Part shown: one piece after another, positions 1 to 64,000 of the stretch | Layout of the letters: every line of letters begins with the position of its first letter | Numbering within the stretch: the first letter of the stretch is position 1 | From: Emticicia sp. C21 | GTDB lineage: Bacteria > Bacteroidota > Bacteroidia > Cytophagales > Spirosomataceae | Direction: 5' to 3' | DNA length: 64,000 nucleotides | NCBI RefSeq assembly: GCF_003418935.1 | Contig: NZ_QVMT01000002.1 | Coordinates: forward strand, 496,001 to 560,000 | Notes under the pieces: generated by a model | The model's input: only the letters and a program-made list of their open reading frames with translations | Told to the model about the DNA's origin: nothing | Database searches by the model: none | Program-made: the position numbers and the translations under genes

Positions 1-1407
1 GTAGATGATTTAGTGAAAAACTACAAAGGCCGTGCGGTAGTAGCGCAAGGAGAAGCATTCGACCCATCTCCGTCTAATATTGAAAACCGTACTAAACGTG
101 GACAAGAGCCTAATGGCCTTGAATATGCTTTATTGCAAAAGTCGACACGTGGTAATACGGTGAGAGCCAATATTACTTTAAGAATCGGTGACGAACAAAG
201 CCTGCAAAACAAACAAACAATTTCGTCATTTACTGCTTCATTATTAAACAAGGGTACTAAAAACCTGACACGTCAGCAAATCAAAGATAGTCTGGATAAA
301 ATCAAGTCTCAGGTATTTGTTGGTGGCGGCGGTAATAATATCGTGGTAAATATCGAGTCAAATAAGGAAAATTTACCGAAAGCCCTGGCTATCGTAACTG
401 ACATTCTGAAAAATCCCGTATTTGATGCCAATGAGTTCGAGAAACTTAGACAAGAAAATATTGCACAGATAGAAGCACAAAAAAGCGACCCACAAGGTCT
501 TGCTTTCACAGCATTCCAACGTACCATGAACCCATATCCGAAAAGCGATGTGCGTTATGTAGGAACATTGGATGAGCAATTAGAGAACGTGAAAAACGTG
601 AAACTGGAAGATGTAAAGAAGTTTTATACTGATTTCTACGGCGCTTCAGCAGCTACAGTTTCGGTAGTAGGTGATTTTGATGAACCAGCTGTTAAAAGCA
701 TCATCAGCACATCTCTGGGCAATTGGAAAAACCCGATTCCGTTCAAACGTATTCAGGCAGTTTATCAGGATATTGCCCCAAGTGCTGCTGCTATTAAGAC
801 ACCGGATAAAGCCAATGCCCTTTTCTTAGCAGGTGTAAACTTGCCTTTACAGGATACTGATGTAGATTACCCTGCCCTTATTTTGGGTAACTATATGTTA
901 GGCGGTGGTTTCCTAAGCTCTCGTCTGGCTGTTAGAATCCGTCAGAAGGAGGGTCTTAGCTATGGGGTAGGTTCGCAATTATCGGGTGCGCCTTTCGATA
1001 AATCTGGCAGCTTCATGACTTATGCTATCTATGCGCCTGAAAACGCTGAGAAACTTGAAAAAGCTTTCTTTGAAGAAATGAACAAAGTGGTTTCTGAGGG
1101 CTTTACCGAAGAAGAACTGAAAGCAGCTAAATCAGGTTGGTTGCAAAGCCGCAGTGTATCTCGTTCGCAGGATAATGAGTTATCAAGCCGTTTGAATAAC
1201 TATTTATATTATGACAGAACTTTGGCTTTTGACGCTGACTTTGAGAAAAAAGTAGAAGCACTAACAGCAGAACAGGTAAACGCAGCGATGAAGAAACACG
1301 TTGACCCTAAAAAAATCTCTATCGTAAAAGCAGGAGATTTCGATAAAAAACCGGCAACCGGTGGAACGGGCACAACCTCTGGTGTTCAGGGAAGCGGAAA
1401 GAATTGA
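1..1407 (+). CDS. M16 family peptidase-like protein, C-terminal part (5' end outside window)
   Basis: The reading frame is open from the first base, so the gene begins upstream of the window and the GTG at 13 is not a convincing start. About 468 residues are visible. They fit the second half of a long M16 (pitrilysin-like) zinc peptidase: a domain start near EYALLQKSTRGNTV, then the segment around RIRQKEGLSYGVGS, which is the typical arginine/tyrosine substrate-binding signature of the non-catalytic M16 half. No HxxEH zinc motif is in the visible part; in this family it sits in the N-terminal half. The C-terminus ends in a Gly/Thr/Ser-rich tail. Members are usually periplasmic or envelope-bound in Bacteroidota, but the signal peptide would lie outside the window. 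Family call is firm; substrate unknown. Confidence 0.85.
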   Translation, partial: VDDLVKNYKGRAVVAQGEAFDPSPSNIENRTKRGQEPNGLEYALLQKSTRGNTVRANITLRIGDEQSLQNKQTISSFTASLLNKGTKNLTRQQIKDSLDKIKSQVFVGGGGNNIVVNIESNKENLPKALAIVTDILKNPVFDANEFEKLRQENIAQIEAQKSDPQGLAFTAFQRTMNPYPKSDVRYVGTLDEQLENVKNVKLEDVKKFYTDFYGASAATVSVVGDFDEPAVKSIISTSLGNWKNPIPFKRIQAVYQDIAPSAAAIKTPDKANALFLAGVNLPLQDTDVDYPALILGNYMLGGGFLSSRLAVRIRQKEGLSYGVGSQLSGAPFDKSGSFMTYAIYAPENAEKLEKAFFEEMNKVVSEGFTEEELKAAKSGWLQSRSVSRSQDNELSSRLNNYLYYDRTLAFDADFEKKVEALTAEQVNAAMKKHVDPKKISIVKAGDFDKKPATGGTGTTSGVQGSGKN

Positions 1408-1424
1408 TAATAGTAGCATGTGGC

Positions 1425-1455
1425 GCGAGCCGAGCGACAGTCGCTTCCAGCTCGC
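1425..1455. repeat. Nested inverted repeat after the M16 gene
   Basis: GCGAGC (1425-1430) pairs with GCTCGC (1450-1455), and inside it AGCGAC (1433-1438) pairs with GTCGCT (1440-1445). It is GC-rich compared with its surroundings and has no T-run, so it looks more like a REP-type palindrome than a classical terminator. Confidence 0.5.
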
Positions 1456-1480
1456 ATACTGCATAGAATTAGTAAACAAA

Positions 1481-1506
1481 CGGAGTCGGTTAATTAGCCG
1501 ACTCCG
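1481..1506. terminator. Hairpin between convergent M16 and TetR genes
   Basis: CGGAGTCGG (1481-1489) and CCGACTCCG (1498-1506) form a perfect 9-bp stem with an 8-base loop. The stop codon of the TetR gene lies in the loop. Only weak T-runs follow on either side, so it is a plausible bidirectional terminator of moderate strength. Confidence 0.55.
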
Positions 1507-2125
1507 TTCGTTTTAATAATCCTTTATACTCATTCAAACCCTTCTCAGTCAGATAAGGCACTATCAATGTAAAAGCAATATTCAGATAAGTTGGTAATTT
1601 GTCTTCTTCTTTGCCCTCAAACAAAATCTCGGCACTAGCCAGCCAGAAATCGCCAATAATAAAAAGCTGATTGAAAAAGTTTTCGTATTGTCCTTCTATA
1701 ATATCAGGCTTTAGAAACCCGGCTTGTATACCGGCATCCATTCCCATTCTAAAGAATATTCTTCGGCTATTGACCAAATCACGGTGTTTTTGTTTCAGAC
1801 TCGGATTCCTTCGGGTAAGGCTGATAAAATCCTGTATGAGAAACTTGTATTTATAGAGTCTTTCAAAGACAAAAGCGCATAGATTATAAAGGGTTTGCAG
1901 GTTGACTGCATTAAACAGAGCAGGTTCATGCAATACATTATTCAATTCTTCTATCAACTGCTCATAAAGCGTTTCAGCAATAGCATCAGTATTCGGAAAA
2001 TGGTAACACAAATTTCCATGACTCATGCCTAATTCTTTAGCAATATGCCTGACCGTAATCGTATCAACTCCATGCTGATTAAATAATTGTAATGATGTGT
2101 GAAGAATCCGTTGTTTGGTAGTCAT
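1490..2125 (-). CDS. TetR/AcrR family transcriptional regulator
   Basis: A 211-residue protein with an N-terminal helix-turn-helix of TetR type (residues about 3-50: KQRILHTSLQLF, then TVRHIAKELGMSHGNLCYHF) followed by an all-helical ligand/dimerisation domain without recognisable ligand residues. Length is typical for the family. It probably represses itself: a perfect palindrome, ATTAGAACA-AA-TGTTCTAAT, lies at 2171-2190 just upstream of its start and covers the likely -33 box. The same palindrome recurs twice before the membrane-protein gene at 3829, which makes that gene the best candidate target. The family, operator and targets agree well; the inducer is unknown. The start ATG follows a leader of ordinary length. 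Confidence 0.9.
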   Translation of the reverse strand: MTTKQRILHTSLQLFNQHGVDTITVRHIAKELGMSHGNLCYHFPNTDAIAETLYEQLIEELNNVLHEPALFNAVNLQTLYNLCAFVFERLYKYKFLIQDFISLTRRNPSLKQKHRDLVNSRRIFFRMGMDAGIQAGFLKPDIIEGQYENFFNQLFIIGDFWLASAEILFEGKEEDKLPTYLNIAFTLIVPYLTEKGLNEYKGLLKRTESAN

Positions 2126-2148
2126 GTAAGAATCAGGGAATTTTTCAG

Positions 2149-2181
2149 CGAAGATACGAAAAAAAACTCAATTAGAACAAA
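2149..2181 (-). promoter_or_regulatory. Putative tetR promoter (-33 TTTG, N21, -7 TATCTTCG)
   Basis: On the minus strand TTTG (2178-2181) is followed after 21 bases by TATCTTCG (2149-2156), one change from the Bacteroidota -7 consensus TAnnTTTG. The -33 box lies inside the TetR palindrome, consistent with autorepression. Confidence 0.6.
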
Positions 2182-2190
2182 TGTTCTAAT
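2171..2190. promoter_or_regulatory. TetR operator O1 (tetR promoter)
   Basis: Perfect inverted repeat with 9-bp arms and a 2-bp spacer (ATTAGAACA, AA, TGTTCTAAT). The same arms occur at 3764-3783 and, with one mismatch, at 3793-3812. Nothing else in the window resembles it. Confidence 0.8.
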
Positions 2191-2214
2191 TTTGTGTTGC
2201 GTTTAAATAAATAA

Positions 2215-2232
2215 AGCCGACTTGAGTCGGCT
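2215..2232. repeat. Short perfect palindrome
   Basis: AGCCGACT (2215-2222) and AGTCGGCT (2225-2232) form an 8-bp stem with a 2-base loop. A second hairpin, ACGGTG 2263-2268 with CACCGT 2281-2286, sits just downstream of the sugar dehydrogenase stop and may end that minus-strand transcript. Confidence 0.45.
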
Positions 2233-2312
2233 CTACATAATAAAAAACCTTTGTTTAATTAGACGGTGACCGAGACGGCGCACCGTTTTATTCGCTGATA
2301 CTAATAATTTAA

Positions 2313-3554
2313 TTACTTCGTAAATATTCTATATAATCTTCCTTCATCCGTAACGGCATACAAAGCTCCATCTTTGCCTTGCGTAATATCACGGAATCGT
2401 TGTTTTTCTGTTTCCAGCAATCTCTCTTCACCAACTACTTTATTGTTTTTAATGACTAACCTATCTATGTGTTTTGCACTTAAACAGGCCAGAAAAAGAT
2501 TATTTGTCCATTCTGGTATAACATCGCCGCTAAAGAAAGTCATACCGCTGGCTGATATAACCGGGTCCCAGTAATAAACAGGTTGTTCAAGCCCTTCCTG
2601 CTGCTGAATACCGGCTCCAATCTTTGGCCCCTTATATTCAACACCATAGGTTATAATAGGCCAGCCATAGTTTTTTCCGGCTTTTATAATATTTAGTTCA
2701 TCACCTCCTTTAGGGCCAAACTCATTTTCCCATAAATCACCTGTGGTAGGGTGAAAGGCTAATCCTTGTACATTCCGGTTACCATAGGCATATATCTCAG
2801 GTCTGGCATCTCCCTTCCCGACAAAAGGGTTGCCACTGGCTGGCTTACCATCTTTGGTTATTCTCAATATCTTACCCAAAGCCGAATTTAATTGCTGTGC
2901 TTGTGGTCGGGTTTCAATATCTGAACGCTCTCCGGTACTTACAAACAAGTTACCGCTTTTATCAACTAAGATTCTACCGCCGAAGTGTTTATCGCCATCA
3001 TAAACCGGAGTGGCTCTGTAGATAACCGTGGCCCCTTCAATAGTTTTCTCGTCGGCTGAAAGTTTTCCTTTGGCTACTGCAGTCAGATTCCCACCAGGAC
3101 GTTTTTCTGAGAAAACCCAGAAAATCATACGATTAGTGCTAAAATCAGGGTCAAGCGTTAGCCCTAATAAACCTCCTTGTCCTTTAGAATCTACCTCAGG
3201 GATACCTTTAATTGGCTCACTAAGTGTGCCTGTATTAGTAGCAATTCGCATGGTTCCTTCTTTTTCTGTAATCAACAACCTACCATCTGGTAAACCCACA
3301 ATACCCCAGGGTTTTTTCAGGTCTTTTGTCAAAACTTTGCCCTCATAAGGGGTCTGCGTTGTTACAGCTGCTATCCTTGTTTGTCCGACAAAGGCAGGCT
3401 TGTAATCTGTATTGGGATTTTCCTTTTCTACTGAAGCTAAAGTTGAGATAGTTTCGCCGTCAGCAGTAGTTTCCGGAGCTTTCTGAGAATTGTTTTTGCA
3501 AGAAGATAGACCAAGCAGTATAGCTGCCAGAATGGTTAGCATTTCTTTTTTCAT
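2313..3554 (-). CDS. PQQ-dependent sugar dehydrogenase family lipoprotein
   Basis: A 413-residue protein with a lipoprotein signal peptide (lipobox LSSC, Cys at residue 19), so it is probably anchored in the envelope and faces the periplasm. From about residue 70 it follows the six-bladed beta-propeller of soluble aldose/glucose dehydrogenases (GSDH family): KPWGIVGLPDGRLLITEKEG at the start, GQGGLLGLTLDPDF, DKHFGGRILVDKSGNLFVSTGER, YAYGNRNVQGLAFHPTTGDLWENEFGPKGGDELN. Known members oxidise aldose sugars with PQQ and calcium. No PQQ biosynthesis gene is in the window. It lies between two TetR operator regions, so it may be influenced by that regulator, but its own promoter shows no palindrome. 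Substrate unknown. Confidence 0.88.
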   Translation of the reverse strand: MKKEMLTILAAILLGLSSCKNNSQKAPETTADGETISTLASVEKENPNTDYKPAFVGQTRIAAVTTQTPYEGKVLTKDLKKPWGIVGLPDGRLLITEKEGTMRIATNTGTLSEPIKGIPEVDSKGQGGLLGLTLDPDFSTNRMIFWVFSEKRPGGNLTAVAKGKLSADEKTIEGATVIYRATPVYDGDKHFGGRILVDKSGNLFVSTGERSDIETRPQAQQLNSALGKILRITKDGKPASGNPFVGKGDARPEIYAYGNRNVQGLAFHPTTGDLWENEFGPKGGDELNIIKAGKNYGWPIITYGVEYKGPKIGAGIQQQEGLEQPVYYWDPVISASGMTFFSGDVIPEWTNNLFLACLSAKHIDRLVIKNNKVVGEERLLETEKQRFRDITQGKDGALYAVTDEGRLYRIFTK

Positions 3555-3763
3555 TGTTGTGTTTTATTTGTGTGATCAATAGGGTCTTAAAAGCTAATAA
3601 CATTACTAAGGAGATGCATTTAAGACGATTAGTATATATAACTAAATTGAAAGCAAAATGGCTGAAACAGAGAGAAATAAATTTACTTTTGAGAGCCTTT
3701 CGCCGTTTCATTATATGAAAAAGTTGCCCCATATAGATTTTTGATGATTTTAGATAAATTATT

Positions 3764-3783
3764 ATTAGAACATTTGTTCTAAT
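3764..3783. promoter_or_regulatory. TetR operator O2, over the -33 box of the gene at 3829
   Basis: Perfect palindrome ATTAGAACA, TT, TGTTCTAAT, the reverse complement of O1. The -33 box TTTG (3773-3776) lies in its centre. Confidence 0.8.
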
Positions 3784-3805
3784 AAATTATATTTTAGTAC
3801 ATTTG
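3773..3805 (+). promoter_or_regulatory. Promoter of the membrane-protein gene at 3829
   Basis: TTTG (3773-3776), a 21-base spacer, then TACATTTG (3798-3805), an exact TAnnTTTG. The two boxes are each inside a TetR palindrome. The predicted start of transcription, about 3811, leaves a leader of under 20 bases. Confidence 0.75.
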
Positions 3806-3812
3806 TTCTAAA
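3793..3812. promoter_or_regulatory. TetR operator O3, over the -7 box
   Basis: TTTAGTACA, TT, TGTTCTAAA: the O1/O2 palindrome with one internal mismatch (T for A in the left arm) and altered outer bases. Centre to centre it is 29 bp from O2, close to three helical turns. Confidence 0.75.
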
Positions 3813-3828
3813 TTTTAATATTACTCCA

Positions 3829-4173
3829 ATGACAGCCAAAATAAATAACCCGTATTTACTACTAGCACGAAATATATTAGTCGCCATAGGTACCGGCTCT
3901 TTAATCGCTTATACCAATTTTCATGTCGAAACCGGATACTGGGCCATGTCTATCATAGCACTTTCAAGTTTCCTGATTGGTTTCTTAGAACCACGCAGAG
4001 GTTGGATTCTTGCCTTGATACAAGCCTCAATTGTGATATGTTTTTACTATCTCAAACCTATCAAGCCTATTAGTGAAGACCTCGCTATGTTTACTTCACA
4101 TATAGCAGTGGCTCAGTCTTTAGTTTTCAGTTTTGTGGCAGGGGCTTTGAGAAGATTATATCTGAAGAAATAA
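3829..4173 (+). CDS. Small multi-pass membrane protein, likely TetR target
   Basis: A 114-residue hydrophobic protein with about four membrane segments (near residues 10-26, 34-50, 58-74 and 89-106), short charged loops (EPRRGW at 52-57) and a basic end RRLYLKK. I do not recognise the family. Its promoter is covered by two copies of the TetR palindrome found before the regulator gene at 1490-2125, so it is probably repressed by that protein and induced by a small molecule, as transport or resistance genes often are. A transport role is only inference; the protein is about the size of SMR-type pumps, but no SMR motif (conserved Glu in the first helix) was found. A terminator follows at 4204-4227. 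Confidence 0.8.
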   Translation: MTAKINNPYLLLARNILVAIGTGSLIAYTNFHVETGYWAMSIIALSSFLIGFLEPRRGWILALIQASIVICFYYLKPIKPISEDLAMFTSHIAVAQSLVFSFVAGALRRLYLKK

Positions 4174-4203
4174 GCTGTAATACTAGTGCTGATTTATCAT
4201 ATG

Positions 4204-4227
4204 AAAAGGGCTTTGAATAGCCCTTTT
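4204..4227 (+). terminator. Rho-independent terminator
   Basis: AAAAGGGCT (4204-4212), loop TTGAAT, AGCCCTTTT (4219-4227) and further T residues to 4230. It closes the single-gene transcript starting at 3811 or so. Confidence 0.85.
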
Positions 4228-4419
4228 TTTGTGTCTGATAGTATATAAAAAAATAAGCCGGAGAATAAAAGTGGGAACAAGACTGCATTTCGTAGCTCTC
4301 CCTGCTGCATAAGCCGGAAAATTATCGTAACCCAGGATTTTAATTTCGGTTTCAACGAGTATAAACGCTTATTTTTTAGTAATTTACCAACAGACTCTAA
4401 CTCTCTGAATATTCCTTCT

Positions 4420-7400
4420 ATGCGTTACCTTTCCCTGATTTCGCTAAGCTTGCTTTTATCTTGTCAGCAAAAAACACAACAACCTATACTTTCACCCGAA
4501 CACCAGAAGGCGTTGGAGTCCATTAGTGTGATGGATGGCTTTAAGGTGGAACTGGTAGCTGCAGAACCCTTAGTAGCAGATCCCGTGGCAATGGAAGTAG
4601 ACGAAGATGGAAATATGTATGTGGTTGAAATGCATGGCTACCCCTTGGATTTAACCCGAACCGGAAAAGTAAAATTGCTGAAAGATACCAATAATGATGG
4701 CTATCCTGATACAAGTATCGTTTTTGCCGATAGTCTACGATTACCCACAGGTATTATGCGCTGGAATAAAGGCATTATCATCACCGATACGCCTGATGTG
4801 ATTTATCTGGAAGATACCAATAACGATGGCAAGGCAGATATAAGAAAAGTAATGCTGACAGGCTTTGCGCTTTCAAATCCTCAGCATAACCTGAATACGC
4901 CCCGTTTTGAAATAGATAACTGGATTTACCTGGGGCATGAAGCCGTGGTAACCCCATTTGTCTATAAAAAAGAGTTTGGTGATGAAGGGCAAAATATCTA
5001 TTTCCCGGATAAACCTAACGGTCAAACCTTAGGTAAAAATGCCAACGGTCGTGCCGTGAGATTTAAGCCTGATACTTATCAGGTAGAAGAAGTATCCGGT
5101 GAAACCCAATTTGGCCACACGATGGATGCCTGGGGGCATCATTTGTATACCAGCAATGCTGACCACCTGTTTCATGAGGTTTTAGCCAGCCAATACCTGA
5201 AAAATAACCCGAATTTATTGGTTTCTAATGCCAGTCAGGATATTTCAGACCATGGTAACGCAGCCGAGATTTATCCGATTACCCAGAATCCTAATCACCA
5301 GTTATTGACTGATGTGGGTGTAATTACTTCTTCCTGTGGGGTTACCTGGTATTTAGGTGGAGCATTCGGAGATAAATTCAAAGATGTAACTTTTGTAGGG
5401 GAACCTGTGCATAATCTGGTACATGCTGATGTAATTAAACAATCGGGTGCAAGTTTTACGGCAAGTCGCCTGAATGAAAAATCAGAATTTTTAGCATCGA
5501 AAGATGATTGGTTTCGTCCGGTGAATTTCTATATCGGGCCTGATGGTGCTTTATATGTGATTGACTATTACCGTCAGATTGTTGAACACCCCGAATGGAT
5601 GTCAGACGAAATCAACAAATCAGGTGCTTTATATAATGGTACAGATAAAGGTAGAATTTATAGAGTGGTTCCGGAAAAAGGTTTGCCAATGGATTGGCTT
5701 AATAAACTCAATCTATCCAAACAATCAGATGCTGAACTGGTAAAATTGCTGGAAAACGAGAATATCTGGTATCGTCGCACAGCGCAAAGATTATTATTGC
5801 AACGTCAGGCAAAGGGCGTTACTAACGCCCTAAGAGACATTATTAGTAAAAGCACCTTAGCCGAAGCAAAGATTCATGCGTTATGGTTATTGGATGGGCT
5901 GAAGACTATAGAGGTTCAGGATATTATTCAGGCTTTTCGTGATGATGAAGCAGGCGTTAGAGAAAATGGCATTAAAGTAGCCGAAAATTATATCAATCAA
6001 TTGCCTGCCAAATCTGATACTGAAAAACTGAAAAAAGAACTTGTTGGCTTACACAATGACGGCAATAACAAAGTAAGATTTCAATTACTGAATACCCTCG
6101 GTTTTGTAAAAACACTTGAATCAGAACAAGCCCGTCTGGATATATTGAAAAGAGACTTTCATGATAAATGGATAGGAGTAGCCTGTATTGCTTCGTTTGC
6201 AGGAAAAGAGAATCAGGTATTTGATTTTGCCGTGAAAGAACTGTCCAAAGAAAAATCAGAAGAAACCGCAGAATTTTTCTCCAATATAGGTGCTACCATT
6301 GCCAATAGCGGCAACAAGGAGGTATTTGCAGCTATTTTTTCTTACATCAGTACTACAGGAGAAAACGCGAACGATGATTGGTGGAAAGCAGCTACTTTGA
6401 GCGGTATCTCAAAACTCTGGCATTATAAGGGTATTACTGTTCCATTGACTGATGCAGATAAAGACCGCTTGTTAATGGCTTTCTCAGCCAATAGTTCACC
6501 TGAATACAGAAGTGCTTGTCTGAATTTATTAGAAGTAACCGGTTTGCCAAAAGGTGGGAGTGGCGCAGGAAAAATCAGGGAGGCAAAAGATATATTAACC
6601 GATAAAAGCCAGGATGAAAAGCTTCGTGCTGATGCAGTAAAGTTATTGTCAATAGCTAATGCTAATGCCTATAAAAAAGACTTTTTGCAGATACTAACCA
6701 CAAAAGAACCAGAAGTAGTACAGGCAAGTGTCTTGAAAACCCTAAGTAAAATCGGAGATAGATCTACCTTCGATTTCTTATTGAAAGAGTTTAAGAATTT
6801 CTCTGCACCGATTCAGCAAAAAGTAGTCGAATTGTTAATGGCGAAACCAGAACGTATTCCTTTATTATTAACTGCTTTAGAACAAAAAAGAATTGATAAA
6901 TCAGCCATAGGCTGGCGGCAAATGGTTGATCTAATGAATTATGAAGAAACTAATATCCGTGCGTTTGCACGCAAAGTATTGGCCGTAAATGAAGACCGTA
7001 AGGCTGTTTTACAAACCTATATGAAGGCATTGGATATGAAAGGCGTACAAGCTAACGGCAAAAAGGTATTCGAAACAAATTGCGCCACCTGCCATCAAAT
7101 TGAGGGAGTAAATGGCGTAAACTTCGGCCCTAACCTGTCAACTCTAAGAAGCCGCAATGCTAATTCGATTCTAACCGAGATTATTAATCCGAATAACTCA
7201 ATTGCCGATAAATACGATTTCTGGACGTTGACTTTTAAGAATGGCACATCCATGGGAGGCTTGATATTACAGGAAAATGCCAACGTGCTCACACTTAGAG
7301 AAGTAGGGGGGAAAGAAAGTGTGATACAGAAAAAGGACGTTGCCAAAATGGTAAAATCAGAAACTTCTATTATGCCTAATGGCTTAGAAAATGCCATCAG

Positions 7401-7446
7401 TGTAAAAGAAATGGCTGATCTGATAGCATTCATTCAAAATAAATAA
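4420..7446 (+). CDS. PVC-type cytochrome c / membrane-bound dehydrogenase lipoprotein with HEAT repeats
   Basis: A 1008-residue lipoprotein (lipobox LLSC, Cys at 15). Residues about 30-420 form a beta-propeller related to the membrane-bound dehydrogenase family common in Planctomycetes and Bacteroidota, with two calcium-loop-like segments (DTNNDGYPD near 88, DTNNDGKAD near 134). Residues about 430-850 are helical and read as HEAT-like repeats. At the end is a single c-type heme domain: CATCH at 888-892, and a likely axial Met in the IMPNGL segment near 985. Family knowledge suggests periplasmic oxidation of a sugar or alcohol with electrons passed to the heme. Substrate is not inferable. It stands alone, with no partner oxidoreductase beside it, though the sugar dehydrogenase at 2313-3554 is nearby. 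Confidence 0.85.
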   Translation: MRYLSLISLSLLLSCQQKTQQPILSPEHQKALESISVMDGFKVELVAAEPLVADPVAMEVDEDGNMYVVEMHGYPLDLTRTGKVKLLKDTNNDGYPDTSIVFADSLRLPTGIMRWNKGIIITDTPDVIYLEDTNNDGKADIRKVMLTGFALSNPQHNLNTPRFEIDNWIYLGHEAVVTPFVYKKEFGDEGQNIYFPDKPNGQTLGKNANGRAVRFKPDTYQVEEVSGETQFGHTMDAWGHHLYTSNADHLFHEVLASQYLKNNPNLLVSNASQDISDHGNAAEIYPITQNPNHQLLTDVGVITSSCGVTWYLGGAFGDKFKDVTFVGEPVHNLVHADVIKQSGASFTASRLNEKSEFLASKDDWFRPVNFYIGPDGALYVIDYYRQIVEHPEWMSDEINKSGALYNGTDKGRIYRVVPEKGLPMDWLNKLNLSKQSDAELVKLLENENIWYRRTAQRLLLQRQAKGVTNALRDIISKSTLAEAKIHALWLLDGLKTIEVQDIIQAFRDDEAGVRENGIKVAENYINQLPAKSDTEKLKKELVGLHNDGNNKVRFQLLNTLGFVKTLESEQARLDILKRDFHDKWIGVACIASFAGKENQVFDFAVKELSKEKSEETAEFFSNIGATIANSGNKEVFAAIFSYISTTGENANDDWWKAATLSGISKLWHYKGITVPLTDADKDRLLMAFSANSSPEYRSACLNLLEVTGLPKGGSGAGKIREAKDILTDKSQDEKLRADAVKLLSIANANAYKKDFLQILTTKEPEVVQASVLKTLSKIGDRSTFDFLLKEFKNFSAPIQQKVVELLMAKPERIPLLLTALEQKRIDKSAIGWRQMVDLMNYEETNIRAFARKVLAVNEDRKAVLQTYMKALDMKGVQANGKKVFETNCATCHQIEGVNGVNFGPNLSTLRSRNANSILTEIINPNNSIADKYDFWTLTFKNGTSMGGLILQENANVLTLREVGGKESVIQKKDVAKMVKSETSIMPNGLENAISVKEMADLIAFIQNK

Positions 7447-7466
7447 GAGAGGCTACAAAACCTCTC
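7447..7466. terminator. Weak hairpin between convergent genes
   Basis: GAGAGG (7447-7452) and CCTCTC (7461-7466) with an 8-base loop lie between the cytochrome gene and the convergent aldolase gene. The following T-runs are short, so termination is plausible but not certain. Confidence 0.4.
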
Positions 7467-7496
7467 CTATTTAATAAATTAATATCTTCTATAAAC

Positions 7497-8300
7497 TTAG
7501 GCATAAGGATTACTTACATTCTTAGGCTCGCTGATGGTTTTATGGTGGAATGTTTTCACCGTATCAACCGCTCCTTGTTTCAACAAAGTAGTATCGTTGG
7601 CAGCTGTTACAAATCTGAATCCCATTTCTGACATTCTGATAGCCACTTCGGGAGATGGACACTGAATCCCGGCAATCAGGTTATTCTTGGTGCAGGCATT
7701 CAATACTTTATCAAAAGCGTTTAGTAATTCAACATCATCAAAATCGCCCTGACGGGGGCGCCTCATAGAAATACTCAGATCCCAGGGTCCTATGTATAAG
7801 CCTGTCATGGTAGGCGTTTTAGCAATATCTTCTACGTTTTTCAGACCCTCAACCGTTTCAATCATTGACATCGTCACAATCTCTTCTGTCGATTTCTCAA
7901 AATAACCTTCACCACCATATACACTGGCTCTCACCGGCCCAAAACTTCTATATCCGTCAGGTACATAACGACAAGCACCAACAAAACTTTCAGATTCCTC
8001 GCGGGTGTTTATCATCGGGCATATAATTCCATAGGCGCCCATGTCTAGCATCTTCATATGAGAGGCAGGGTCATTCCATTGAACTCTTACCAATGGAACT
8101 GTATCGGTAGTAGAAATAGCCTGAAACATGGTCAGAATCGTCATATGATCACTTGCTAATCCATGCTGGGCGTCAATCGTCATAGCATCAAAACCGCAAT
8201 GAGCCACTACTTCGGCTGTCCACGAGGACGGAATCGTAACCCAGGCATTTACTACAGTTTTATCTTCTTTCCACAGTTGTTTCAATCGGTTGGGGCGCAT
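7497..8300 (-). CDS. HpcH/HpaI family aldolase
   Basis: A 267-residue class II (metal-dependent) pyruvate/2-oxoacid aldolase of the HpcH/HpaI type. Visible signatures are WVTIPSSWTAEVVAHCGFDAMTIDAQHG near the start, PLVRVQWNDP, GAYGIICPMINTREES, the metal-binding Glu in MIETVEGLKNVEDI, and the segment TGLYIGPWDLSISM. Relatives cleave 4-hydroxy-2-oxoheptanedioate or 2-keto-3-deoxy-sugar acids to pyruvate and an aldehyde. Which substrate is used here cannot be told. It lies 33 bp after smpB on the same strand and could share its transcript, with no obvious functional link. Confidence 0.85.
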   Translation of the reverse strand: MRPNRLKQLWKEDKTVVNAWVTIPSSWTAEVVAHCGFDAMTIDAQHGLASDHMTILTMFQAISTTDTVPLVRVQWNDPASHMKMLDMGAYGIICPMINTREESESFVGACRYVPDGYRSFGPVRASVYGGEGYFEKSTEEIVTMSMIETVEGLKNVEDIAKTPTMTGLYIGPWDLSISMRRPRQGDFDDVELLNAFDKVLNACTKNNLIAGIQCPSPEVAIRMSEMGFRFVTAANDTTLLKQGAVDTVKTFHHKTISEPKNVSNPYA

Positions 8301-8333
8301 TCGACTTACAGATTTTGGTGGTTAATATTCATA

Positions 8334-8789
8334 CTATTCCTCTCTCATTCTTTCACGTGACACATCTCTCTCTTTAATGGTGTCACGTTTATCATATAGT
8401 TTTTTCCCTTTGGCTAGGGCTATTTCTAATTTAGCTAATCCGCCATCATTGATAAATAAACGAGTGGGTATCACAGTCAGACCTTTATCCGTGAGTTTGT
8501 TATCCAGGCGCTTCAACTCGCGCTTTTTTAACAATAATTTTCTGTCACGCAATGGCTCGTGGTTATAGATTGTTCCCTGATCATATTTAGATATATTCAG
8601 GTTTTTGACAAACAATTCACCATCAACAAAGAAACAATAGGCATCCGTCATATTGAATTTATTCATCCGTATCGACTTAATCTCAGTTCCTGTCAATACC
8701 ATTCCCGCATCATATTTCTCCAGGAAGAAATACTCAAAACCTGCCTTTTTATTAAATACGTCAATCTTTTTTGCAATTTTCTCTTTCAT
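8334..8789 (-). CDS. smpB: SsrA-binding protein SmpB
   Basis: A 151-residue protein, the normal size. It shows the family signatures NKKAGFEYFFLEKYDAGMVL near the start, GTEIKSIR, AYCFFVDGELFVKNLNIS, HEPLRDRKLLL and the basic C-terminal tail (KLYDKRDTIKERDVSRE), which inserts into the mRNA channel of stalled ribosomes. SmpB brings tmRNA to stalled ribosomes for trans-translation. No tmRNA gene was recognised next to it; the candidate RNA at about 8912-9036 is far too short and lacks a tag reading frame. Confidence 0.97.
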   Translation of the reverse strand: MKEKIAKKIDVFNKKAGFEYFFLEKYDAGMVLTGTEIKSIRMNKFNMTDAYCFFVDGELFVKNLNISKYDQGTIYNHEPLRDRKLLLKKRELKRLDNKLTDKGLTVIPTRLFINDGGLAKLEIALAKGKKLYDKRDTIKERDVSRERMREE

Positions 8790-8911
8790 AAGTATATACT
8801 GTTGTATAGCGCATAAAGACTATACTTTTTTTGACAAACTTTGTTCTAACAAATACACAAAAAACTAAGAGGTTCGTTAGGTAAAGTTATTCTCATTACA
8901 AATTTAAAAAT

Positions 8912-8948
8912 AAAAAAAATCCCTGCCTCAAAAATAGTGACAGGGATT
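8912..8948 (-). terminator. Rho-independent terminator of the candidate small RNA
   Basis: On the minus strand AATCCCTG (8941-8948) pairs with CAGGGATT (8918-8925), extended by TCA/TGA inside after a 2-base bulge, and is followed by a run of eight T (8912-8919 as A on the plus strand). Confidence 0.8.
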
Positions 8949-9036
8949 CCGACTTACGTGCTTTCCTAATAATCCATGTATAAGCTCTATCTGGATTCGA
9001 TTCCAAGTGAGACATTTCACAATTGATGAAACGTCC
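8912..9036 (-). ncRNA. Candidate small RNA upstream of smpB
   Basis: A gene-like arrangement without a reading frame. On the minus strand a -7 box TAAATTTG (9042-9049) matches TAnnTTTG. A TTTG lies upstream at 9065-9068, but its 15-base spacing is shorter than usual. The predicted RNA would begin near 9036 with a 9-bp hairpin (GACGTTTCA 9027-9035, TGAAATGTC 9011-9019, one GU pair). A second short stem, TGGA/TCCA, lies near 8992-9005. The RNA would end with a strong terminator at 8918-8948. Length is about 125 bases. It matches none of tmRNA, SRP RNA, RNase P or tRNA. It could also be part of a long smpB leader, but the terminator argues against that. Confidence 0.5.
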
Positions 9037-9049
9037 CGGAGCAAATTTA

Positions 9050-9430
9050 AATAATTTTATGATACAAAAAATCGACCCTCATTTCACGTATCTAACTCCT
9101 CAAATTGTGTATCCCTATTTAATATTTGCGAGTATTACTGTTAAGTAGCGCAATTTATGATATAAAACATGAAAACGCAATTAAATTAAGATTTTTCTTA
9201 CAAGAACACGTTATTATACCTGTTTTTTCATGTTTCAACAACGCTGAAATTAACACTCTAAAACTATGCCAAGTTCCCTGATTGATTTATTAAAAGGATA
9301 CATATGTAGTTAAGTTGCTGGTAATCAGTAAATTAAATATTTTTAGTCCTCTTAAAGTGGTATTTTTAATTGGCACGTAAATTTATTCAAAAAAAAATGT
9401 AATTTTTCTAATTTTTTTTGTTATATTTAT
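9050..9430. other. AT-rich stretch without recognised features
   Basis: Apart from the upstream promoter box of the candidate RNA near 9065, I see no credible reading frame, RNA gene or palindrome. It is strongly AT-rich, especially 9390-9430. Confidence 0.5.
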
Positions 9431-9545
9431 ATTTATACCAACGAAAGCCCAAGGCTTTTGTGTAGGCTTACATCGTATACAGAAAAAGAAACTGCTTTTT
9501 CTCTTCTCCATACCTGGTTTTTCTATACTGCTTGTTGGTAATATC
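9430..9545 (+). ncRNA. Candidate structured RNA upstream of hflX
   Basis: A multi-stem fold closed by TACCAAC (9436-9442) with GTTGGTA (9534-9540), the pairing extending outward with a bulge (ATATT/AATAT). Inside are three hairpins: AAAGCC/GGCTTT (9444-9458, loop CAA), TGTA/TACA (9461-9472) and a perfect 8-bp stem AGAAAAAG/CTTTTTCT (9481-9502, loop AAACTG). The organisation suggests either an independent RNA or a cis leader of hflX, whose TTG start is about 75 bases further on. No known riboswitch or 6S consensus was recognised. The strand is not certain; the plus strand is chosen because hflX follows. Confidence 0.4.
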
Positions 9546-9617
9546 TCGTGAAGATAATCTGCTCAGAATGTGTAATTAATTGCAGAAACTTTTCATTGAG
9601 TTTAGTAGTTATTTTAT

Positions 9618-10874
9618 TTGGAACAAAATTTTTTAAAATTGCTTAATTCACCCATTTTTTCTACTGCAAAGCATCAGGAAACAGCCATATTGGTTGGTCT
9701 GATTACGCAGAAACAAAACGCCGAGCGTACCTATGACTACCTCGACGAGTTAAATTTTCTGGCTACTACAGCCGGAGTTGTTACTAAAAAAACATTTGTA
9801 CAAAGATTAGATAGAGCCGACCAGAAAACATTTGTCGGCAAAGGGAAACTGGAAGAGATAGAAACATGGATTATCGAGAATCCTGTTGATACCATTATTT
9901 TTGATGACGACCTAACGCCCTCTCAGGTACGTAACCTGGAAGCGGCATTTAAGGATATAAAAATTCTTGACAGAAGCCTGTTGATTTTAAATATTTTCTC
10001 TCAACGTGCCAGAACAGACCAGTCTAAAAGACAGGTGGAGTTGGCGCAATATCAGTACTTATTGCCTCGTCTGACCCGTATGTGGACCCACTTAAGCCGC
10101 CAGAAAGGGGGTATTGGTATGCGCGGTCCGGGGGAAAAAGAGCTGGAAACGGATAAACGGATAGTACAGGATAGAATCGCTTTTCTGAAAGATAAGCTAG
10201 AGAAGATAGACAAACAAAGTGCTACCCGCCGCAAAGAACGTAGCCGATTGGTGCGTGTCGCTTTGGTAGGATACACCAACGTGGGTAAATCTACTTTGAT
10301 GCGTCGTCTGGCAAAAGCTGAGGTATTTGCTGAAAACAAATTGTTTGCAACGATTGATTCTACCGTTAGAAAAGTAGTATTAGGGAACATCCCGTTTCTA
10401 TTGACAGATACCGTTGGTTTTATCAGGAAATTACCTACTTCATTAATTGAGTCCTTCAAATCAACCTTAGATGAAATTCGCGAGGCTGATATTCTGATTC
10501 ACGTAGTAGATATTTCTCACCCGGCATTTGAGGAGCAAATTGAGGTGGTTAATTCAACACTGGCAGAAATCGGCGCTGCTGAAAAACCGACTGTATTGGT
10601 GTTTAACAAGTTGGACTTGTTTAAACCTGAATCAGAAGAGAACCTCGACGAGCATCTGGAAACGGTAACAGAGGAAGATTTGAAACGTAATCTGGAAACG
10701 CTGAAAAGAAGCTACCTGACTAAAAACACAGAGAATGTAGTTTTCATTTCTGCCGAACACAAAGAGAATATCGCAGAGTTGCGTGATATTTTACTTGACA
10801 AAGTACAGGACAAACATTTCAAGATTTATCCGAACTGGGACCCTACTCAGAATCCATTGTATGAGTGGCAGTAA
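9618..10874 (+). CDS. hflX: GTPase HflX
   Basis: A 418-residue protein. The N-terminal HflX domain (about 25-190) contains LTPSQVRNLE and the Gly-rich GGIGMRGPGEKELE segment. The G domain follows, with G1 GYTNVGKST (218-226), G3 DTVGF (264-268) and G4 NKLD near 330. HflX is a ribosome-associated GTPase that splits or rescues stalled ribosomes under stress. The frame is closed by a TAG at 9603, and the only start codon before the conserved region is TTG at 9618; no ATG or GTG is available. It is followed after 91 bp by rnr, also an RNA-quality gene, with a small hairpin (10938-10954) between. Confidence 0.95.
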   Translation: MEQNFLKLLNSPIFSTAKHQETAILVGLITQKQNAERTYDYLDELNFLATTAGVVTKKTFVQRLDRADQKTFVGKGKLEEIETWIIENPVDTIIFDDDLTPSQVRNLEAAFKDIKILDRSLLILNIFSQRARTDQSKRQVELAQYQYLLPRLTRMWTHLSRQKGGIGMRGPGEKELETDKRIVQDRIAFLKDKLEKIDKQSATRRKERSRLVRVALVGYTNVGKSTLMRRLAKAEVFAENKLFATIDSTVRKVVLGNIPFLLTDTVGFIRKLPTSLIESFKSTLDEIREADILIHVVDISHPAFEEQIEVVNSTLAEIGAAEKPTVLVFNKLDLFKPESEENLDEHLETVTEEDLKRNLETLKRSYLTKNTENVVFISAEHKENIAELRDILLDKVQDKHFKIYPNWDPTQNPLYEWQ

Positions 10875-10937
10875 TTGAATGATAATACACAACTTTAGTA
10901 ACACTATTCAACCAAACTAAATAATAAATATAATTAG

Positions 10938-10954
10938 GCGAACTTACGGTTCGC
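10938..10954 (+). repeat. Small hairpin in the rnr leader
   Basis: GCGAAC (10938-10943), loop TTACG, GTTCGC (10949-10954), 12 bp before the rnr start. It lacks a T-run. Because it sits just upstream of the start codon it could affect rnr translation. Confidence 0.4.
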
Positions 10955-10965
10955 TAAACAGTAAA

Positions 10966-13344
10966 ATGGCAAAAAATAAACATCAATCATATTATGACCA
11001 GCAAAAGGCAGAGATTTTAGCCTTTTTGTCGGTCAATACCACACAACCTTATACGCTGCAAGACCTTTATCAACATTACGATGTGCATAGTAAACAAGAA
11101 AAAATGCTCTTCGGAATGGTGATAGAAGACTTGTTGCAGGAAGGTAAGATTTATCAGGTAGATAAAGGAAAATATACAGTCGATGCCGAAGCCAATGCAG
11201 TCATTGGTCGTCTCGACCACGTGAATCAACGTTTTGGATTTATCAGACATGAAGAAGGTAAACCTGATATCTGGGTAAGTGCAGACGACCTGAACGGAGC
11301 AATAGACGGAGATCTGGTAAAAGTGGCAACATTCGGAGAATTCTACCGTAAAGGTGATAATCCGGAGGGAAAAGTAATAGAAATTTTAGAGCGAGGAAGA
11401 AGTGAGGTAGTAGGTAAAGTACAAACCTTTGGCAATTATGCCTTGGTAAAACCAGACCATAAAAGCTTACATGAGGATATCTTTATTCCTAAAGATAAAA
11501 TCAATGGGGCTACCAAAAACGACCTTGTTATTGTAAAAATCAATGCCTATCCTACCAACACCCAACAAGCTGTTGGCGAGATAATCGAAGTTTTAGGGAA
11601 AGCCGGAGAGAATAATGCTGAAATGCACGCCATTTTGGCAGAATTTGGTTTGCCTATCAGATTCCCGAAAGAAATTGAGGAACAAGCAGAGGCTATTTCT
11701 GAGAAGATTGAGGAGAGCGAGATTCAAAAAAGAAGAGATTTCAGACATATTCAGACTTTCACAATTGACCCACACGATGCTAAAGACTTTGACGATGCCT
11801 TGAGTTACCGTGAATTAGAAAATGGCAATTACGAAGTAGGCGTACATATAGCTGATGTGACGCATTACGTAAAAGAGGGTACAAGATTAGAAGAAGAAGC
11901 GTTGAGTCGTGCTACATCAGTATATCTGGTAGACAGAACTATCCCGATGTTGCCTGAGAAACTATCGAATAATCTATGCTCACTTCGCCCGAATGAAGAT
12001 AAACTGACTTTCTCGGCTGTTTTTGAAATGACTCACGATGGTCGCGTAGTAGGTGAGTGGTTTGGTCGAACAATTATCCATTCAGATAAAAGATTTACTT
12101 ACGAAGAAGCGCAGGAAATTTTAGAAATAGAAGAGGGGCAGATAGTAGTAGATGAGGTAGCCCTCAAATATATGAAGCCGCTACATACGCTTAACCATCT
12201 GGCAAAAATCCTGAAAAAAGAACGCTTCCAGAAAGGTGCTATCAACTTTGAAACCAATGAAGTAAAATTCAGACTGGATGCACAGGGCAAGCCACTGGGA
12301 GTAGTATTAAAGATAAGAAAAGATTCGCATAAACTGATAGAAGAGTTTATGTTATTGGCTAATAAAAAAGTGGCCGAGTTTGTCTTTAATTTCGGCAAGA
12401 AGAAGAAAAGTAAGGAGGGTGAAGAAGAAGGGAGTGGCAACACAATGGTATATCGTACCCACGAACCGCCAAACCCGGAAAAACTATTGAATTTTGCCAA
12501 TTTTGCTGCTCGTCTGGGCTTTACTATCAGAACCGATTCGGAGAAAGGCTTGTCGACTACCATGAATAAGATGATGGAAGAAGTGGAAGGAACAGGTGTG
12601 CAGAATGTCTTGGAGCAATTGGCCGTAAGAACCATGTCTAAAGCCAGGTATACAACCGAGCCTTTGGGACACTTCGGTCTGGCTTTTGAACATTATAGTC
12701 ACTTTACCTCGCCTATCCGTCGTTATCCGGATATGATGGCGCATCGCTTATTGCAGAATTATCTGGATAAGAAAAAGGCTCCGAGTCTGGAAGAATATGA
12801 AAAGAAATCGAAGCATTCATCAGAACGTGAGAAACTAGCTGCCGAAGCAGAGCGTGCTTCCATCAAATACAAGCAAGTCGAGTTTATGAGTATGCAAGAC
12901 CATAATACTATTTTTGATGGGGTTGTGACTGGCGTAACCGACTTCGGGATTTTCGTGGAAATTACTTCCACCAATTGTGAAGGCATGGTACGATTAGCCG
13001 ATTTAAATGATGATTTCTACGAGTTGGATAAAGAGAACTACCGCATAGTAGGTAAACGCACCGGACGAATCATTACATTCGGCGAGGCTGTAAAAGTAAG
13101 AGTGAAAGCTACTGATCTGGAGCGCCGGAGCATGGATTTAGAACTGGTAAGTGTAGGAGGAAAAGCCTATAAATCATCGTCAGGTATGGCGAATAAAGCA
13201 AGAGGTCGTGATGGAAGAGGCGGTTCGTCAAGAAGCAGCTCCAGAAGAAGCGACTCAGGTAGAGGTAGTTCAAAGAGAAGTTCTAATAGAAGTTCAGACC
13301 AAAACAGTTCTAACAAAGATAAAGGTAAACGTAGAAGAAGATAA
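10966..13344 (+). CDS. rnr: Ribonuclease R
   Basis: A 792-residue 3'-5' exoribonuclease of the RNase II/RNB family. Domain order is a helix-turn-helix-like start (about 10-70), cold-shock domains (about 75-230), the RNB catalytic domain with the metal-binding aspartates in DPHDAKDFDD (268-277), an S1 domain (about 640-730, FDGVVTGVTDFGIFVE), and a long Ser/Arg/Lys-rich tail from about 745. The tail is typical for RNase R and helps bind structured RNA. It degrades structured RNA, including mRNA tagged by trans-translation, which makes smpB a fitting neighbour. Its stop overlaps the start of the acyl-CoA dehydrogenase gene by one base (TAATG), so the two are co-transcribed. Confidence 0.96.
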   Translation: MAKNKHQSYYDQQKAEILAFLSVNTTQPYTLQDLYQHYDVHSKQEKMLFGMVIEDLLQEGKIYQVDKGKYTVDAEANAVIGRLDHVNQRFGFIRHEEGKPDIWVSADDLNGAIDGDLVKVATFGEFYRKGDNPEGKVIEILERGRSEVVGKVQTFGNYALVKPDHKSLHEDIFIPKDKINGATKNDLVIVKINAYPTNTQQAVGEIIEVLGKAGENNAEMHAILAEFGLPIRFPKEIEEQAEAISEKIEESEIQKRRDFRHIQTFTIDPHDAKDFDDALSYRELENGNYEVGVHIADVTHYVKEGTRLEEEALSRATSVYLVDRTIPMLPEKLSNNLCSLRPNEDKLTFSAVFEMTHDGRVVGEWFGRTIIHSDKRFTYEEAQEILEIEEGQIVVDEVALKYMKPLHTLNHLAKILKKERFQKGAINFETNEVKFRLDAQGKPLGVVLKIRKDSHKLIEEFMLLANKKVAEFVFNFGKKKKSKEGEEEGSGNTMVYRTHEPPNPEKLLNFANFAARLGFTIRTDSEKGLSTTMNKMMEEVEGTGVQNVLEQLAVRTMSKARYTTEPLGHFGLAFEHYSHFTSPIRRYPDMMAHRLLQNYLDKKKAPSLEEYEKKSKHSSEREKLAAEAERASIKYKQVEFMSMQDHNTIFDGVVTGVTDFGIFVEITSTNCEGMVRLADLNDDFYELDKENYRIVGKRTGRIITFGEAVKVRVKATDLERRSMDLELVSVGGKAYKSSSGMANKARGRDGRGGSSRSSSRRSDSGRGSSKRSSNRSSDQNSSNKDKGKRRRR

Positions 13345-15134
13345 TGTTTTTTTCAAAGCGTGATATTCAGTTTAACCTATACGAAGTGCTTGATAGCGAA
13401 GCGCTTACCCAATACTCTTACTTCCAGGACCATAGTCGTGAATCGTTCGATATGGTCCTGGATGCTGCCCAGCAGATAGCCGAAAAAATGCTGTATCCTT
13501 TACTAGCCGAAATGGATAGAAAAGAGCCACAATTGGTAGAGGGCAAGATAAGGGTACATCCGGGTATGAAGGCTATCGTAAAGCAATTCGGGCAGGATGG
13601 ATGGATAAACGCAGGGTTTTCGTATGATGAGGGCGGACAGCAATTACCTGCTACCGTTCTTAATGCTGCAGGTTTTATCTTTCAAACAGCTAATTACTCA
13701 GCAAGCGTTTTTCCTTTTCTGACTACCGGAGCCGCTAACCTGATTCGTAGTTTTGGTTCACAGGCTTTGATAGAAACTTTCACCCCAAAAATGTATTCCG
13801 GCGAATGGCAAGGCACCATGGCTTTAACCGAACCCAATGCCGGAAGTTCATTATCTGATATTACTACCTCCGCAGAACCTACCGAACAGGAAGGCATCTA
13901 TAAAATCAGAGGACAAAAAATATTCATTTCGTGCGGCGACCATGATGTGTGCGATAATGTAGTGCATCTGATGTTAGCCAAAATCAAAGGTGCACCTTTG
14001 GGAGTGAAAGGTATTTCGTTGTTTGTAGTACCTCAACAAAGAACAGATACTGATGGTAAACTTATACGCAATGATGTAATTACGGCAGGAGTTTATCATA
14101 AAATGGGCTATAAAGGTGCACCTATTGCCCACTTAATGATGGGCTCAAATGACGATTGTGAAGGCTATCTGGTAGGCGAACCTCATAAGGGTTTAAACTA
14201 CATGTTTCAGATGATGAATGAGGCTCGGATTGGTGTGGGTTTGAATGCTGTTTCTATCGGAACCGCTGCTTATCATGCTTCTTTGGCGTATGCAAAAGAA
14301 CGTCCACAGGGGAGAAAAATTTTAGAGAAAGACCCTGCCAAACCGCAAACGCATATTATTAATCATGCGGATGTTAAGCGCATGCTCTTATTTCAAAAAG
14401 CAGTTACAGAAGGAGCGTTTGCTTTGTTAATGTATGTCAGCAAACTGGCTGATGTAGCACATGTAACAGAAGGAGAGACCAAAGAAAGAGCGCAATTGCT
14501 ATTAGATTTCCTAACTCCAATTGCTAAATCATATCCATCTGAAATGTGTTGCCTTTCTACCAGTGCAGCTGTTCAGATATTAGGAGGTGCCGGTTATACC
14601 ACTGATTTCCCGGTTGAACAATATTACCGCGAGGCACGTATTCACCCTATTCATGAAGGGACTACTGGTATTCATGGTCTTGATTTACTAGGTAGGAAAA
14701 TCACTATACAGAATGGCAAAGCTGCACAGATTTTCTTTGAAGAAGTATCTAAAACATTGGCAGAAGCCATTGCAATAGATGAGTTGAAACCTTTGGCCGA
14801 GCAATTGCAAAAGACTTTAGGCAAAGCACAACAGGTAACGGCTCATTTGCTGGGCTTAGCACAAAAAGGCGAAGTTGAGAAATACCTATCTGACGCTACT
14901 TTATACCTGGAACTCTTTGGCCTGATTACCATTGGTTGGCAATGGTTGAAACAAGTCATTACTGCTCAACAAAATCTGGCAGAGGCACATGATTGTGATC
15001 GTGATTTTTATCAGGGAAAACTTATGACTGCCCGTTATTTCTATGAATATGAACTGGTAAAATCAGACTCGCTTATAAAACGTTTATTAAGCTCCGACCA
15101 GGTAACGATTGATATGCAAAGCGAATGGTTCTAA
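13344..15134 (+). CDS. Acyl-CoA dehydrogenase, long form with C-terminal extension
   Basis: A 596-residue flavoprotein. It carries the ACAD N-terminal and middle domains (MALTEPNAGSSLSDI near 154-168, FISCGDHD near 195), the C-terminal helical bundle with NEARIGVG near 292 and QILGGAGYTTDFPVEQYYREARI near 410, and the catalytic base Glu438 in HEGTTGIHG. The last 150 residues are the extra helical domain of roughly 600-residue FadE-type members. It oxidises acyl-CoA to trans-2-enoyl-CoA in beta-oxidation, passing electrons to electron-transfer flavoprotein. Chain-length preference is not readable. It starts inside the stop of rnr, and no other beta-oxidation gene is adjacent. Confidence 0.93.
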   Translation: MFFSKRDIQFNLYEVLDSEALTQYSYFQDHSRESFDMVLDAAQQIAEKMLYPLLAEMDRKEPQLVEGKIRVHPGMKAIVKQFGQDGWINAGFSYDEGGQQLPATVLNAAGFIFQTANYSASVFPFLTTGAANLIRSFGSQALIETFTPKMYSGEWQGTMALTEPNAGSSLSDITTSAEPTEQEGIYKIRGQKIFISCGDHDVCDNVVHLMLAKIKGAPLGVKGISLFVVPQQRTDTDGKLIRNDVITAGVYHKMGYKGAPIAHLMMGSNDDCEGYLVGEPHKGLNYMFQMMNEARIGVGLNAVSIGTAAYHASLAYAKERPQGRKILEKDPAKPQTHIINHADVKRMLLFQKAVTEGAFALLMYVSKLADVAHVTEGETKERAQLLLDFLTPIAKSYPSEMCCLSTSAAVQILGGAGYTTDFPVEQYYREARIHPIHEGTTGIHGLDLLGRKITIQNGKAAQIFFEEVSKTLAEAIAIDELKPLAEQLQKTLGKAQQVTAHLLGLAQKGEVEKYLSDATLYLELFGLITIGWQWLKQVITAQQNLAEAHDCDRDFYQGKLMTARYFYEYELVKSDSLIKRLLSSDQVTIDMQSEWF

Positions 15135-15164
15135 TATTTCGGGCAACGTTCGGCATACACTTAT

Positions 15165-15581
15165 TTAACCCTGCAAAGTATACAGATACAGTCCAAAAAC
15201 CATCAATAAGAAATAGCTTACCAACGAAGCTGCTCCTGCATAATCTTTTGCAATACGTTGCCCTGTAAAGAGAGATAGGATGGCTAATGTCGCCAATTCT
15301 AAGCCCAAAATAGCATAATCTGCCTGCCCCTCGACAAAATAATAGATTCCGCCTAAGAAGCTTATGATACCTGCTGAAACTTCCAGAATAGTAATGACAA
15401 TGAATAAAACCGTTGAAACACTACTCAGGAATGTCTTGGCAAATACGCTTTGTATATAAGATTTATTGCCGCTGAAATCAATCACTTTATCAAAACCGGA
15501 TTGTAGAAAAAGCACCCCTGCAAAAAGTGAAACGGCTACCTGTATTAATTTTAGAATAGTATGGTCAAAAATAGGGCTCAT
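15165..15581 (-). CDS. DoxX-like integral membrane protein
   Basis: A 138-residue protein with four membrane segments (about 10-28, 52-72, 78-98 and 113-134). The early motif LFAGVLFLQSGFDKVIDF matches the DoxX/MauE family, as does the total length. Family members are quinone-associated membrane proteins whose exact roles vary; the function here is unknown. It stands alone and is transcribed away from the gene at 15707; the 125-bp AT-rich gap between them must hold both promoters. Confidence 0.7.
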   Translation of the reverse strand: MSPIFDHTILKLIQVAVSLFAGVLFLQSGFDKVIDFSGNKSYIQSVFAKTFLSSVSTVLFIVITILEVSAGIISFLGGIYYFVEGQADYAILGLELATLAILSLFTGQRIAKDYAGAASLVSYFLLMVFGLYLYTLQG

Positions 15582-15706
15582 AGTATTAGTAGTTTTTTGG
15601 CAAATATAGAAAAAATATAAAATTGAAAAATAATACCAAATAATATTTTGAAATCGTTAATATTAAGCCGTTTTTTGTGAGATATTCAGAATAATATTCC
15701 TCAAAA

Positions 15707-16159
15707 ATGTACTATCCTATTCCCTCTACTCTGAAAGAGTTTGAGTATATTGTTGATGGCTTCCGTTCCAAAACACTTCCGGTAAAAGAATGGACACACG
15801 AAGCACACCTGATAACTGGTTTATGGCACGTAGCCGAATTGGGTTATGAAAATGCTTTGGCTGAAATGCGATTGAATATCCCGACATATAATGAGTCGGT
15901 AGGAGGGATGAATACTGATAATGGAGGTTATCACGATACCATTACAGTTTTCTGGGTATGGCTCTTAAATGAATTCTGGAACAGATATTCTACTAGAGGA
16001 AAATCTTTTGAGCGGGTGTGTAACCAGTTTCTGCAAAGTAAATATAGTGATAGAAGCAATGCTTTTATTTTCTATACAAAAGAATATCTCTTCACAAAAG
16101 AAGCCCGATTAGGACTTGTTGAACCTGATATTCAACCTTTGGATTTTGAGAAGATATAA
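15707..16159 (+). CDS. Conserved protein of unknown function
   Basis: A 150-residue soluble protein with no signal peptide or membrane segment. Fixed-looking features are WTHEAHL (about 27-33), GLWHVAELG, and NGGYHDTITVFWVWLLNEF (72-90), a pattern of His/Glu/Asp spaced through helices. I recall this motif combination (WTHEAHL with a later YH-T-T) from uncharacterised proteins scattered in bacteria, but can assign no activity. The His/Glu pattern could form a metal site, as in helical-bundle hydrolases; this is inference only. Two palindromes follow it (16164-16312). Confidence 0.7.
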   Translation: MYYPIPSTLKEFEYIVDGFRSKTLPVKEWTHEAHLITGLWHVAELGYENALAEMRLNIPTYNESVGGMNTDNGGYHDTITVFWVWLLNEFWNRYSTRGKSFERVCNQFLQSKYSDRSNAFIFYTKEYLFTKEARLGLVEPDIQPLDFEKI

Positions 16160-16163
16160 CCCA

Positions 16164-16205
16164 CCGTGTCACCCCTCTACTCGTCCGCGAAAGGGGGTGG
16201 CACGG
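16164..16205. repeat. REP-like palindrome 1
   Basis: CCGTGTCACCCC (16164-16175) pairs with GGGGTGGCACGG (16194-16205), 12 bp with one GU pair. The loop contains TACTCGTCC, which is also present on the other strand of palindrome 2. It may double as a terminator between the convergent genes. Confidence 0.6.
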
Positions 16206-16274
16206 TTAAGCATTCAGATAAACTTTGTTGTAGAGTTTTGAAAGGCTTTAAAGTATAAAGTCCTAGAAATAAAT

Positions 16275-16312
16275 GTGGCACGCCTATACTTGGACGAGTA
16301 TAGGTATGCCAC
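16275..16312. repeat. REP-like palindrome 2
   Basis: GTGGCA (16275-16280) pairs with TGCCAC (16307-16312), and CCTATACT (16283-16290) with AGTATAGG (16297-16304). Read on the minus strand it shares the pattern GTG-CA, CCT-TACTCGTCC and a closing GTGCCAC with palindrome 1, so the two look like copies of one element in opposite orientation. Confidence 0.6.
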
Positions 16313-16330
16313 ACTTTGTTGTACAAATCC

Positions 16331-17065
16331 TTACAAACGTATCCCAAACATAATACCATTACCATTCACAGGATTGTTATCTTTAAACATAGGTGTCATT
16401 TGATAACGGGCAAATAAAGTAAAGCTTTTGTGTCCGAGTTCCGCAGCGAAACCGTAGTGGAACTTATTCATATTGTAAGCACCGTGGTCGCGTTTGTTAC
16501 CATTTTCGCCTTTGGTTTTGGTATAGCTGTCAATTCTCGCACCACCGTATGCACCCAAACCTAATATCCATTTACTTTCTTTGAATCCAAATTGTAACAT
16601 CACCGGAATATTGAAATTGGTAATCACCAATTTAGATTTCTGCAAATCGTCTTTTACTTCTATAAAATCAGCACCTAAAGTTTGGTTAGCTAAAGTTATA
16701 TTGTCTTTTAACATATAGTTATTCCAGGCAAATTCAAATCCGGTTCCTAAAGCTACATCTACTTGTTTCCCTGTCAACAAACGATGGTTTTTCTTCCAGC
16801 TTAATCCTATATATCGAGAGTTCCAGTTATCCAATTCAGGCATATCTTTGCTGTCATAAGTATTCAACCCCAAATACAAACCGAAGTCTCTGCGAGAGAA
16901 CATATTGTATCGTCTTGGTTTTCTCTCATAATGCTCTTCTTTGTTTTCGTGGCTGTAATCTTTCTCTTTTGAAGTTCCGAAGTGGTCTTCTTCTTGTGCT
17001 GATGCTCCGAAATTTACGGTCATAGCTACGGCTAATGCGGCAATTGTTTTTACAAGCGTTTTCAT
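16331..17065 (-). CDS. Outer-membrane beta-barrel protein (PorT/OMP_b-brl-like)
   Basis: A 244-residue protein with a clear signal peptide cut after GASAQ (about residue 23), followed by a charged, Glu/His/Lys-rich linker (about 24-55). The rest consists of alternating hydrophobic strands (DFGLYLGLNTY, KLVITNFNIPVMLQFGF, KWILGLGAYGGARID, FHYGFAAELGHKSFTLFARYQMTPMF, MFGIRL) ending in a hydrophobic C-terminal strand, as in small outer-membrane barrels. Such proteins are abundant in Bacteroidota and mostly of unknown role. The charged linker is unusual and could be a periplasmic or surface tether. Single gene on the minus strand. Confidence 0.75.
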   Translation of the reverse strand: MKTLVKTIAALAVAMTVNFGASAQEEDHFGTSKEKDYSHENKEEHYERKPRRYNMFSRRDFGLYLGLNTYDSKDMPELDNWNSRYIGLSWKKNHRLLTGKQVDVALGTGFEFAWNNYMLKDNITLANQTLGADFIEVKDDLQKSKLVITNFNIPVMLQFGFKESKWILGLGAYGGARIDSYTKTKGENGNKRDHGAYNMNKFHYGFAAELGHKSFTLFARYQMTPMFKDNNPVNGNGIMFGIRL

Positions 17066-17280
17066 AATCGTAATCGTTAAAATGTTCTATTCTGGATATA
17101 TTTAGAAAAACTGCCGCGGAGTTTTTAAAAAGACTTTTTTTGTTGCTTTTCGTAAACAAGATGCAGAAAACGACAATGAGGGTTGCTTAGAAATAAAAAA
17201 TTTTTTGTGGGAATGACGAATGGTTAAAACCGACAGGCTAGCGGTCTTATAAATAGATAATAAAATAAAATTGGGAAGAC

Positions 17281-18297
17281 TTATACAAAATTCACCTCAG
17301 CATGTAGTTGAATGCCGAATTTCTCTTTGATAGAGTCCTGAATTTTTTGTGAGAGCTCTTTTATTTCATTACCATGCCCACCACCAAAGTTTACCAGTAC
17401 CAAAGCTTGCTTAGCATGCACGCCAATATTGCCAAAGCGTTGGCCTTTCCAGCCTGCTTGCTCAATCAGCCAACCTGCTGGTACTTTTACCATTAGCTCG
17501 TTAACTGGATAAGATGGAATCGTAGGAAATTGTTCTTTCAGCAAATCAAATTGTGCCTTCGGTATTTCAGGATTTTTGAAGAAACTACCTGCATTACCAA
17601 TCTCAGCAGGATTGGGCAATTTACTTTGGCGGATACTGATAACAGCCTCGCTGATAGCTTTAATACTTAACTGATTTACGCACTTTTCGGCCAGTGTGTC
17701 TTTAATAGCCCCATATTCTACATGATAGACAGGCGTTTTATTGAGTTTGAAATTGACAGTTACAATCACATAGTCACCTTTTACCGCATGTTTGAAAATA
17801 CTCTCGCGGTAGCCAAACTGACATTCTTCTTTGGTAAAGATTCTGCTTTTCCCGGTTTTTATCTCAATGGCTTCAAGGCTTTCAAATACTTCTTTTATCT
17901 CTACGCCATAAGCACCTATATTCTGCATAGGGGCAGCTCCAACCGTGCCGGGTATTAAAGATAAATTTTCAACACCTGCATAATTATGATTGACGCAATA
18001 CATTACTAAATCATGCCATACTTCTCCTGCACCGACTTTTAACCAGATATTCTGTTCGTCTTCTTTAAATTTCTCAATGCCTTTGATGGCGATTTTTATT
18101 ACAATGCCATCAAAATCCTTAGTCAACAATAGATTGCTTCCACCTCCTAAAATCAAACGGTCGATACCCTGATACTCTGGATTTTGCAGAATGTCTTGTA
18201 ATTGCTCTACATTAGACACCTCTACAAAATATTTAGCAGTGGCATCTATTCCGAATGTATTATAAGGCTTAAGCGATACGTTGGTCTGAACCGTCAT
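17281..18297 (-). CDS. murB: UDP-N-acetylmuramate dehydrogenase MurB
   Basis: A 338-residue flavoenzyme that reduces UDP-GlcNAc-enolpyruvate to UDP-MurNAc in cytoplasmic peptidoglycan synthesis. Visible signatures are YNTFGIDATA near the start, LGGGSNLLLTKDFDG for FAD binding, LSLIPGTVGAAPMQNIGAYG, the catalytic Arg in FGYRESIFK, the proton-donor Ser in GNAGSFFKNP, and a C-terminal Glu in HAEVNFV. The long form with the YRES segment is the E. coli (type I) class. I start at the ATG at 18297 (MTVQTNVSLK); an in-frame extension of 25 residues exists but is hydrophobic and not family-like. Confidence 0.96.
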   Translation of the reverse strand: MTVQTNVSLKPYNTFGIDATAKYFVEVSNVEQLQDILQNPEYQGIDRLILGGGSNLLLTKDFDGIVIKIAIKGIEKFKEDEQNIWLKVGAGEVWHDLVMYCVNHNYAGVENLSLIPGTVGAAPMQNIGAYGVEIKEVFESLEAIEIKTGKSRIFTKEECQFGYRESIFKHAVKGDYVIVTVNFKLNKTPVYHVEYGAIKDTLAEKCVNQLSIKAISEAVISIRQSKLPNPAEIGNAGSFFKNPEIPKAQFDLLKEQFPTIPSYPVNELMVKVPAGWLIEQAGWKGQRFGNIGVHAKQALVLVNFGGGHGNEIKELSQKIQDSIKEKFGIQLHAEVNFV

Positions 18298-18877
18298 TGA
18301 GAAGAGGATTGTTAATTCAAGATGGTGCAAATTTAGTGTTTTTTGAGTCAAGTAAAGCAAAGCATAAACCAAATTACTTTTGCAACCCTTCGCTTAAGTG
18401 TAATTATCCACTCAAACTGAATTTTTTTCTCCTGGTAAAGGCCTGATTGTAAGAAAGTTATTCTCTTTTAAGGGCTAATCGACCAAAAAATTCTTAAAAT
18501 CTCTTTCATCGTTTATATTTTTTATGAGAAATATGCTATATTTGCATCATCTATTCAAGCTTACTCTTAATGTGTTTGTTTTTACAAAGCATCATTTGAC
18601 CCTATCTATAAACTTTTATTGTTTTTCTGCCACCTATCTATTTTTATCTAATTGTAAAGAATCAAAGGGTATTCTATTTTTAATAGATAATTTTTATTAT
18701 TTAATCTGCTGATTATCAGGAGTTTGCACTTTCTTGCTTGGCAATGCTTGTTTTTGCTACAAAAAAACTTTTGCACTTTTCCCATTTCAAACTACTTTTA
18801 CGTAAAAATGAGAAAACCATAGGTTTATCTTTATTTTGAGTATAAAAAATTCTACTAATCATCTAATCAATGATATA
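18298..18877. other. Gene-free region between divergent murB and sucD
   Basis: 580 bp. It holds the sucD promoter (18770-18800) and an exact -7-like box TATATTTG at 18537-18544 with no good -33 partner. No credible protein is encoded; a 62-codon frame at 18524-18712 has no family features. If the box at 18537 is active it would give a leader of over 300 bases or a short untranslated RNA. Confidence 0.5.
18770..18800 (+). promoter_or_regulatory. sucD promoter
   Basis: TTTG (18770-18773), exactly 19 bases, then TACTTTTA (18793-18800), one change from TAnnTTTG. The predicted leader is about 70 bases. Confidence 0.65.
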
Positions 18878-19753
18878 ATGAGCGTTCTAGTCAATAAAAA
18901 TTCTAAAATAATTGTACAAGGTTTCACTGGCTCTGAAGGAACTTTCCATGCCGGACAAATGATTGAATACGGTTCTAATGTAGTAGGTGGCGTAACTCCT
19001 GGAAAAGGTGGCCAGCAACACTTAGACAGACCGGTATTCAACACGGTTGAACAAGCAGTATTAGCAACAGGAGCAGATGTTTCAATTATTTTTGTGCCAC
19101 CGGCTTTCGCAGCAGATGCTATTATGGAAGCGGCTGATGGAGGTATCAAAGTAATCGTTTGTATTACTGAAGGTATCCCTACCAAAGACATGGTTGTGGC
19201 AAAATCCTATATCCAAGGCAAGAACGTTCGTTTAATTGGCCCTAACTGTCCGGGTGTTATCACAGCAGAAGAATGTAAAGTAGGGATCATGCCAGGCTTT
19301 ATCTTCAAAAAAGGAACTATCGGTGTGGTGTCAAAATCAGGTACCCTTACATATGAAGCGGTTGACCAGTTGACTAAAGCAGGTTTAGGACAAACAACAG
19401 CTATTGGTATTGGTGGTGACCCGATCATTGGTACTACTACCAAAGAAGCAGTAGAACTATTGATGAATGACCCTGAAACTGAAGGTATTGTAATGATTGG
19501 TGAGATTGGTGGTGGTATGGAAGCAGAAGCAGCTCACTGGATTAAAGAACATGGTACTAAACCGGTTGTAGGTTTCATTGCAGGTCAGACCGCCCCTAAA
19601 GGTCGTCGTATGGGTCATGCAGGAGCTATTATCGGTGGTGCTGATGATACTGCCGCCGCCAAAATGAAAATCATGGCTGAGTGTGGTATTCATGTAGTAG
19701 CTTCTCCGGCTGATATTGGTGCTACTATGCTAAAAGCCCTTGGTAAAGCATAA
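18878..19753 (+). CDS. sucD: Succinyl-CoA synthetase alpha subunit
   Basis: A 291-residue protein, the normal family length. It has the CoA-binding fold at the N-terminus ([16 protein letters not shown], then [11 protein letters not shown]), [10 protein letters not shown], and the phosphorylated His247 in the GHAGAIIGG loop. It couples succinyl-CoA cleavage to NTP synthesis in the TCA cycle as an alpha/beta complex. The beta subunit gene (sucC) is not adjacent, which is common in Bacteroidota. I choose the ATG at 18878; an earlier TTG at 18836 would add 14 residues not seen in the family. A strong terminator follows. Confidence 0.97.
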
Positions 19754-19776
19754 TTGAAAAATTTTATATAGATGAT

Positions 19777-19808
19777 AAAGGTCAGATGTGAAAATCTGAC
19801 CTTTTTTT
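19777..19808 (+). terminator. sucD terminator
   Basis: AAAGGTCAGAT (19777-19787) and ATCTGACCTTT (19794-19804) form an 11-bp stem with a 6-base loop, followed by T residues to 19808. Confidence 0.92.
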
Positions 19809-19840
19809 GTTAATTTCGCGCAAAAATTCTGCTTAATAGA

Positions 19841-20995
19841 TTGAAAAAAGGCCTTTATATACTTTTCCTGTTGATTTCCTTTCATTCGTTTGCTGGAACT
19901 GTTGGGCCAAACGGAGGGTATTACTTAGTACATGATTATCATGACGACTGGCAGGTATATAGCGATCGCATGAAAGCCTACGTACCTTATATTGCCGAGC
20001 AGCACGTCAATTACCCCTCTCATACCGTATTCTGTGATATCGAAAGTAACCGTGGCTATAGCTTATTGGTACATGCCCAAAAAGAAGACAACTTCTTGTT
20101 TATCAATGGCTCGTTACGCCAGAAGATTCCCAGCAACCAGTGGATTGTATTGAATATTGATAGTTTATATAAGGTATACGAGCAACCGCAGATTTATATT
20201 ACTTTATATGGTTCGCCAAATATCGAAGATAAAAAGCTGTATTTAGGCCATAAACGCCAATTGAACCAAAAACCGATTGTTCTGGCCGAATCAAGCATTA
20301 AAGCTCAACCCCGCACACCTACTCCCTACAAAAACTATTTTGTGTTGGTGTCGATGTTTATCCTTGTCGTCTTTACTTACTTATCAAACTCTTATGTAAG
20401 AGCCTTTGAACGATATTATAACCTGCGTGATTTGTTCAATACATTAGTCCGGGATCAATCTTTTCTTATCAATAAGCCATTGAGCCGGATGAATATTATG
20501 TTTATTGTGATGTTGGCTATGATTATGAGTTTCTTCTGTATGTTGTTACAGAGTAAAGGGATTTATGTTTTTGGTGCGAGAACATTTCTGCAAGAAGGTG
20601 AAACGCTGGGCGTATTGGCCTCTAACTATTTCAGGATATGCCTGGCCGTATTTATGGCGCTCATTTTCAAATATTTCTTTATCAGCCTTATCGGGCAGTT
20701 GTTTAACCTTGAAAAAGTAGTCGATTTACACTATTTCAAAATTATACAATCCTCTATTATTTTCTATACTTTTCTTGTGCTGGCATTGTTGGTTTTGTTT
20801 TTAGAATATTTCCCGGTAGATTTTAACTGGACAGCCTATCTCTTTACGCCAATTATTTTGTTTTACCTTATAAGGTTCCTTATCCTGTATTTTACGATAA
20901 ATAGAAGTGTACCTATACAAAGTCTTTATTTAATTTCGTACCTTTGCATCGTAGAACTGTTGCCTATTATACTCGGAATCAGATTCGCTATTTAA
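19841..20995 (+). CDS. DUF4271-type membrane protein upstream of hemD
   Basis: A 384-residue protein with a signal peptide (cut near SFAG, residue 19), an extracytoplasmic domain to about residue 160, then six or seven membrane helices from about 165 to 380. This domain plan, and the position directly before a uroporphyrinogen-III synthase-like gene, match the DUF4271 family, which is restricted to Bacteroidota and has no established function. The start is TTG at 19841: a stop lies in frame at 19811, no ATG precedes the signal peptide, and the first internal ATG would remove it. It is 89 bp upstream of hemD and probably in one operon with it. Confidence 0.75.
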   Translation: MKKGLYILFLLISFHSFAGTVGPNGGYYLVHDYHDDWQVYSDRMKAYVPYIAEQHVNYPSHTVFCDIESNRGYSLLVHAQKEDNFLFINGSLRQKIPSNQWIVLNIDSLYKVYEQPQIYITLYGSPNIEDKKLYLGHKRQLNQKPIVLAESSIKAQPRTPTPYKNYFVLVSMFILVVFTYLSNSYVRAFERYYNLRDLFNTLVRDQSFLINKPLSRMNIMFIVMLAMIMSFFCMLLQSKGIYVFGARTFLQEGETLGVLASNYFRICLAVFMALIFKYFFISLIGQLFNLEKVVDLHYFKIIQSSIIFYTFLVLALLVLFLEYFPVDFNWTAYLFTPIILFYLIRFLILYFTINRSVPIQSLYLISYLCIVELLPIILGIRFAI

Positions 20996-21084
20996 TTGTT
21001 AGGAATATAATAGACGAAATAGCTAAATTATTGTTGAAAATTAATATCAGAAATAAACTCTGTACTTGAAACCCCGCAATTTGG

Positions 21085-21873
21085 ATGAGTGAAATGACAG
21101 ATAAACTTCTTCAAGAACGCCTCCGTAAAGTTGAGAGCATTTTAGTAACACAGGCCAGACCAACTGACGAAAAGTCTCCCTACTTTGAATTAGCCAAGAA
21201 ATACAACCTCAAAGTAGACTTTCGCCCTTTTATTGAGGTCAAAGGCCTGGACCATCGCGATTTTCGTCGCCAGAAAGTGGATATTTTAGCCCATACAGCT
21301 ATTATCCTGACTAGCCGGAATGCGGTAGACAATTTTTTCAGAATAGCCAAAGAATTACGCATCGAAATACCGATTGATATGAAGTATTTCTGTATTTCGG
21401 AGCAAACGGCTAATTATCTACAGAAATATATAGTTATCAGAAAACGTAAAATCTTTGTAGGACAAAAAACAGCTGCTGACTTAGAAGCCCTGATTCTGAA
21501 ACACAAAAGCGAAAAGTTCCTGTTTCCGTGCTCAAACATTAGAAGCAACGAGATTCCGAATCTCATGAATCGCAATGATCTTCATTTAACAGAAGCTATT
21601 ATGTATGAAACTGTACCTGCTGATTTATCTGATCTGACAGAAGTTTTCTACGATATTATTTGTTTCTATAGTCCATCAGGAATTACGTCTCTGGACTCCA
21701 ATTTTCCGAACTGGCAGCAGAACAATACCCGATTGGCAGCCTTTGGCCCAACAACTGCCAAAGCCATTCGTGATGCAGGTTATATCCTCGATATAGAAGC
21801 GCCACTGCCCAATGCTCCATCCATGACCGGAGCGCTGGAACTCTACATCAAAAAAGCAAATCATCTTTCATAG
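21085..21873 (+). CDS. hemD: Uroporphyrinogen-III synthase-like protein HemD
   Basis: A 262-residue protein of the HEM4 fold: ILVTQARPTD near residue 20, ILTSRNAVDNFF near 73, FLFPCSNIRSNEIP near 148, then YDIICFYSPSGITSL and LAAFGPTTAKAIRDAGY. The enzyme closes hydroxymethylbilane with ring-D inversion to make uroporphyrinogen III, for heme. The family is very divergent in sequence, so activity is inferred from fold motifs. In Cytophagales this gene commonly lies beside gliding/T9SS genes and DUF4271, as here. It is followed by a strong terminator, which separates it from the secretion genes. Confidence 0.85.
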   Translation: MSEMTDKLLQERLRKVESILVTQARPTDEKSPYFELAKKYNLKVDFRPFIEVKGLDHRDFRRQKVDILAHTAIILTSRNAVDNFFRIAKELRIEIPIDMKYFCISEQTANYLQKYIVIRKRKIFVGQKTAADLEALILKHKSEKFLFPCSNIRSNEIPNLMNRNDLHLTEAIMYETVPADLSDLTEVFYDIICFYSPSGITSLDSNFPNWQQNNTRLAAFGPTTAKAIRDAGYILDIEAPLPNAPSMTGALELYIKKANHLS

Positions 21874-21879
21874 AATTTA

Positions 21880-21913
21880 TTAGGCTAAACCACAAGTTTA
21901 GCCTAATTTTTTT
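21880..21913 (+). terminator. hemD terminator
   Basis: TTAGGCTAAAC (21880-21890) and GTTTAGCCTAA (21896-21906) with a 5-base loop, followed by seven T. Confidence 0.92.
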
Positions 21914-21941
21914 CGTTATAATATTACAAATAGTATTTTTG
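21911..21941 (+). promoter_or_regulatory. Putative promoter of the PorP/SprF gene
   Basis: TTTC (21911-21914), 19 bases, then TATTTTTG (21934-21941), an exact -7 match. The -33 box differs by one base from TTTG and overlaps the hemD terminator T-run. Confidence 0.5.
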
Positions 21942-21982
21942 CTTATATTGCTCAAGGAAAAACAGAAGACCCCTGGCCTACT

Positions 21983-22933
21983 ATGAAAAAATTTTACATT
22001 GTAATATTGTCTTTGACATTTTTTACTGCTTCAGCTCAACAAGATACGCAATTCAGTCATTATTACTTTAATCAGTTATTCTTCAATCCGGCTACTGCTG
22101 GTTCAGAGAATGTTACGCGCTTTCAGGCTCTCTACAGAACACAATATACAGGCTATCAAAGTACGTTCGATGATGGAGGTGCTCCGGTATCACAGGTAAT
22201 ATCTGCAAATATGCCCTTAAGAATGATTAAAAGTGGGGTAGGGCTTACATTCGTAAACGATAAAATAGGGTCGAGTATCCAGAGAGATTTAAAACTATCT
22301 TATGCTTATCATATTCCGGTAGGAGGAAGCCAGTTGGCGATAGGTGTAAACGGTGGACTTTATACCAGAGGGATAGATTATGGACGTCTGCGCCCAAGAG
22401 ATGAAAATGACCCACTTCTGGGTACAGGAGTAATAAGCCAATCATCGCTTGATTTAGGAGCAGGGGCTTATTTCTATAATCCAAGTTATTCAATAGGTTT
22501 ATCAGTCAATCACCTCAATGAACCTAAATTTTCGCTTGCCTCTACAGGTGCAACTAACGTGCTAGACCGTAGTGCGTATCTCACAGGAACTATGTTATTT
22601 GGAGTATCGTATATGATTGATGTAAGCCCGATGTTCATCTTAAGCTCAAATCTAAGTAATATGAGTATTACGAGCTTCTCAGCGGGTGCAATTGCTACCT
22701 ATGACAATACCTATTATTTAGGGGCTAGCTATCGTGTGGGCGATGCCGTGACAGCCCTTTTAGGAGCTAATATTTTAAACGGAAGCCTAAGAGTCGGCTA
22801 TGCTATAGACGTAATCGTTGGTGGAGCACAGGCAAAGAGTGCTACTACTCATGAAGTAATGCTTAGCTATGCCTTATCGCCGCCACGTGCAGGTAAAAAA
22901 TCAATTATCCGCACACCAAGATACAGATACTGA
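21983..22933 (+). CDS. PorP/SprF family type IX secretion membrane protein
   Basis: A 316-residue protein with a signal peptide (cut after TASA, residue 18). The next residues, QQDTQFSHYYFNQLFFNPATAGS, are the hallmark of the PorP/SprF family. The rest is an outer-membrane barrel with repeated SYRVGDAVTALLGANI-type strands. Family members sit in the outer membrane and partner with T9SS components or with secreted adhesins such as SprB. Its position 526 bp before gldK supports a link to the core machine (PorP role), but a SprF-like partner role cannot be excluded, so no symbol is given. Confidence 0.9.
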   Translation: MKKFYIVILSLTFFTASAQQDTQFSHYYFNQLFFNPATAGSENVTRFQALYRTQYTGYQSTFDDGGAPVSQVISANMPLRMIKSGVGLTFVNDKIGSSIQRDLKLSYAYHIPVGGSQLAIGVNGGLYTRGIDYGRLRPRDENDPLLGTGVISQSSLDLGAGAYFYNPSYSIGLSVNHLNEPKFSLASTGATNVLDRSAYLTGTMLFGVSYMIDVSPMFILSSNLSNMSITSFSAGAIATYDNTYYLGASYRVGDAVTALLGANILNGSLRVGYAIDVIVGGAQAKSATTHEVMLSYALSPPRAGKKSIIRTPRYRY

Positions 22934-23459
22934 TATGATTTGATAATCAGGGCGATAGAGGGATTTTTTAAAAATTAAGGTTAAATGACTCTTAATTTTT
23001 TAATGATAAATTTTAACTGTTTTTTAGACAATTATTGTAACTTAGTTGCCTAATTGAGAATAAAGAGTAAATATTTTTGGTAAGGAAAAATTTTAAAGTT
23101 TAATCAGGAAAAAACGCTATTGGTGAATAAGAATAAATTTGTCTTCTTATTCCGCAACTCTCAGATTATCATTTTGGCACAATATATGCCGTTTAATAAT
23201 AAAATGAGACACGTCTTCTCTTTTCTTGAGTGATTGATTAATTTTCAATACAGGCTTGTAAAATTACCCGAATCGGTTCAATATTTGATTAAATTGGCGT
23301 CTTTTGGCTTAATAATTGCTATAGAAGTGGAGTGCTACCCAAAAAATCCAATTTTTTTCATAACTTTGTCTATTAATACAATAATGTTTTCATAAGCCTC
23401 GTTTTTACAACAAATAGAGTAAGTACCCCAAAATATAGATTATTAACTTGTTTTACGCT
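22934..23459. other. Gene-free region before gldK
   Basis: 526 bp, AT-rich, without a credible reading frame. An exact -7-type box, TAACTTTG, lies at 23361-23368, about 90 bases before the gldK start, without a clear -33. No terminator was seen after the PorP/SprF gene, so read-through into gldK is possible. Confidence 0.5.
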
Positions 23460-24554
23460 ATGAACAAGCAAATGCTTAAGACCGTATTTAAAAGTCTGTT
23501 AATCGTTGCCCCAATTATTATAATGCAAGGTTGTGGTTCTGGTAAGAGCCCACTTGGTGGTTTATTTGGTGGAAAGAAAGGAAAAGAAGGTAGTAGTAAA
23601 GTAGCTGGAGCTGACGGTATCCGCAATGGGCAAATTAATGCTTTTGCTCGTAAAGGTTACAAGCAGGTATCTCCTGATGGTATGGTTCTGATTCCCTCGG
23701 GGTCTTTAATGATGGGACAAGCAGATGAAGATGTAATGTCGGCGCGTGTTTCAATGAACAAAAGAGTAACGATTGTGCCTTTCTACATGGACGACACAGA
23801 GATTACTAATCATGAGTATCGTCAGTTTGTAGATCGTATGGTTGAAGACTCGGTTTCGGTACTTGGCGAAGAATTTATCATGTCTCAGTTGTATCCTGAT
23901 ACATCTGTTTGGACAAAAGATTTTACTTATCATAACGGCGACCAGATGACAGAGTATTATTACTCGTCTCCTGCATTCGATATGTACCCTGTAGTAGGTG
24001 TAAGCTGGGATGCCGCTAAATATTTCTGCAAATGGCGTTCACAATTATATAATACTTACTTAACAGAACACAAATCTTTCCGTTCTCCACGTTATCGTTT
24101 ACCTTCAGAAGCTGAATGGGAGTGGGCAGCACGTGGTGGAAAAGAGGGTGCTAAATATCCTTGGGGTAACCCTTACGTAGCCAATGGCAAAGGTTGTTTC
24201 CTTGCCAACTTCAAACCATACCGTGGTAACTACCGTGCGGATGGTTATCCTTACACGGCTCCTTCAAATGCCTTTAATCCGAATGATTATGGTTTATACA
24301 ACATGGCAGGCAACGTAGCTGAATGGTGCGAAGATGCTTATGCAGAATCTTATATGCCTGTTACCTGGGACTTGAACCCTGTATATAATGACGAAAATGA
24401 ACCACGAAAAGTAATTAAAGGTGGCTCGTGGAAAGACGTAGCATACTTCTTGGAAACAGGTACCAATACTTACGAATATCGTAACGAACGTCGCTCATAT
24501 ATCGGTTTCCGTTGTGTAATGGACCGTTTAGGAAGCGTTCCGGGAAGAGAATAA
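23460..24554 (+). CDS. gldK: Gliding motility / T9SS lipoprotein GldK
   Basis: A 364-residue lipoprotein (lipobox IMQGC, Cys near 25) with a Gly/Lys-rich linker and then an FGE-sulfatase (formylglycine-generating enzyme-like) domain from about 60: MVLIPSGSLMMG, YMDDTEITNHEYRQFV, PVVGVSWDAAKYFCKWRS, YRLPSEAEWEWAARGG, NMAGNVAEWCEDAY, VIKGGSWKD, RSYIGFRCV. GldK/PorK forms the periplasmic ring with GldN/PorN below the outer membrane. The order of the following genes (L, M, N) supports GldK rather than its paralogue GldJ. ATG at 23460 is preferred to the upstream TTG at 23448. A 304-bp gap with a strong hairpin separates it from gldL. Confidence 0.95.
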   Translation: MNKQMLKTVFKSLLIVAPIIIMQGCGSGKSPLGGLFGGKKGKEGSSKVAGADGIRNGQINAFARKGYKQVSPDGMVLIPSGSLMMGQADEDVMSARVSMNKRVTIVPFYMDDTEITNHEYRQFVDRMVEDSVSVLGEEFIMSQLYPDTSVWTKDFTYHNGDQMTEYYYSSPAFDMYPVVGVSWDAAKYFCKWRSQLYNTYLTEHKSFRSPRYRLPSEAEWEWAARGGKEGAKYPWGNPYVANGKGCFLANFKPYRGNYRADGYPYTAPSNAFNPNDYGLYNMAGNVAEWCEDAYAESYMPVTWDLNPVYNDENEPRKVIKGGSWKDVAYFLETGTNTYEYRNERRSYIGFRCVMDRLGSVPGRE

Positions 24555-24569
24555 TATGGAATCTATGCA

Positions 24570-24626
24570 TTGCGAAGTATGAAGAGCAAGTGTTCGTTTA
24601 AGAATGCTATCCTTCATATTTCGCAA
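24570..24626. repeat. Long hairpin between gldK and gldL
   Basis: TTGCGAAGTATGAAG (24570-24584) and CTTCATATTTCGCAA (24612-24626) form a continuous 15-bp stem with one GU pair. The 27-base loop can add AGCA/TGCT. Only TTCTTTT follows, so it may be a partial terminator or an RNA-processing/stability element that tunes gldK against gldL. Confidence 0.7.
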
Positions 24627-24753
24627 TTCTTTTAGATAGAAGCTTGTTAGCTGATAGTTTTTACCCAATAGAATATTCGTCATAGCGGTTAGATTATTTA
24701 AAATCACTGATCGATAAAATTTCAGACAAATTCTACCGTTATAATCCATAAAA

Positions 24754-24761
24754 TAAATTTG
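24754..24761 (+). promoter_or_regulatory. Possible -7 box for gldLMN
   Basis: TAAATTTG is an exact TAnnTTTG about 98 bases before the gldL start and downstream of the hairpin. No clear TTTG stands 19 to 21 bases upstream, so this is a weak call; it would allow gldLMN transcription separate from gldK. Confidence 0.35.
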
Positions 24762-24858
24762 TTGCTTTAATTTTTAATTAGAACAACAAATTCTTTATTT
24801 CGTGTCTTAATAACCTTTTTATAGATCTTATAATAAAACTCTTAATTTATTTAAACAA

Positions 24859-25671
24859 ATGGCAGCAAAGAAAAGTACAAACTTCTTTTGGGATAGATTC
24901 ATACCAACAATTTATGCATTGGGTGCGGCGGTTGTAATCTTGGGTGCGATGGGTAAAATCATGCACTATGAGGCCCTTGCATTTATGCTTCCCATCGGAT
25001 TAGCAACTGAAGCAGTAATCTTTATCCTATACGCAATCCAGTCATTCCTTTTCCCTCCGGTAGATTATCAATGGGAAAGAGCTTACCCTGAACTAGCTGA
25101 TGATTATACAGGCGAACCTGTAAAAAGAAATATCGCGCCAACCCAAGGTGCAGGCTTAACAGCGAAAATGGACGATATGTTGGCAAATGCTAAAATCAGC
25201 CCGGATATTTTTGATAACCTTAAATCAGGTATCCAAAGCTTAACTGGTCAGGTAGCTAAAATGTCAGATTTGAGCGATGCTACTGTAGCAACCAGCGAAT
25301 ATGCTAAAAATGTAAAAACTGCATCAAATCAGGTAACTGCGATGAACAGTGCGTATGGTACAGCTGTAACAGCGATGAATAGCATGGCAGATGCGACTAA
25401 AGATGCACAGGAATACAGAGCGCAATTTGGTAAAATTACGCAAAACATGGGTGCGTTAAATGCTGTATACGAGTTAGAATTACAAGATACTAACAAGCAC
25501 CTGAAAGCAATGAACGCTTTCTATAGCAACTTAACTACTGCAATGCAGGATATGGCTGAAGCCTCTAAGGAAACACAACAATTTAAGTCAGAAATGTCTA
25601 AATTGACTAATAACCTTAGCTCGTTGAATAACGTTTACGGCAGTATGTTATCAGCTATGAGAGGTAACTAA
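24859..25671 (+). CDS. gldL: T9SS/gliding motor protein GldL
   Basis: A 270-residue protein. Two membrane helices (about 14-34 and 40-60), with charged residues inside the membrane region (Lys near 34, His/Glu near 37-39, Glu near 54), are the proton-channel core of the GldL5-GldM2 rotary motor. The cytoplasmic part is long, helical and repetitive: three similar units of the type TAMNSMADATKDAQEY / TAMQDMAEASKETQQF and MGALNAVYELEL / LSSLNNVYGSML can be aligned by eye. In known systems GldL converts the proton-motive force into rotation that drives secretion and gliding. It is followed by gldM after 102 bp. Confidence 0.96.
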   Translation: MAAKKSTNFFWDRFIPTIYALGAAVVILGAMGKIMHYEALAFMLPIGLATEAVIFILYAIQSFLFPPVDYQWERAYPELADDYTGEPVKRNIAPTQGAGLTAKMDDMLANAKISPDIFDNLKSGIQSLTGQVAKMSDLSDATVATSEYAKNVKTASNQVTAMNSAYGTAVTAMNSMADATKDAQEYRAQFGKITQNMGALNAVYELELQDTNKHLKAMNAFYSNLTTAMQDMAEASKETQQFKSEMSKLTNNLSSLNNVYGSMLSAMRGN

Positions 25672-25773
25672 TTAGTTATCTGTTTTTCTCTCATAAAGTT
25701 TTGGAACTATTATTGAGAGATATAAAACAACCTAAATTAAAATTTTTACTAACCGTATAATACTACTATATAT

Positions 25774-27372
25774 ATGGCAGGCGGAAAAGAGTCACCACGT
25801 CAGAAGATGATCAACATGATGTATCTGGTTCTGACGGCAATGTTGGCACTCCAGATAAGTAATGCTATTTTACAGAAATTTCAGCTATTAAATAATAGCA
25901 TAGAAAGATCAAATTCAGCAGCAAACGAAACAAACGGTAAATCAGTACAAGCAATTAAAGATAAAATCGAGAAGGATGCAACTGCTGCCAAATATGCGGA
26001 TGTATTGCGTCAGGCAAATGAAGTAAGAAAAATGACTGCTGAAATAGACGGTTATATTGCCGGTTTAAAGCAGGAAGTAATCAACGCAGGTGGCGGAATC
26101 GACCCTGTAACAGGGGGTGTGAAAAACCCTTCCGAAGAAGAAAAAGTAGCTATTCTGATGGTTGGTGCTAATAAAAATGGTAAAGGATACGAATTGAAGA
26201 AAAAACTGAATGATTTTAGTATAGCTCTTCAAAAATTCGCTGCACCTAATACTAAATTCTCTGAATTAGCGATTGATGCTTCACAAGACCCGGCATTGTC
26301 TAAAACGGATGCATCGACAAGAAATAAGGATTTTTCTGAATTATATTTTGCCCAAACACCTGTTCCGGCAGCTTTGGCAGTACTAAGCCAGAAACAATCG
26401 GAAGCTCGTCGCTTAGAAAGCCAGGTGTTGGAATATCTGGCGACTCAGGTAGGGATTAAAGAAATTAAATTTGATGAGATCTTTGCAGTGGTAATTCCTG
26501 ATGCCCGTGCAGTAGTAGCGGGTCAAAAATACCATGCAGAAATAGCCATTGGTGCTTATTCAAAATCTATTACACCTCGTATCAGTATCAATGGTACTTC
26601 TGTTCCTGTAAAAGACGGTAAAGGTGTCTATGAATTGACAGCATCAGGTGGTGAATTTGATAAAAACGGGCAATTGAAACGTTCGTATACTGCAAGTGTT
26701 TCTTATCCTGCTCCTGATGGTAGCTTAAAAACAGTTACTAAAGAAGAATCTTATACTGTACTTCAACCTTCTGTACAGTTAGAGTCTGCTTCATTACCAG
26801 CGTTATATTTCAAATGTGCTAACGAACTCCAAACTTCATCGCCTGGTTTGGGTGCTTTGTATTCACCTTCTTTTGGCGGTTCTGGTGCTGAGTTTATTCA
26901 GGGTGGTGGCGGAAAAGTAACCGTTGTACCTAACTCTGCCAATGTAGTTTTGAGTGTCACAAATGGTGGATATAAACTAAAAGATTTCCCATTCAAAGTT
27001 CGTCGTGTGCCTAAGCCTACAGTGTATTTCACTACACAAGGAGGTAAAAGACTGGATGAGAAAAGGGGTGAATCTGCCGCAGGTTTAAGAGGTATCGTAG
27101 CAGTAGCTGCTGCTGACGACAACTTTAAAACTACCAATCCGAAAGACGCAAACTATCGTGTAGCTGAGTTCGAAGTGAACCTTGCCCGCGGTAGTAAGAA
27201 AGTGAATGGTGTATCGGGAAGCAGTTCTGCAAATATTTCCAGCCTTGCGCAACAAGCACAAGCAGGAGACCGTTATGTAATTGAAGTAAAAAGAGTAGAA
27301 CGTAGAAACTTTAAAGGAGAAATTGAATCAGTTGACGTAGGAAGTGTCATTGTTACAGTACCCTTGAATTAA
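25774..27372 (+). CDS. gldM: T9SS/gliding motor protein GldM
   Basis: A 532-residue protein. The family start is MAGGKESPRQKMINMMYLVL, with a single membrane helix at about 14-34 that inserts into the GldL pentamer. The rest is a long periplasmic rod built of four domains (D1 helical to about 220, then Ig-like D2 to D4), matching the usual length of about 515-530. GldM dimers span the periplasm to the GldK/GldN ring and transmit the rotation. Its stop is 23 bp before gldN, so the two are in one operon. Confidence 0.97.
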   Translation: MAGGKESPRQKMINMMYLVLTAMLALQISNAILQKFQLLNNSIERSNSAANETNGKSVQAIKDKIEKDATAAKYADVLRQANEVRKMTAEIDGYIAGLKQEVINAGGGIDPVTGGVKNPSEEEKVAILMVGANKNGKGYELKKKLNDFSIALQKFAAPNTKFSELAIDASQDPALSKTDASTRNKDFSELYFAQTPVPAALAVLSQKQSEARRLESQVLEYLATQVGIKEIKFDEIFAVVIPDARAVVAGQKYHAEIAIGAYSKSITPRISINGTSVPVKDGKGVYELTASGGEFDKNGQLKRSYTASVSYPAPDGSLKTVTKEESYTVLQPSVQLESASLPALYFKCANELQTSSPGLGALYSPSFGGSGAEFIQGGGGKVTVVPNSANVVLSVTNGGYKLKDFPFKVRRVPKPTVYFTTQGGKRLDEKRGESAAGLRGIVAVAAADDNFKTTNPKDANYRVAEFEVNLARGSKKVNGVSGSSSANISSLAQQAQAGDRYVIEVKRVERRNFKGEIESVDVGSVIVTVPLN

Positions 27373-27395
27373 AAATAATTTATAAATTTCAGCTA

Positions 27396-28298
27396 ATGAG
27401 AAAATTACAAGGCATGGCTTTGGGTATTGCACTAATAACCAGCCAGTTAGCAGTAGCTCAGGAAAAAACAAATAATCATTTGAATCCGCTTTCGGTGCGT
27501 CCGATTAATGATGCAAATGTGATGTACAAAACATCAATTTGGAGAAAGATTGATTTGAGAGAAAAACAAAATCAACCTCTTTTTGCCAAAGGTAGCGAGA
27601 TTACTAAGCATTTGATGGATGCTGTGAAAGCAGGATTGCTTGATGCTTACACCAATGATTCATTGACTACTAAATTGACTTTAGAACAATTTAGCGAACG
27701 TTTGCAAATCAAGGAAGAAGGTGGTGGATTATCGCAGGAAGAAAAAGATGCAGGTTTTGCTGATACTCCTACAGCCGGCGGCGGAGACGATGGCTGGGGT
27801 GGTGGTGGCGGTGCTACAAAAACTAATGCGGCTGATAGCACAGGTGCGGGTTTTTCTACACCAACAGCTATAGCCAGTAGTGCAACTGAGTATTTCCCAA
27901 GCCAGCTGACAACTCTTGAGCTGAAAGAAGATTGGATTTTTGACAAACAACGTTCTCGCCAGTATTTCGATATTCAGTCTTTAGGAATAGTTATTCCGGC
28001 AGCACAAACTACTTTAGGTTTCGATCGTCCGGTAGCGTATTTCAGATACAAAGATTTAGAGCGTTATTTTCGTTCAAATCCAAAATGTATCTGGTACAAT
28101 GCAGCTAATATAGCACAGCACAAAAATTTAGCTGATGCTTTTGAACTACGCTTATTCCACGGCAGAATTACTAAATTATCAAATGCCGGTGACAGAGACT
28201 TAGATGATATTTACAAATCAGCTCGTGAAGGTATGCTTAAATCAGAAGAAGCAGAGCATAAGCTGATGGAGTTCGAACATAATTTGTGGGAGTATTAA
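27396..28298 (+). CDS. gldN: T9SS/gliding ring protein GldN
   Basis: A 300-residue periplasmic protein with a signal peptide (cut after AVAQ, about residue 22). Conserved pieces are DANVMYKTSIWRKIDLREKQNQPLF and a C-terminal domain with EDWIFDKQRSRQYFDIQSLGIVIP and FRYKDLERYF. It forms the outer-membrane-associated ring with GldK. Between residues about 118 and 160 there is an inserted Gly/Asp/Ala/Thr-rich low-complexity stretch (DDGWGGGGGATK), more flexible than in the model gliders I know. A strong terminator ends the operon. Confidence 0.95.
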   Translation: MRKLQGMALGIALITSQLAVAQEKTNNHLNPLSVRPINDANVMYKTSIWRKIDLREKQNQPLFAKGSEITKHLMDAVKAGLLDAYTNDSLTTKLTLEQFSERLQIKEEGGGLSQEEKDAGFADTPTAGGGDDGWGGGGGATKTNAADSTGAGFSTPTAIASSATEYFPSQLTTLELKEDWIFDKQRSRQYFDIQSLGIVIPAAQTTLGFDRPVAYFRYKDLERYFRSNPKCIWYNAANIAQHKNLADAFELRLFHGRITKLSNAGDRDLDDIYKSAREGMLKSEEAEHKLMEFEHNLWEY

Positions 28299-28654
28299 GA
28301 GTGATCTTAATCGACCAGAAAGGGGAGGAGCTTAAATGCTTCTCCCCTTTTTTATTGCTCAGCACAGTTCACACCAGAAATCCGGCAGTTCACGGATATT
28401 TTAACACTCTTTAACGTTTTTTAGCCTAAAAAATATTTTTTATAGTGCAACTTTGTGTCAGGGTTTTGCATCTAATAAGTGTAAGTAAAAAACGAGTAAT
28501 AATCTGAGAAATAAAAACAACCGTTTATCCAGATATATGTCCATTCATCCAAAACAGAGAAAAATAATAGTACTATGTATAGCATAATACCAATTAAAAC
28601 ATATATCTTTGTATTGTCAATTAAGAAAGATGAATGCTCTCCAAAAATAAAATT
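28299..28654. other. Intergenic region after gldN
   Basis: 356 bp. It holds the gldN terminator and, near its end, a -7-type box TATCTTTG (28605-28612) about 42 bases before the next gene. No -33 partner is convincing, and nothing else was recognised. Confidence 0.5.
28319..28353 (+). terminator. gldKLMN terminator
   Basis: AAAGGGGAGGAGC (28319-28331) and GCTTCTCCCCTTT (28338-28350), 13 bp with one GU pair and a 6-base loop, followed by more T. Confidence 0.92.
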
Positions 28655-29008
28655 ATGAAAAAGCTATTATTAATATTCGCAACGATACTAATCAGCCTCA
28701 ATTCGATGGCTATGGGTTTCCCACATAATAGTTATGGACAAAAACACGCCTTAAATAAGGCTACTAACCAGTCGGTAGCTTTAGTGGAGGCACAAGCATT
28801 ACAAAATTCATTGATAGCTAGTACTGAAACAAAAGTGGAAGAAGACACTAATCAGGAGTCGTTTGTAGAAATGTGCGCAAACTATATAATCAGTTTGTTC
28901 ACAGAGCATTTATTTAAAAGTAGAAGTATGGCGGTGAAATCTTTTGAAAAAGGTAACTGCGAATACTTTGCCATTAAACAAGATTTTGATTACCATTTAA
29001 TTGGTTAA
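28655..29008 (+). CDS. Small exported protein of unknown function
   Basis: A 117-residue protein with a clear signal peptide (MKKLLLIFATILISLNSMA). The mature part is short and mixed-charge, with two Cys (in VEMCANYI and KGNCEYF) and an amphipathic segment ANYIISLFTEHLF. No family recognised. The ATG at 28655 is chosen over the one at 28634 because it begins directly with the signal peptide. A -7 box at 28605-28612 and a terminator at 29054-29082 suggest a one-gene transcript. It follows gldN, but with its own signals, so a role in gliding is not implied. Confidence 0.75.
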   Translation: MKKLLLIFATILISLNSMAMGFPHNSYGQKHALNKATNQSVALVEAQALQNSLIASTETKVEEDTNQESFVEMCANYIISLFTEHLFKSRSMAVKSFEKGNCEYFAIKQDFDYHLIG

Positions 29009-29053
29009 ACATAAAGATTCTTATTTTCATACGGTTTAGTTAAGGTTTAGACA

Positions 29054-29082
29054 AAAAGCGTGGCTCTTTGAACCACGCTTTT
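29054..29082 (+). terminator. Terminator after the small exported protein
   Basis: AAAAGCGTGG (29054-29063) and CCACGCTTTT (29073-29082), loop 9 bases, followed by TCTTATTTT. Confidence 0.85.
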
Positions 29083-29090
29083 CTTATTTT

Positions 29091-29251
29091 GAACCTGTTT
29101 AAACTTTTTATTTAATGACGAGAATGAGCTAATTTTTGCTCAGATGAGGCTAATTATTGAGTGCGTAGCAGAGCTGCGGACGAAAGAATTAGACGAAATA
29201 TGAGTAAAAATTAGACATTCGTAGTCAAAAGAAATAAGTTTAAACAGGTTC
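29091..29251. mobile_element. 161-bp full-length foldback element (MITE-like)
   Basis: Both ends carry the perfect inverted repeat GAACCTGTTTAAACTT (29091-29106; complement at 29236-29251). The similarity of the two arms continues inward to the centre: TGACGAGAATGAGCTAATTTTTGCTCA in the left arm matches TGACTACGAATGTCTAATTTTTACTCA in the right arm read backward (pieces quoted only to show the pattern, positions 29117-29143 and about 29199-29225), and GCTAATTATTGAGTGCG matches GTCTAATTCTTTCGTCCG. The whole element therefore folds into one imperfect hairpin with its apex near 29170. It encodes nothing. No clear target-site duplication is visible. It ends 24 bp from the glyA stop and may act as that gene's terminator. 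Confidence 0.75.
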
Positions 29252-29274
29252 TTTATTCATATGATAATCTAATC

Positions 29275-30567
29275 TTAGAACTGGAACAAAGGGTAATCCT
29301 GCATCCAGGTATTGATTTCCTGTTTAACAGCCATAATAGTTGCTGCTTTGTCATGATTCATCAATACATCGTCAATCAAATCTACAATTCTTACCATATC
29401 TTTCTCAACCAGCCCACGAGAAGTCATTGCTGCCGTTCCTACACGCATTCCTGAGGTTGTCATGGCTGTTTTATCATCAAATGGTACCATGTTCTTGTTT
29501 ACAGTGATATCGGCTTGTATTAAAGAGTTTTCAGCGATTTTACCTGTTAATCCTTTCGGACGTAAGTCAATCAACATCAAATGGTTGTCTGTACCGTCTG
29601 AAATGATTTTATAACCGCGATTCACAAATTCAGTTGCCATTACTCTGGCATTTTTTTGAACTTGTACAGCGTAGTTATAGAAATTGTCTGTTAAAGCTTC
29701 ACCGAAAGCAATTGCTTTAGCAGCAATGATATGCTCTAACGGGCCACCTTGCGTACCTGGGAATACACCTGAATCTAACAATGAAGACATCATTCTTACT
29801 TCACCTTTTGGTGTGGTAATTCCAAAAGGATTTTGGAAATCATTACGCATCATGATGACACCACCACGTGTACCACGAAGGGTTTTGTGAGTGGTAGTTG
29901 TAACAATATGACATTGGTCGAAAGGATCGTTCAATAAACCTTTAGCAATTAAGCCGGCTGGGTGCGAAATATCTGCTAAAAGAATAGCACCGATAGAATC
30001 GGCAATCTGGCGAAGACGCACGTAATCCCAGTCACGAGAGTAAGCGGAAGCACCGCAGATAATCAATTTTGGTTTTTCTCTATGGGCAGTTTCTTCAACT
30101 TTATTCCAATCAATCAAACCTGTTTCCTGCTCAACACCATAAAAAAACGGTTGAAAATATTTACCAGAGATATTTACAGGTGAACCATGCGAAAGGTGTC
30201 CACCATGCGAAAGATTAAATCCTAAAATTTTATCGCCAGGTTGTAAACATGCCAGAAAAACAGCCATATTAGCCTGCGCTCCTGAATGTGGTTGTACGTT
30301 AGCCCAGGTAAGGTTAAATAAAGCTTTCAGGCGGTCAATAGCTATTTGCTCAATCTGGTCAACTACCTCACAGCCTCCATAATAACGCTTGCCTGGAAGT
30401 CCTTCAGCATATTTATTGGTAAGTACACTACCTGCAGCTTCCATTACTTGTGGCGAAACGAAGTTTTCAGAAGCAATCAGTTCAATACCATGTAATTGGC
30501 GATTGTTTTCTTTCGTGATTAGATCGAAGATTTCGGTATCACGATAGAGTGTTGTTTGTACAGACAT
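29275..30567 (-). CDS. glyA: Serine hydroxymethyltransferase
   Basis: A 430-residue PLP enzyme of normal length. Signatures: [12 protein letters not shown] near 29, [28 protein letters not shown], the PLP lysine in [14 protein letters not shown] (near 232), and [11 protein letters not shown]. It interconverts serine and glycine with tetrahydrofolate, feeding one-carbon metabolism in the cytoplasm. A -7-like TAAATTTG lies upstream on the minus strand (30618-30625). Monocistronic by context; no terminator hairpin other than the foldback element follows. Confidence 0.97.
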
Positions 30568-30726
30568 ATTGATTGTTTGATGTACGATTTAAGAAGTACG
30601 AATGATAAGAGTAAGCACAAATTTAATGGAATGTTAGAAGAACAGGAATTCTGAACCAAATAATCTTTTGACAAAATTCTAAAAAGTAGATTTTTTCTTG
30701 AAAAAATGCTATTTCGAGCAAGCTCT

Positions 30727-31950
30727 CTATCGAAGCACAACAGCTCCCTTAATCATTTTATCAATCAATTCGCAGTTAGGTATATACGCTAACTCGGCCT
30801 GGTAGCTGCCTCCATATATAAGAAAGGGTGTAGGGCGGGATTTGAAAAAGGCTTTCCGATAAGCATCATCTAGCCTTTCAAGACCAAGATTTTGTCTTCT
30901 TTCATTAATCTCTATTTCAGTTAGTGTAGCAGATTTCTCTTTTTTCCAATAGAATCTTTCTTTCTTATCTTCCCAATTATTATTGGGGCAGTTTATATTA
31001 TCTTCCAGCCTTACCTGAATAACTAATACCCGGCCCATTGTACAAGGCTCTTCAGTAGAGTAGCCTATTAATGACTTAATAATAGCCGGATGTGCTTTTC
31101 CCTCCCGGATGGCCTGCTTTACTATCGTTGAAACATCTATCTTGTCTACACTTTGTTGAAAAGAACTTGCAATAAGTATATCACTAATAATTGTGTTTTC
31201 ATATAGGTAAGATGAGGCAGAAGAGGTATTTCTTTGAAAAGGTGGGGCTTGCGGATTGTTTTGAAAGATGCTGTTAAGGCCAAGTATATTTTCATCGAGA
31301 AAACCATGTACTTCCAGCATTTTATGGGCTATCAGCATATTATTTCGTATGATTCCAGAACCCTTTATCCCATTTAATTTTCGGAGACTATCTATTTGCT
31401 GCTTTAAATTTTTAGGCATGCTTTCTATAAAAACCAGACTATCGACGGGCATCCATTTCTGCTCTTTGGCATGCTCTTTAACGAAAGTCCTTAATTCAGG
31501 TGTAAGCGGAGTAATGGGTGAGCTTACCATTGAATGATACATCTTCTGCAGGGAATCCCGCAATTGGATGTTTATCTGAGGTTTTATGAGTTTAGCTTGT
31601 TTTTCAAAGCTTGCCCATTGTTTGCAGGTATCAGCTACATTTTTGAAGAAGAAATCTTTCCTGAAATTTTCAACCAGATACCCTTTGGCTACTATTTTCT
31701 CTAAAAAATCAAAAGCTATGGGCATTTTTCCAATTATTGTAGCACAGACGGCGGCATTATAATAATCTTTAGCGAATGGTTTCTCTACATTGGCAAAGGC
31801 TTCATTATAAAATGCCAGTGCTTCATGATAATTGGTATCAACAATAGCTAATTCAGCCTCATTAATGATGGGGTGGTAGATTCGGGTAAAATCTGTTTGT
31901 GCATAACTAATAGAGCTATAAAAAAAGAGTAGCAATAATAGTTTTTTCAT
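30727..31950 (-). CDS. Secreted protein with TPR-like N-terminus, function unknown
   Basis: A 407-residue protein with a signal peptide (MKKLLLLLFFYSSISYAQ). Residues about 30-110 read as two tetratricopeptide-like helical pairs (NYHEALAFYNEAFANV, DYYNAAVCATIIGKMPIAFDFLEKIVAKGY). The rest has charged helices and a C-terminal segment with a Cys pair (PCTMG, NINCPNNNW). I know similar Bacteroidota proteins only as hypothetical. An earlier in-frame ATG at 31971 adds seven residues and is less likely. Confidence 0.7.
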   Translation of the reverse strand: MKKLLLLLFFYSSISYAQTDFTRIYHPIINEAELAIVDTNYHEALAFYNEAFANVEKPFAKDYYNAAVCATIIGKMPIAFDFLEKIVAKGYLVENFRKDFFFKNVADTCKQWASFEKQAKLIKPQINIQLRDSLQKMYHSMVSSPITPLTPELRTFVKEHAKEQKWMPVDSLVFIESMPKNLKQQIDSLRKLNGIKGSGIIRNNMLIAHKMLEVHGFLDENILGLNSIFQNNPQAPPFQRNTSSASSYLYENTIISDILIASSFQQSVDKIDVSTIVKQAIREGKAHPAIIKSLIGYSTEEPCTMGRVLVIQVRLEDNINCPNNNWEDKKERFYWKKEKSATLTEIEINERRQNLGLERLDDAYRKAFFKSRPTPFLIYGGSYQAELAYIPNCELIDKMIKGAVVLR

Positions 31951-31997
31951 AGAAAAAGATCGATATAGCAAAAATACTAAAAGCGTATAAAATTAAA

Positions 31998-32023
31998 AAA
32001 CCAACTCAAATATGAGTTGGTTT
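31998..32023 (-). terminator. Terminator after the gene at 32051
   Basis: AAACCAACTCA (32013-32023 read on the minus strand) pairs with TGAGTTGGTTT (31998-32008), loop of 4, followed on the minus strand by TTTTTTAATTTT. It closes the pssA-purS-membrane protein unit. Confidence 0.85.
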
Positions 32024-32050
32024 CTGCAAGCGTTAACAAACGCTTAACAT

Positions 32051-32551
32051 TTAAGAGAAATATTTTAAGTGCATAGCATACAAGCCTGTAAAAAGAGCTG
32101 AGCTAATCAGCGACGCTATTCCTATCGACCAGCCAATTGTGCCTCCAAGAATAATAATAGGAGCCAAAACCCCAATGACATTTCCGGCAATATATACATA
32201 GAATCCTTTTTTCTGCAATCCCCACATCCAGATACCACCTAAAATCAATAAAGCGGCCGAAATAAGGGTGACTACACCCGCAGTTACCAGATTTTTCTCA
32301 CTGAAAAGCTTATCAGTTTCCTCCTGGCTTTTTTCTACCTGTTCCAATTCTTTGTCAGATAGGTATTTCGACATCATATCTACCATCATCTCGTTGGCCT
32401 GTTCTTTACTTGCTGCTACTTTTTCAGGTGTAAACACGTTTGGAATGGCCCCATAAAATTTATAGGCATTCCATAAAAAAGTAAGCACACACAAGATAGT
32501 CAGGAAGGTAGGCCGCACAGGTACGGTATTTTCCTCAAATGGATTCTGCAT
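32051..32551 (-). CDS. Membrane protein of unknown function
   Basis: A 166-residue protein with one N-terminal membrane helix (about 14-34), a polar, charged segment of 50 residues (EKVAASKEQANEMM to QEETDKLFSEK), then three closely spaced helices (about 88-165). No family recognised. It follows purS by 24 bp on the same strand and is followed by a terminator, so it seems to be the last gene of the pssA-purS operon. Confidence 0.7.
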   Translation of the reverse strand: MQNPFEENTVPVRPTFLTILCVLTFLWNAYKFYGAIPNVFTPEKVAASKEQANEMMVDMMSKYLSDKELEQVEKSQEETDKLFSEKNLVTAGVVTLISAALLILGGIWMWGLQKKGFYVYIAGNVIGVLAPIIILGGTIGWSIGIASLISSALFTGLYAMHLKYFS

Positions 32552-32575
32552 AAGGGTTTATTAATAATTTTTGAA

Positions 32576-32827
32576 TCAGATAGCTGTTAACTCAAAAGTA
32601 TACTCTTCCATAATCAGGTTTGCCAATAGTTTTTTGCAGGCATCTTCTACAATGCTTTCGGCAGTAGCTTTATCGGCAGCCTCAATTTCCATATTAATAT
32701 GTTTGCCAATACGGCAATCGCCAAAACCCTGAATATCAAGGTTTTTTAAACCTAATAATACGGCTTTTCCCTGAGGATCAAGGATTTCTTTGATAGGCAT
32801 TACGTCAATCGAAGCGAGGAATTTCAT
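32576..32827 (-). CDS. purS: Phosphoribosylformylglycinamidine synthase subunit PurS-like
   Basis: An 83-residue protein with the PurS pattern: MKFLASIDVMPIKEILDPQGKAV, then LGLKNLDIQGFGDCRIGKHINMEIEA and VEDACKKLLANLIMEEYTFEL. PurS is the small linking subunit of the three-part FGAM synthase (PurLQS) of purine synthesis. The initiation codon at 32827 is chosen because the family begins there; a frame extension upstream to 32872 would encode a non-family N-terminus. No purL or purQ is in the window, so the subunits are dispersed. Confidence 0.93.
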   Translation of the reverse strand: MKFLASIDVMPIKEILDPQGKAVLLGLKNLDIQGFGDCRIGKHINMEIEAADKATAESIVEDACKKLLANLIMEEYTFELTAI

Positions 32828-32872
32828 AAGTATCAACCCCCATTCCCGATAAGGGGGATTTTGTTTAAGCAT

Positions 32873-33625
32873 TTACTCCCCTTTGGGAACAGGGGCTGAT
32901 TTATTAATTAGAGATAAGATTATATACAAGAATATAACCAGTGGAATGGCCAGGAATTGCAAAACCACCAACAAAATTACGGAAAGAATTAGAAATATGT
33001 ACTTGATTTTATTATCAACCCACGAAAAATTTTTAAACTTCAAAGCAAACAGCGGAATTTCGGATACCAGCAGGTAGCTCATTACCAGCGTGTATGCTAT
33101 TAAAAATATATTATTATGAATAAGGAACTCATAATTTGAATTAAACTCCAGAATAAGAGGGAAAGAGGCTACTACAAACGCATTGGCAGGTGTAGGTACA
33201 CCAATGAATGAATCTGACTGGCGCGTATCTACATTAAACTTGGCTAAACGCAAAGCAGAAAAAAGTGCCAGGATAAAAGCTAAATAGGACAGCGGGTGAA
33301 ATGAAATCTGTGAAACAATAGAAGAAGACACAAAGTCAGAAAAGATAGAATCTTTGTGCATGGTATCACTAATGAGCCGGGCAACAATAAAGGCTGGTAG
33401 AACCCCAAAAGTAACCATATCAGCCAATGAATCTAATTCTTTGCCAATAGCAGAGTGTTGTTTGAGCAGACGAGCCACAAAACCATCCAGAAAATCAAGA
33501 ATACCTGCTATAAAGATCAGATAGGCAGCATAGGTAAGTTCGCCCTGAAAAACAAAAACAATCCCAAAACATCCACATAGCAGATTGCCAAGGGTCATGA
33601 GATTAGGAACAGTAAACAATTTCAT
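32873..33625 (-). CDS. pssA: CDP-diacylglycerol-serine O-phosphatidyltransferase
   Basis: A 250-residue integral membrane enzyme with about six to eight helices. The CDP-alcohol phosphotransferase signature D-G-x2-A-R-x8-G-x3-D-x3-D is present in DFLDGFVARL...IGKELDSLAD (about residues 43-69). It makes phosphatidylserine, the precursor of phosphatidylethanolamine. The start at 33625 (MKLFTVPNLMTLGNL) is the family start. It is 45 bp upstream of purS. Its 5' end and leader have a degenerate copy at 33923-34002 (see the pseudogene entry). Confidence 0.95.
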   Translation of the reverse strand: MKLFTVPNLMTLGNLLCGCFGIVFVFQGELTYAAYLIFIAGILDFLDGFVARLLKQHSAIGKELDSLADMVTFGVLPAFIVARLISDTMHKDSIFSDFVSSSIVSQISFHPLSYLAFILALFSALRLAKFNVDTRQSDSFIGVPTPANAFVVASFPLILEFNSNYEFLIHNNIFLIAYTLVMSYLLVSEIPLFALKFKNFSWVDNKIKYIFLILSVILLVVLQFLAIPLVIFLYIILSLINKSAPVPKGE

Positions 33626-33673
33626 ATAGTGGTGTTTGGGAAGTTAAGATTAAGCGCTGAAAATTACGATATT
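33595..33673. repeat. pssA start and leader, copy A of a direct duplication
   Basis: This segment, which covers the first ten codons and the leader of pssA, is repeated in the same direction at 33923-34002 with about four of five positions alike by eye. The part AATATCGTAATTTTCAGC (as read on the minus strand) is unchanged apart from its flanks and may hold the promoter -7 box (TAATTTTC). Confidence 0.8.
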
Positions 33674-33711
33674 CCTGTAAGAATATGTCAGGTCATGAGA
33701 AATTATTATTT

Positions 33712-33909
33712 TTAACGAAGACGTTTGTAGATGACAAAAACGCTTGAAAGGAAGATAGTTAGTAGAATCAGGCCAAAAAACAGATAGCCTTCATTGCTAA
33801 GATGCTTTTTTGAAACATCTCGCTGAAAAAATGACATAATTCCCAAAAGAATCAGACTCCCGGAAAAAATAATTAATATTAAGCTAATAGCTAATTCAAA
33901 GATTTTCAT
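33712..33909 (-). CDS. Small two-helix membrane protein
   Basis: A 65-residue protein with two membrane helices (about 5-28 and 43-60) separated by a short basic/polar loop (FFQRDVSKKHLSNEG) and ending in YKRLR. The family is unknown. Its ATG comes 2 bases after the stop of a 13-codon remnant of pssA, and it lies between the two copies of the pssA leader. It probably uses the duplicated leader/promoter (copy B), and so may be controlled like pssA. The frame, hydrophobicity and placement support a real gene, though it is short. Confidence 0.65.
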   Translation of the reverse strand: MKIFELAISLILIIFSGSLILLGIMSFFQRDVSKKHLSNEGYLFFGLILLTIFLSSVFVIYKRLR

Positions 33910-33911
33910 CT

Positions 33912-33953
33912 TTAAACAAAGTTCATAAAATTAGGAACAGTAAAAAGTTTCAT
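33912..33953 (-). pseudogene. pssA 5' remnant (13 codons)
   Basis: Reading from 33953: MKLFTVPNFMNFV then stop, against MKLFTVPNLMTL for real pssA. It is the start of a duplicated pssA that was cut off by the small gene at 33712-33909. It could still act as a translated leader ending just before that gene. Confidence 0.7.
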
Positions 33954-34002
33954 ACGTTGGTGCTTAGGCAGTAAATATTTAAGTGCTGAAAATTACGATA
34001 TT
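33923..34002. repeat. pssA start and leader, copy B
   Basis: Direct copy of 33595-33673. It lies about 330 bp upstream of copy A and immediately before the small membrane gene. The most conserved part is again the segment around AATATCGTAATTTTCAG on the minus strand. Confidence 0.8.
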
Positions 34003-34152
34003 TGGTGGTGTATTTCATAAGATTTTAACTACTTCTTTACTTTTCGCTTAAAAAGAATTTCTTTTACTAAAGGGGTTCAATCAATATTTTGCCGTAATTT
34101 GCATTCATAACCTGAATATTGTTCTAATAAATTCTGACTAAAAAAACTAAGT

Positions 34153-37100
34153 ATGTACAAGCAACTTCTACTATTATTTCTACTAATTAATTCATTCAAT
34201 TCGTATTCTCAAAAACTTTTAAAAGACATTGCTTCTTCTGATGCAAGTTCGAATATCAGTGGTGAAGAAACAAATATTAATTACCTCGTAAAAGGAGATA
34301 CCCTGTTTTTCACAGCCCAAGATTCCGCTTTCTACAGTCAGTATTTAACATATAAAAATATCTGGTTTACTGATGGTACCTCTGCTAATACAAAAAGAAT
34401 CACAAATGGGAATCAGCTAAATCAACCTGCTTCTTTTCAGCTTCTGGCTTTGTTTAAGGGAAAAGTTTATTATAAAGATCTGCCAAGTCCGAATTTATAT
34501 GTAACTGAAGGCAATGGCATTAATATTCTGAAAACTTTCGATAATAGTAAAATTTTAAAAGCAAGTGTGATGAATGGGTGGCTTTATGTATTTGTCAGTA
34601 ATACTTCTGCCAATAGATTAGAACTATGGAAAACCGATGGAACAGCTATTAATACAACCAAAGTAACCGATATTCATACAGGCACGCATTCTTTTACCGA
34701 AAGTAGTTTTTTAAATGGTGGCAATAAAATTTACTTTAGTTTTTCAAATGATACTTCCGGCAATGAACCCTGGGTTACAGACGGAACGGCAGGAGGCACT
34801 AAAATTTTAAAAGATATAATAGCCGGCTCAGGTTCAAGCTATGTCTATTCATTTGTAAAAGCCGGGAATACTATTTTTTTTATCGGACCCGGCTCAAATT
34901 TTAACCCGAAAATATGGAAAACCGATGGAACTGAAGCAGGTACAGTTATCGTGGCAGACGTAATTGAGGGTAATGGATTTTATTATCCACGTAACATGAA
35001 AGATTATGATGATTACCTGTATTTCTCTGCAAATAGTAATCGATTGTATAAAACCGATGGAAATACAATCACATTGGTAAGTACTAATGTAATGATATCC
35101 GGAGGCATTGTGAAAATGAATAACCTGATGTATTTCATCAGGCAAACTTATGCGGGCGAGTTCGAATTATGGAAAAGTAATGGTTCTACTGAAGGTACTG
35201 AGAAAATTAAAACGATACTGGCTTCTTCGTTATATAGTAACGGTGGTATAATGGTAAGAATTCTTCCCGCAGCTTCAAAAATATACATGGTATTCTCATA
35301 TTTTATTAATTCGCCATTTGAGAATATTACCCAACATTGGGTGAGTGATGGAACAACCGCAGGAACTGTGAATATGAATACGCTGAATCCAAATTTTTCT
35401 ACCGGTTCTGTTAGTAATCAACTTGCAGTTGTTGGAGACACCTATTACTTTACGGGCTATGATTCTGTCAATGGCTTTGAGTTATGGAAATCCAATGGCA
35501 CGAGTGCGGGTACATTGCCGGTTAAGAATATCAATAAAACCATAGCTTCGTCTAACCCTGCACAGTTTGTAGCGCTGAATAATAATGTTTATTTCTCTGC
35601 TGATGACGTAAAATATGGTCGTGAAATCTGGAAAACAGACGGCACCGCCGCCAGTACACAGTTGTTAATGGATTATAATGCCGGCGTTGGTTGGGACGTA
35701 AATTACTCGTCTTTAATTGCTGGCATGATTAATTATAATGATGTAATTATTTCATCCATTGGTGCTCAGTTGGTGAAATTCAGCCAGACTATGCCGCCTA
35801 CACCTTATTATTCTCATAATTTATTAAATCCTGAAAATCCGGAATTTATAAGGTTTAACAATCTGATTTTTTATAAGGGTTATGACAATAATATTGCAAA
35901 ATATGCGCTTTTTGTAACTGATGGTAATACAGTCAGTAAAGTGAAAGAGGTTTATACAGTCTGGAACGGAGGCCCGGCTAATTTTTTGATTTCAGGGGGG
36001 CTACTATATTTCACAACAGACAATTCTACCAAAATATGGAAAAGTGATGGTACAGAAGTGGGGACGGTTTTAGTCAAAAGCTTTCCTTCAGGTAGCATCC
36101 GATCAAAATTTTATGAGGTCAATGGGAAGCTTATGTTCGTTTATGAAGGCCCAATTTATGGCCGGGAATTATGGAAAACAGATGGTACAGAAGCGGGTAC
36201 TGTATTGGTGAAAGATATTATTCCGGGTACGGAAGGTTCTGGTATTGACAGGCTTGTGGTTTTTAATAACCAGCTCTTTTTTACTGCCTACAACGGCACT
36301 GCTTTTGGTCTGTACAGGTCTGATGGCTCAAGTGCTAACACTCAGTTATTCAGCAGTACTTCAAGCTCCAATGTACCAGTAGTATTTAAGAATAAATTGC
36401 ACTTTTTAACCTATGAATTCACTCAACCTTCAGTATACTTCTATTATCTATGGTCTACTGATGGGATTTCAGCTCCAGTAAAGGTGAAGCAAGTGGGAGA
36501 TAATACTACGCGGAATTCACAGAATATTCAGTTAGTGAATATTAATAATCGTCTTTTAGTGTTTAATATAGTCTCTAATACTTCAAGGATTGAAATCTGG
36601 GGTTCTGATGGTACAACAGCCGGTACAAATCTGATGAAGATTATAAGGGATAAAGAAAGTAATAATTATGATATGAATATTAAAGAGTATTTCTATCATA
36701 ACAATAAACTCTATTTTGCGGCTGATGACGGAACACACGGAAGCGAACTGTGGGTATTGGATTTTGATTGTCCTGAATCAATGACGCTTACCAATTCAAT
36801 CAGTCAGGACACCGATTTTAAAGTAGATAAATACATTGTGGGCAGTAATAAGATTAATGCCAATATAAAGGCGAGTTATAATGCCAACAAGTATATTACA
36901 TTAAATCCTGGTTTTGAAACCCAATCGGGTTCCCGATTTACGGCAATAATGAGTGGTTGCATTAACGTGGAAGCCACATCCAATTCAACTATAGAGGGGC
37001 CTGTTTTTAAGAATTTTTCTGCCAAAGGAAATACTAAGCCGAGTATCCTGCAATTTTTGAATGACTCTGCCAACACTGAGCTACGACAGGCGTATGAATC

Positions 37101-37218
37101 AGAGAAAAATAATCATAGGGAACAAAATATAGCTTGGATTATTGATGAATCTCAAGATAGATATATCCTGAAAATGCGTGTAGGAGAGAAAGAATGGATA
37201 GGCTACCTTCCTAAATGA
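34153..37218 (+). CDS. ELWxxDGT-repeat exported protein
   Basis: A 1021-residue protein with a signal peptide (cut near NSYSQ, residue 19). It contains many copies of a roughly 50-residue unit whose end reads ELWKTDGTAxGT or similar (examples near 157, 213, 256, 435, 495, 678 and 820), alternating with strand-rich KIYFSF/LYFTTD segments. This is the hyalin-like/ELWxxDGT repeat family; it probably folds as beta-propellers. Near residue 900 is ITLNPGFETQSGSRFTA, a motif common before the C-terminus of Cytophagales surface proteins. The last 100 residues lack a clear T9SS sorting domain. Function unknown; surface exposure is inferred. Confidence 0.85.
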   Translation: MYKQLLLLFLLINSFNSYSQKLLKDIASSDASSNISGEETNINYLVKGDTLFFTAQDSAFYSQYLTYKNIWFTDGTSANTKRITNGNQLNQPASFQLLALFKGKVYYKDLPSPNLYVTEGNGINILKTFDNSKILKASVMNGWLYVFVSNTSANRLELWKTDGTAINTTKVTDIHTGTHSFTESSFLNGGNKIYFSFSNDTSGNEPWVTDGTAGGTKILKDIIAGSGSSYVYSFVKAGNTIFFIGPGSNFNPKIWKTDGTEAGTVIVADVIEGNGFYYPRNMKDYDDYLYFSANSNRLYKTDGNTITLVSTNVMISGGIVKMNNLMYFIRQTYAGEFELWKSNGSTEGTEKIKTILASSLYSNGGIMVRILPAASKIYMVFSYFINSPFENITQHWVSDGTTAGTVNMNTLNPNFSTGSVSNQLAVVGDTYYFTGYDSVNGFELWKSNGTSAGTLPVKNINKTIASSNPAQFVALNNNVYFSADDVKYGREIWKTDGTAASTQLLMDYNAGVGWDVNYSSLIAGMINYNDVIISSIGAQLVKFSQTMPPTPYYSHNLLNPENPEFIRFNNLIFYKGYDNNIAKYALFVTDGNTVSKVKEVYTVWNGGPANFLISGGLLYFTTDNSTKIWKSDGTEVGTVLVKSFPSGSIRSKFYEVNGKLMFVYEGPIYGRELWKTDGTEAGTVLVKDIIPGTEGSGIDRLVVFNNQLFFTAYNGTAFGLYRSDGSSANTQLFSSTSSSNVPVVFKNKLHFLTYEFTQPSVYFYYLWSTDGISAPVKVKQVGDNTTRNSQNIQLVNINNRLLVFNIVSNTSRIEIWGSDGTTAGTNLMKIIRDKESNNYDMNIKEYFYHNNKLYFAADDGTHGSELWVLDFDCPESMTLTNSISQDTDFKVDKYIVGSNKINANIKASYNANKYITLNPGFETQSGSRFTAIMSGCINVEATSNSTIEGPVFKNFSAKGNTKPSILQFLNDSANTELRQAYESEKNNHREQNIAWIIDESQDRYILKMRVGEKEWIGYLPK

Positions 37219-37247
37219 AATTTAAATAAGCTGGTTTAGCAAAAAAA

Positions 37248-37270
37248 AGCCTCGTTCACAAAACGAGGCT
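37248..37270 (-). terminator. Terminator of the GNAT gene
   Basis: AGCCTCGTT (minus: 37262-37270) pairs with AACGAGGCT (minus: 37248-37256), loop of 5, followed on the minus strand by eight T (37241-37248). It can also stop the convergent repeat-protein transcript. Confidence 0.88.
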
Positions 37271-37301
37271 CCAGTTTATTCTATAATACCATTAATAGTA
37301 T

Positions 37302-38030
37302 CTATAATTCCACTAATTCCTTTGCGGCTGCCAATTTTTTTTTTCTACGTTCTTCACGTCGTAATAAGATTCTTTGTTTGAAACTCATCCAACGTTCATA
37401 GAGAGGCAACTCTTTCAGAAAATCCCAGTTATCGTCCTGTTTGCCTGCATCCTCTTTTTTCTTCGCTTCAACAGGGTCAAACAACATACCTGTACATAAG
37501 CAGTGCTTACGGTTAGTACGTGTCAGAATATCATAATTAACACAACTCGAGCAACCTTTCCAGAATGCATCATCGGCAGGTAACTCACTAAAAGTAGTTG
37601 GTTCGTAACCCAGGTCAGAATTGATTTTCATGACGGCCAGGCTTGTAGTCAGACCTATGATTTTAGCATCAGGATATTTTGAACGAGAAAGCTCAAACGC
37701 TTTTTGTTTAATGCGGGTAGCAATACCACTCTTCCGGAAGTCCGGGCTCACAATCAAGCCTGAATTTGCTACAAACTTACCATGTTCCCAGGTTTCAACA
37801 TAGCAGAATCCTACCCACTTGCCTGTTTTTGTCAGGGCAATGATAGCCTTACCTTCGCGCATCTTCTCACGTAAATAATCAGGAGAACGTTTAGCAATCC
37901 CTGTACCACGGGCTTTAGCACTTTCTGCCATCTCGTCACAAATCGTTTCGGCTAAGCTGTAGTGCTTTTCGTTAGCTATCTCTACAATATATTGGTCGTC
38001 GGAAATTATTTCTGTGTTATTCATCGTCAT
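37302..38030 (-). CDS. GNAT family acetyltransferase
   Basis: A 242-residue protein. The GNAT core is at about 12-170, with the acetyl-CoA binding loop in VSPDFRKSGIATRIKQKAFELS (about 94-116). After it comes a Cys-rich stretch (CSSC, HCLC at about 159-178) and a basic C-terminal tail. In many Bacteroidota a similar protein sits beside argG and is thought to act as an N-acetylglutamate synthase or related enzyme, but no arginine gene is in this window. The Cys cluster could bind metal. Substrate not established. Confidence 0.8.
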   Translation of the reverse strand: MTMNNTEIISDDQYIVEIANEKHYSLAETICDEMAESAKARGTGIAKRSPDYLREKMREGKAIIALTKTGKWVGFCYVETWEHGKFVANSGLIVSPDFRKSGIATRIKQKAFELSRSKYPDAKIIGLTTSLAVMKINSDLGYEPTTFSELPADDAFWKGCSSCVNYDILTRTNRKHCLCTGMLFDPVEAKKKEDAGKQDDNWDFLKELPLYERWMSFKQRILLRREERRKKKLAAAKELVEL

Positions 38031-38112
38031 TTATTGGGCTTTCCACAAATGGAGACGCTGTATCCTAAAATTGTTAAAAATGAAATAAAGAGAAAAATAA
38101 AATGAAGGGGAT

Positions 38113-38162
38113 GTTTTACCGCGCAGGCAAAACGGTTACAGTCGAGTCCTTTCGGACCTGAC
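38113..38162. other. Structured, GC-richer segment between divergent genes
   Basis: In the gap between the GNAT gene (minus) and the gene at 38353 (plus) are two strong stems: GTTTTACC (38113-38120) with GGCAAAAC (38126-38133), and GTCGAGTCC (38141-38149) with GGACCTGAC (38154-38162), loop TTTC (GAAA on the minus strand). On the minus strand this would form the leader of the GNAT mRNA. It might be a cis-acting RNA; I could not match it to a known class. Confidence 0.45.
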
Positions 38163-38325
38163 AAATCGAACGGGCGTTATGGGAAGACGAATGTTCATGT
38201 ATTGTTAGACAAGTACAAAGATGTTAGGTTTAAAATTTATATCCAAAATATAAGCCCAATATTTTTACTTGCCAATCAATAACGATACACTTCAGGTTTT
38301 AGTTCGTGCATTACAAAAAATCTGA

Positions 38326-38333
38326 TAACTTTG
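38326..38333 (+). promoter_or_regulatory. -7 box for the gene at 38353
   Basis: TAACTTTG, an exact TAnnTTTG, ends 19 bases before the TTG start at 38353. The -33 region is only weakly matched (TTTTAG near 38297). It implies a leader of about 12-15 bases and supports the TTG start. Confidence 0.55.
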
Positions 38334-38352
38334 AGAAAAAAACGAATATCCT

Positions 38353-38979
38353 TTGAATACGCGATTAGCCACTTTTTTATCTGGTACATTACACCCCTTA
38401 TTAATGCCAACTTTGTTGTTTCTGATTCTGTTTTTTATGGCCCCTATTCCTATAGGCGTCGAGGGCATGGATATGACTTTTAAATGGATAGTGCTGGGCT
38501 TTGTGTTTATCTATACTTTTGCTATACCAGCTTATATGGTATATCTGCTTAAACGTTGGGGTGTTATCAGCAGTCTGAAAATGGAGAATCTTCGGGAGCG
38601 CCGGATACCTTATCTGATGACAGCTGTTATCTATGGCGTTCTTGGGTATTTTTTATATACCAAAAACTCAAGTCTTTTTGCCTGCGCTTATATACTCTGG
38701 AGCATTACGCTTGTCATTCTTTGTGTAGCTATTATTAGTTTCTGGTGGCAGATTAGTGCCCATGCAGCTGGTATCGGGGGGGTAGTAGGGGCTTTAGCAG
38801 GTATTCTGGTGAAGTTTGGAGAGGGTGGGCTTTTTATTCCTCTTTTATGTTCAATGGTAATAGCGGGCTATCTTGTTGGCGCTCGTTTACAACTTAATGC
38901 GCATACACCCAAACAAGTCTGGGCGGGTCTTTCTTTAGGTGTTATTTTAAGTTTATTATCGGTTACTTACTTTTTTTAG
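38353..38979 (+). CDS. PAP2-like integral membrane protein
   Basis: A 208-residue protein with six membrane helices. The segment WWQISAHAAGIGGVVGAL and the later ARLQLNAHTPKQVWAGLSLG have the spaced His residues found in the C-terminal part of PAP2-type phosphatases, but the N-terminal KxxxxxxRP motif is not clear; RERRIP near 82 could take its place. Activity on lipid phosphates is plausible, not proven. The start is TTG at 38353: a stop lies 20 bases upstream in frame, and the next Met is at residue 18, inside the first helix. It is followed after 91 bp by the sigma factor gene. Confidence 0.65.
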   Translation: MNTRLATFLSGTLHPLLMPTLLFLILFFMAPIPIGVEGMDMTFKWIVLGFVFIYTFAIPAYMVYLLKRWGVISSLKMENLRERRIPYLMTAVIYGVLGYFLYTKNSSLFACAYILWSITLVILCVAIISFWWQISAHAAGIGGVVGALAGILVKFGEGGLFIPLLCSMVIAGYLVGARLQLNAHTPKQVWAGLSLGVILSLLSVTYFF

Positions 38980-39070
38980 TTTTTTTTATTCTGCTCATTA
39001 TCAACGGTTTATGTAAGATTTATGAAAGTCTTGCAGCAATCATGCAACGTTCTGTTTTTTTAAGCATCTT

Positions 39071-39679
39071 TTGTTTGAAACCATAAAACAGTATAACCCT
39101 CTGACAAATACAGTATTCATTAACAAGCATGCCGACCTGGTCGAGCAATGTAAGCGTGGCGAGAGTAAAGCGCAGTACGAGCTGTACAAGCATTACTCAA
39201 AGGCTATGTTCAACGTCTGTATGCGGATACTGAATCATGGTGGGGAAGCAGAAGATGTATTGCAGGATTCATTCATCGATGCCTTTGCCAAAATCGGAGA
39301 TTTTCGTCAGCAAGCTACTTTTGGTGTATGGTTAAAACAGATTGTAGTCAATAAAGCCATCAATCACCTAAGGTCAAGAAAAGTAGAACTGATAAATATT
39401 GATGAATATAATATTGGTGGAGATGAATATGATATAGCTGATTATGCCGAAGCTGACCCCTATCACGAAGATAATACCAGGTTAGAGGTAGAACGCATAC
39501 GCAGGGCAATGGAACAATTGCCCGAGGGTTTTAGGGTAGTACTTTCCTTGTATTTATTTGAGGGATACGACCACGAAGAAATCGGGAATATATTGAACAT
39601 TAGCGAGACAACCTCTCGAACACAATATATGCGAGCCAAGAAAAGGCTATTAGAGATAATAAATAGACAAATGTTTTAA
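39071..39679 (+). CDS. ECF-type RNA polymerase sigma factor
   Basis: A 202-residue sigma-70 family protein with region 2 at about 27-100 (LYKHYSKAMFNVCMRILNH, DVLQDSFIDAF, TFGVWLKQIVVNKAINHLR) and region 4 at about 140-200 (LPEGFRVVLSLYLFEGYDHEEIGNIL, then SRTQYMRAKKRL). Its start is TTG at 39071, the only start codon between an in-frame stop at 39023 and region 2. It is followed by a membrane protein (39723) and a secreted protein (40285), so the three may act as a sigma, anti-sigma and output or sensing set. Target genes unknown. Confidence 0.92.
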   Translation: MFETIKQYNPLTNTVFINKHADLVEQCKRGESKAQYELYKHYSKAMFNVCMRILNHGGEAEDVLQDSFIDAFAKIGDFRQQATFGVWLKQIVVNKAINHLRSRKVELINIDEYNIGGDEYDIADYAEADPYHEDNTRLEVERIRRAMEQLPEGFRVVLSLYLFEGYDHEEIGNILNISETTSRTQYMRAKKRLLEIINRQMF

Positions 39680-39722
39680 CTAAACTGAAAGTTTTAATTC
39701 AATTAAAAAATCCCTACCAAGG

Positions 39723-40310
39723 GTGAGTGATATGAAAGACCGTTTAGAAAGATTCGTGAGAGATAACCGTGATGATTTTGACAGCTACGAGCCATCAAAA
39801 GACTTGTGGAAGAAAATTGAGGTGGAGGTTGCTAAAAAACAACCAATAGGCAAACGCCTGAACGGAAAAATAGTAAGATTTGGCGGTTTCAGATGGGGAA
39901 TAGCCATTGCCGCAGGTATAGCCATATTGTTAACAGTAGGGTATGGGGCAGTAATGTACTCACAAATTCCTGAAAGCTTTGCAAGCTTAGATTTGCCACC
40001 GGTTTATGAAAAAACTTATGGCAAAGAATTAGTACAGTTTGCCTCTTTGGTAGAGCAAAAAAGAGAAGAATTGAAGTCTTTAGAAAAAGAAGACCCTCAA
40101 CTCTACCACCAGTTTGATGTCGAATTACAGGCATTAGACAAAAATTATCAGAGCCTTAAAAGTGAATTGCCGCAAAATCCGAATCCGGAAGAGTTGCTGA
40201 AGGCTATGGTACAAAACTTAACTATGCAGATCGATCTGTTAAACCAACAGTTACAAATAATTCAAAAAATTAAAGAAGTTAAAAATGGAAAAATCAAAAC
40301 GATGGTGTAG
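39723..40310 (+). CDS. Single-pass membrane protein, probable anti-sigma factor
   Basis: A 195-residue protein with a cytoplasmic N-terminus of about 55 residues (RLERFVRDNRDDFDSYEPSKDLWKKIE), one membrane helix (about 58-76) and an extracytoplasmic helical/coiled-coil domain (KREELKSLEKEDPQLYHQFD to LNQQLQIIQKIKE). The plan and position right after the sigma gene fit an anti-sigma factor, but no zinc-anti-sigma HxxxCxxC motif is present. Start could be GTG at 39723 or ATG at 39732. It overlaps the next gene by 26 bases. Confidence 0.7.
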   Translation: MSDMKDRLERFVRDNRDDFDSYEPSKDLWKKIEVEVAKKQPIGKRLNGKIVRFGGFRWGIAIAAGIAILLTVGYGAVMYSQIPESFASLDLPPVYEKTYGKELVQFASLVEQKREELKSLEKEDPQLYHQFDVELQALDKNYQSLKSELPQNPNPEELLKAMVQNLTMQIDLLNQQLQIIQKIKEVKNGKIKTMV

Positions 40311-41367
40311 CCTTTCCACCCAAATGAAAGGAGTATTCTGGGTATTATTCCTTTTGACTACCGTACAAACTTTTGCCAAGGATGATAAAGAATGGATTGA
40401 GAAAAAGAAAAATGTGAGTTTGTCATATACAGTTTCTTCGTCAGATAAAGTCTCTCTGCATAATCAGTTTGGCGATATTAAGGTCAATTTCTGGGATAAA
40501 AAAGAAGTAAAGGTTGAGGTACTTATTGTAGCCAATGCTTCTTCTGACGATAGAGCCACTGACTTTATAAACTCAGTAGATGTAGTGGGCAAAAAAGATG
40601 ATGGACAAGTAAATATCAAAACCGTTATTGAACGCTCAGATAACAGAAACTGGAGTAATAAAGGAGAGAAACATTCATTGAAGATTGATTATATGGTGTA
40701 TATGCCTAAATCAAACCCGCTTCAGGTGAAAAACTCATTCGGTAGTACATTTCTGCCAAGCTTTACTACACCTTTGAAAGTTGACCAAAGCTATGGAAAA
40801 CTGATTGCTGAAGATATTTCAAACGCTGAGGCAGATATTAAGATAGCTTTTTGTCAGGACTCTTATATTAAGTCCATGTCAGGAGGTAGATTAAAGGCTT
40901 CTTATTCAGGTATCAAAATGGAAAAAGCTGATAATTTTGATTTTGATAACAGCTTTGGTGATATCAATATCAAAGAAGTAGGTAAGATTGATGCTAAAAT
41001 CAGTTATTCGAGTGGCGCAATAGGATTGTTGAAAGAATCGAGCAATTGGAAATTAGAATTCTCAGGTGATTTTAAATTGGGAAGCGTTGGTAAGAATGTA
41101 AAAGAGTTGGATATTAAAGCCAGTTATTCGCCTGTGTCGCTAACATTAGATGATAACGTAACTTACGATTTTGATGTGAAGGCTCACTATGGTGACTTTG
41201 ATTACCCGAAAGATAAAGGTATCTCATTTACCAGAAATACCGAAACCGAAAAGAAAGAAAACTACGGCTTTAATCCGACCAAGTACTACGAAGGTAAGGT
41301 CGGAAAAGGTTCTCCTACTTGCAAAATTACAGTAAACGGTAATTTTAGTAGTGTTAAATTAAAATAA
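40285..41367 (+). CDS. Exported beta-helix protein, DUF4097-like
   Basis: A 360-residue protein with a signal peptide (after an N-terminal basic region; hydrophobic core VFWVLFLLTTVQTFA about 17-31). The mature part is made of regular short strands such as SLHNQFGDIKVNFWDKKEV, LKASYSGIKMEKADNFDFDNSFGDINI and LDIKASYSPVSLTL, typical of the adhesin-like right-handed beta-helix family DUF4097. It is coupled to the preceding membrane protein by a 26-bp overlap. In Bacteroidota such proteins often accompany ECF sigma and anti-sigma genes. A terminator follows at 41386-41418. Confidence 0.75.
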   Translation: MEKSKRWCSLSTQMKGVFWVLFLLTTVQTFAKDDKEWIEKKKNVSLSYTVSSSDKVSLHNQFGDIKVNFWDKKEVKVEVLIVANASSDDRATDFINSVDVVGKKDDGQVNIKTVIERSDNRNWSNKGEKHSLKIDYMVYMPKSNPLQVKNSFGSTFLPSFTTPLKVDQSYGKLIAEDISNAEADIKIAFCQDSYIKSMSGGRLKASYSGIKMEKADNFDFDNSFGDINIKEVGKIDAKISYSSGAIGLLKESSNWKLEFSGDFKLGSVGKNVKELDIKASYSPVSLTLDDNVTYDFDVKAHYGDFDYPKDKGISFTRNTETEKKENYGFNPTKYYEGKVGKGSPTCKITVNGNFSSVKLK

Positions 41368-41385
41368 ATTAAGTGTTTTGAAGCG

Positions 41386-41418
41386 ACAGGATAGGCTCTA
41401 AGGGTTTATCCTGTTTTT
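41386..41418 (+). terminator. Terminator of the sigma factor operon
   Basis: ACAGGATA (41386-41393) and TATCCTGT (41407-41414) with a 13-base loop, followed by T residues. Confidence 0.82.
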
Positions 41419-41610
41419 TGTTTGATTATTTAACTTATATATCCCTTTTGCCTCTTAGTAAGAATTAATCATAAATATAAATTTCAGAAGATATAATAAC
41501 ATTTAATAAAGATTCTGTGTTATATACTTGCTTAACACAATAGCTACCCATTATTATCTGAAAATAAGTGATTCATAAGAATCATTAAACACTGTACAAC
41601 AAATACTGCA

Positions 41611-42129
41611 ATGGAAAAGGTAGCATTAATTAGAGAATCAGTAAAGACCAATAAAGGCAAGCGAACTGTAATAGAGTCAGAATTTGCAGCGGGCGCGAGT
41701 ATTCCTCTACATTATCATCGGAAATTTGATAAAACTTTTGAGGTATTGGAGGGAGAAATCAGAATATGGAATGGCAATGAAGAACTCGTACTAAAAGCTG
41801 GCGAGTCGGCTACAGTCAAAAAAGACATGGTGCATACTTATCAGATAGGCAATTCTAAAGTAATACTGAAGACAACCCTGGAGCCGGGTAGTCTTTGCTT
41901 TGAAAATGCCATAAAAGTAATGCAGGGTATACATAAAGACGGAGAGAAAGGAGATCTGAATACCATTGAAAACAACAACATGGTATATATGGCTATTATC
42001 TCAAAACTGACAGATTCTAATTTTATGGGTGAGGCAGGTGCTACGCTTGAAACCTTTCTGCTAAGTGAAGAAGGCAAGCAGGTAATGTATGTCCAGAATG
42101 AACTATTGGAGAAATATGGCGAAATTTAA
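41611..42129 (+). CDS. Cupin-domain protein
   Basis: A 172-residue protein. Residues about 25-95 form a cupin barrel with the metal-binding motif IPLHYHRKFDKTFEVLEGEI and a later MVHTYQIGNSKV. The C-terminal 70 residues have helices seen in cupins of this size and no known motif. The protein has no signal peptide. Activity is unknown; cupins bind metals and serve as enzymes or ligand-binding proteins. It is monocistronic by its own terminator. Confidence 0.8.
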   Translation: MEKVALIRESVKTNKGKRTVIESEFAAGASIPLHYHRKFDKTFEVLEGEIRIWNGNEELVLKAGESATVKKDMVHTYQIGNSKVILKTTLEPGSLCFENAIKVMQGIHKDGEKGDLNTIENNNMVYMAIISKLTDSNFMGEAGATLETFLLSEEGKQVMYVQNELLEKYGEI

Positions 42130-42150
42130 TACGAATAATAAAAGTATTGC

Positions 42151-42181
42151 AAAACAGGATAAAATCTTATCCTGTTTTTTT
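42151..42181 (+). terminator. Terminator after the cupin gene
   Basis: AAAACAGGATAA (42151-42162), loop AATC, TTATCCTGTTTT (42167-42178) and more T. The core ACAGGATA/TATCCTGT is the same as in the terminator at 41386-41414. Confidence 0.9.
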
Positions 42182-42208
42182 ATTTTTGTATAAACCAGCA
42201 CAGATAAT

Positions 42209-43021
42209 ATGAGCCAGATAAAAGGTAGTGTTTTTATTGTAACGGGCGCTGCTTCGGGCATTGGTAGAGCCTTGGCTATACAAGCTGCTGCAGCCGGAGC
42301 AAAAGTGATTGCTACTGATGTAAACGAGGCCGGCTTAGAAGAGACTATCAATCAGGCTACAGGTACTATAGAAAAGTATATCTTAGATGTTTCTGATGCC
42401 GAACAAATCAAAGTTTTTGCCAATGAAATTATCAAAAAGCATTTCCATGAACGCTTTATTCTGGTCAACAATGCAGGAGTAGCTTTATTTTCGGGCAGTT
42501 TTCTGGAAACCTCACTGACGGATTTTGAATGGTTGCTCAGTATTAATCTTTGGGGAGTAATCAGAATGACAAAAGCTTTTTTAAGGCATCTGGTGAAGCA
42601 TAATCAGGGGCATATTGTAAATGTCTCAAGTATTTTTGGAATTGTAGGGATGCCACAAAATTCGGCTTATTCTACGGCTAAATTTGCTGTAAAAGGTTTT
42701 TCTGATGTATTAAAGCTCGAATTGGTTAAGACAAATGTAAAAATCTCAACTGTCCATCCGGGAGGTATCAAAACTGGCATTGCCCGAAATTCCCGAAAGG
42801 GGCATAACAGAGATAATGAAGAAGGGCAAAAGGCAGTTGAAAGGTTTGAAAGGGCTGCGTTGAAAATGTCTGCTGAAAAAGCAGCATATATGATCTTAGA
42901 CGGAATTGAGAAAGACAAACCGCGTATCTTGATAGGCAATGATGCCAGAACCCTGGATATGGTTGCCCGGGTTTTTCCGAACACCTATCACAAAGTTCTG
43001 GCAAAGATGTTTAAACTATAA
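42209..43021 (+). CDS. Short-chain dehydrogenase/reductase
   Basis: A 270-residue Rossmann enzyme. It has the cofactor motif TGAASGIGRA (about 12-21), ATDVNEAGL after the second strand (Asp after strand 2 suggests NAD preference), NNAGVAL, and the catalytic tetrad residues Ser (VSSIFG), Tyr154 and Lys158 in YSTAK. Substrate unknown. The convergent gene begins 6 bp after its stop, with little room for a terminator. Confidence 0.93.
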   Translation: MSQIKGSVFIVTGAASGIGRALAIQAAAAGAKVIATDVNEAGLEETINQATGTIEKYILDVSDAEQIKVFANEIIKKHFHERFILVNNAGVALFSGSFLETSLTDFEWLLSINLWGVIRMTKAFLRHLVKHNQGHIVNVSSIFGIVGMPQNSAYSTAKFAVKGFSDVLKLELVKTNVKISTVHPGGIKTGIARNSRKGHNRDNEEGQKAVERFERAALKMSAEKAAYMILDGIEKDKPRILIGNDARTLDMVARVFPNTYHKVLAKMFKL

Positions 43022-43027
43022 CAGTCA

Positions 43028-44197
43028 TTAACGATTTGCCACCAGATTAGTAGGTCTATCCAGTGATTTTTTTAGTACATATTGGGCTACGACAGGGAAG
43101 TGGTCTGAAACTGTGACGTTTTTAATAGTCTGACATGATTGAACTTTCCAGTCGGAGCTAAAGAACTGCTGGTCGATCCGAACCCAGTACGGGCGACGGT
43201 TTAAGGTAAATCCTAAGCCTTTTCCTGCTTCTTCAAAGGCATTACTAAAACTCAGGCGCAATTTCCCATAAACATATCCGAACGGAATTTCATTAAAATC
43301 TCCACAGATAATCACAGGATATTTACTACCTGACACATAAGATTCTATTTCTTTAATCTGCCCATCTCTCTCTTCAAACCCCTGTTTCAAACGACGGAAA
43401 GTATCAAAAATCTCCCAGACAAATCCTTTTATATCTCCTTGTTTCAAGGCATCAGTTGCCTGATTGATACGTACACCCATCGACCACAAATGCGCATTCA
43501 CTACACGTACAGTATCTTCTTTATAGGCAATATCTGCACATATAAAACCATTGATATTAGGTTGCCCTTTTCTGTCCCAGATTTTGCTATATTCCTTCAC
43601 AACGGGATATTGAGAAAACAAGGCCAGGCCTATATGTCTGTTCTGGTCAAATGGTGTTAGCTTAACTAATTTATCATTATACTGAGTCTCAATGTTTTCG
43701 TTAGGCGAATATTCCTGAAAACAGGCAATATCGGCTTTAAGAGAGTTCCAGTTGACACCTTTACCGTTTTCTTCCCCAAAACTTTCGCTGTTAAAGCTGA
43801 GTACTTTCAGTGATTGAGCATTGCTGGCTTCTTGTTTACCATTGCCTATACCCACAAATCGTTTAATAATCGGGAACGTCATTAAGAACCATATTAAACC
43901 TACCGAAGCTATTAATTTCTGCTTTTTATAGAATAAGTAGCAGCTTGCTATCAAACCTGCCAAAACTGCTACAGGTAGGCTCATCATGATAAAACCCGTC
44001 AACCAATGGTCGAAAATCGGATAATAGCAAAAAGCCATTGCAATAAATAGGTAGAACACAGCTATATAAGAGCGTGGAAATTTCTTAAATGCTCTCACTG
44101 TAATTCTTAGTCCCTCCATTGCTATTTCTCCGAAAGTCTGAAGAATAGCCAGAACAAATATTTTAAAGCTATTTAATATTACCATGTATTTATGCAA
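43028..44197 (-). CDS. Membrane-anchored endonuclease/exonuclease/phosphatase family protein
   Basis: A 389-residue protein with three N-terminal membrane helices (about 40-62, 66-88 and 95-115) and an EEP (DNase I-like) domain from about 130: LSFNSESFG, CFQEYSPNEN, VRVVNAHLWS, VIICGDFNEIPFG, IDQQFFSS, VSDHFPVVAQY. The Asp/His and Asn/Asp catalytic residues of the fold are present. Bacteroidota carry many such membrane EEP proteins with unknown substrate, probably phosphodiesters. The start might be at 44197, 44185 or 44119; the longest is given. Confidence 0.85.
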   Translation of the reverse strand: MHKYMVILNSFKIFVLAILQTFGEIAMEGLRITVRAFKKFPRSYIAVFYLFIAMAFCYYPIFDHWLTGFIMMSLPVAVLAGLIASCYLFYKKQKLIASVGLIWFLMTFPIIKRFVGIGNGKQEASNAQSLKVLSFNSESFGEENGKGVNWNSLKADIACFQEYSPNENIETQYNDKLVKLTPFDQNRHIGLALFSQYPVVKEYSKIWDRKGQPNINGFICADIAYKEDTVRVVNAHLWSMGVRINQATDALKQGDIKGFVWEIFDTFRRLKQGFEERDGQIKEIESYVSGSKYPVIICGDFNEIPFGYVYGKLRLSFSNAFEEAGKGLGFTLNRRPYWVRIDQQFFSSDWKVQSCQTIKNVTVSDHFPVVAQYVLKKSLDRPTNLVANR

Positions 44198-44239
44198 TTA
44201 TGGATCAACATTAATTTGAATTTCGGAAAGGGTATACGA

Positions 44240-45202
44240 TTACTTTACTTCGAATCCCCCTTTGCCAATTTTAAATCCTTCACAATATATTTCTACTTCA
44301 TATCTGCCCGGTGTATAAGGCGCCTCTTGTGCATAGATAATATCTACTTTCTGGTCGTTGTTTTCAAATACAACGCCTTGACGAATACTATAACCTAACT
44401 CACTCCCTTCATACTCCAGTATGCCACTGGTTACATTATCACTAATTACGCCACCATTCGCATCCAGAATCCTCACATAAATATCTTTTCTGTTTTTAAC
44501 CGCAATTGGATTAGACGGCATAATAAATGATACTCTCAAACGATTGATTCGTGAGGCTTTGAAAGCATTGCCCTCTCTTGCTTTTCCGTTGGAAGATAAA
44601 GCGGCCACCTGCACATTAATAGCTTTCATAGAAGAGGCCATAGTCACCTGACGTTGCAGGTTATAATTTTCGGCAGAATATTCAGCTACTTCCTGCGATA
44701 AGGTTTCTTTATCGCTTTTTAAAGTAGTATTTTCTGTTAGTACCTCTAATTTTTCCTGCTCCAATAGTTCAGTGCGGGCTTTTAATTGGGTATTTTCTTG
44801 TTTCAGGTTATTAAATTCTTTGTCTTTAACTGTCAGAAAATTTTCATAGTCTTTTATCTTGGTATTATATTTCTGAACAGAGAAATTCAAATCTGATTTA
44901 AGTAGCTTTTTATCGTTTTCTAATTGCGCTTTAATGCGCTTCAATTCGACAATATTGCCGCCGAGTTTATTTATTTTGGTTATTTTCTCATCTAAAACCT
45001 TTGAGATAGAGTCTAATTTTATCTGTGTGGCAGACAGTTGCTCTACTTTCTCAGTTAGTGATTTTTGTAGTTCAAACGTATCGTTTCTGGCACCCATAAA
45101 CAAGTAACCAAGCAAGGCTAATATACCTATAAGTACTCCGAAAGAGACCTTGAATATGCCTTGATTACCACCTGATGCCATTTTTGTATTTGTTATTTCC
45201 AT
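44240..45202 (-). CDS. Single-pass membrane coiled-coil protein
   Basis: A 320-residue protein with a short cytoplasmic start, one membrane helix (about 16-37), a long coiled coil (about 42-190, with heptads such as LTEKVEQLSATQIKLDSI and LKQENTQLKARTELLEQE) and a C-terminal domain of about 110 residues. The latter has beta features (NRLRVSFIMPSNP, IYVRILDANGG, YEVEIYCEGFKIGKGGFEVK). The C-terminal domain, with its closing repeated YxxEIYxxGxxIG pattern, is common in Cytophagales but without known role. It could be a periplasmic spacer to the cell wall. Confidence 0.75.
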   Translation of the reverse strand: MEITNTKMASGGNQGIFKVSFGVLIGILALLGYLFMGARNDTFELQKSLTEKVEQLSATQIKLDSISKVLDEKITKINKLGGNIVELKRIKAQLENDKKLLKSDLNFSVQKYNTKIKDYENFLTVKDKEFNNLKQENTQLKARTELLEQEKLEVLTENTTLKSDKETLSQEVAEYSAENYNLQRQVTMASSMKAINVQVAALSSNGKAREGNAFKASRINRLRVSFIMPSNPIAVKNRKDIYVRILDANGGVISDNVTSGILEYEGSELGYSIRQGVVFENNDQKVDIIYAQEAPYTPGRYEVEIYCEGFKIGKGGFEVK

Positions 45203-45358
45203 AATTACAAAGAAATGCCAGTCAACTTAAACAGCCGTTAAATTGACTTTAAATTTACCTTAAAATGTAAATTGATAGATTCATAGATATAGAATAGCAA
45301 AAAAGCATGCCAGTTATTTTCTATATTATATGTTATGTTTTGATTAGGTAAAACTATA

Positions 45359-46729
45359 TTAACGGGTAAAAATCAGTGTAAAAGTAGTGCCCTCAGAGGT
45401 AGATTTTACAGTTATTTCACCAGTATGTAAGCGGATTATCTGGGCTACAATGGCTAACCCTACACCGTGTCCCTGTACAGATTGCGCAGAAGCATTGCTT
45501 CGGTAGAATGGTTGGAAAATATAAGGAATATCACTTTTTGGAATAACGGGCCCTTTATTAAAAAAGGAAATGACTATTGCAGTGTCAGAAGCTGTAAAGC
45601 TGACTATAGCTGTATTTTCATCAGAAAACTTACAGGCATTATCCATCAGATTCATAAAAACTACTTTCATAGAGGCCTCATTGCCTTGAATAAGCAGTGC
45701 CTCTTCATCTTCAGGAAAATCAGTAAAATTTAATTGAATCTGATACGTCTCATGCCATTTCTGTAATTGACTTTTAGCCTCCCAGAGTAATTCGTCAAGA
45801 CGGATTGGGGTATATTTTACATTTTCTGCATTGGCCACTACTGTAGCTAGATTCAAGAGGGTATTGGTCAGCTGGGTAAGTGTTCGGGTATCTTCCTGCA
45901 GGGATTTCAGGCTTTTTTCGTATGCCTCAGGCGTACGTTTCTGCAAAAGAGCTATTTCAATCTGCGAATAAATTTTGGTCAGAGGGTTTTTTAGCTCGTG
46001 AGATACGTTGGCGATAAACATTTTCTGAGTAACGAGTGCTTCTTCAATACGATTGAGCAACTGATTAAAAGTAGCTACTAATGCGCCTATTTCATCATCC
46101 GGGTTAGGGTATTCAACCCGTTTTTTTACGTTACGAGGAAAAATCTGGTTTACCTGCCTGATAACACCTGAAACGGGGGCTAAAGCCCTATTGGCGAAAA
46201 TCCAACCTGAAATACCCAAGAGCAGAATGCCCACACATACCATCACAATCAGGATTTTCTTCAAATCCTGTAAGGCTGCTTGTCCGTTCTGATCGATAGC
46301 ACTGACAATTACCCAATTTCCTTTACCTTGATTCGTCAGATGAATGCCTAAAACCTGATAACCGTTATATTTGGTGTAAGTACTCGGTTTATTACTAACA
46401 ACCAGTGGGAGTAATTTTTGATGGAAACTGGTATCAGATGAGTGGGTAAAGAAGATAAATTGCTCTAATGATTCGTTATAAACTGAAATACTCTCATTCG
46501 TAAGCAGTTCCCTATCGGAAACGTTAACCAGTTTTAAAACCGTAGTATCGGCCGCCTGAATATCAAATAAAAGCGTGGTAGTAGTAATGGCACGGTCTTG
46601 CAGGCGTTTATAGAAACGCTTTTCGAGGTATAGTTTACTGAAAAAATAAACCCCAAACGAAAAAAACAGAAGTACGGCACTGACCAACACTATAAACTGG
46701 TAGGTTAGCCTTGAGCGGATATTTGTCAT
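45359..46729 (-). CDS. Two-component sensor histidine kinase
   Basis: A 456-residue inner-membrane kinase. It has two membrane helices (about 10-31 and 159-178) bracketing a periplasmic sensor of some 125 residues, a HAMP domain, the dimerisation/phosphorylation helix with His244 in VSHELKNPLTKI, and an ATPase domain with NLMDNACKFS (N box) and GHGVGLAIVAQI (G2 box). It overlaps the response regulator by one base (TGATG), so the two are translationally coupled. The signal is unknown; the sensor domain shows no recognisable fold. Confidence 0.95.
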   Translation of the reverse strand: MTNIRSRLTYQFIVLVSAVLLFFSFGVYFFSKLYLEKRFYKRLQDRAITTTTLLFDIQAADTTVLKLVNVSDRELLTNESISVYNESLEQFIFFTHSSDTSFHQKLLPLVVSNKPSTYTKYNGYQVLGIHLTNQGKGNWVIVSAIDQNGQAALQDLKKILIVMVCVGILLLGISGWIFANRALAPVSGVIRQVNQIFPRNVKKRVEYPNPDDEIGALVATFNQLLNRIEEALVTQKMFIANVSHELKNPLTKIYSQIEIALLQKRTPEAYEKSLKSLQEDTRTLTQLTNTLLNLATVVANAENVKYTPIRLDELLWEAKSQLQKWHETYQIQLNFTDFPEDEEALLIQGNEASMKVVFMNLMDNACKFSDENTAIVSFTASDTAIVISFFNKGPVIPKSDIPYIFQPFYRSNASAQSVQGHGVGLAIVAQIIRLHTGEITVKSTSEGTTFTLIFTR

Positions 46730-47409
46730 CAGGAAATTACTTTGAGTACATAGCCCATACCAATCTGGGTATGAAGCAATTTGGGCTCAAAATCTTTATC
46801 TATTTTTTTTCGCAAAAAGTTGACATATACTTCTATTACATTGGTGCCTGTATCAAAAGTCACGTCCCATATTTTTTCGGCTAATTCGGCTTTTGATATA
46901 ACACGGCCCTGATTACGGATAAAGTACTCTAGAAGTCCGAATTCTTTGGCAGTTAAAGTAATTTCCTGTCCGGCACGATTTACGGTTTTAGTATCTAAAT
47001 CCATTTCTAAATCAGCAACTTTCAGCGTGTTGGCCGTGTGAATAATGCCGATGCTTCTACGTGTCAGCGCTCTGACTCTCGCCATTAATTCTCTAAATTC
47101 GAATGGTTTAGCCAGATAATCGTCGGCGCCTGCATCTAAACCTTCAATTTTATCATCGGTAGTACCTAAGGCTGTGAGAAGCAGAATAGGAGAGGATACT
47201 CCAACCTCGCGTAGTTTGCGGCAGAGTTCCAGGCCATTCATGCCGGGTAAGATAATATCAGAAATAATAAGGGCATATACCTGCCGGGTAGCTAATTGAA
47301 AGCCCATGGCTCCATCATAGGCTATATCAACTTCCCACTGTTGCTCTTCGAGTCCTTGTTTGATGAGTTGAATAGTTCTGACTTCGTCTTCAATTACTAA
47401 GATTTTCAT
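46729..47409 (-). CDS. OmpR/PhoB-family response regulator
   Basis: A 226-residue regulator. The receiver domain has the acidic pair Glu7-Asp8 and phospho-acceptor Asp51 (ISDIILPG), with the conserved Thr and Lys in LLTALG and DDYLAKPFE. The winged-helix DNA-binding domain lies at about 130-225 (LTAKEFGLLEYFIRNQGRVISKAELAEKIW to VYVNFLRKKIDKDF, GMGYVL). It is paired with the kinase that follows. The ATG at 47409 is the family start; an upstream in-frame extension to 47433 lacks family support. Confidence 0.96.
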   Translation of the reverse strand: MKILVIEDEVRTIQLIKQGLEEQQWEVDIAYDGAMGFQLATRQVYALIISDIILPGMNGLELCRKLREVGVSSPILLLTALGTTDDKIEGLDAGADDYLAKPFEFRELMARVRALTRRSIGIIHTANTLKVADLEMDLDTKTVNRAGQEITLTAKEFGLLEYFIRNQGRVISKAELAEKIWDVTFDTGTNVIEVYVNFLRKKIDKDFEPKLLHTQIGMGYVLKVIS

Positions 47410-47523
47410 GCTAAGTGGCTTGGATTGTACCAAAAGTAGGAAATTAAATGTAAAACGCAGCTATATTCGTAAACTTAGCTGCGTTTTATAAAATTTATAT
47501 TTCTAAAAACAGGAAAATTAGTA

Positions 47524-48657
47524 TTAACGCTTCATCTTATAGACTTCTGTACCTGCTAGTAGAAAGCATCCTAACCCAAAGTCTTCAAAATCTGGCACTT
47601 TATCATACGTAACGGGCTGACCATCCTTAGGTTCTTTACCTGTTCCTTGTACATAACCCAAAAATCCATTCGGATGAATACAATTATTCATAATAGCATG
47701 AATGGCTTTTGCAACAGGCGGATAGAACTTCTTCTTATCTAAAATGCCTTTGTTAATACCCCAGGCCATGCCGTACACAAAGAGTGATGTTCCTGTTAAC
47801 TCTTTGCCACCAAAATCTGTAGGGTCGGTAAGGCTTACATTCCAGAATCCGTCTGTTCTTTGTAGTGGCACAAGCGCATTCATCATTTCAAGATAAGTTT
47901 TCTCGTATTCTTCTCGATGTGGCGCATCCTTTGGCAAAATATCCAATACTCTTACCAGAGCAGCTACTACCCAGCCATTACCACGCGACCAATAACAGTT
48001 TTTACCCGCCGGAGTCACATAAGGTGGGTCAAAATCCTTATCCCTCCACCATAATCCTTCAGCTGCATTATATAAACCTTTATCACCATGCATAGTTTTG
48101 GTATACATGTACATTTCATACATTTTCTCAAAATAGCGGTTATCATTATAAATAACCCCTAACTGCGCAAATACCGGCATAGCCATTTGTATAGCATCTA
48201 CCCACGACCAATCGTCTTTTTTAGGGCTATTAATCAAGCTATCCATAGAAGCCTTAATATCATGGATACGCTCTGGTTTAGCATCTATCAGGTATAAATC
48301 TATATAAGTTTGCCCGCAACATTGGTCATCAGCATTGCGGGTGGTAATCCCGTTTCTTAAGCCCCATTTATGTGCTTCTCCCCAAGCTACGGCGTAATCA
48401 TAATAGCGTTTTTGCTGGTCTAATTTATAAAGAGCCATTAATCCCTCATAATATACACCGCGTGTCCAGATATTACTTGGGCGGGTGCGGTCGGGTCTAA
48501 CAATAGGTTTACTCACATCAGACCATTTCAACATAAAGTATTCGTTAGCCAGCGACATGGCTTTCCAGAGATCCGGATTTTTGGGTAGACTTTGGGCAAA
48601 AGTTAAATTAAAACTCAAAAAGACAAAAAATGGTAGAATAAAGGTATATTTTCTCAT
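47524..48657 (-). CDS. GH88/GH105 unsaturated glycoside hydrolase
   Basis: A 377-residue exported protein with a signal peptide (cut after TFAQ, about residue 22). The fold is an alpha/alpha barrel of YteR type: TRGVYYEGLMALYKLD, RNADDQCCGQTYIDLY with the catalytic-looking Asp, WSWVDAIQMAMPVF, WWRDKDFDPPYVTPAGKNCYWSRGNGWVVAALVRVLD, and MAWGINKGIL. The family removes unsaturated uronic acid from oligosaccharides made by pectin or ulvan lyases, usually in the periplasm. No polysaccharide-utilisation genes are adjacent, so it may be a stray or a general scavenging enzyme. Confidence 0.88.
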   Translation of the reverse strand: MRKYTFILPFFVFLSFNLTFAQSLPKNPDLWKAMSLANEYFMLKWSDVSKPIVRPDRTRPSNIWTRGVYYEGLMALYKLDQQKRYYDYAVAWGEAHKWGLRNGITTRNADDQCCGQTYIDLYLIDAKPERIHDIKASMDSLINSPKKDDWSWVDAIQMAMPVFAQLGVIYNDNRYFEKMYEMYMYTKTMHGDKGLYNAAEGLWWRDKDFDPPYVTPAGKNCYWSRGNGWVVAALVRVLDILPKDAPHREEYEKTYLEMMNALVPLQRTDGFWNVSLTDPTDFGGKELTGTSLFVYGMAWGINKGILDKKKFYPPVAKAIHAIMNNCIHPNGFLGYVQGTGKEPKDGQPVTYDKVPDFEDFGLGCFLLAGTEVYKMKR

Positions 48658-48852
48658 ATAAACATGAATCAAAGTAGTAATCACACAAATATAGACGTAA
48701 TCGGAATAAAAATGGCTGCCTGTGGGTATAAAGATAGGATTTAGTGATTGTCTGCACTTTGCCGTGCGGGTAAATCATAATTCAGACAAATTTCTTGAAA
48801 CCTCCGGCCTTTATTCTTTGTTAACTAATGAAACAAAATAAATACACGCAAA

Positions 48853-49152
48853 ATGACAGGGACATTTGAAGAACTGATTGATTCAGAAACACCAATTTTG
48901 ATTGATTTCTTCGCGGAATGGTGCGGGCCATGCAAGGTATTATCTCCTACGCTACAACAATTAGCACAGGATGAGGGAGACAATATCAAGATTGTAAAGA
49001 TTGATGTAGATAAAAATCCGAAACTAGCTTCAAAGTATAAGATTTCTGGTGTGCCTACCTTGATGCTATTTAAGAAGAGTGAATTGAAATGGCGACAATC
49101 GGGAGTGTTATCACTACCGCAATTGAAAAGCGTTGTTCAAAAGTTTGCCTGA
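48853..49152 (+). CDS. trxA: Thioredoxin
   Basis: A 99-residue single-domain thioredoxin with the active site WCGPC (Trp23 to Cys27), the buried Asp in the IDVDKNPKLASKY segment, and the cis-Pro in SGVPTL. No signal peptide, so cytoplasmic. It reduces protein disulfides. Single gene with its own upstream region (about 195 bp); no specific partner is nearby. Confidence 0.93.
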   Translation: MTGTFEELIDSETPILIDFFAEWCGPCKVLSPTLQQLAQDEGDNIKIVKIDVDKNPKLASKYKISGVPTLMLFKKSELKWRQSGVLSLPQLKSVVQKFA

Positions 49153-49235
49153 TTGTATAGCAATAAAAAGTAGAGGTCTAAAGAAATTTCTTTGGGCCAG
49201 ATGCTTTTTATAGGATTTGGAAAGCTTTAAGCTCT

Positions 49236-49388
49236 TTAAGATATTATTTCTTTTTCGATAATATCAGAAGTAGCTTGCTCAAAAACACGCTTAATACCAT
49301 CAAACGCCCCGCTAACAATGGCCAATGGCAATAACAATGGCATAAAAACTATCCATTGTAAAAACATGGATGAATTAAATTTTCTCAT
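49236..49388 (-). CDS. 50-residue single-pass membrane protein
   Basis: A clean reading frame of 50 residues: short basic start (MRKFNSS), a hydrophobic helix (MFLQWIVFMPLLLPLAIVSG, about 8-27), then an amphipathic charged tail (FDGIKRVFEQATSDIIEKE). The design is that of a small membrane regulator or toxin-like peptide. It has no recognised family. It lies downstream of the Fe-S protein gene and between two independently oriented genes. A stronger test is needed, but codons and composition resemble those of real genes here. Confidence 0.5.
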   Translation of the reverse strand: MRKFNSSMFLQWIVFMPLLLPLAIVSGAFDGIKRVFEQATSDIIEKEIIS

Positions 49389-49604
49389 GGAGGTTAGAGG
49401 CAAAAATGCACATTAGGCTAAAATATTTTTACACTACATATCAGCTCATTTCAAATAACATGCCAACATGTTTTTGTAAAAGCCTATGTAAAGTTAAAAA
49501 AAATATTTCCTAAGTGCAAAAAGTTTAGGCATTAAAATACTTCAATAATAGAAAAAAACTATTTTTCTACAAATAATATAGTATTTTATTTATTAAACGG
49601 CTAA

Positions 49605-50933
49605 TTATTTCACGCCGTCAGCCCAATTGAACCGATCACTTGGCGAAAACTTCCAGGGAGCCATGTTATTTTCCATATTTGAGAACATCGCATTCCATGA
49701 TCCGGGGGCTGATGATTCTTCCATAACCTTATAGCGGCGGAGTTCAAGGATGATGTCTAGAGGAGAGATATTTACCGGACATTCCTGCACGCAGGCATTG
49801 CAGGTAGTACAAGCCAGTATTTCTTCTTCTAAGATATAATCACCTAAAAGTGTTTTACCATCATCATAATCGTTCCCATTTTTTATCCACCCCTTTTGTA
49901 TATCTTCCAGACGGTCGCGGGTATCCATCATGATTTTACGCGGCGAAAGTTTCTTACCTGTAATATTGGCCGGACAAGCTGCTGTACAACGCCCACATTC
50001 GGTACAACTATACGCATCCATCAGATTCTTCCAGCTTAAATCTTTGACGTCTTTGGCCCCAAAACGACCGACCTCGGCAGGTGCAGCATCCGGTTGTTCA
50101 ATGCCCAACATGATTTTTACCTCTTTAGTAACGGCTGGCATATTGGCCATTTGTCCTTTAGTCTTAAGATTAGAAAAATAAGTATTCGGGAAAGCCAGAA
50201 AGATGTGCAAGTGTTTAGAATAGGTAACATATAAAGCAAAGCCCATAATACCCAGAATATGAAACCACCAGGCAAAGCGCTCATAGGCAATCAAAGCAGT
50301 ATCGCTCCAACTTTCAAAAATCGGCTGTAACCACTGGCTGACAACAAAGCTCCCTGTAATGGCTTCGGCATAATGCCCTACGCCTCTTGCCTGCAAAAGT
50401 GTATCGGTGGCATTCATGCTTAAAAAAGCCCACATCAATAATATTTCAATAGTTAAAATGATGTTGGCATCGGTGCGAGGCCAGGTTTTCATTTCTCTAT
50501 GACGACTTTCCTGAAAGCGTTGTACTTTCAGAACATTGCGACGAAGCAGGAATATTACACAAACCGTCAATACCCCAAGTGCCAGTATTTCAAAGAAATT
50601 AATCAGGAAAGTGTAGAAGCCGCCTAAAAAAGGAGCGAATAAGCGGTGTGTACCAAAGATTCCATCCAGAATAATTTCCAGAACCTCAATATTAATAATC
50701 AGAAATCCGGCATAGATAATAAAGTGCATCAATCCTACCAATGGGCGGTTAAACATCTTTTTTTGCCCAAAGGCTGTGAGAAGCATAATTTGTAGACGTT
50801 CAGCAGGTCTGTCTGTACGGTCTTCTGCATGGCCTAACTGAATAGTCTTTTTGATAAGCACTATCCGACGATTGATAAAGTAGGCCGCTATACCTAATGA
50901 TGCAATGAATAAGATTTGTGATATGATTTGCAT
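49605..50933 (-). CDS. Fe-S/heme membrane oxidoreductase subunit (HdrC/GlpC-type with NarI-like helices)
   Basis: A 442-residue protein. It has about five N-terminal membrane helices (at about 4-22, 68-90, 98-125, 160-180 and 220-245) with scattered His residues, as in NarI-like cytochromes. A cytoplasmic domain of the heterodisulfide-reductase C type has two 4Fe-4S motifs, CTECGRCTAACP (about residues 310-321) and CTTCNACVQECP (about 374-385). Such proteins carry electrons between the membrane quinone pool and soluble partners. The usual partner, a CCG-domain (HdrB) protein, is not adjacent. A 30-bp perfect palindrome overlaps its probable promoter. Confidence 0.88.
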   Translation of the reverse strand: MQIISQILFIASLGIAAYFINRRIVLIKKTIQLGHAEDRTDRPAERLQIMLLTAFGQKKMFNRPLVGLMHFIIYAGFLIINIEVLEIILDGIFGTHRLFAPFLGGFYTFLINFFEILALGVLTVCVIFLLRRNVLKVQRFQESRHREMKTWPRTDANIILTIEILLMWAFLSMNATDTLLQARGVGHYAEAITGSFVVSQWLQPIFESWSDTALIAYERFAWWFHILGIMGFALYVTYSKHLHIFLAFPNTYFSNLKTKGQMANMPAVTKEVKIMLGIEQPDAAPAEVGRFGAKDVKDLSWKNLMDAYSCTECGRCTAACPANITGKKLSPRKIMMDTRDRLEDIQKGWIKNGNDYDDGKTLLGDYILEEEILACTTCNACVQECPVNISPLDIILELRRYKVMEESSAPGSWNAMFSNMENNMAPWKFSPSDRFNWADGVK

Positions 50934-50981
50934 AATATTCAGTTTGGATGAATACTGATGGAGTAAGTCTTTGTAATACTG

Positions 50982-51011
50982 TTGTAATGGTATGCAAGCA
51001 TACCATTACAA
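50982..51011. promoter_or_regulatory. 30-bp perfect palindrome in the promoter of the Fe-S protein
   Basis: TTGTAATGGTATGC (50982-50995), AA, GCATACCATTACAA (50998-51011): two 14-bp arms without mismatch. It lies about 49 to 78 bases before the start of the Fe-S protein and touches the -7 box. It looks like an operator for a dimeric regulator; as RNA it would also form a 14-bp hairpin. Confidence 0.85.
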
Positions 51012-51016
51012 ATATA
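51009..51016 (-). promoter_or_regulatory. -7 box of the Fe-S protein promoter
   Basis: TATATTTG on the minus strand, an exact TAnnTTTG, with CTTG about 18 bases further upstream as a possible -33. The palindrome begins inside this box and continues downstream over the start point, a position suited to repression. Confidence 0.55.
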
Positions 51017-51074
51017 ATCAAATTTTAGATAATGCAAGTTTAAAGAAAATTTTTAAGATTTTTTTTGGTAGAAG

Positions 51075-51105
51075 TTTGTAGTTGATTTTTTTTTGTCTAC
51101 TTTTG
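51075..51105 (+). promoter_or_regulatory. tRNA-Phe promoter
   Basis: TTTG (51075-51078), exactly 19 bases, TACTTTTG (51098-51105): a textbook Bacteroidota primary sigma promoter. Confidence 0.8.
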
Positions 51106-51137
51106 CAGTCCCAAAACACGGGGAATGGTGGTAATCA

Positions 51138-51210
51138 GGTAATGTAGCTCAGTTGGTAGAGCAAAGGACTGAAAATCCTTGTGTCGGCGGTTCGATTCCG
51201 TCCATTACCA
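51138..51210 (+). tRNA. tRNA-Phe (anticodon GAA)
   Basis: A 73-base cloverleaf. Acceptor GGTAATG (51138-51144) pairs with CATTACC (51203-51209), discriminator A; D arm GCTC...GAGC; anticodon stem AAGGA/TCCTT with loop CTGAAAA, anticodon GAA; T arm GGCGG-TTCGATT-CCGTC. The CCA end is not encoded. It stands alone without neighbouring tRNA genes and with its own promoter. Confidence 0.97.
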
Positions 51211-51768
51211 CACTGATAATCAGGCAGTTATGAAGCAATTTCATAGCTGCCTTTTTTCTTGGGTACAATATAGGTATCTTTTTATCTCTTCGTTTTTCGG
51301 CAATTATATACAATCCCCTGAAAAAAGTACAATTCACTTAATAGTATAAAATCTCCCGAGTTATCATTTTTAATGCCACATGCACATTATTAGTACGTAA
51401 TAGATTTTAAATTCATCAACCGTCGATAACCTCCCACTTAACACAAGAAAATTACATTTGAGATGATTATTGCTTAATCCAAATTTTCTGACGAGGTAAT
51501 TCTTTTACATTCTTAGGGATTAATAGTAATAGTTACCTCATAGTGCTACAAATCATGCACATCAATTTCTACTTATGTGATGGTCTTTGCTTTTCAGCAT
51601 TTATGCCACAACAGGAATTTTATACATGCCTATCATTTAGAAAATAGAACCTTATTTCAGAGCCTCTCTTTTTATTTTAAGTTTTGGGTGCATAGAAATC
51701 TTGTGACTAAAATATTTTTCCTCTCTATAGCCTGCTTATACTGGGTTATGGTTTAAACCTCAATTCAC
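51211..51768. other. Gene-free region between tRNA-Phe and ferritin-like genes
   Basis: 558 bp of AT-rich sequence. No credible reading frame, integrase remnant or repeat of the tRNA 3' end was found. No exact promoter boxes before 51769 could be recognised. Confidence 0.5.
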
Positions 51769-52482
51769 ATGAAACAACTGAATGAGGGCTTATCAGTCAA
51801 TATAAAAACTGATAGGCCGGTCACCTTTGTTGCCAGACGTAACTTCTTGAAAAGTGCTGGCATGACAACTATTGCAGGAGCAATTTTTCTGGCTGGCTGC
51901 GACAAAGACGATGACCCTGTAATGGCAGGAGATAATGTCGACCTGGGTATGGGCGATATAGGGATTCTGAACTATGCCTATGCACTGGAACAATTAGAGG
52001 CCGACTTCTACATAAGGGTAGTTGATACAATTTTTTCAGGAGCTACGCAGAAAGAAAAGGATATGCTTATGGCTATCCGCGACCATGAAATTGTTCATCG
52101 GGAATATCTGCGCAATGCTTTAGGTGCTAATGCGATCGGGCAACTGGAGTTTAATTTCTCTGCAGTTGATTTCACCAACCGCGCCAGTGTATTAGGCACG
52201 GCCAGAACTTTTGAAGATACAGGGGTAAGTGCCTACAATGGAGCAGGTACCTTGCTAAAAGAGGCCGCTAACTTATTGATGGCGGGTAAAATAGTATCGG
52301 TAGAGGCACGTCATGCGGCGGCTATCCGCAGTATGTTACAAGCCAATTCAACGCACTTTGCGGGCGACGATATTATTAATGCTAACGGGCTTGACCTTTC
52401 AAAAAAACCTTCGGAGGTCTTACCGGCTGTTCAGTCATTTATTAAAAACAAATTAACAGGCTCAAGCCTTCCTCAATCATAA
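51769..52482 (+). CDS. Exported ferritin-like protein (Ferritin_2 type), first of a pair
   Basis: A 237-residue protein. A twin-arginine-like signal (ARRNFLKSAG at 22-31) is followed by a lipobox-like FLAGC (Cys44), suggesting export in folded form and lipid anchoring. The body is a helical bundle with metal-ligand candidates Glu74/Glu77 (YALEQLEADFY), Glu107/His110 (DHEIVHREYLR), Glu149 (TFEDTGVSAY) and Glu179/His182 (VEARHAAAIR), the ExxH pattern of ferritin-like di-metal proteins (PF13668-type). It is 14 bp upstream of a paralogue and clearly co-transcribed. Function unknown; related pairs occur widely in Bacteroidota. Confidence 0.85.
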   Translation: MKQLNEGLSVNIKTDRPVTFVARRNFLKSAGMTTIAGAIFLAGCDKDDDPVMAGDNVDLGMGDIGILNYAYALEQLEADFYIRVVDTIFSGATQKEKDMLMAIRDHEIVHREYLRNALGANAIGQLEFNFSAVDFTNRASVLGTARTFEDTGVSAYNGAGTLLKEAANLLMAGKIVSVEARHAAAIRSMLQANSTHFAGDDIINANGLDLSKKPSEVLPAVQSFIKNKLTGSSLPQS

Positions 52483-52496
52483 ATCAGAGATTTACC

Positions 52497-53294
52497 ATGA
52501 ACCTTTATCATATCATCTCAGAACTCGAGAAAGTGGATGAGGATGTCCACGAAAGACTCAATTATATATCGCGCCGGAGTGTATTTAATACCATAGGGAA
52601 AAAAGTTTCTGCATTGGCTATCCCAACATTAGTGGCCACTTCGCTCAACAAAGCCTATGCTGCCACTCCGGTGGCTATGGATGTATTGAATTTCGCTTTA
52701 ACACTGGAATATCTAGATAGTGAATATTTTACAAAAGGTATCAATACCGCGAATCTGATTCCAGGCAGCGACAGACCTGTATTTACGCAGGTTGCCAAAC
52801 ATGAAAATGAACACGTAGCTTTTATCAAAGCAACTTTAGGAAATAAAGCCATTCCTAAACCGACATTCGATTTTACAGGTAAAGGCTTATTCCCTGATGT
52901 ATTTACTAATTACAAAACTTTTGCTATGGTAGGCCATGCCTTTGAAGACCACGGGGTGCGTGCTTATAAAGGACAGGCCGGAAACCTGATGGCTGCTGAA
53001 GATAAGCCAATACTTGAAGCAGCTTTACGTATACACTCGGTAGAAGCACGCCATACAGCTGGAATACGGTATCTGATAAATATCAGAAATCTGGTAGAAG
53101 AGACAGAACCCTGGATTACGCTTAATGAGGGTACTCCTGCCGGGATCTATACCGGTGAAGATAATACTATGCAGGGAGGTGTAGAGACTTCTGGTTTAGC
53201 AGGCAGGTCAAAAGAAAGAGCTAGTGAAGCATTTGATGAGCCTCTAAGCCGAGAAGCGGTATTGGCTAATGCAAGCAGATTTATTGCGACATAA
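52497..53294 (+). CDS. Exported ferritin-like protein, second of the pair
   Basis: A 265-residue paralogue of the preceding protein. Its N-terminus has SRRSVFNTIGKKVSALA (about 26-42) and a cut site near AYAA, another possible twin-arginine signal, but no lipobox. The bundle keeps the ligand pattern: LTLEYLDSEYF, KHENEHVAFIK, HAFEDHGVRAY and VEARHTAGIR. The C-terminal 60 residues, rich in Gly/Thr/Glu, are not in the first protein. The two could form a hetero-complex with different anchoring. Followed by a hairpin at 53316-53365. Confidence 0.85.
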   Translation: MNLYHIISELEKVDEDVHERLNYISRRSVFNTIGKKVSALAIPTLVATSLNKAYAATPVAMDVLNFALTLEYLDSEYFTKGINTANLIPGSDRPVFTQVAKHENEHVAFIKATLGNKAIPKPTFDFTGKGLFPDVFTNYKTFAMVGHAFEDHGVRAYKGQAGNLMAAEDKPILEAALRIHSVEARHTAGIRYLINIRNLVEETEPWITLNEGTPAGIYTGEDNTMQGGVETSGLAGRSKERASEAFDEPLSREAVLANASRFIAT

Positions 53295-53315
53295 AAATGT
53301 TATGTAGGATGGGGC

Positions 53316-53365
53316 AGTATTAAAAGTAAACGGCGCTCCGCTTTGTGCCGTTTATTTTTAATACT
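53316..53365. terminator. Long hairpin after the ferritin-like pair
   Basis: AGTATTAAAAGTAAACGGC (from 53316) pairs with GCCGTTTATTTTTAATACT (ending 53365) over about 19 bp with one mismatch and a 12-base loop. It is far longer than a normal terminator. Confidence 0.7.
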
Positions 53366-53480
53366 CTATATTGATAGAATAAAATAAGTAACTCCGTACA
53401 TATTCATATGTAAAGGCGAATGATTTTAATGACTTAGTCTTACCTATAACTTTTGCCTATTGTTAATACTAGGTTCATAA

Positions 53481-53512
53481 CAAAAAGACCCGACATTGTC
53501 AGGTTCTTTTTG
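53481..53512. terminator. Bidirectional terminator
   Basis: CAAAAAGA-CC-GACA on one arm and TGTC-GG-TCTTTTTG on the other, with small bulges. T-runs occur on both strands. It lies between the convergent ferritin-like and DUF1264 genes. Confidence 0.75.
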
Positions 53513-53549
53513 TGACTGCTATCTAGTTTCTTGCTGAAATAGATTGCTT

Positions 53550-54320
53550 TCAAAGCATTTTCTGATGCTTATGTCTGGCACTATCTGCTTTGTTGGTAAT
53601 AATAAATTGTCTTATTTCGCCTTTTTCCCAGGCGTTTGCCTGAGGGTCAACTATAGTCATGGGTATATCTTTTCTATTGTTTTTCTTTTCTTCGGTCGAT
53701 ATATGAAAGCGCTTATCTCTGTCTGCTAATAGTTCCTGATGTAATTGCCCGTCTTTGGTAAATCCCATCATAATCATTGGCGCACCTAAAGGCAGTGTTC
53801 TTTGCTGGTCTGTATGCCAGGTATGAATAGTTTTGCCATAGGTAGAAACCAGTTTTTCCATCAATTCATGCTCGGCTAGCTCAGGGATACCCGGAGCTAT
53901 CAGTGAGCCCGATTTTACTTCATGATGATGCGAGTGCCAGAGTTTCTTTTCTTCAGTGGAGAGGGTCTTGAATAGTTTTTCAGTAATAATATACTCTACA
54001 CCCATGAGCTTGGGCTTATCTGTATTTCCATCAAATATAATAGCCTGATAGACGTCTTCATTCAATTGATTTACGTAATGATGTGCTTCCATCTGGGCAT
54101 TCATATTACCATTATAAAAATGGAAACCATCTAAATAGGCATTGAAGTCTTTCAGCGGAGATTTATTTTGCAATAAATCAGCTCCGGTTTCCAATACTTT
54201 ATCTTTTGTTGTTTTTTCGTCTCCCGGTGCATCAATCTTAGATGCAGTATTCTTGCCACCACAGGCCGGCAAAAGCAAAACGAACCCAACAAAAAACAGG
54301 AGAAATAAGATAGATTTCAT
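53550..54320 (-). CDS. DUF1264 (OBAP-like) lipoprotein
   Basis: A 256-residue lipoprotein (lipobox LPAC, Cys20). From residue 62 it matches the DUF1264/oil-body-associated protein family: FHFYNGNMNAQMEAHHYVNQLNEDVYQAIIFDG, LMGVEYIITEKLFKTLSTEEKKLWHSHHHEVKSGSLIAPGIP, KTIHTWHTDQQRTLPLGAPMIMMGF. The many fixed His residues (AHHYVN, HSHHHE, HTWHTD) suggest a metal site. The family is known from plant oil bodies and from bacteria, with no established activity. It is a separate transcription unit next to the glycan cluster. Confidence 0.88.
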   Translation of the reverse strand: MKSILFLLFFVGFVLLLPACGGKNTASKIDAPGDEKTTKDKVLETGADLLQNKSPLKDFNAYLDGFHFYNGNMNAQMEAHHYVNQLNEDVYQAIIFDGNTDKPKLMGVEYIITEKLFKTLSTEEKKLWHSHHHEVKSGSLIAPGIPELAEHELMEKLVSTYGKTIHTWHTDQQRTLPLGAPMIMMGFTKDGQLHQELLADRDKRFHISTEEKKNNRKDIPMTIVDPQANAWEKGEIRQFIITNKADSARHKHQKML

Positions 54321-54384
54321 AGCTTTCGGTTTTAAAATAGCTCAATCAAACTTGTTTATATTTTACACATCAGTTTCCTTAGCG

Positions 54385-55317
54385 TTATTTCGTCCAGTCA
54401 ACCACTTTATGAATTTGTCGGTCTAGTGGCCCCCATCGTTCGGGCTCTCCATCCATACTTATCACTACACTAGGTGTTTTTGTCGCCGCTGCAATATGAG
54501 ATACGCCTGTGCAATTACTGATAAGCATACTTGCATGCTTTATCAACAAGCCTATAGTGCCTAAACTTGTTTTTCCGGTCATGTCAATAACCCGATTTTT
54601 CATGAAATGAATTACCTGTTGTGTGATGGGTGCTTCTTCTGTGGTACCCGTAATCACCACTTCATAGCCATGATCAGCGCAGTAGTCAGCAATCAGTGCG
54701 AAATAGGGGGTAGGCCATTGCCGCCATTCACCTCTCGAACCTGCATGTATGCAGACGTAATGCTCTGGTAAAACGGGCAGTATTCTTTCTTCCCATTCGG
54801 CCACATCAGTTGAATAGACCGGGAACTCCAAATCTGTTCCATAAAGCGCAATCCCCAGATGTTCCATCAAAGCCAGATGTCGCTCAATTTCTGAAATCCC
54901 TTCCGGATATATTAGAAATAAGTCAGATTCCATACGACTTTCATCACAATGAAAGCCTGCAATGGTCGGAATGGATAGGTCTTTCAACATATCGTTGACA
55001 ATAGTGCCTTTCCCTTGCATCTGTAGCACCAAATCAAATCGCTCATGTTTCATCAATCGTTCAAATTCTGCCCATTTCTGCTCATCAAAGGGCTGTTCAG
55101 GCAACCCCTCATACCCCGGGAAATAAATAAACTTATCGATGTACATCGAGAAACGTTGCACAAAAGAGACCGCCCAGGGTAAGCCCATTAAGGTTATTTT
55201 TGCGGCCGGATAGGCATGTCTCAAAGCTCTGAAAGCAGGTACTGAACACAAGAGGTCACCTAATTGTAAGGCTCGCAGAATAGCGATTTTTTTCACATTA
55301 GCCGGATGGATTTTCAT
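54385..55317 (-). CDS. GT9 family glycosyltransferase (heptosyltransferase-like) 1
   Basis: A 310-residue protein of the ADP-heptose:LPS heptosyltransferase family (GT9). It has the N-terminal LRALQLGDLLCSVPAFRALRHAYP, the donor-site part VCIHAGSRGEWRQWPTPYFALI, and the C-terminal CTGVSHIAAATKTPSVVISM. GT9 enzymes transfer ADP-heptose or other ADP/NDP-sugars onto lipid A-core acceptors. It overlaps the GT2 gene by 4 bp, third in an operon carbamoyltransferase, GT2, GT9. Donor is not identified. Confidence 0.9.
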   Translation of the reverse strand: MKIHPANVKKIAILRALQLGDLLCSVPAFRALRHAYPAAKITLMGLPWAVSFVQRFSMYIDKFIYFPGYEGLPEQPFDEQKWAEFERLMKHERFDLVLQMQGKGTIVNDMLKDLSIPTIAGFHCDESRMESDLFLIYPEGISEIERHLALMEHLGIALYGTDLEFPVYSTDVAEWEERILPVLPEHYVCIHAGSRGEWRQWPTPYFALIADYCADHGYEVVITGTTEEAPITQQVIHFMKNRVIDMTGKTSLGTIGLLIKHASMLISNCTGVSHIAAATKTPSVVISMDGEPERWGPLDRQIHKVVDWTK

Positions 55318-56279
55318 AGATAAAAAACTTTATAACGTAGCGCTCCGCGCAAAGTCCAGTAAATAGATAAATAAGGTATCAAAACAGAAGTGGTAATCAT
55401 TTCTGTGACGTGCGAAAACGATAGAATAGTTTTGTGCAAACGGCGTATCACAAAGCCAACTATGAGCAAAAGCCATATCCCTGATGCAATAAAACCTGTC
55501 ACGGGTTTATGCACTATCAAAGCAATGATAGCTGTAACGCTACTGATAACGATGGCGTAATACAGCCAATTAATTTTATTATTGGGGAAAAAGACTGGGT
55601 ATTTTTTATGCAACAATACATCATACAGTGTCTTCTTTTGTTCTTTCAGACTTATGCCCCAGAAAGCTTTTCTTACCGGATGCAGCACAACAGCATCTTC
55701 ACTTTTTACAACAGGAATATTAAAAGAACGCATCGCGAACTCCAGTGCTGAATCTTCCCGCCAGGCAATCGGGAAGTCTTCATCAAAGCCATTCACCATT
55801 CTTAGCGCCACTTTTGTACAGGCGCAGTTAGCGGTTATGAAATCAGCGGTTTCGAGCAGAGATACATTTTTTTCATAGTCTGTCGGTAACTTCGGGATAG
55901 GAACAATCAACCGACCACTCATACAGATATTGGCTTTGTTATAAGATTGGTAACTATCCCAGAATGCCTGCAACCAATCAACAGAGGGAATACAATCATC
56001 ATCTGTAAAAGCAATGAGTTTGCCTGTGGCCTGTTTCCAACCGTAGTTGCGTGCGGCAGCAGGGCCTTTTTTCTTTTTTAATTCGTAATAATGAAAATGG
56101 CTGATTTTCTTTTGCAGGGTATGCACAATGTTTCTGGACGGGAAATCGACCCCATCACCCACTACGATCACTTCATAGTAAGTAGCAGGAAAAGTTTGCC
56201 TTTGTAAGGCAGCCAGACAGCGACTTAGGAGCTCAGGCCGCCTGTAAGTAGGAATAACAACCGATATATAGACAGACAT
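55314..56279 (-). CDS. GT2 family glycosyltransferase
   Basis: A 321-residue protein. The GT-A domain is N-terminal (VVIPTYRRPELLSRCLAALQRQ, GPAARNYGW-type loop, the DxD-like FTDDDCIP, WREDSALEF), followed by two or three C-terminal membrane helices (about 230-300). It is thus a membrane-anchored inverting transferase of the kind used in surface glycan assembly. It is 3 bp after the carbamoyltransferase gene and overlaps the GT9 gene. Confidence 0.9.
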   Translation of the reverse strand: MSVYISVVIPTYRRPELLSRCLAALQRQTFPATYYEVIVVGDGVDFPSRNIVHTLQKKISHFHYYELKKKKGPAAARNYGWKQATGKLIAFTDDDCIPSVDWLQAFWDSYQSYNKANICMSGRLIVPIPKLPTDYEKNVSLLETADFITANCACTKVALRMVNGFDEDFPIAWREDSALEFAMRSFNIPVVKSEDAVVLHPVRKAFWGISLKEQKKTLYDVLLHKKYPVFFPNNKINWLYYAIVISSVTAIIALIVHKPVTGFIASGIWLLLIVGFVIRRLHKTILSFSHVTEMITTSVLIPYLSIYWTLRGALRYKVFYL

Positions 56280-56282
56280 GGC

Positions 56283-57974
56283 TTATTTTTCTAAAAGAAA
56301 TGAATTAATTACTAAGGCATCAAACGGAGAAGTCCAGAAACATTCTATGGCATCGCGTGGGGTACACACCACTGGCTCGCCTCTGGTATTGAAAGAGGTA
56401 TTTACCAATACCGGTACCCCAGTAAAACCTTTAAATTCACTCAGTAAATCATAATACAAAGCATGCTGCTGCCGATTGATGGTCTGGATACGTGCAGTTC
56501 CATCGACATGCCTTACGGCCGGAATTTTATCGGCTTTGTCTTCTTTTACCGGATACACGAAGAGCATAAACGGAGAAAATGAAGCATTTTCAAACCAGTC
56601 ATGGGCGTCTTCTTCCAATACCACAGGTGCCACCGGTCTGAAATCTTCCCGGTCTTTAATATCATTCAGCCGAGTTTGCATACTTGCTTCAATGGGTGAA
56701 GCCAATATCGAACGACTTCCCAAAGCTCTCGGGCCAAACTCCATCCGGCCCTGATACCAGCCTATGATTTTATTCTGGGCCAATATCCGGGCAGTATCTT
56801 TCGCTACATTGTCTAATTTTCTATAAGGTACCTTCGTCCATTGCAGAAAGGCTTCTACTTCTTCATCGCTATAAGATGGCCCCCAATAGGCATGCACCAT
56901 TTCATTAGTAGACTTATCAGATTGCTCATCACTATTGAGACGCACATCTACCCATAAAGCAGCGCCTAAAGCTGTGCCCGCATCGCCCGCTGCCGGTTGT
57001 ACCCATACATTTTTGAACGGACTTTGCTCTTTAATAACAGAGTTAAGCACACAATTAAGTGCTATGCCTCCTGCCAGACATAGATTTTCAGTTTGGGTCT
57101 CTTCATAGAGCCAGTTAGCCAGATGTACCACACTTTTCTCTAATGCTTTCTGTAACGAATGAGCAATATCGAAATGCAATTGTGTAAATGGTTCCTCTCT
57201 TTTTCGTTGAGGTCCCCACCAGTCTTCGGGATTAAAATTGTTGGTCGTATACGTACCATCGGTAGACAAGTGGATGGCTGACATAAAATTATTTGTATAG
57301 AGCGGTTGTCCATAAGAAGCCAGAGCCATTACCTTATATTCGTCAGATGAATGCAGGAATCCTAAATAGGTTGTAATTTTCTCATACAACATACCGAGCG
57401 AGTGAGGCATGTGTACGGTTCCCAGCCTTTTCATCTCATTGCCTTCACCCAGATAATAACTGGTGGATATTTTTTCTCCGCGACCATCCATAATCATAAC
57501 AGCCGCTTTCTGGAAAGGGGAGGGGTAATACGCACTGGCCGCATGCGCAATATGATGCTCTACATAATGCCATTTTTCCTGAATATCTTTTGCACCGATA
57601 AAACGTTTCTGCAGATGATGAGGATATCCATCCTGTACTTGCAAAGCCGCTTGTTCTATATAAGTCAGGAATAATTCATCCCAGCTATGATAGATAGCTG
57701 CGCCATTGGAGATGAATCCTGATTCTTTTAATAAATCAGGATCAAAAGAATAAGCAAAATGGTCGACATCGTTGATGTGAATATCAGCGGTCTTTAAACA
57801 ATAATCGATAGCATGGTAAGGCATTTCGTAAGCTGAAAAGGGAATAGGCCTTTTGCCATGCTTGATATGAGTAAAACGTTCTTCTTCAGCCGCGGCAATA
57901 ATTTGTCCGTCTTTCAATAATGCTGCTGCTGAATCATGAAAAGCAGCATTAATTCCTAATGTAAACATAGGCAT
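56283..57974 (-). CDS. NodU/WapO-type carbamoyltransferase
   Basis: A 563-residue O-carbamoyltransferase. The N-terminal Kae1-like domain starts GINAAFHDSAAALLKDG, with the metal-binding HHIAHAASAYYPSPF (near 127) and later LAGGIALNCVLN (near 314). The C-terminal domain has GRMEFGPRALGSRSILASP and VPVLVNTSFNTRGEPVVCTP. Known members move a carbamoyl group from carbamoyl phosphate to a sugar hydroxyl: NodU in Nod factors, WapO in Pseudomonas LPS heptose, and antibiotic enzymes. The ATG at 57974 is chosen; the in-frame extension to 58028 is hydrophobic and not family-like. Heads the minus operon. Confidence 0.92.
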   Translation of the reverse strand: MPMFTLGINAAFHDSAAALLKDGQIIAAAEEERFTHIKHGKRPIPFSAYEMPYHAIDYCLKTADIHINDVDHFAYSFDPDLLKESGFISNGAAIYHSWDELFLTYIEQAALQVQDGYPHHLQKRFIGAKDIQEKWHYVEHHIAHAASAYYPSPFQKAAVMIMDGRGEKISTSYYLGEGNEMKRLGTVHMPHSLGMLYEKITTYLGFLHSSDEYKVMALASYGQPLYTNNFMSAIHLSTDGTYTTNNFNPEDWWGPQRKREEPFTQLHFDIAHSLQKALEKSVVHLANWLYEETQTENLCLAGGIALNCVLNSVIKEQSPFKNVWVQPAAGDAGTALGAALWVDVRLNSDEQSDKSTNEMVHAYWGPSYSDEEVEAFLQWTKVPYRKLDNVAKDTARILAQNKIIGWYQGRMEFGPRALGSRSILASPIEASMQTRLNDIKDREDFRPVAPVVLEEDAHDWFENASFSPFMLFVYPVKEDKADKIPAVRHVDGTARIQTINRQQHALYYDLLSEFKGFTGVPVLVNTSFNTRGEPVVCTPRDAIECFWTSPFDALVINSFLLEK

Positions 57975-58384
57975 CAAATGATTTTTTAATAAGAGGAAGG
58001 TGATAATGAGGTAAAATGATTGTGCCACACAGCAAGAGAAATGAATTATAGCTCAAGGAAATGAGTATTGAAAGACCGTTTCAAATCTATTTTAATGACC
58101 ACAGAAGAGATTAAACTACATTATTATAAATATTTCTTTTTGTTAGAGCCCAGAAGATTTTAATCTCGGAAGTATGCCACTTGAAAGTTGTAGAAATTGA
58201 TACGCTTAAATTGTCCATCGTCACGAGTAAGTTTTTCCTCCCGAAATCAGGGGCAAATAGCGCTTTCTTAGTTTAATTATATGGTTTAATCTTTTATTGC
58301 AAATTGGGGTCAAACATTAAACAAAATTAATAGGCTGGCACTCTTTTTTAACAAAGTGTGAGGTCACTAAGTGGTTTCGCTTCT
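57975..58384. other. Divergent intergenic region of the glycan cluster
   Basis: 410 bp between the carbamoyltransferase (minus) and the first GT4 gene (plus). It is AT-rich and must contain both promoters. I see no exact TAnnTTTG box, no palindrome and no reading frame. Confidence 0.5.
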
Positions 58385-59365
58385 ATGAATATTTTTACTC
58401 ATGAGCCCAGACTAAAGGTATTTACCTGGCATGTGCATGGTAGCTATCTGTATTATTTGTCACAGGGTAATTACGACCTATATATTCCGGTAAACAAGGA
58501 AAAATCGGAGGGTTATTATGGAAGAGGCGAGACTTTTCCGTTTGGAGAAAATGTCATTGAAATACCTGCCGGAGAGATAAAAACGATAGAGTTTGATTGT
58601 ATTCTGTTTCAGTCTGAAAAAAACTACATGACAAACCAATTCGAGGTTTTATCTACTGAACAGAGGCAATTACCGAGGGTTTATGTAGAACATAATACGC
58701 CAGAGGGACACCCAACCAATACCCTGCATATAGTAGACGACCCCGACGTTGTAGTGGTGCATGTAACACATTTCAATAAGTTGATGTGGCATAATACTAC
58801 ACCGCACATCAGAGTAATTGAGCATGGAATTACCAGATCAGGGGTTGAATACAAAGGCCATTTAGCCAAAGGTATTACGGTTATCAATCATATAGAACAA
58901 AGAGGCCGTATTACCGGATGGGATATTTTTGAAGAAGTAAGAAAGCATGTACCGATTGATTTAGTCGGCATGGGTACTTCAAAATCCGGTGGTTTGGGTG
59001 AAGTATTGCATCCTGACTTACCTCAGTTTCTGAGCAATTATCGCTTCTTTTTTAATCCGATCAGATACACCAGCTTTGGTCTGGCTGTGTGCGAGGCCAT
59101 GATGGTTGGCATGCCTGTGGTGGCTTTAGCTACCACCGAATATGCCAGTGTCATTAAAAACGGAGACTCGGGGTTCATCAATACCAATATTGATGCCCTG
59201 ATAGAGGATATGAAATTATTAGTAGAAGATCGTGTCCTGGCTAATACCCTGGGAATTGAGGCACAAACGATTGCTAAAAACAGATTCAATATAAATCGCT
59301 TCACGAACGAATGGTACGAGGTATTTCAGTATGCCATTCAATTAAATACAATTGATCATGACTAA
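58385..59365 (+). CDS. GT4 family glycosyltransferase 1
   Basis: A 326-residue protein. It starts in an unusual N-terminal part (FTWHVHGSYLYYLSQGNYDLYIPVN) and has in the second half the GT4 (GT-B) signature: SNYRFFFNPIRYTSFGLAVCEAMMVGMPVVALATTEYASVI. The typical nucleotide-sugar Glu is in the FGLAVCEAM segment. The ATG at 58385 is preferred to GTG at 58358. It overlaps the next gene by 8 bp (ATGACTAA). Donor and acceptor unknown. Confidence 0.88.
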   Translation: MNIFTHEPRLKVFTWHVHGSYLYYLSQGNYDLYIPVNKEKSEGYYGRGETFPFGENVIEIPAGEIKTIEFDCILFQSEKNYMTNQFEVLSTEQRQLPRVYVEHNTPEGHPTNTLHIVDDPDVVVVHVTHFNKLMWHNTTPHIRVIEHGITRSGVEYKGHLAKGITVINHIEQRGRITGWDIFEEVRKHVPIDLVGMGTSKSGGLGEVLHPDLPQFLSNYRFFFNPIRYTSFGLAVCEAMMVGMPVVALATTEYASVIKNGDSGFINTNIDALIEDMKLLVEDRVLANTLGIEAQTIAKNRFNINRFTNEWYEVFQYAIQLNTIDHD

Positions 59366-60707
59366 AAAAATTGCTTTTATAAGCGAGCATGCTTCGCCAT
59401 TGGCCCTATTGGGCGGTGTTGATAGTGGCGGCCAGAATGTCTATGTAGCCGAGCTCTGTAAACAATTGGCTACCAAAGGCTATGAGATAGACATTTATAC
59501 GCGCAAAGATGCTAAAGAAATTCCGACAACTGTTTGCTGGCTTAAAGGTATCAGGGTCATCCATATTCAGGCGGGCCCTGAGGCCTTTGTTCCGAAAGAA
59601 GAACTGCTCAATTATATGAGTGCTTTCACCAATAATATGATAGCCTATATCAAAAAATATCAGCTTGACTATGAGATTGTCCACGCCAATTTTTTTATGT
59701 CGGCCCTGGTAGCACACCAATTAAAAAAACGTTTACATATTCCTTATGTAGTTACATTCCATGCCCTGGGCAAAATAAGACAGTTGCATCAGAAAGAAAA
59801 AGATGCCTTTCCCGCTGACAGAATATCCATAGAACAACTAATTGTACGAGATGCCAACCAGATTATAGCTGAGTGTCCGCAAGACCAGGAAGACCTGATT
59901 AATTATTACGAAGCAAACCCGGCTAAAATCACTATTATTCCGTGTGGATTCAGCCATGATGAGTTTTATCCGATGGACAAAACACTGGCGCGCCAGGCCC
60001 TGAACTTACCCGGCAAAGAGAAGATACTCCTACAACTGGGCCGCATGGTGCCACGAAAAGGAGTAGATAATGTTATCAGAGCTTTGGGAAGATTGAAACA
60101 GGTAACTAAAATTAAACTGGTAATAGTAGGAGGGAATGCTGATACCCCAGACCCGAACAAAGATGCAGAATTAAGAAGGCTACAAGCAATTGCAGAGCAG
60201 GAAAAGGTAGTTGATTCTGTGATTTTTGTTGGACGTAAAAATAGAAATGTACTCAAATATTTTTATAATGCGGCCGATTTCTTTATCTCTACGCCCTGGT
60301 ATGAGCCCTTTGGTATTACACCGCTGGAGTCAATGGCTTGCGGTACGCCGGTGATTGGGTCAGATGTAGGCGGTATTAAATACAGTGTGGTAGATGGTAA
60401 GACGGGTTTTCTGGTTCCTCCCAATGACCCCGATATGCTGGCGAAGAAAATACAACATGGGTTGACTAATCCGGCTTATTACAACTATTTATGCCAGAAT
60501 TCCCTGAATAGAGTCAATAAACTCTTTACCTGGGAATGTGTGGCTAAACAAATGCAGCAATTATATGAAAAAGTTATCCGTACAAGTTATAAACCAGTGT
60601 CAACGTTCAGCAGATCTTCTTCTTTAACTTCTATACCGCTGATGGGTGTGCGGCCTGGTTTCAGGGAGCCTCTATATCAGCAGATAAACAGAAATTTGTA
60701 TGAATAA
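59358..60707 (+). CDS. GT4 family glycosyltransferase 2 (sucrose synthase/MshA-like)
   Basis: A 449-residue GT-B enzyme. The N-terminus LLGGVDSGGQNVYVAELCKQLATKGYEIDIYTRK is typical of the sucrose-phosphate-synthase/MshA branch of GT4. The donor domain includes LLQLGRMVPRKGVDNVIRAL, the WYEPFGITPLESMACGTPVIGSDVGGIKYSV segment with the retaining-transferase Glu pair, and DGKTGFLVPPNDP. A 50-residue tail follows. It overlaps both neighbours by 8 bp, so strict co-translation is likely. Product unknown. Confidence 0.92.
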   Translation: MTKKIAFISEHASPLALLGGVDSGGQNVYVAELCKQLATKGYEIDIYTRKDAKEIPTTVCWLKGIRVIHIQAGPEAFVPKEELLNYMSAFTNNMIAYIKKYQLDYEIVHANFFMSALVAHQLKKRLHIPYVVTFHALGKIRQLHQKEKDAFPADRISIEQLIVRDANQIIAECPQDQEDLINYYEANPAKITIIPCGFSHDEFYPMDKTLARQALNLPGKEKILLQLGRMVPRKGVDNVIRALGRLKQVTKIKLVIVGGNADTPDPNKDAELRRLQAIAEQEKVVDSVIFVGRKNRNVLKYFYNAADFFISTPWYEPFGITPLESMACGTPVIGSDVGGIKYSVVDGKTGFLVPPNDPDMLAKKIQHGLTNPAYYNYLCQNSLNRVNKLFTWECVAKQMQQLYEKVIRTSYKPVSTFSRSSSLTSIPLMGVRPGFREPLYQQINRNLYE

Positions 60708-61254
60708 GGCCGTGTTCTTCGATAAAGATGGAACGCTTATTAAGGATGTCCCCTATAATATTGACCCTTTGCTCGTTGAACTCGAAAAAGGGGTTATTGA
60801 ATCATTGCGACGCTTGCAGCAAATGGATTATCAACTAGTAATTATTTCAAATCAATCAGGTATTGCCTTAGGTTTTTTTTCAGAACAAAATTTCTTGCGA
60901 CTAAAAGATTACTTATTAAAGTTATTTGAGATCGAGGGTGTGGTTTTCGGCGGTTTCTATTATTGTCCTCATCATCCGAATGGGAAAAATAGCAACTACA
61001 ATAAAACCTGTGACTGCCGAAAACCTGCTCCCGGCCTTTTATTGCAAGCCGCCAAAGAACTGGATATTGATTTAAATGCCTCTTGGATGGTAGGCGATAT
61101 ACTCCATGATGTAGAAGCCGGTAATCAGGCAGGCTGCAGAAGCATTCTTATCAATAATGGCAACGAAACGGAGTGGGATTTAACGGTTATCCGGACCCCT
61201 ACGCATATTGCTACAGATTTATCAGAGGTCACTGACTATATCCTTAATTCTTAA
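60700..61254 (+). CDS. HAD-IIIA phosphatase, GmhB-type
   Basis: A 184-residue HAD enzyme. Motif I is FFDKDGTLI (Asp9/Asp11), motif II SNQSG, and the C-terminal GDILHDVEAGNQAGC carries the motif IV aspartates. A Cys/His zinc cluster, CPHHPNG...CDCRKP (about 91-107), is characteristic of GmhB, the D-glycero-D-manno-heptose-1,7-bisphosphate 7-phosphatase of heptose synthesis; a histidinol-phosphatase role is also possible in the same subfamily. The glycosyltransferase context favours the heptose reading. Overlaps the GT4 gene by 8 bp. Confidence 0.88.
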   Translation: MNKAVFFDKDGTLIKDVPYNIDPLLVELEKGVIESLRRLQQMDYQLVIISNQSGIALGFFSEQNFLRLKDYLLKLFEIEGVVFGGFYYCPHHPNGKNSNYNKTCDCRKPAPGLLLQAAKELDIDLNASWMVGDILHDVEAGNQAGCRSILINNGNETEWDLTVIRTPTHIATDLSEVTDYILNS

Positions 61255-61263
61255 TAAAGCGCT

Positions 61264-62373
61264 ATGAAAGACTGGCAAAACTGTAAGAAGATACTCTGTG
61301 TCCGTGCCGATAACATGGGTGATCTGATTATGACTACTCCGGCCTTGCGTGCTTTGAAAGAAACATTTGATTGCCATATTACGATACTTACTTCTAAAGC
61401 CGGGAGCCTGATTGCCGGGTGTATTCCGGATATTGATAAAGTAATCGTAAGTAATTTGCCCTGGGTTAAATGTGATAATTCTTTAGTAGATACACAACTC
61501 CAAACGCTGGTCAGAGAAATCAAGAAAGAAGCATTTGATGCGGCTATTATTTTTACGGTTTATAGCCAGAGTGCTTTACCTGCAGCCTTATTCTGCTTCA
61601 TGGCAGGTATTCCCAGACGATTGGCTTATGCTAGAGAAAATCCCTATGCCTTATTGACTGACTGGCTCCCGGATAAGGAGCCTTATAGCTACATTCAGCA
61701 TCAGGTACAAAGGGATGTAAATCTGGTGAATCATATAGAAGCTTTCACCAACACTGAAGGCCTCTCTATTTATTATTCAGAAGAAGTACGGGCATCTGCT
61801 TTGAAAAAACTCCAGGGACTAGGAATTAATCTTGCCAATTCATGGATCATTTTACATCCCGGTGTATCAGAAGAAAGAAGGAGTTACCCTTTTATGTACT
61901 GGATTAAAATCGGGCAGTTGATTGCCAGACAATCAGATTTACCCATACTCATCACAGGCTCATCTGCCGAACGTGAACTAACAGATGCGTTGAGTGAACA
62001 AATAGGCCCACAGTCTCATTCGGTAGCAGGTTTATTTACGATCGAAGAATTTGTGACCTTGATTGCCTCTACAAAAGCCGTAATATCGGTCAATACCAGT
62101 ACCATTCATATAGCTGCCGCTACCCGGACACCGGCCGTAGTTTTATATGCTTTAACTAACCCACAACACACTCCCTGGAAATCTCCACATATATTACTTA
62201 CCTATTCGGTAAAAGAAGCCATCAGAAGTAAAAACGAGGTAGTCCGCTACGTATCAGAGCATCATCTGAATCAAGACCTCTCGTATCCATCTCCTGAAGA
62301 AGTAGCAGATGCCCTAAAAGTAATTCTGCAAGGTGATGATAATAAAATCTTCTCCAGAAATACTGGTGTATAG
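61264..62373 (+). CDS. GT9 family glycosyltransferase (heptosyltransferase-like) 2
   Basis: A 369-residue GT9 protein. N-terminal CVRADNMGDLIMTTPALRALKETF matches the family start, and near the C-terminus are IILHPGVSEERRSYPFMYWIKI and VNTSTIHIAAATRTPAVVLYALTNPQHTPW. It lies 9 bp after the phosphatase gene and ends the plus operon. It is similar in plan to the GT9 of the minus operon but longer. Terminator at 62408-62440. Confidence 0.9.
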   Translation: MKDWQNCKKILCVRADNMGDLIMTTPALRALKETFDCHITILTSKAGSLIAGCIPDIDKVIVSNLPWVKCDNSLVDTQLQTLVREIKKEAFDAAIIFTVYSQSALPAALFCFMAGIPRRLAYARENPYALLTDWLPDKEPYSYIQHQVQRDVNLVNHIEAFTNTEGLSIYYSEEVRASALKKLQGLGINLANSWIILHPGVSEERRSYPFMYWIKIGQLIARQSDLPILITGSSAERELTDALSEQIGPQSHSVAGLFTIEEFVTLIASTKAVISVNTSTIHIAAATRTPAVVLYALTNPQHTPWKSPHILLTYSVKEAIRSKNEVVRYVSEHHLNQDLSYPSPEEVADALKVILQGDDNKIFSRNTGV

Positions 62374-62407
62374 TTATATCGTTTTTCTCGCACAAAAATA
62401 AGATAAC

Positions 62408-62440
62408 AAAAAGGGATATGAAGTAATCATATCCCTTTTT
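62408..62440 (+). terminator. Terminator of the plus-strand glycan operon
   Basis: AAAAAGGGATATGA (62408-62421), loop AGTAA, TCATATCCCTTTTT (62427-62440): a 14-bp stem. Confidence 0.93.
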
Positions 62441-62458
62441 GTAGAAATCCAAACCGTT

Positions 62459-62953
62459 TTAAACATGTATGAATTGTTTAGCCAGTATGATAATCCAGGT
62501 AATCATAAATACTATTGGTAATATCCAAACTGAAAATACCTCCATCATTTTTACATTCTTTCCAGCGTCAATCGGTGGATAGTTTTCGTCGAACTGACCA
62601 GATAAATCAAATTTCTTTTGTAATGAATGCATACTGATACTTCGGGCAATAACGCCAAAAAAAATGCAGATACAAGCAACTAAGGCAGCCGATGGAATCA
62701 GCCACAAAAGTAAGTCCTGTTGGCCAGCGAATATGGGGCTTTTGGCCTCTTTGGGTGCATTGGCTACACTTGCATAGCCACCAAAGAAAAATGATTGAGA
62801 GATAGCTAACCAAATGGTGCGCTGGTTCAGAATATTATGTTCATCGACAATGTGTTGCCGGAACTGCTTATAAAAATCCTCCCAGGGGACAGGTTTTCTT
62901 ACTGGCGGCAGAACGCGCCTTTTGTCTAAGTGAGTAACTTCGTTTTCTAACAT
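62459..62953 (-). CDS. Membrane protein of unknown function
   Basis: A 164-residue protein. A basic, Pro-rich N-terminal segment (HLDKRRVLPPVRKPVPWEDFYKQF), then three membrane helices (about 45-65, 78-102 and 138-158) with RTIWLAISQSFFFGGYASVAN around the first. No family recognised. I choose the start at 62953 (MLENEV); an upstream ATG at 62995 would prepend a short hydrophobic stretch that could instead be a signal-like segment. Confidence 0.7.
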   Translation of the reverse strand: MLENEVTHLDKRRVLPPVRKPVPWEDFYKQFRQHIVDEHNILNQRTIWLAISQSFFFGGYASVANAPKEAKSPIFAGQQDLLLWLIPSAALVACICIFFGVIARSISMHSLQKKFDLSGQFDENYPPIDAGKNVKMMEVFSVWILPIVFMITWIIILAKQFIHV

Positions 62954-63026
62954 GACAGTAAATAATAAAGTTGTGATGAAAAAATGTTTTCTCAATTGTT
63001 ATAAATTGAGATATATAATCAGATAA

Positions 63027-64000
63027 TTAAGGTACCATATTACAATTCAATTTAAACATACTTATATCATGGTCTTGCTCGAATATATTGATGGCAAAAG
63101 TGACTGTTTGTTGATTGTTTACTATAGTATCAAAGTATTCTCCCATGGTTGCATTGCCTCCTGCTCGGTTATAAGTAAGTCTGATAGGCGCATTGATGCT
63201 ACCCTCTGTCAGGTTCTTAAATTCTACTATGTAAGTACCATATGGCAGAAATCTTTGAGACTCTTTCGGATGATTATTTCCTCTCTCGTTTGGAATAAAA
63301 GTAGGATGAAAACCGCCTTTAGTATCTTTACAAAACATGACTACATTTCCTTGTGAGTCTTTGATAGTATATTCAATTTTACAGATAACCTGGTTATATT
63401 CAGGGTGCTGTATATCAATACCTGCACGGGCATTAATTGCATGCGTTGGCAAATCAATGGTAGAATACCCATTGGCTTGTATAACCCATTCGCCGGTTGG
63501 ATAATTATACTGATTTGTTTTACCATAAAACCAGAATTCATTTTCACCGCCCGGCATTTGAGTAAGCAGTCCCGTATAAGTATCAGTGGCTAATGGATAG
63601 GCCTTTGACAGACCAATCAATAAGTTTTTGGGAGGGTGTAAAAGTAACCCCTGACTGGTTTTAATAGTTATCTCATTTGATATCGGCTTGCTTTCTATAT
63701 TACCAGGGGGTACCCAGTCATTGGGCTTAGGAGTTACAACCGGTGGAACATTTACTACCACATTATTACCAGAACCGGAAGTATTTGTACTACCTGTATT
63801 ATTTGGTGGCTGGCTACTATTGCTGGTATTATTTATAGGAGGATTAACAGGAACCAGAGCGATTGGTATATGTAGGGTATCAGCTTTATTACGATGAAAT
63901 ATTTTAGAAACTGTTACTCCCGTATAAATGCCAAGACTATCTGAATGTTTATGAGAGCCGATGCTGTCTAGTACTTTATCTGCATTCTTACCTGCTTTTA
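63027..64000 (-). CDS. Unknown protein with Asn/Ser/Pro-rich linker, C-terminal part (5' end outside window)
   Basis: The reading frame stays open to the window end, so at least 323 residues are coded and the start is not visible; the GTG at 63761 is not a start. The visible part begins with KAGKNADKVLDS and TLHIPIALVPV, then a low-complexity Asn/Ser/Pro/Thr/Gly linker (NPPINNTSNSSQPPNNTG... about 63750-63860), then beta-strand-rich sequence (LLTQMPGGENEFWFYGKTNQ, VICKIEYTIKDSQGN, VTFAINIFEQDHD). It resembles a secreted or surface protein with a C-terminal beta domain. Family not recognised. Confidence 0.7.
   Translation of the reverse strand, partial: KAGKNADKVLDSIGSHKHSDSLGIYTGVTVSKIFHRNKADTLHIPIALVPVNPPINNTSNSSQPPNNTGSTNTSGSGNNVVVNVPPVVTPKPNDWVPPGNIESKPISNEITIKTSQGLLLHPPKNLLIGLSKAYPLATDTYTGLLTQMPGGENEFWFYGKTNQYNYPTGEWVIQANGYSTIDLPTHAINARAGIDIQHPEYNQVICKIEYTIKDSQGNVVMFCKDTKGGFHPTFIPNERGNNHPKESQRFLPYGTYIVEFKNLTEGSINAPIRLTYNRAGGNATMGEYFDTIVNNQQTVTFAINIFEQDHDISMFKLNCNMVP

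Follow-up and report, generated by a model that had tools for sequence, protein, structure and literature searches.

Our results indicate, with a probability of about 0.6, that the seven genes located at 54385-62373 of the window (i.e., the whole stretch of 64,000 nucleotides of Emticicia sp. C21 analysed here) form a glycosyltransferase core within a mobile system that spans several phyla and builds a carbamoylated, heptose-containing envelope glycan or glycoconjugate, probably under envelope or general stress. The presence of heptose in the predicted product is well supported by sequence comparison, because HldE and GmhA are found in related clusters or fused into them, HldE tracks the carbamoyltransferase (CarbT) in Chitinophaga, and the genome itself would complete the pathway in trans; the pairing of heptose and carbamoyl groups proposed in an earlier note on this DNA has thus gained comparative support. 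The analysis shows the gene content, its conservation, its linkage to heptose genes and the occurrence of a similar set in a host devoid of LPS; the donor sugars, acceptor sugars, location, stress role and mobility are what we infer, as is the surface glycan or related glycoconjugate named in that note.

All seven open reading frames are intact and, by Pfam, comprise two family 9, one family 2 and two family 4 glycosyltransferases, the N- and C-terminal domains of a carbamoyltransferase, and a HAD-IIIA/GmhB protein, arranged in a minus-strand operon (GT9a, GT2, CarbT) and a plus-strand operon (GT4a, GT4b, HAD, GT9b), as follows:

54385-55317, minus strand: GT9a, glycosyltransferase family 9, 310 aa (PF01075, 79.3 bits)
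55314-56279, minus strand: GT2, family 2 glycosyltransferase carrying hydrophobic segments at the C terminus, 321 aa (PF00535, 92.6 bits)
56283-57974, minus strand: CarbT, NodU/CmcH-type O-carbamoyltransferase, 563 aa from the ATG at 57974 (PF02543, PF16861)
57975-58384, no strand: shared intergenic region of the divergent operons, 410 bases (ATG starts)
58385-59365, plus strand: GT4a, family 4 glycosyltransferase serving here as the system's marker, 326 aa (PF00534/PF13692, C-terminal half)
59358-60707, plus strand: GT4b, MshA/sucrose-phosphate-synthase-like family 4 glycosyltransferase, 449 aa (PF00534, 148.8 bits)
60700-61254, plus strand: HAD, predicted GmhB-type D,D-heptose-bisphosphate phosphatase, 184 aa (TIGR00213, 152.2 bits)
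61264-62373, plus strand: GT9b, glycosyltransferase family 9, 369 aa (PF01075, 79.8 bits)
62406-62442, called on the minus strand by the scan: 16-pair hairpin just past the plus-strand operon, a possible terminator

The divergence of seven genes from 57975-58384 agrees with the earlier description, the gap measuring 410 bases when ATG starts are used. The overlaps of 3-8 bp reported there hold for GT9/GT2 (4 bp), GT4/GT4 (8 bp) and GT4/HAD (8 bp), whereas GT2/CarbT and HAD/GT9 are separated by gaps of 3 bp and 9 bp, respectively. The hairpin might be used in both directions, and the seven terminator-like sites of the region equal the shuffled mean. Sigma-70-type promoters over the whole cluster showed no excess over chance (20 found vs 22.6 expected), and the cluster hardly stands out in GC content per kb (0.37-0.45, with 0.35-0.43 in its neighbours).

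The count of five glycosyltransferases also stands: the Pfam match of GT4a spans half of the protein, but its predicted structure (pLDDT 86.4, pTM 0.86) matched whole GT4 enzymes in Foldseek. The nearest solved proteins to GT4b were Tll1590 (278 bits) and an MshA-type enzyme (190 bits). The best named match of GT2 was EpsD, at 111 bits against a cut-off of 370, and its hydrophobic segments, judged by eye from the translation, lie at the C-terminal end. Both CarbT domains scored above their cut-offs (PF02543, 224.1 bits; PF16861, 242.7 bits), and residues 12-561 of 563 were matched by a solved novobiocin-type carbamoyltransferase, with GdmN and TobZ matching as well. The HxxxH, DGxGE, GDxG, GPRALG and NTSFN motifs, which have functional roles in NodU/CmcH O-carbamoyltransferases, are conserved in an alignment with 9s2t, and their columns are at least 95% conserved among 72 relatives, with DGRGE replacing DGAGE.

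Both family 9 enzymes fell under every LPS heptosyltransferase I/II/III equivalog cut-off, GT9a reaching at best 75.5 bits (cut-off 185.3) and GT9b 105.2 bits with the RfaF-type model TIGR02195 (cut-off 134.6). The Asp of the N-terminal GD motif is conserved in both, D21 of GT9a being found in 95% or more of 83 aligned rows and D20 of GT9b in 95% or more of 74; the C-terminal Asp of N-D-[ST]-G, which has a role in heptosyltransferases, is missing from both window proteins when aligned with relatives, with NCTG in GT9a and VNTS in GT9b.

The HAD protein looks like a GmhB-type D,D-heptose-bisphosphate phosphatase: its FDKDGT, CPHHPNG and CDCRKP motifs (DxD and a Cys/His loop) align with the solved GmhB 3l8e, and it passes TIGR00213 by 2-3 bits (152.2 vs 149.6), but its score with NF006506 (154.8) lies below the cut-off of 178. 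A second GmhB-like gene is present in the same genome at C17 (128.7 bits). The earlier note looked to gmhA, hldE and hldD elsewhere in the genome; outside the cluster, GmhA, RfaE2 and HldD scored above cut-off and an HldE-type kinase was found at 322 bits, below its cut-off of 345, and a genome devoid of heptose synthesis genes, which would have spoken against that note, is thus not what was found. Synthesis of ADP-heptose by Emticicia sp. C21, with the pathway completed in trans, is therefore probable as judged from these gene matches. Across 98 relatives, gmhA was present in 14/14 genomes with the cluster and 59/84 without it (p 0.018), a weak correlation because gmhA is common.

The full set of seven recurs at 49 of 74 related loci with a length of 15 kb or more, so their grouping is not by chance, and 8/9 Burkholderiaceae plasmid loci carry at least six of them. 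HldE lies inside the cluster at 28/97 loci and is present at all 16 in which a GmhA-type domain is fused to GT4b, and one locus (L095) has an adenylyltransferase domain above cut-off; since many relatives add HldE and the GmhA-GT4b fusion, most steps towards ADP-heptose are encoded within the family at large. In another relative (L054), GT4b is fused to HAD. Carbamoylation is not universal, because Sphingobacterium and cyanobacterial loci lack CarbT, together with GT2. Similar gene sets were found in Streptomyces (plasmid L060) and Nonomuraea (L063). A search of genome contigs with GT4a gave at least 580 confirmed stretches; the gene had a strong match in 14/98 genomes, Emticicia sp. C21 included, and among the 14 strong relatives it stands by itself at three loci (L050, L051 and L053). 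None of the 10 congeners had a strong match, and this patchy distribution, along with plasmid carriage, points to horizontal mobility. The GT4a query had no match in viral contigs and a single partial one, covering 34% of the query, in phage records.

The association with HldE was most evident in Chitinophaga, where, among 79 genomes, HldE was present in 23/23 with the cluster's CarbT and 3/56 without it (Fisher 5e-17, kinship ignored). The three exceptional HldE genes (L152, L153 and L154) are located away from the seven genes; the notion that all three belong to NRPS clusters was dropped, as Pfam bears it out only for L152, and not for L153 or L154, a second copy in genome G200 (L161) also having an NRPS context. 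Of 49 genomes behind the loci, 15 have HldE at the locus, which in 14 of them is the sole RfaE2 above 100 bits. Among the remaining 34, 31 have one above-cut-off RfaE2 elsewhere, one carries HldE in a second cluster part (L160, partner of L104), and two, whose locus holds only GT4a with or without GT2, have no RfaE2. A comparison of cis and trans HldE by independent phylogenetic pairs yielded 3-5 contrasts only and was not significant, with L104 scored as trans while its HldE sits in L160.

In the proposed mechanism, GmhA, an HldE kinase, GmhB (the cluster HAD) and an adenylyltransferase would produce ADP-heptose, which HldD may epimerise; the heptose genes would be part of the cluster in some genomes and act in trans in Emticicia sp. 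C21. One or both GT9 enzymes would add heptose, GT2, GT4a and GT4b would attach further sugars to a putative acceptor, CarbT would carbamoylate a hydroxyl, and a protein encoded elsewhere would export the product. A candidate for the last step is the MFS protein of contig C4; of 27 loci with such a transporter gene, 23 have it within 1 kb. Its role as a dedicated exporter is weakened by its place in the window's own genome, in a stress island apart from the cluster. No initiating transferase, flippase/polymerase or capsule ABC exporter was recognised in 50000-64000 and the next 20 kb (part by Pfam, the rest by eye), no flippase/polymerase was recognised among the 37 neighbour families present in at least 4/97 loci (most judged by eye), and no regulator, lipid carrier or polymerase was tied to the cluster.

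Our literature search found no paper describing a product of this gene set, in agreement with the earlier note, and the relevant text of PMC3966863, on pyrB and LPS genes, describes none; the cross-phylum link was likewise not found. That note had missed the closest described operon, cwg (SCO6179-6190, cwgA-L) of S. coelicolor, whose 12 genes are presented, in the passages concerning it, as encoding a putative cell wall glycan (PMC6767563, PMC5839063, PMC5882110), and whose expression is, in the corresponding passage, vancomycin-induced and in part sigma-E dependent (PMC6767563). The Streptomyces plasmid locus is also a row of 12 genes in which all seven window classes are present (HAD by annotation); like the window set, it includes CarbT, GT, HAD, GT4a and GT4b. 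Compared by gene position and annotation only, the GT9 encoded by its gene 5 would correspond to cwgE ('putative heptosyl transferase'), the SIS protein of gene 8 to the phosphoheptose isomerase cwgH, and the HldE-like protein of gene 9 to cwgI ('bifunctional synthase/transferase'). Hong et al. 2002 is cited in connection with this operon. Unlike cwg, the window set forms two divergent operons with another gene order in a Gram-negative host, and lacks an epimerase, GmhA and HldE in cis.

We tentatively extend this likeness, at somewhat short of even odds, to a single horizontally mobile system for an envelope-stress glycan, often capped with a carbamoyl group and drawing on ADP-heptose that it makes itself or borrows. 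It would be common to Gram-negative Bacteroidota, Burkholderiaceae and cyanobacteria and to Gram-positive actinomycetes, in which it would be the sigma-E-controlled cwg operon, the heptose going to a general protective glycan and not to LPS. If so, a glycan seen so far only as a regulated Streptomyces operon would turn out to be made in response to stress in several phyla, and many Bacteroidota would carry wrong 'LPS heptose' annotations. Chitinophaga would offer a clean test system, HldE being nearly confined in this genus to genomes with the cluster.

An unlikely alternative, which follows the earlier note's analogy to WapO, is that the target of the cluster is the LPS core or the O-antigen, with the GT9 enzymes placing heptose on the lipid A-core and CarbT carbamoylating it. 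The Pseudomonas LPS-core set does combine heptosyltransferases with a carbamoyltransferase, the carbamoyl group residing on HepII in the portion of PMC8005017 dealing with it, and the same portion has WapO acting on an LPS core with heptose kinases, which the window cluster lacks. ADP-heptose can probably be made by the genome itself, and gmhA scored above cut-off in all 10 congeners, none with a strong GT4a match, which implies a different role for heptose in these genomes, possibly in LPS. However, Streptomyces has no LPS, and the sets of Streptomyces and Nonomuraea argue that the system is not restricted to LPS-bearing hosts; 53/79 Chitinophaga genomes (53/56 of those without the cluster's CarbT) have neither CarbT nor HldE, hence the core needs neither. 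With the patchiness within the genus and the sub-threshold scores of both GT9 enzymes, these results disfavour the LPS link.

It seems quite improbable that, instead of an envelope polymer, the cluster yields a small oligosaccharide or glycoside, soluble or exported, such as a stress solute or secondary metabolite. The resemblance of GT4b to the sucrose-phosphate synthase Tll1590 and MshA, its fusion to a GmhA-type domain or phosphatase in relatives, the proximity of the MFS gene and the lack of a recognised flippase/polymerase among neighbour families are all consistent with it, as are the solved relatives of CarbT: the antibiotic O-carbamoyltransferases TobZ, GdmN and NovN, homologous over most of the protein and sharing its motifs, act on small-molecule acceptors, and to our knowledge have no glycosyltransferase cluster of this kind. 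Bleomycin-type sugar genes also pair an ADP-heptose-derived sugar with a carbamoyltransferase (BlmD), for a secondary metabolite and in a gene set unlike the window's. Against this, a small solute would hardly call for five glycosyltransferases, a membrane-type GT2 among them, the MFS gene may be a mere travelling stress gene, and cwg is called a cell wall glycan operon in the relevant part of PMC6767563.

A product without heptose, for which HAD would lack GmhB function and the GT9 enzymes would draw on other donors, has very little probability. In its favour are the narrow TIGR00213 margin and NF006506 shortfall of HAD, the second GmhB-like gene and the absence from GT9b of the Asp at the NDSG position, unlike known heptosyltransferases; against it are HldE and GmhA, which several lineages carry inside the cluster or as fusions with its genes, and the tracking of the cluster by HldE in Chitinophaga.

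The stress role proposed for the heptose-containing envelope glycan draws on the vancomycin induction and partial sigma-E dependence of cwg and on the gene neighbourhood. Stress genes were enriched beside Bacteroidota loci (33/74 vs 0/32), for families picked after looking at the data, and the held-out Burkholderiaceae test was not significant (5/9 vs 2/9, p 0.17), one control stretch (L210) being itself rich in stress genes. By family, held-out loci and controls showed zinc alcohol dehydrogenase in 5/9 vs 0/9, DUF4142 in 5/9 vs 1/9, DAO-Rieske in 0/9 vs 2/9 and DUF892 in 0/9 vs 1/9. A DUF892 gene lies 8.5 kb downstream of the seven-gene set of the window.

The best supported reading of the seven-gene set is a putative carbamoylated, heptose-containing glycan system of the type of cwg (SCO6179-6190, cwgA-L, the "cell wall glycan" operon of Streptomyces coelicolor), with its heptose supplied in trans; use of heptose by the product is highly probable, its carbamoylation slightly more so, and the odds of a role in envelope stress are even. 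The cluster is a member of a wide family and not a new kind, and its interest lies in the link across phyla and in the clean test offered by Chitinophaga. All seven ORFs described in the earlier note proved intact, with Pfam and NCBIfam concurring on their enzyme labels:

54385-55317, minus strand, GT9a, intact ORF
55314-56279, minus strand, GT2, intact ORF
56283-57974, minus strand, CarbT (NodU/CmcH-type O-carbamoyltransferase), intact ORF
58385-59365, plus strand, GT4a, intact ORF, Pfam match in the second half only
59358-60707, plus strand, GT4b, intact ORF
60700-61254, plus strand, HAD (GmhB-type phosphatase), intact ORF
61264-62373, plus strand, GT9b, intact ORF

The overlaps of 3-8 bp reported in that note were found at three junctions (4, 8 and 8 bp), the other two being gaps of 3 and 9 bp. 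A structure model of GT4a built from 26 sequences (pLDDT 86.4, pTM 0.86) matched GT4 enzymes along alignments as long as the protein itself, and GT4a is therefore a whole glycosyltransferase. Structurally solved carbamoyltransferases aligned with CarbT over nearly its whole length, HAD retains the GmhB motifs, and the nearest relatives of GT4b are the sucrose-phosphate synthase Tll1590 and MshA. Both GT9 proteins conserve the N-terminal Asp. The Asp of the N-D-[ST]-G motif has a functional role in WaaC; at this site GT9a (54385-55317) reads NCTG and GT9b (61264-62373) reads VNTS, a replacement typical of most relatives. With a few genomes counted twice in these sets, 83 GT9a rows gave NCTG in 56, NDTG in 9 and no match to the pattern in 18, and 56 of 74 GT9b rows were matched, with Asp in none of the 56. 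GT9 enzymes devoid of this C-terminal Asp may use a different donor or geometry. Immediately upstream of the cluster, 51769-54320 encodes a DUF1264 protein and two tandem Ferritin_2 proteins; past the window end, positions 560801-566107 of the contig encode a fused glycosyl hydrolase family 1/RmlD protein, a UDP-galactopyranose mutase and a GT4-like gene, and a glycosyltransferase and one further gene were seen again beside six loci, five of them in Dyadobacter.

The expectation that the remaining heptose genes lie elsewhere was borne out in the window's genome (6.64 Mb, 33 contigs, 99.94% complete), where GmhA (contig C10, 245.4 bits), RfaE2 (C1, 196.5 bits) and HldD (C33, 369.1 bits) scored over their cut-offs, and an HldE-type kinase (C12:478920), which precedes the window by 16 kb, reached 322 bits, below the cut-off of 345. 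The HAD of the window is the sole GmhB over cut-off in this genome (151.8 against 149.6 bits), a second GmhB-like gene on C17 scoring 128.7 bits. GmhA was also over cut-off in 10/10 congeners, all devoid of a strong GT4a match, and the genus therefore has another use for heptose. A second glycan locus at C10:15000-24000 holds GmhA, GT9, GT2- and GT4-like ORFs and a DegT-like ORF, some assigned by eye.

GT4a matched 61 of 98 genomes, including its own, 14 of them strongly; none of the ten congeners among these 98 had a strong match, and three of the 14 (L050, L051, L053) carry GT4a without the other six genes. A genome_contigs pattern scan with GT4a gave at least 595 stretches, at least 580 of them confirmed, from which the best 80 were kept; these belong mostly to Dyadobacter, Mucilaginibacter, Chitinophaga, Sphingobacterium and other Bacteroidota, together with three cyanobacteria, one Vicinamibacterales MAG and one anammox-type MAG. 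Dyadobacter, to which two genomes of the same family as the window's belong, falls within Spirosomataceae, Cytophagales, and the order named in the earlier note is sound. Seventy-four of the kept loci span 15 kb or more. The complete set of seven is present in 49 of them, which all come from Bacteroidota records; six genes are present in three, five in 12 and four or fewer in 10. Some of these absences are artefacts, since ORFs were called mechanically on loci of about 21 kb. HAD and GT9b are jointly absent in 4/16 Dyadobacter loci, and GT2 and CarbT in five Sphingobacterium and three cyanobacterial loci among those kept; the variable units are thus HAD with GT9b, and GT2 with CarbT. Plasmid records gave 17 matches, 15 of them spanning at least 80% of GT4a. 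Nine of the 10 Burkholderiaceae plasmid matches were read: the full set was present in seven, six genes in another and two genes in the last. Five are arranged on one strand as GT4b, HAD, GT9b, CarbT, GT2, GT9a and GT4a; in L058, L198 and L200, GT4b is separate and on the opposite strand. An SDR of 240 aa (L104 10974-11696, L130 10995-11723, L138 12906-13631), an optional extra enzyme of the system, adjoins GT4a or HAD in cyanobacteria, in the same three Burkholderiaceae loci (52-56%) and where GT4a stands alone.

Heptose genes are also found within related clusters. HldE was present in 27/97 loci by clustering, and in L141. In the related locus L095, its adenylyltransferase part exceeded the cut-off (185.8 against 181.5 bits), the kinase domain (250.7 against 345) and whole HldE (360.6 against 521) being below theirs. 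A GmhA-type SIS domain forms the C-terminus of GT4b in 16 loci (199 bits for TIGR00441 in L095, below the cut-off of 209.45), and an SIS domain adjoins the gene set in three actinomycete loci; all 19 carry HldE, and nine further HldE-bearing loci lack an SIS domain at the locus. In L054 the fusion partner of GT4b is instead HAD. The adenylyltransferase was searched in the 49 genomes and three plasmid records behind a subset of the loci. HldE was encoded at the GT4a locus in 15 genomes: in 14 of these it was the only match above 100 bits, and Scytonema had two. Four Sphingobacterium genomes in this group scored under the curated cut-off, by 0.7 bits in one case and by 12-15 in three. Among 34 genomes without HldE at this locus, 31 have one over-cut-off adenylyltransferase gene elsewhere, G124 carries HldE with the remainder of the cluster at a separate place (L160), and G131 and G137, whose loci consist of GT4a alone or with GT2, have no adenylyltransferase gene. 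This pattern was clumped on the GT4a tree (8 changes), and the 3-5 independent contrasts did not reach significance.

Across 79 genomes of the genus to which a Chitinophaga pinensis genome belongs, CarbT (full length, at least 65% identity) was scored in 23 and HldE (above 175 bits) in 26; HldE was present in 23/23 genomes with CarbT versus 3/56 without (Fisher 5e-17, kinship ignored). The two genes lie at most 8 kb apart in 21 of the 23, and in the other two HldE stands beside the remaining six genes, with CarbT on a different contig. The three exceptional HldE genes lie in loci with none of the seven genes. One (L152 9516-11084) is beside NRPS genes, as is the second HldE of G200 (L161 9743-11233), which adjoins an NRPS gene, and a NusG-like ORF, assigned by eye, is near both; these neighbourhoods possibly encode heptose-bearing natural products. 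L153 (8537-11005) and L154 (7971-10452) are other small heptose clusters, with HldE next to an NAD-dependent epimerase, accompanied by an O-methyltransferase and a FAD-binding gene in the former, and by a thioesterase and a penicillin-amidase-like gene in the latter. Genome G214 (L159 10304-11931), with GT9a, about a quarter of CarbT and no strong HldE, apparently holds a decayed cluster.

The link to LPS heptose drawn in the earlier note is not supported, since a similar set lies on a plasmid (L060) of Streptomyces, a genus that has no LPS; on this plasmid, 12 consecutive genes, labeled partly from annotation and partly from our own searches, encode an epimerase, CarbT, a glycosyltransferase, HAD, GT9, GT4a, GT4b, SIS, HldE, GT9 and two further glycosyltransferases. 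In published accounts, cwgB, C, E, G and J are annotated as transferases, cwgD as a dehydratase, cwgH as a phosphoheptose isomerase and cwgI as a bifunctional synthase/transferase (PMC5839063), cwgE as a putative heptosyl transferase (PMC5882110), and the operon as comprising 12 genes, induced by vancomycin and in part dependent on sigma-E (PMC6767563); cwgA is reported to be raised under salt (PMC13011467). Compared with these accounts by gene position and published annotation alone, L060 agrees at positions 5, 8 and 9 and in gene total. A literature search, mainly of open papers seen in part, found none tying cwg to a carbamoyl group or to other phyla.

Regarding stress genes, nine families (zinc alcohol dehydrogenase, DAO-Rieske, DUF4142, DUF892, HPII catalase, DUF421, CinA, DUF6766 and Ferritin_2) were compared between loci and arbitrary 20-kb stretches; of 40 stretches requested, 32 existed, from 32 genomes behind the loci, and served as controls. 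Any of the nine occurred in 33/74 Bacteroidota-type loci versus 0/32 controls; singly, only zinc alcohol dehydrogenase, DAO-Rieske and DUF4142 passed p 0.05, and Ferritin_2 had no match in this comparison. An MFS family was near the cluster in 24/73 loci versus 0/32 controls, and an MFS gene stands beside it in 27/97 loci, within 1 kb in 23. These p-values are optimistic, since the families were picked after viewing the loci and related loci have neighbours in common; in the held-out Burkholderiaceae, such neighbours occurred in 5/9 loci versus 2/9 controls (p 0.17). The window's own cluster is followed, 8.5 kb downstream, by a DUF892 gene and preceded, at roughly 1 kb, by two Ferritin_2 genes. 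The relative of the cluster-adjoining MFS in the window's genome (55%) is on contig C4, within a companion stress island separate from the cluster (C4:12001-32000), together with relatives of CinA (46%), SDR (53%), HPII catalase (68%) and DUF892 (53%), and with DUF421-like and amylase-like ORFs, both assigned by eye.
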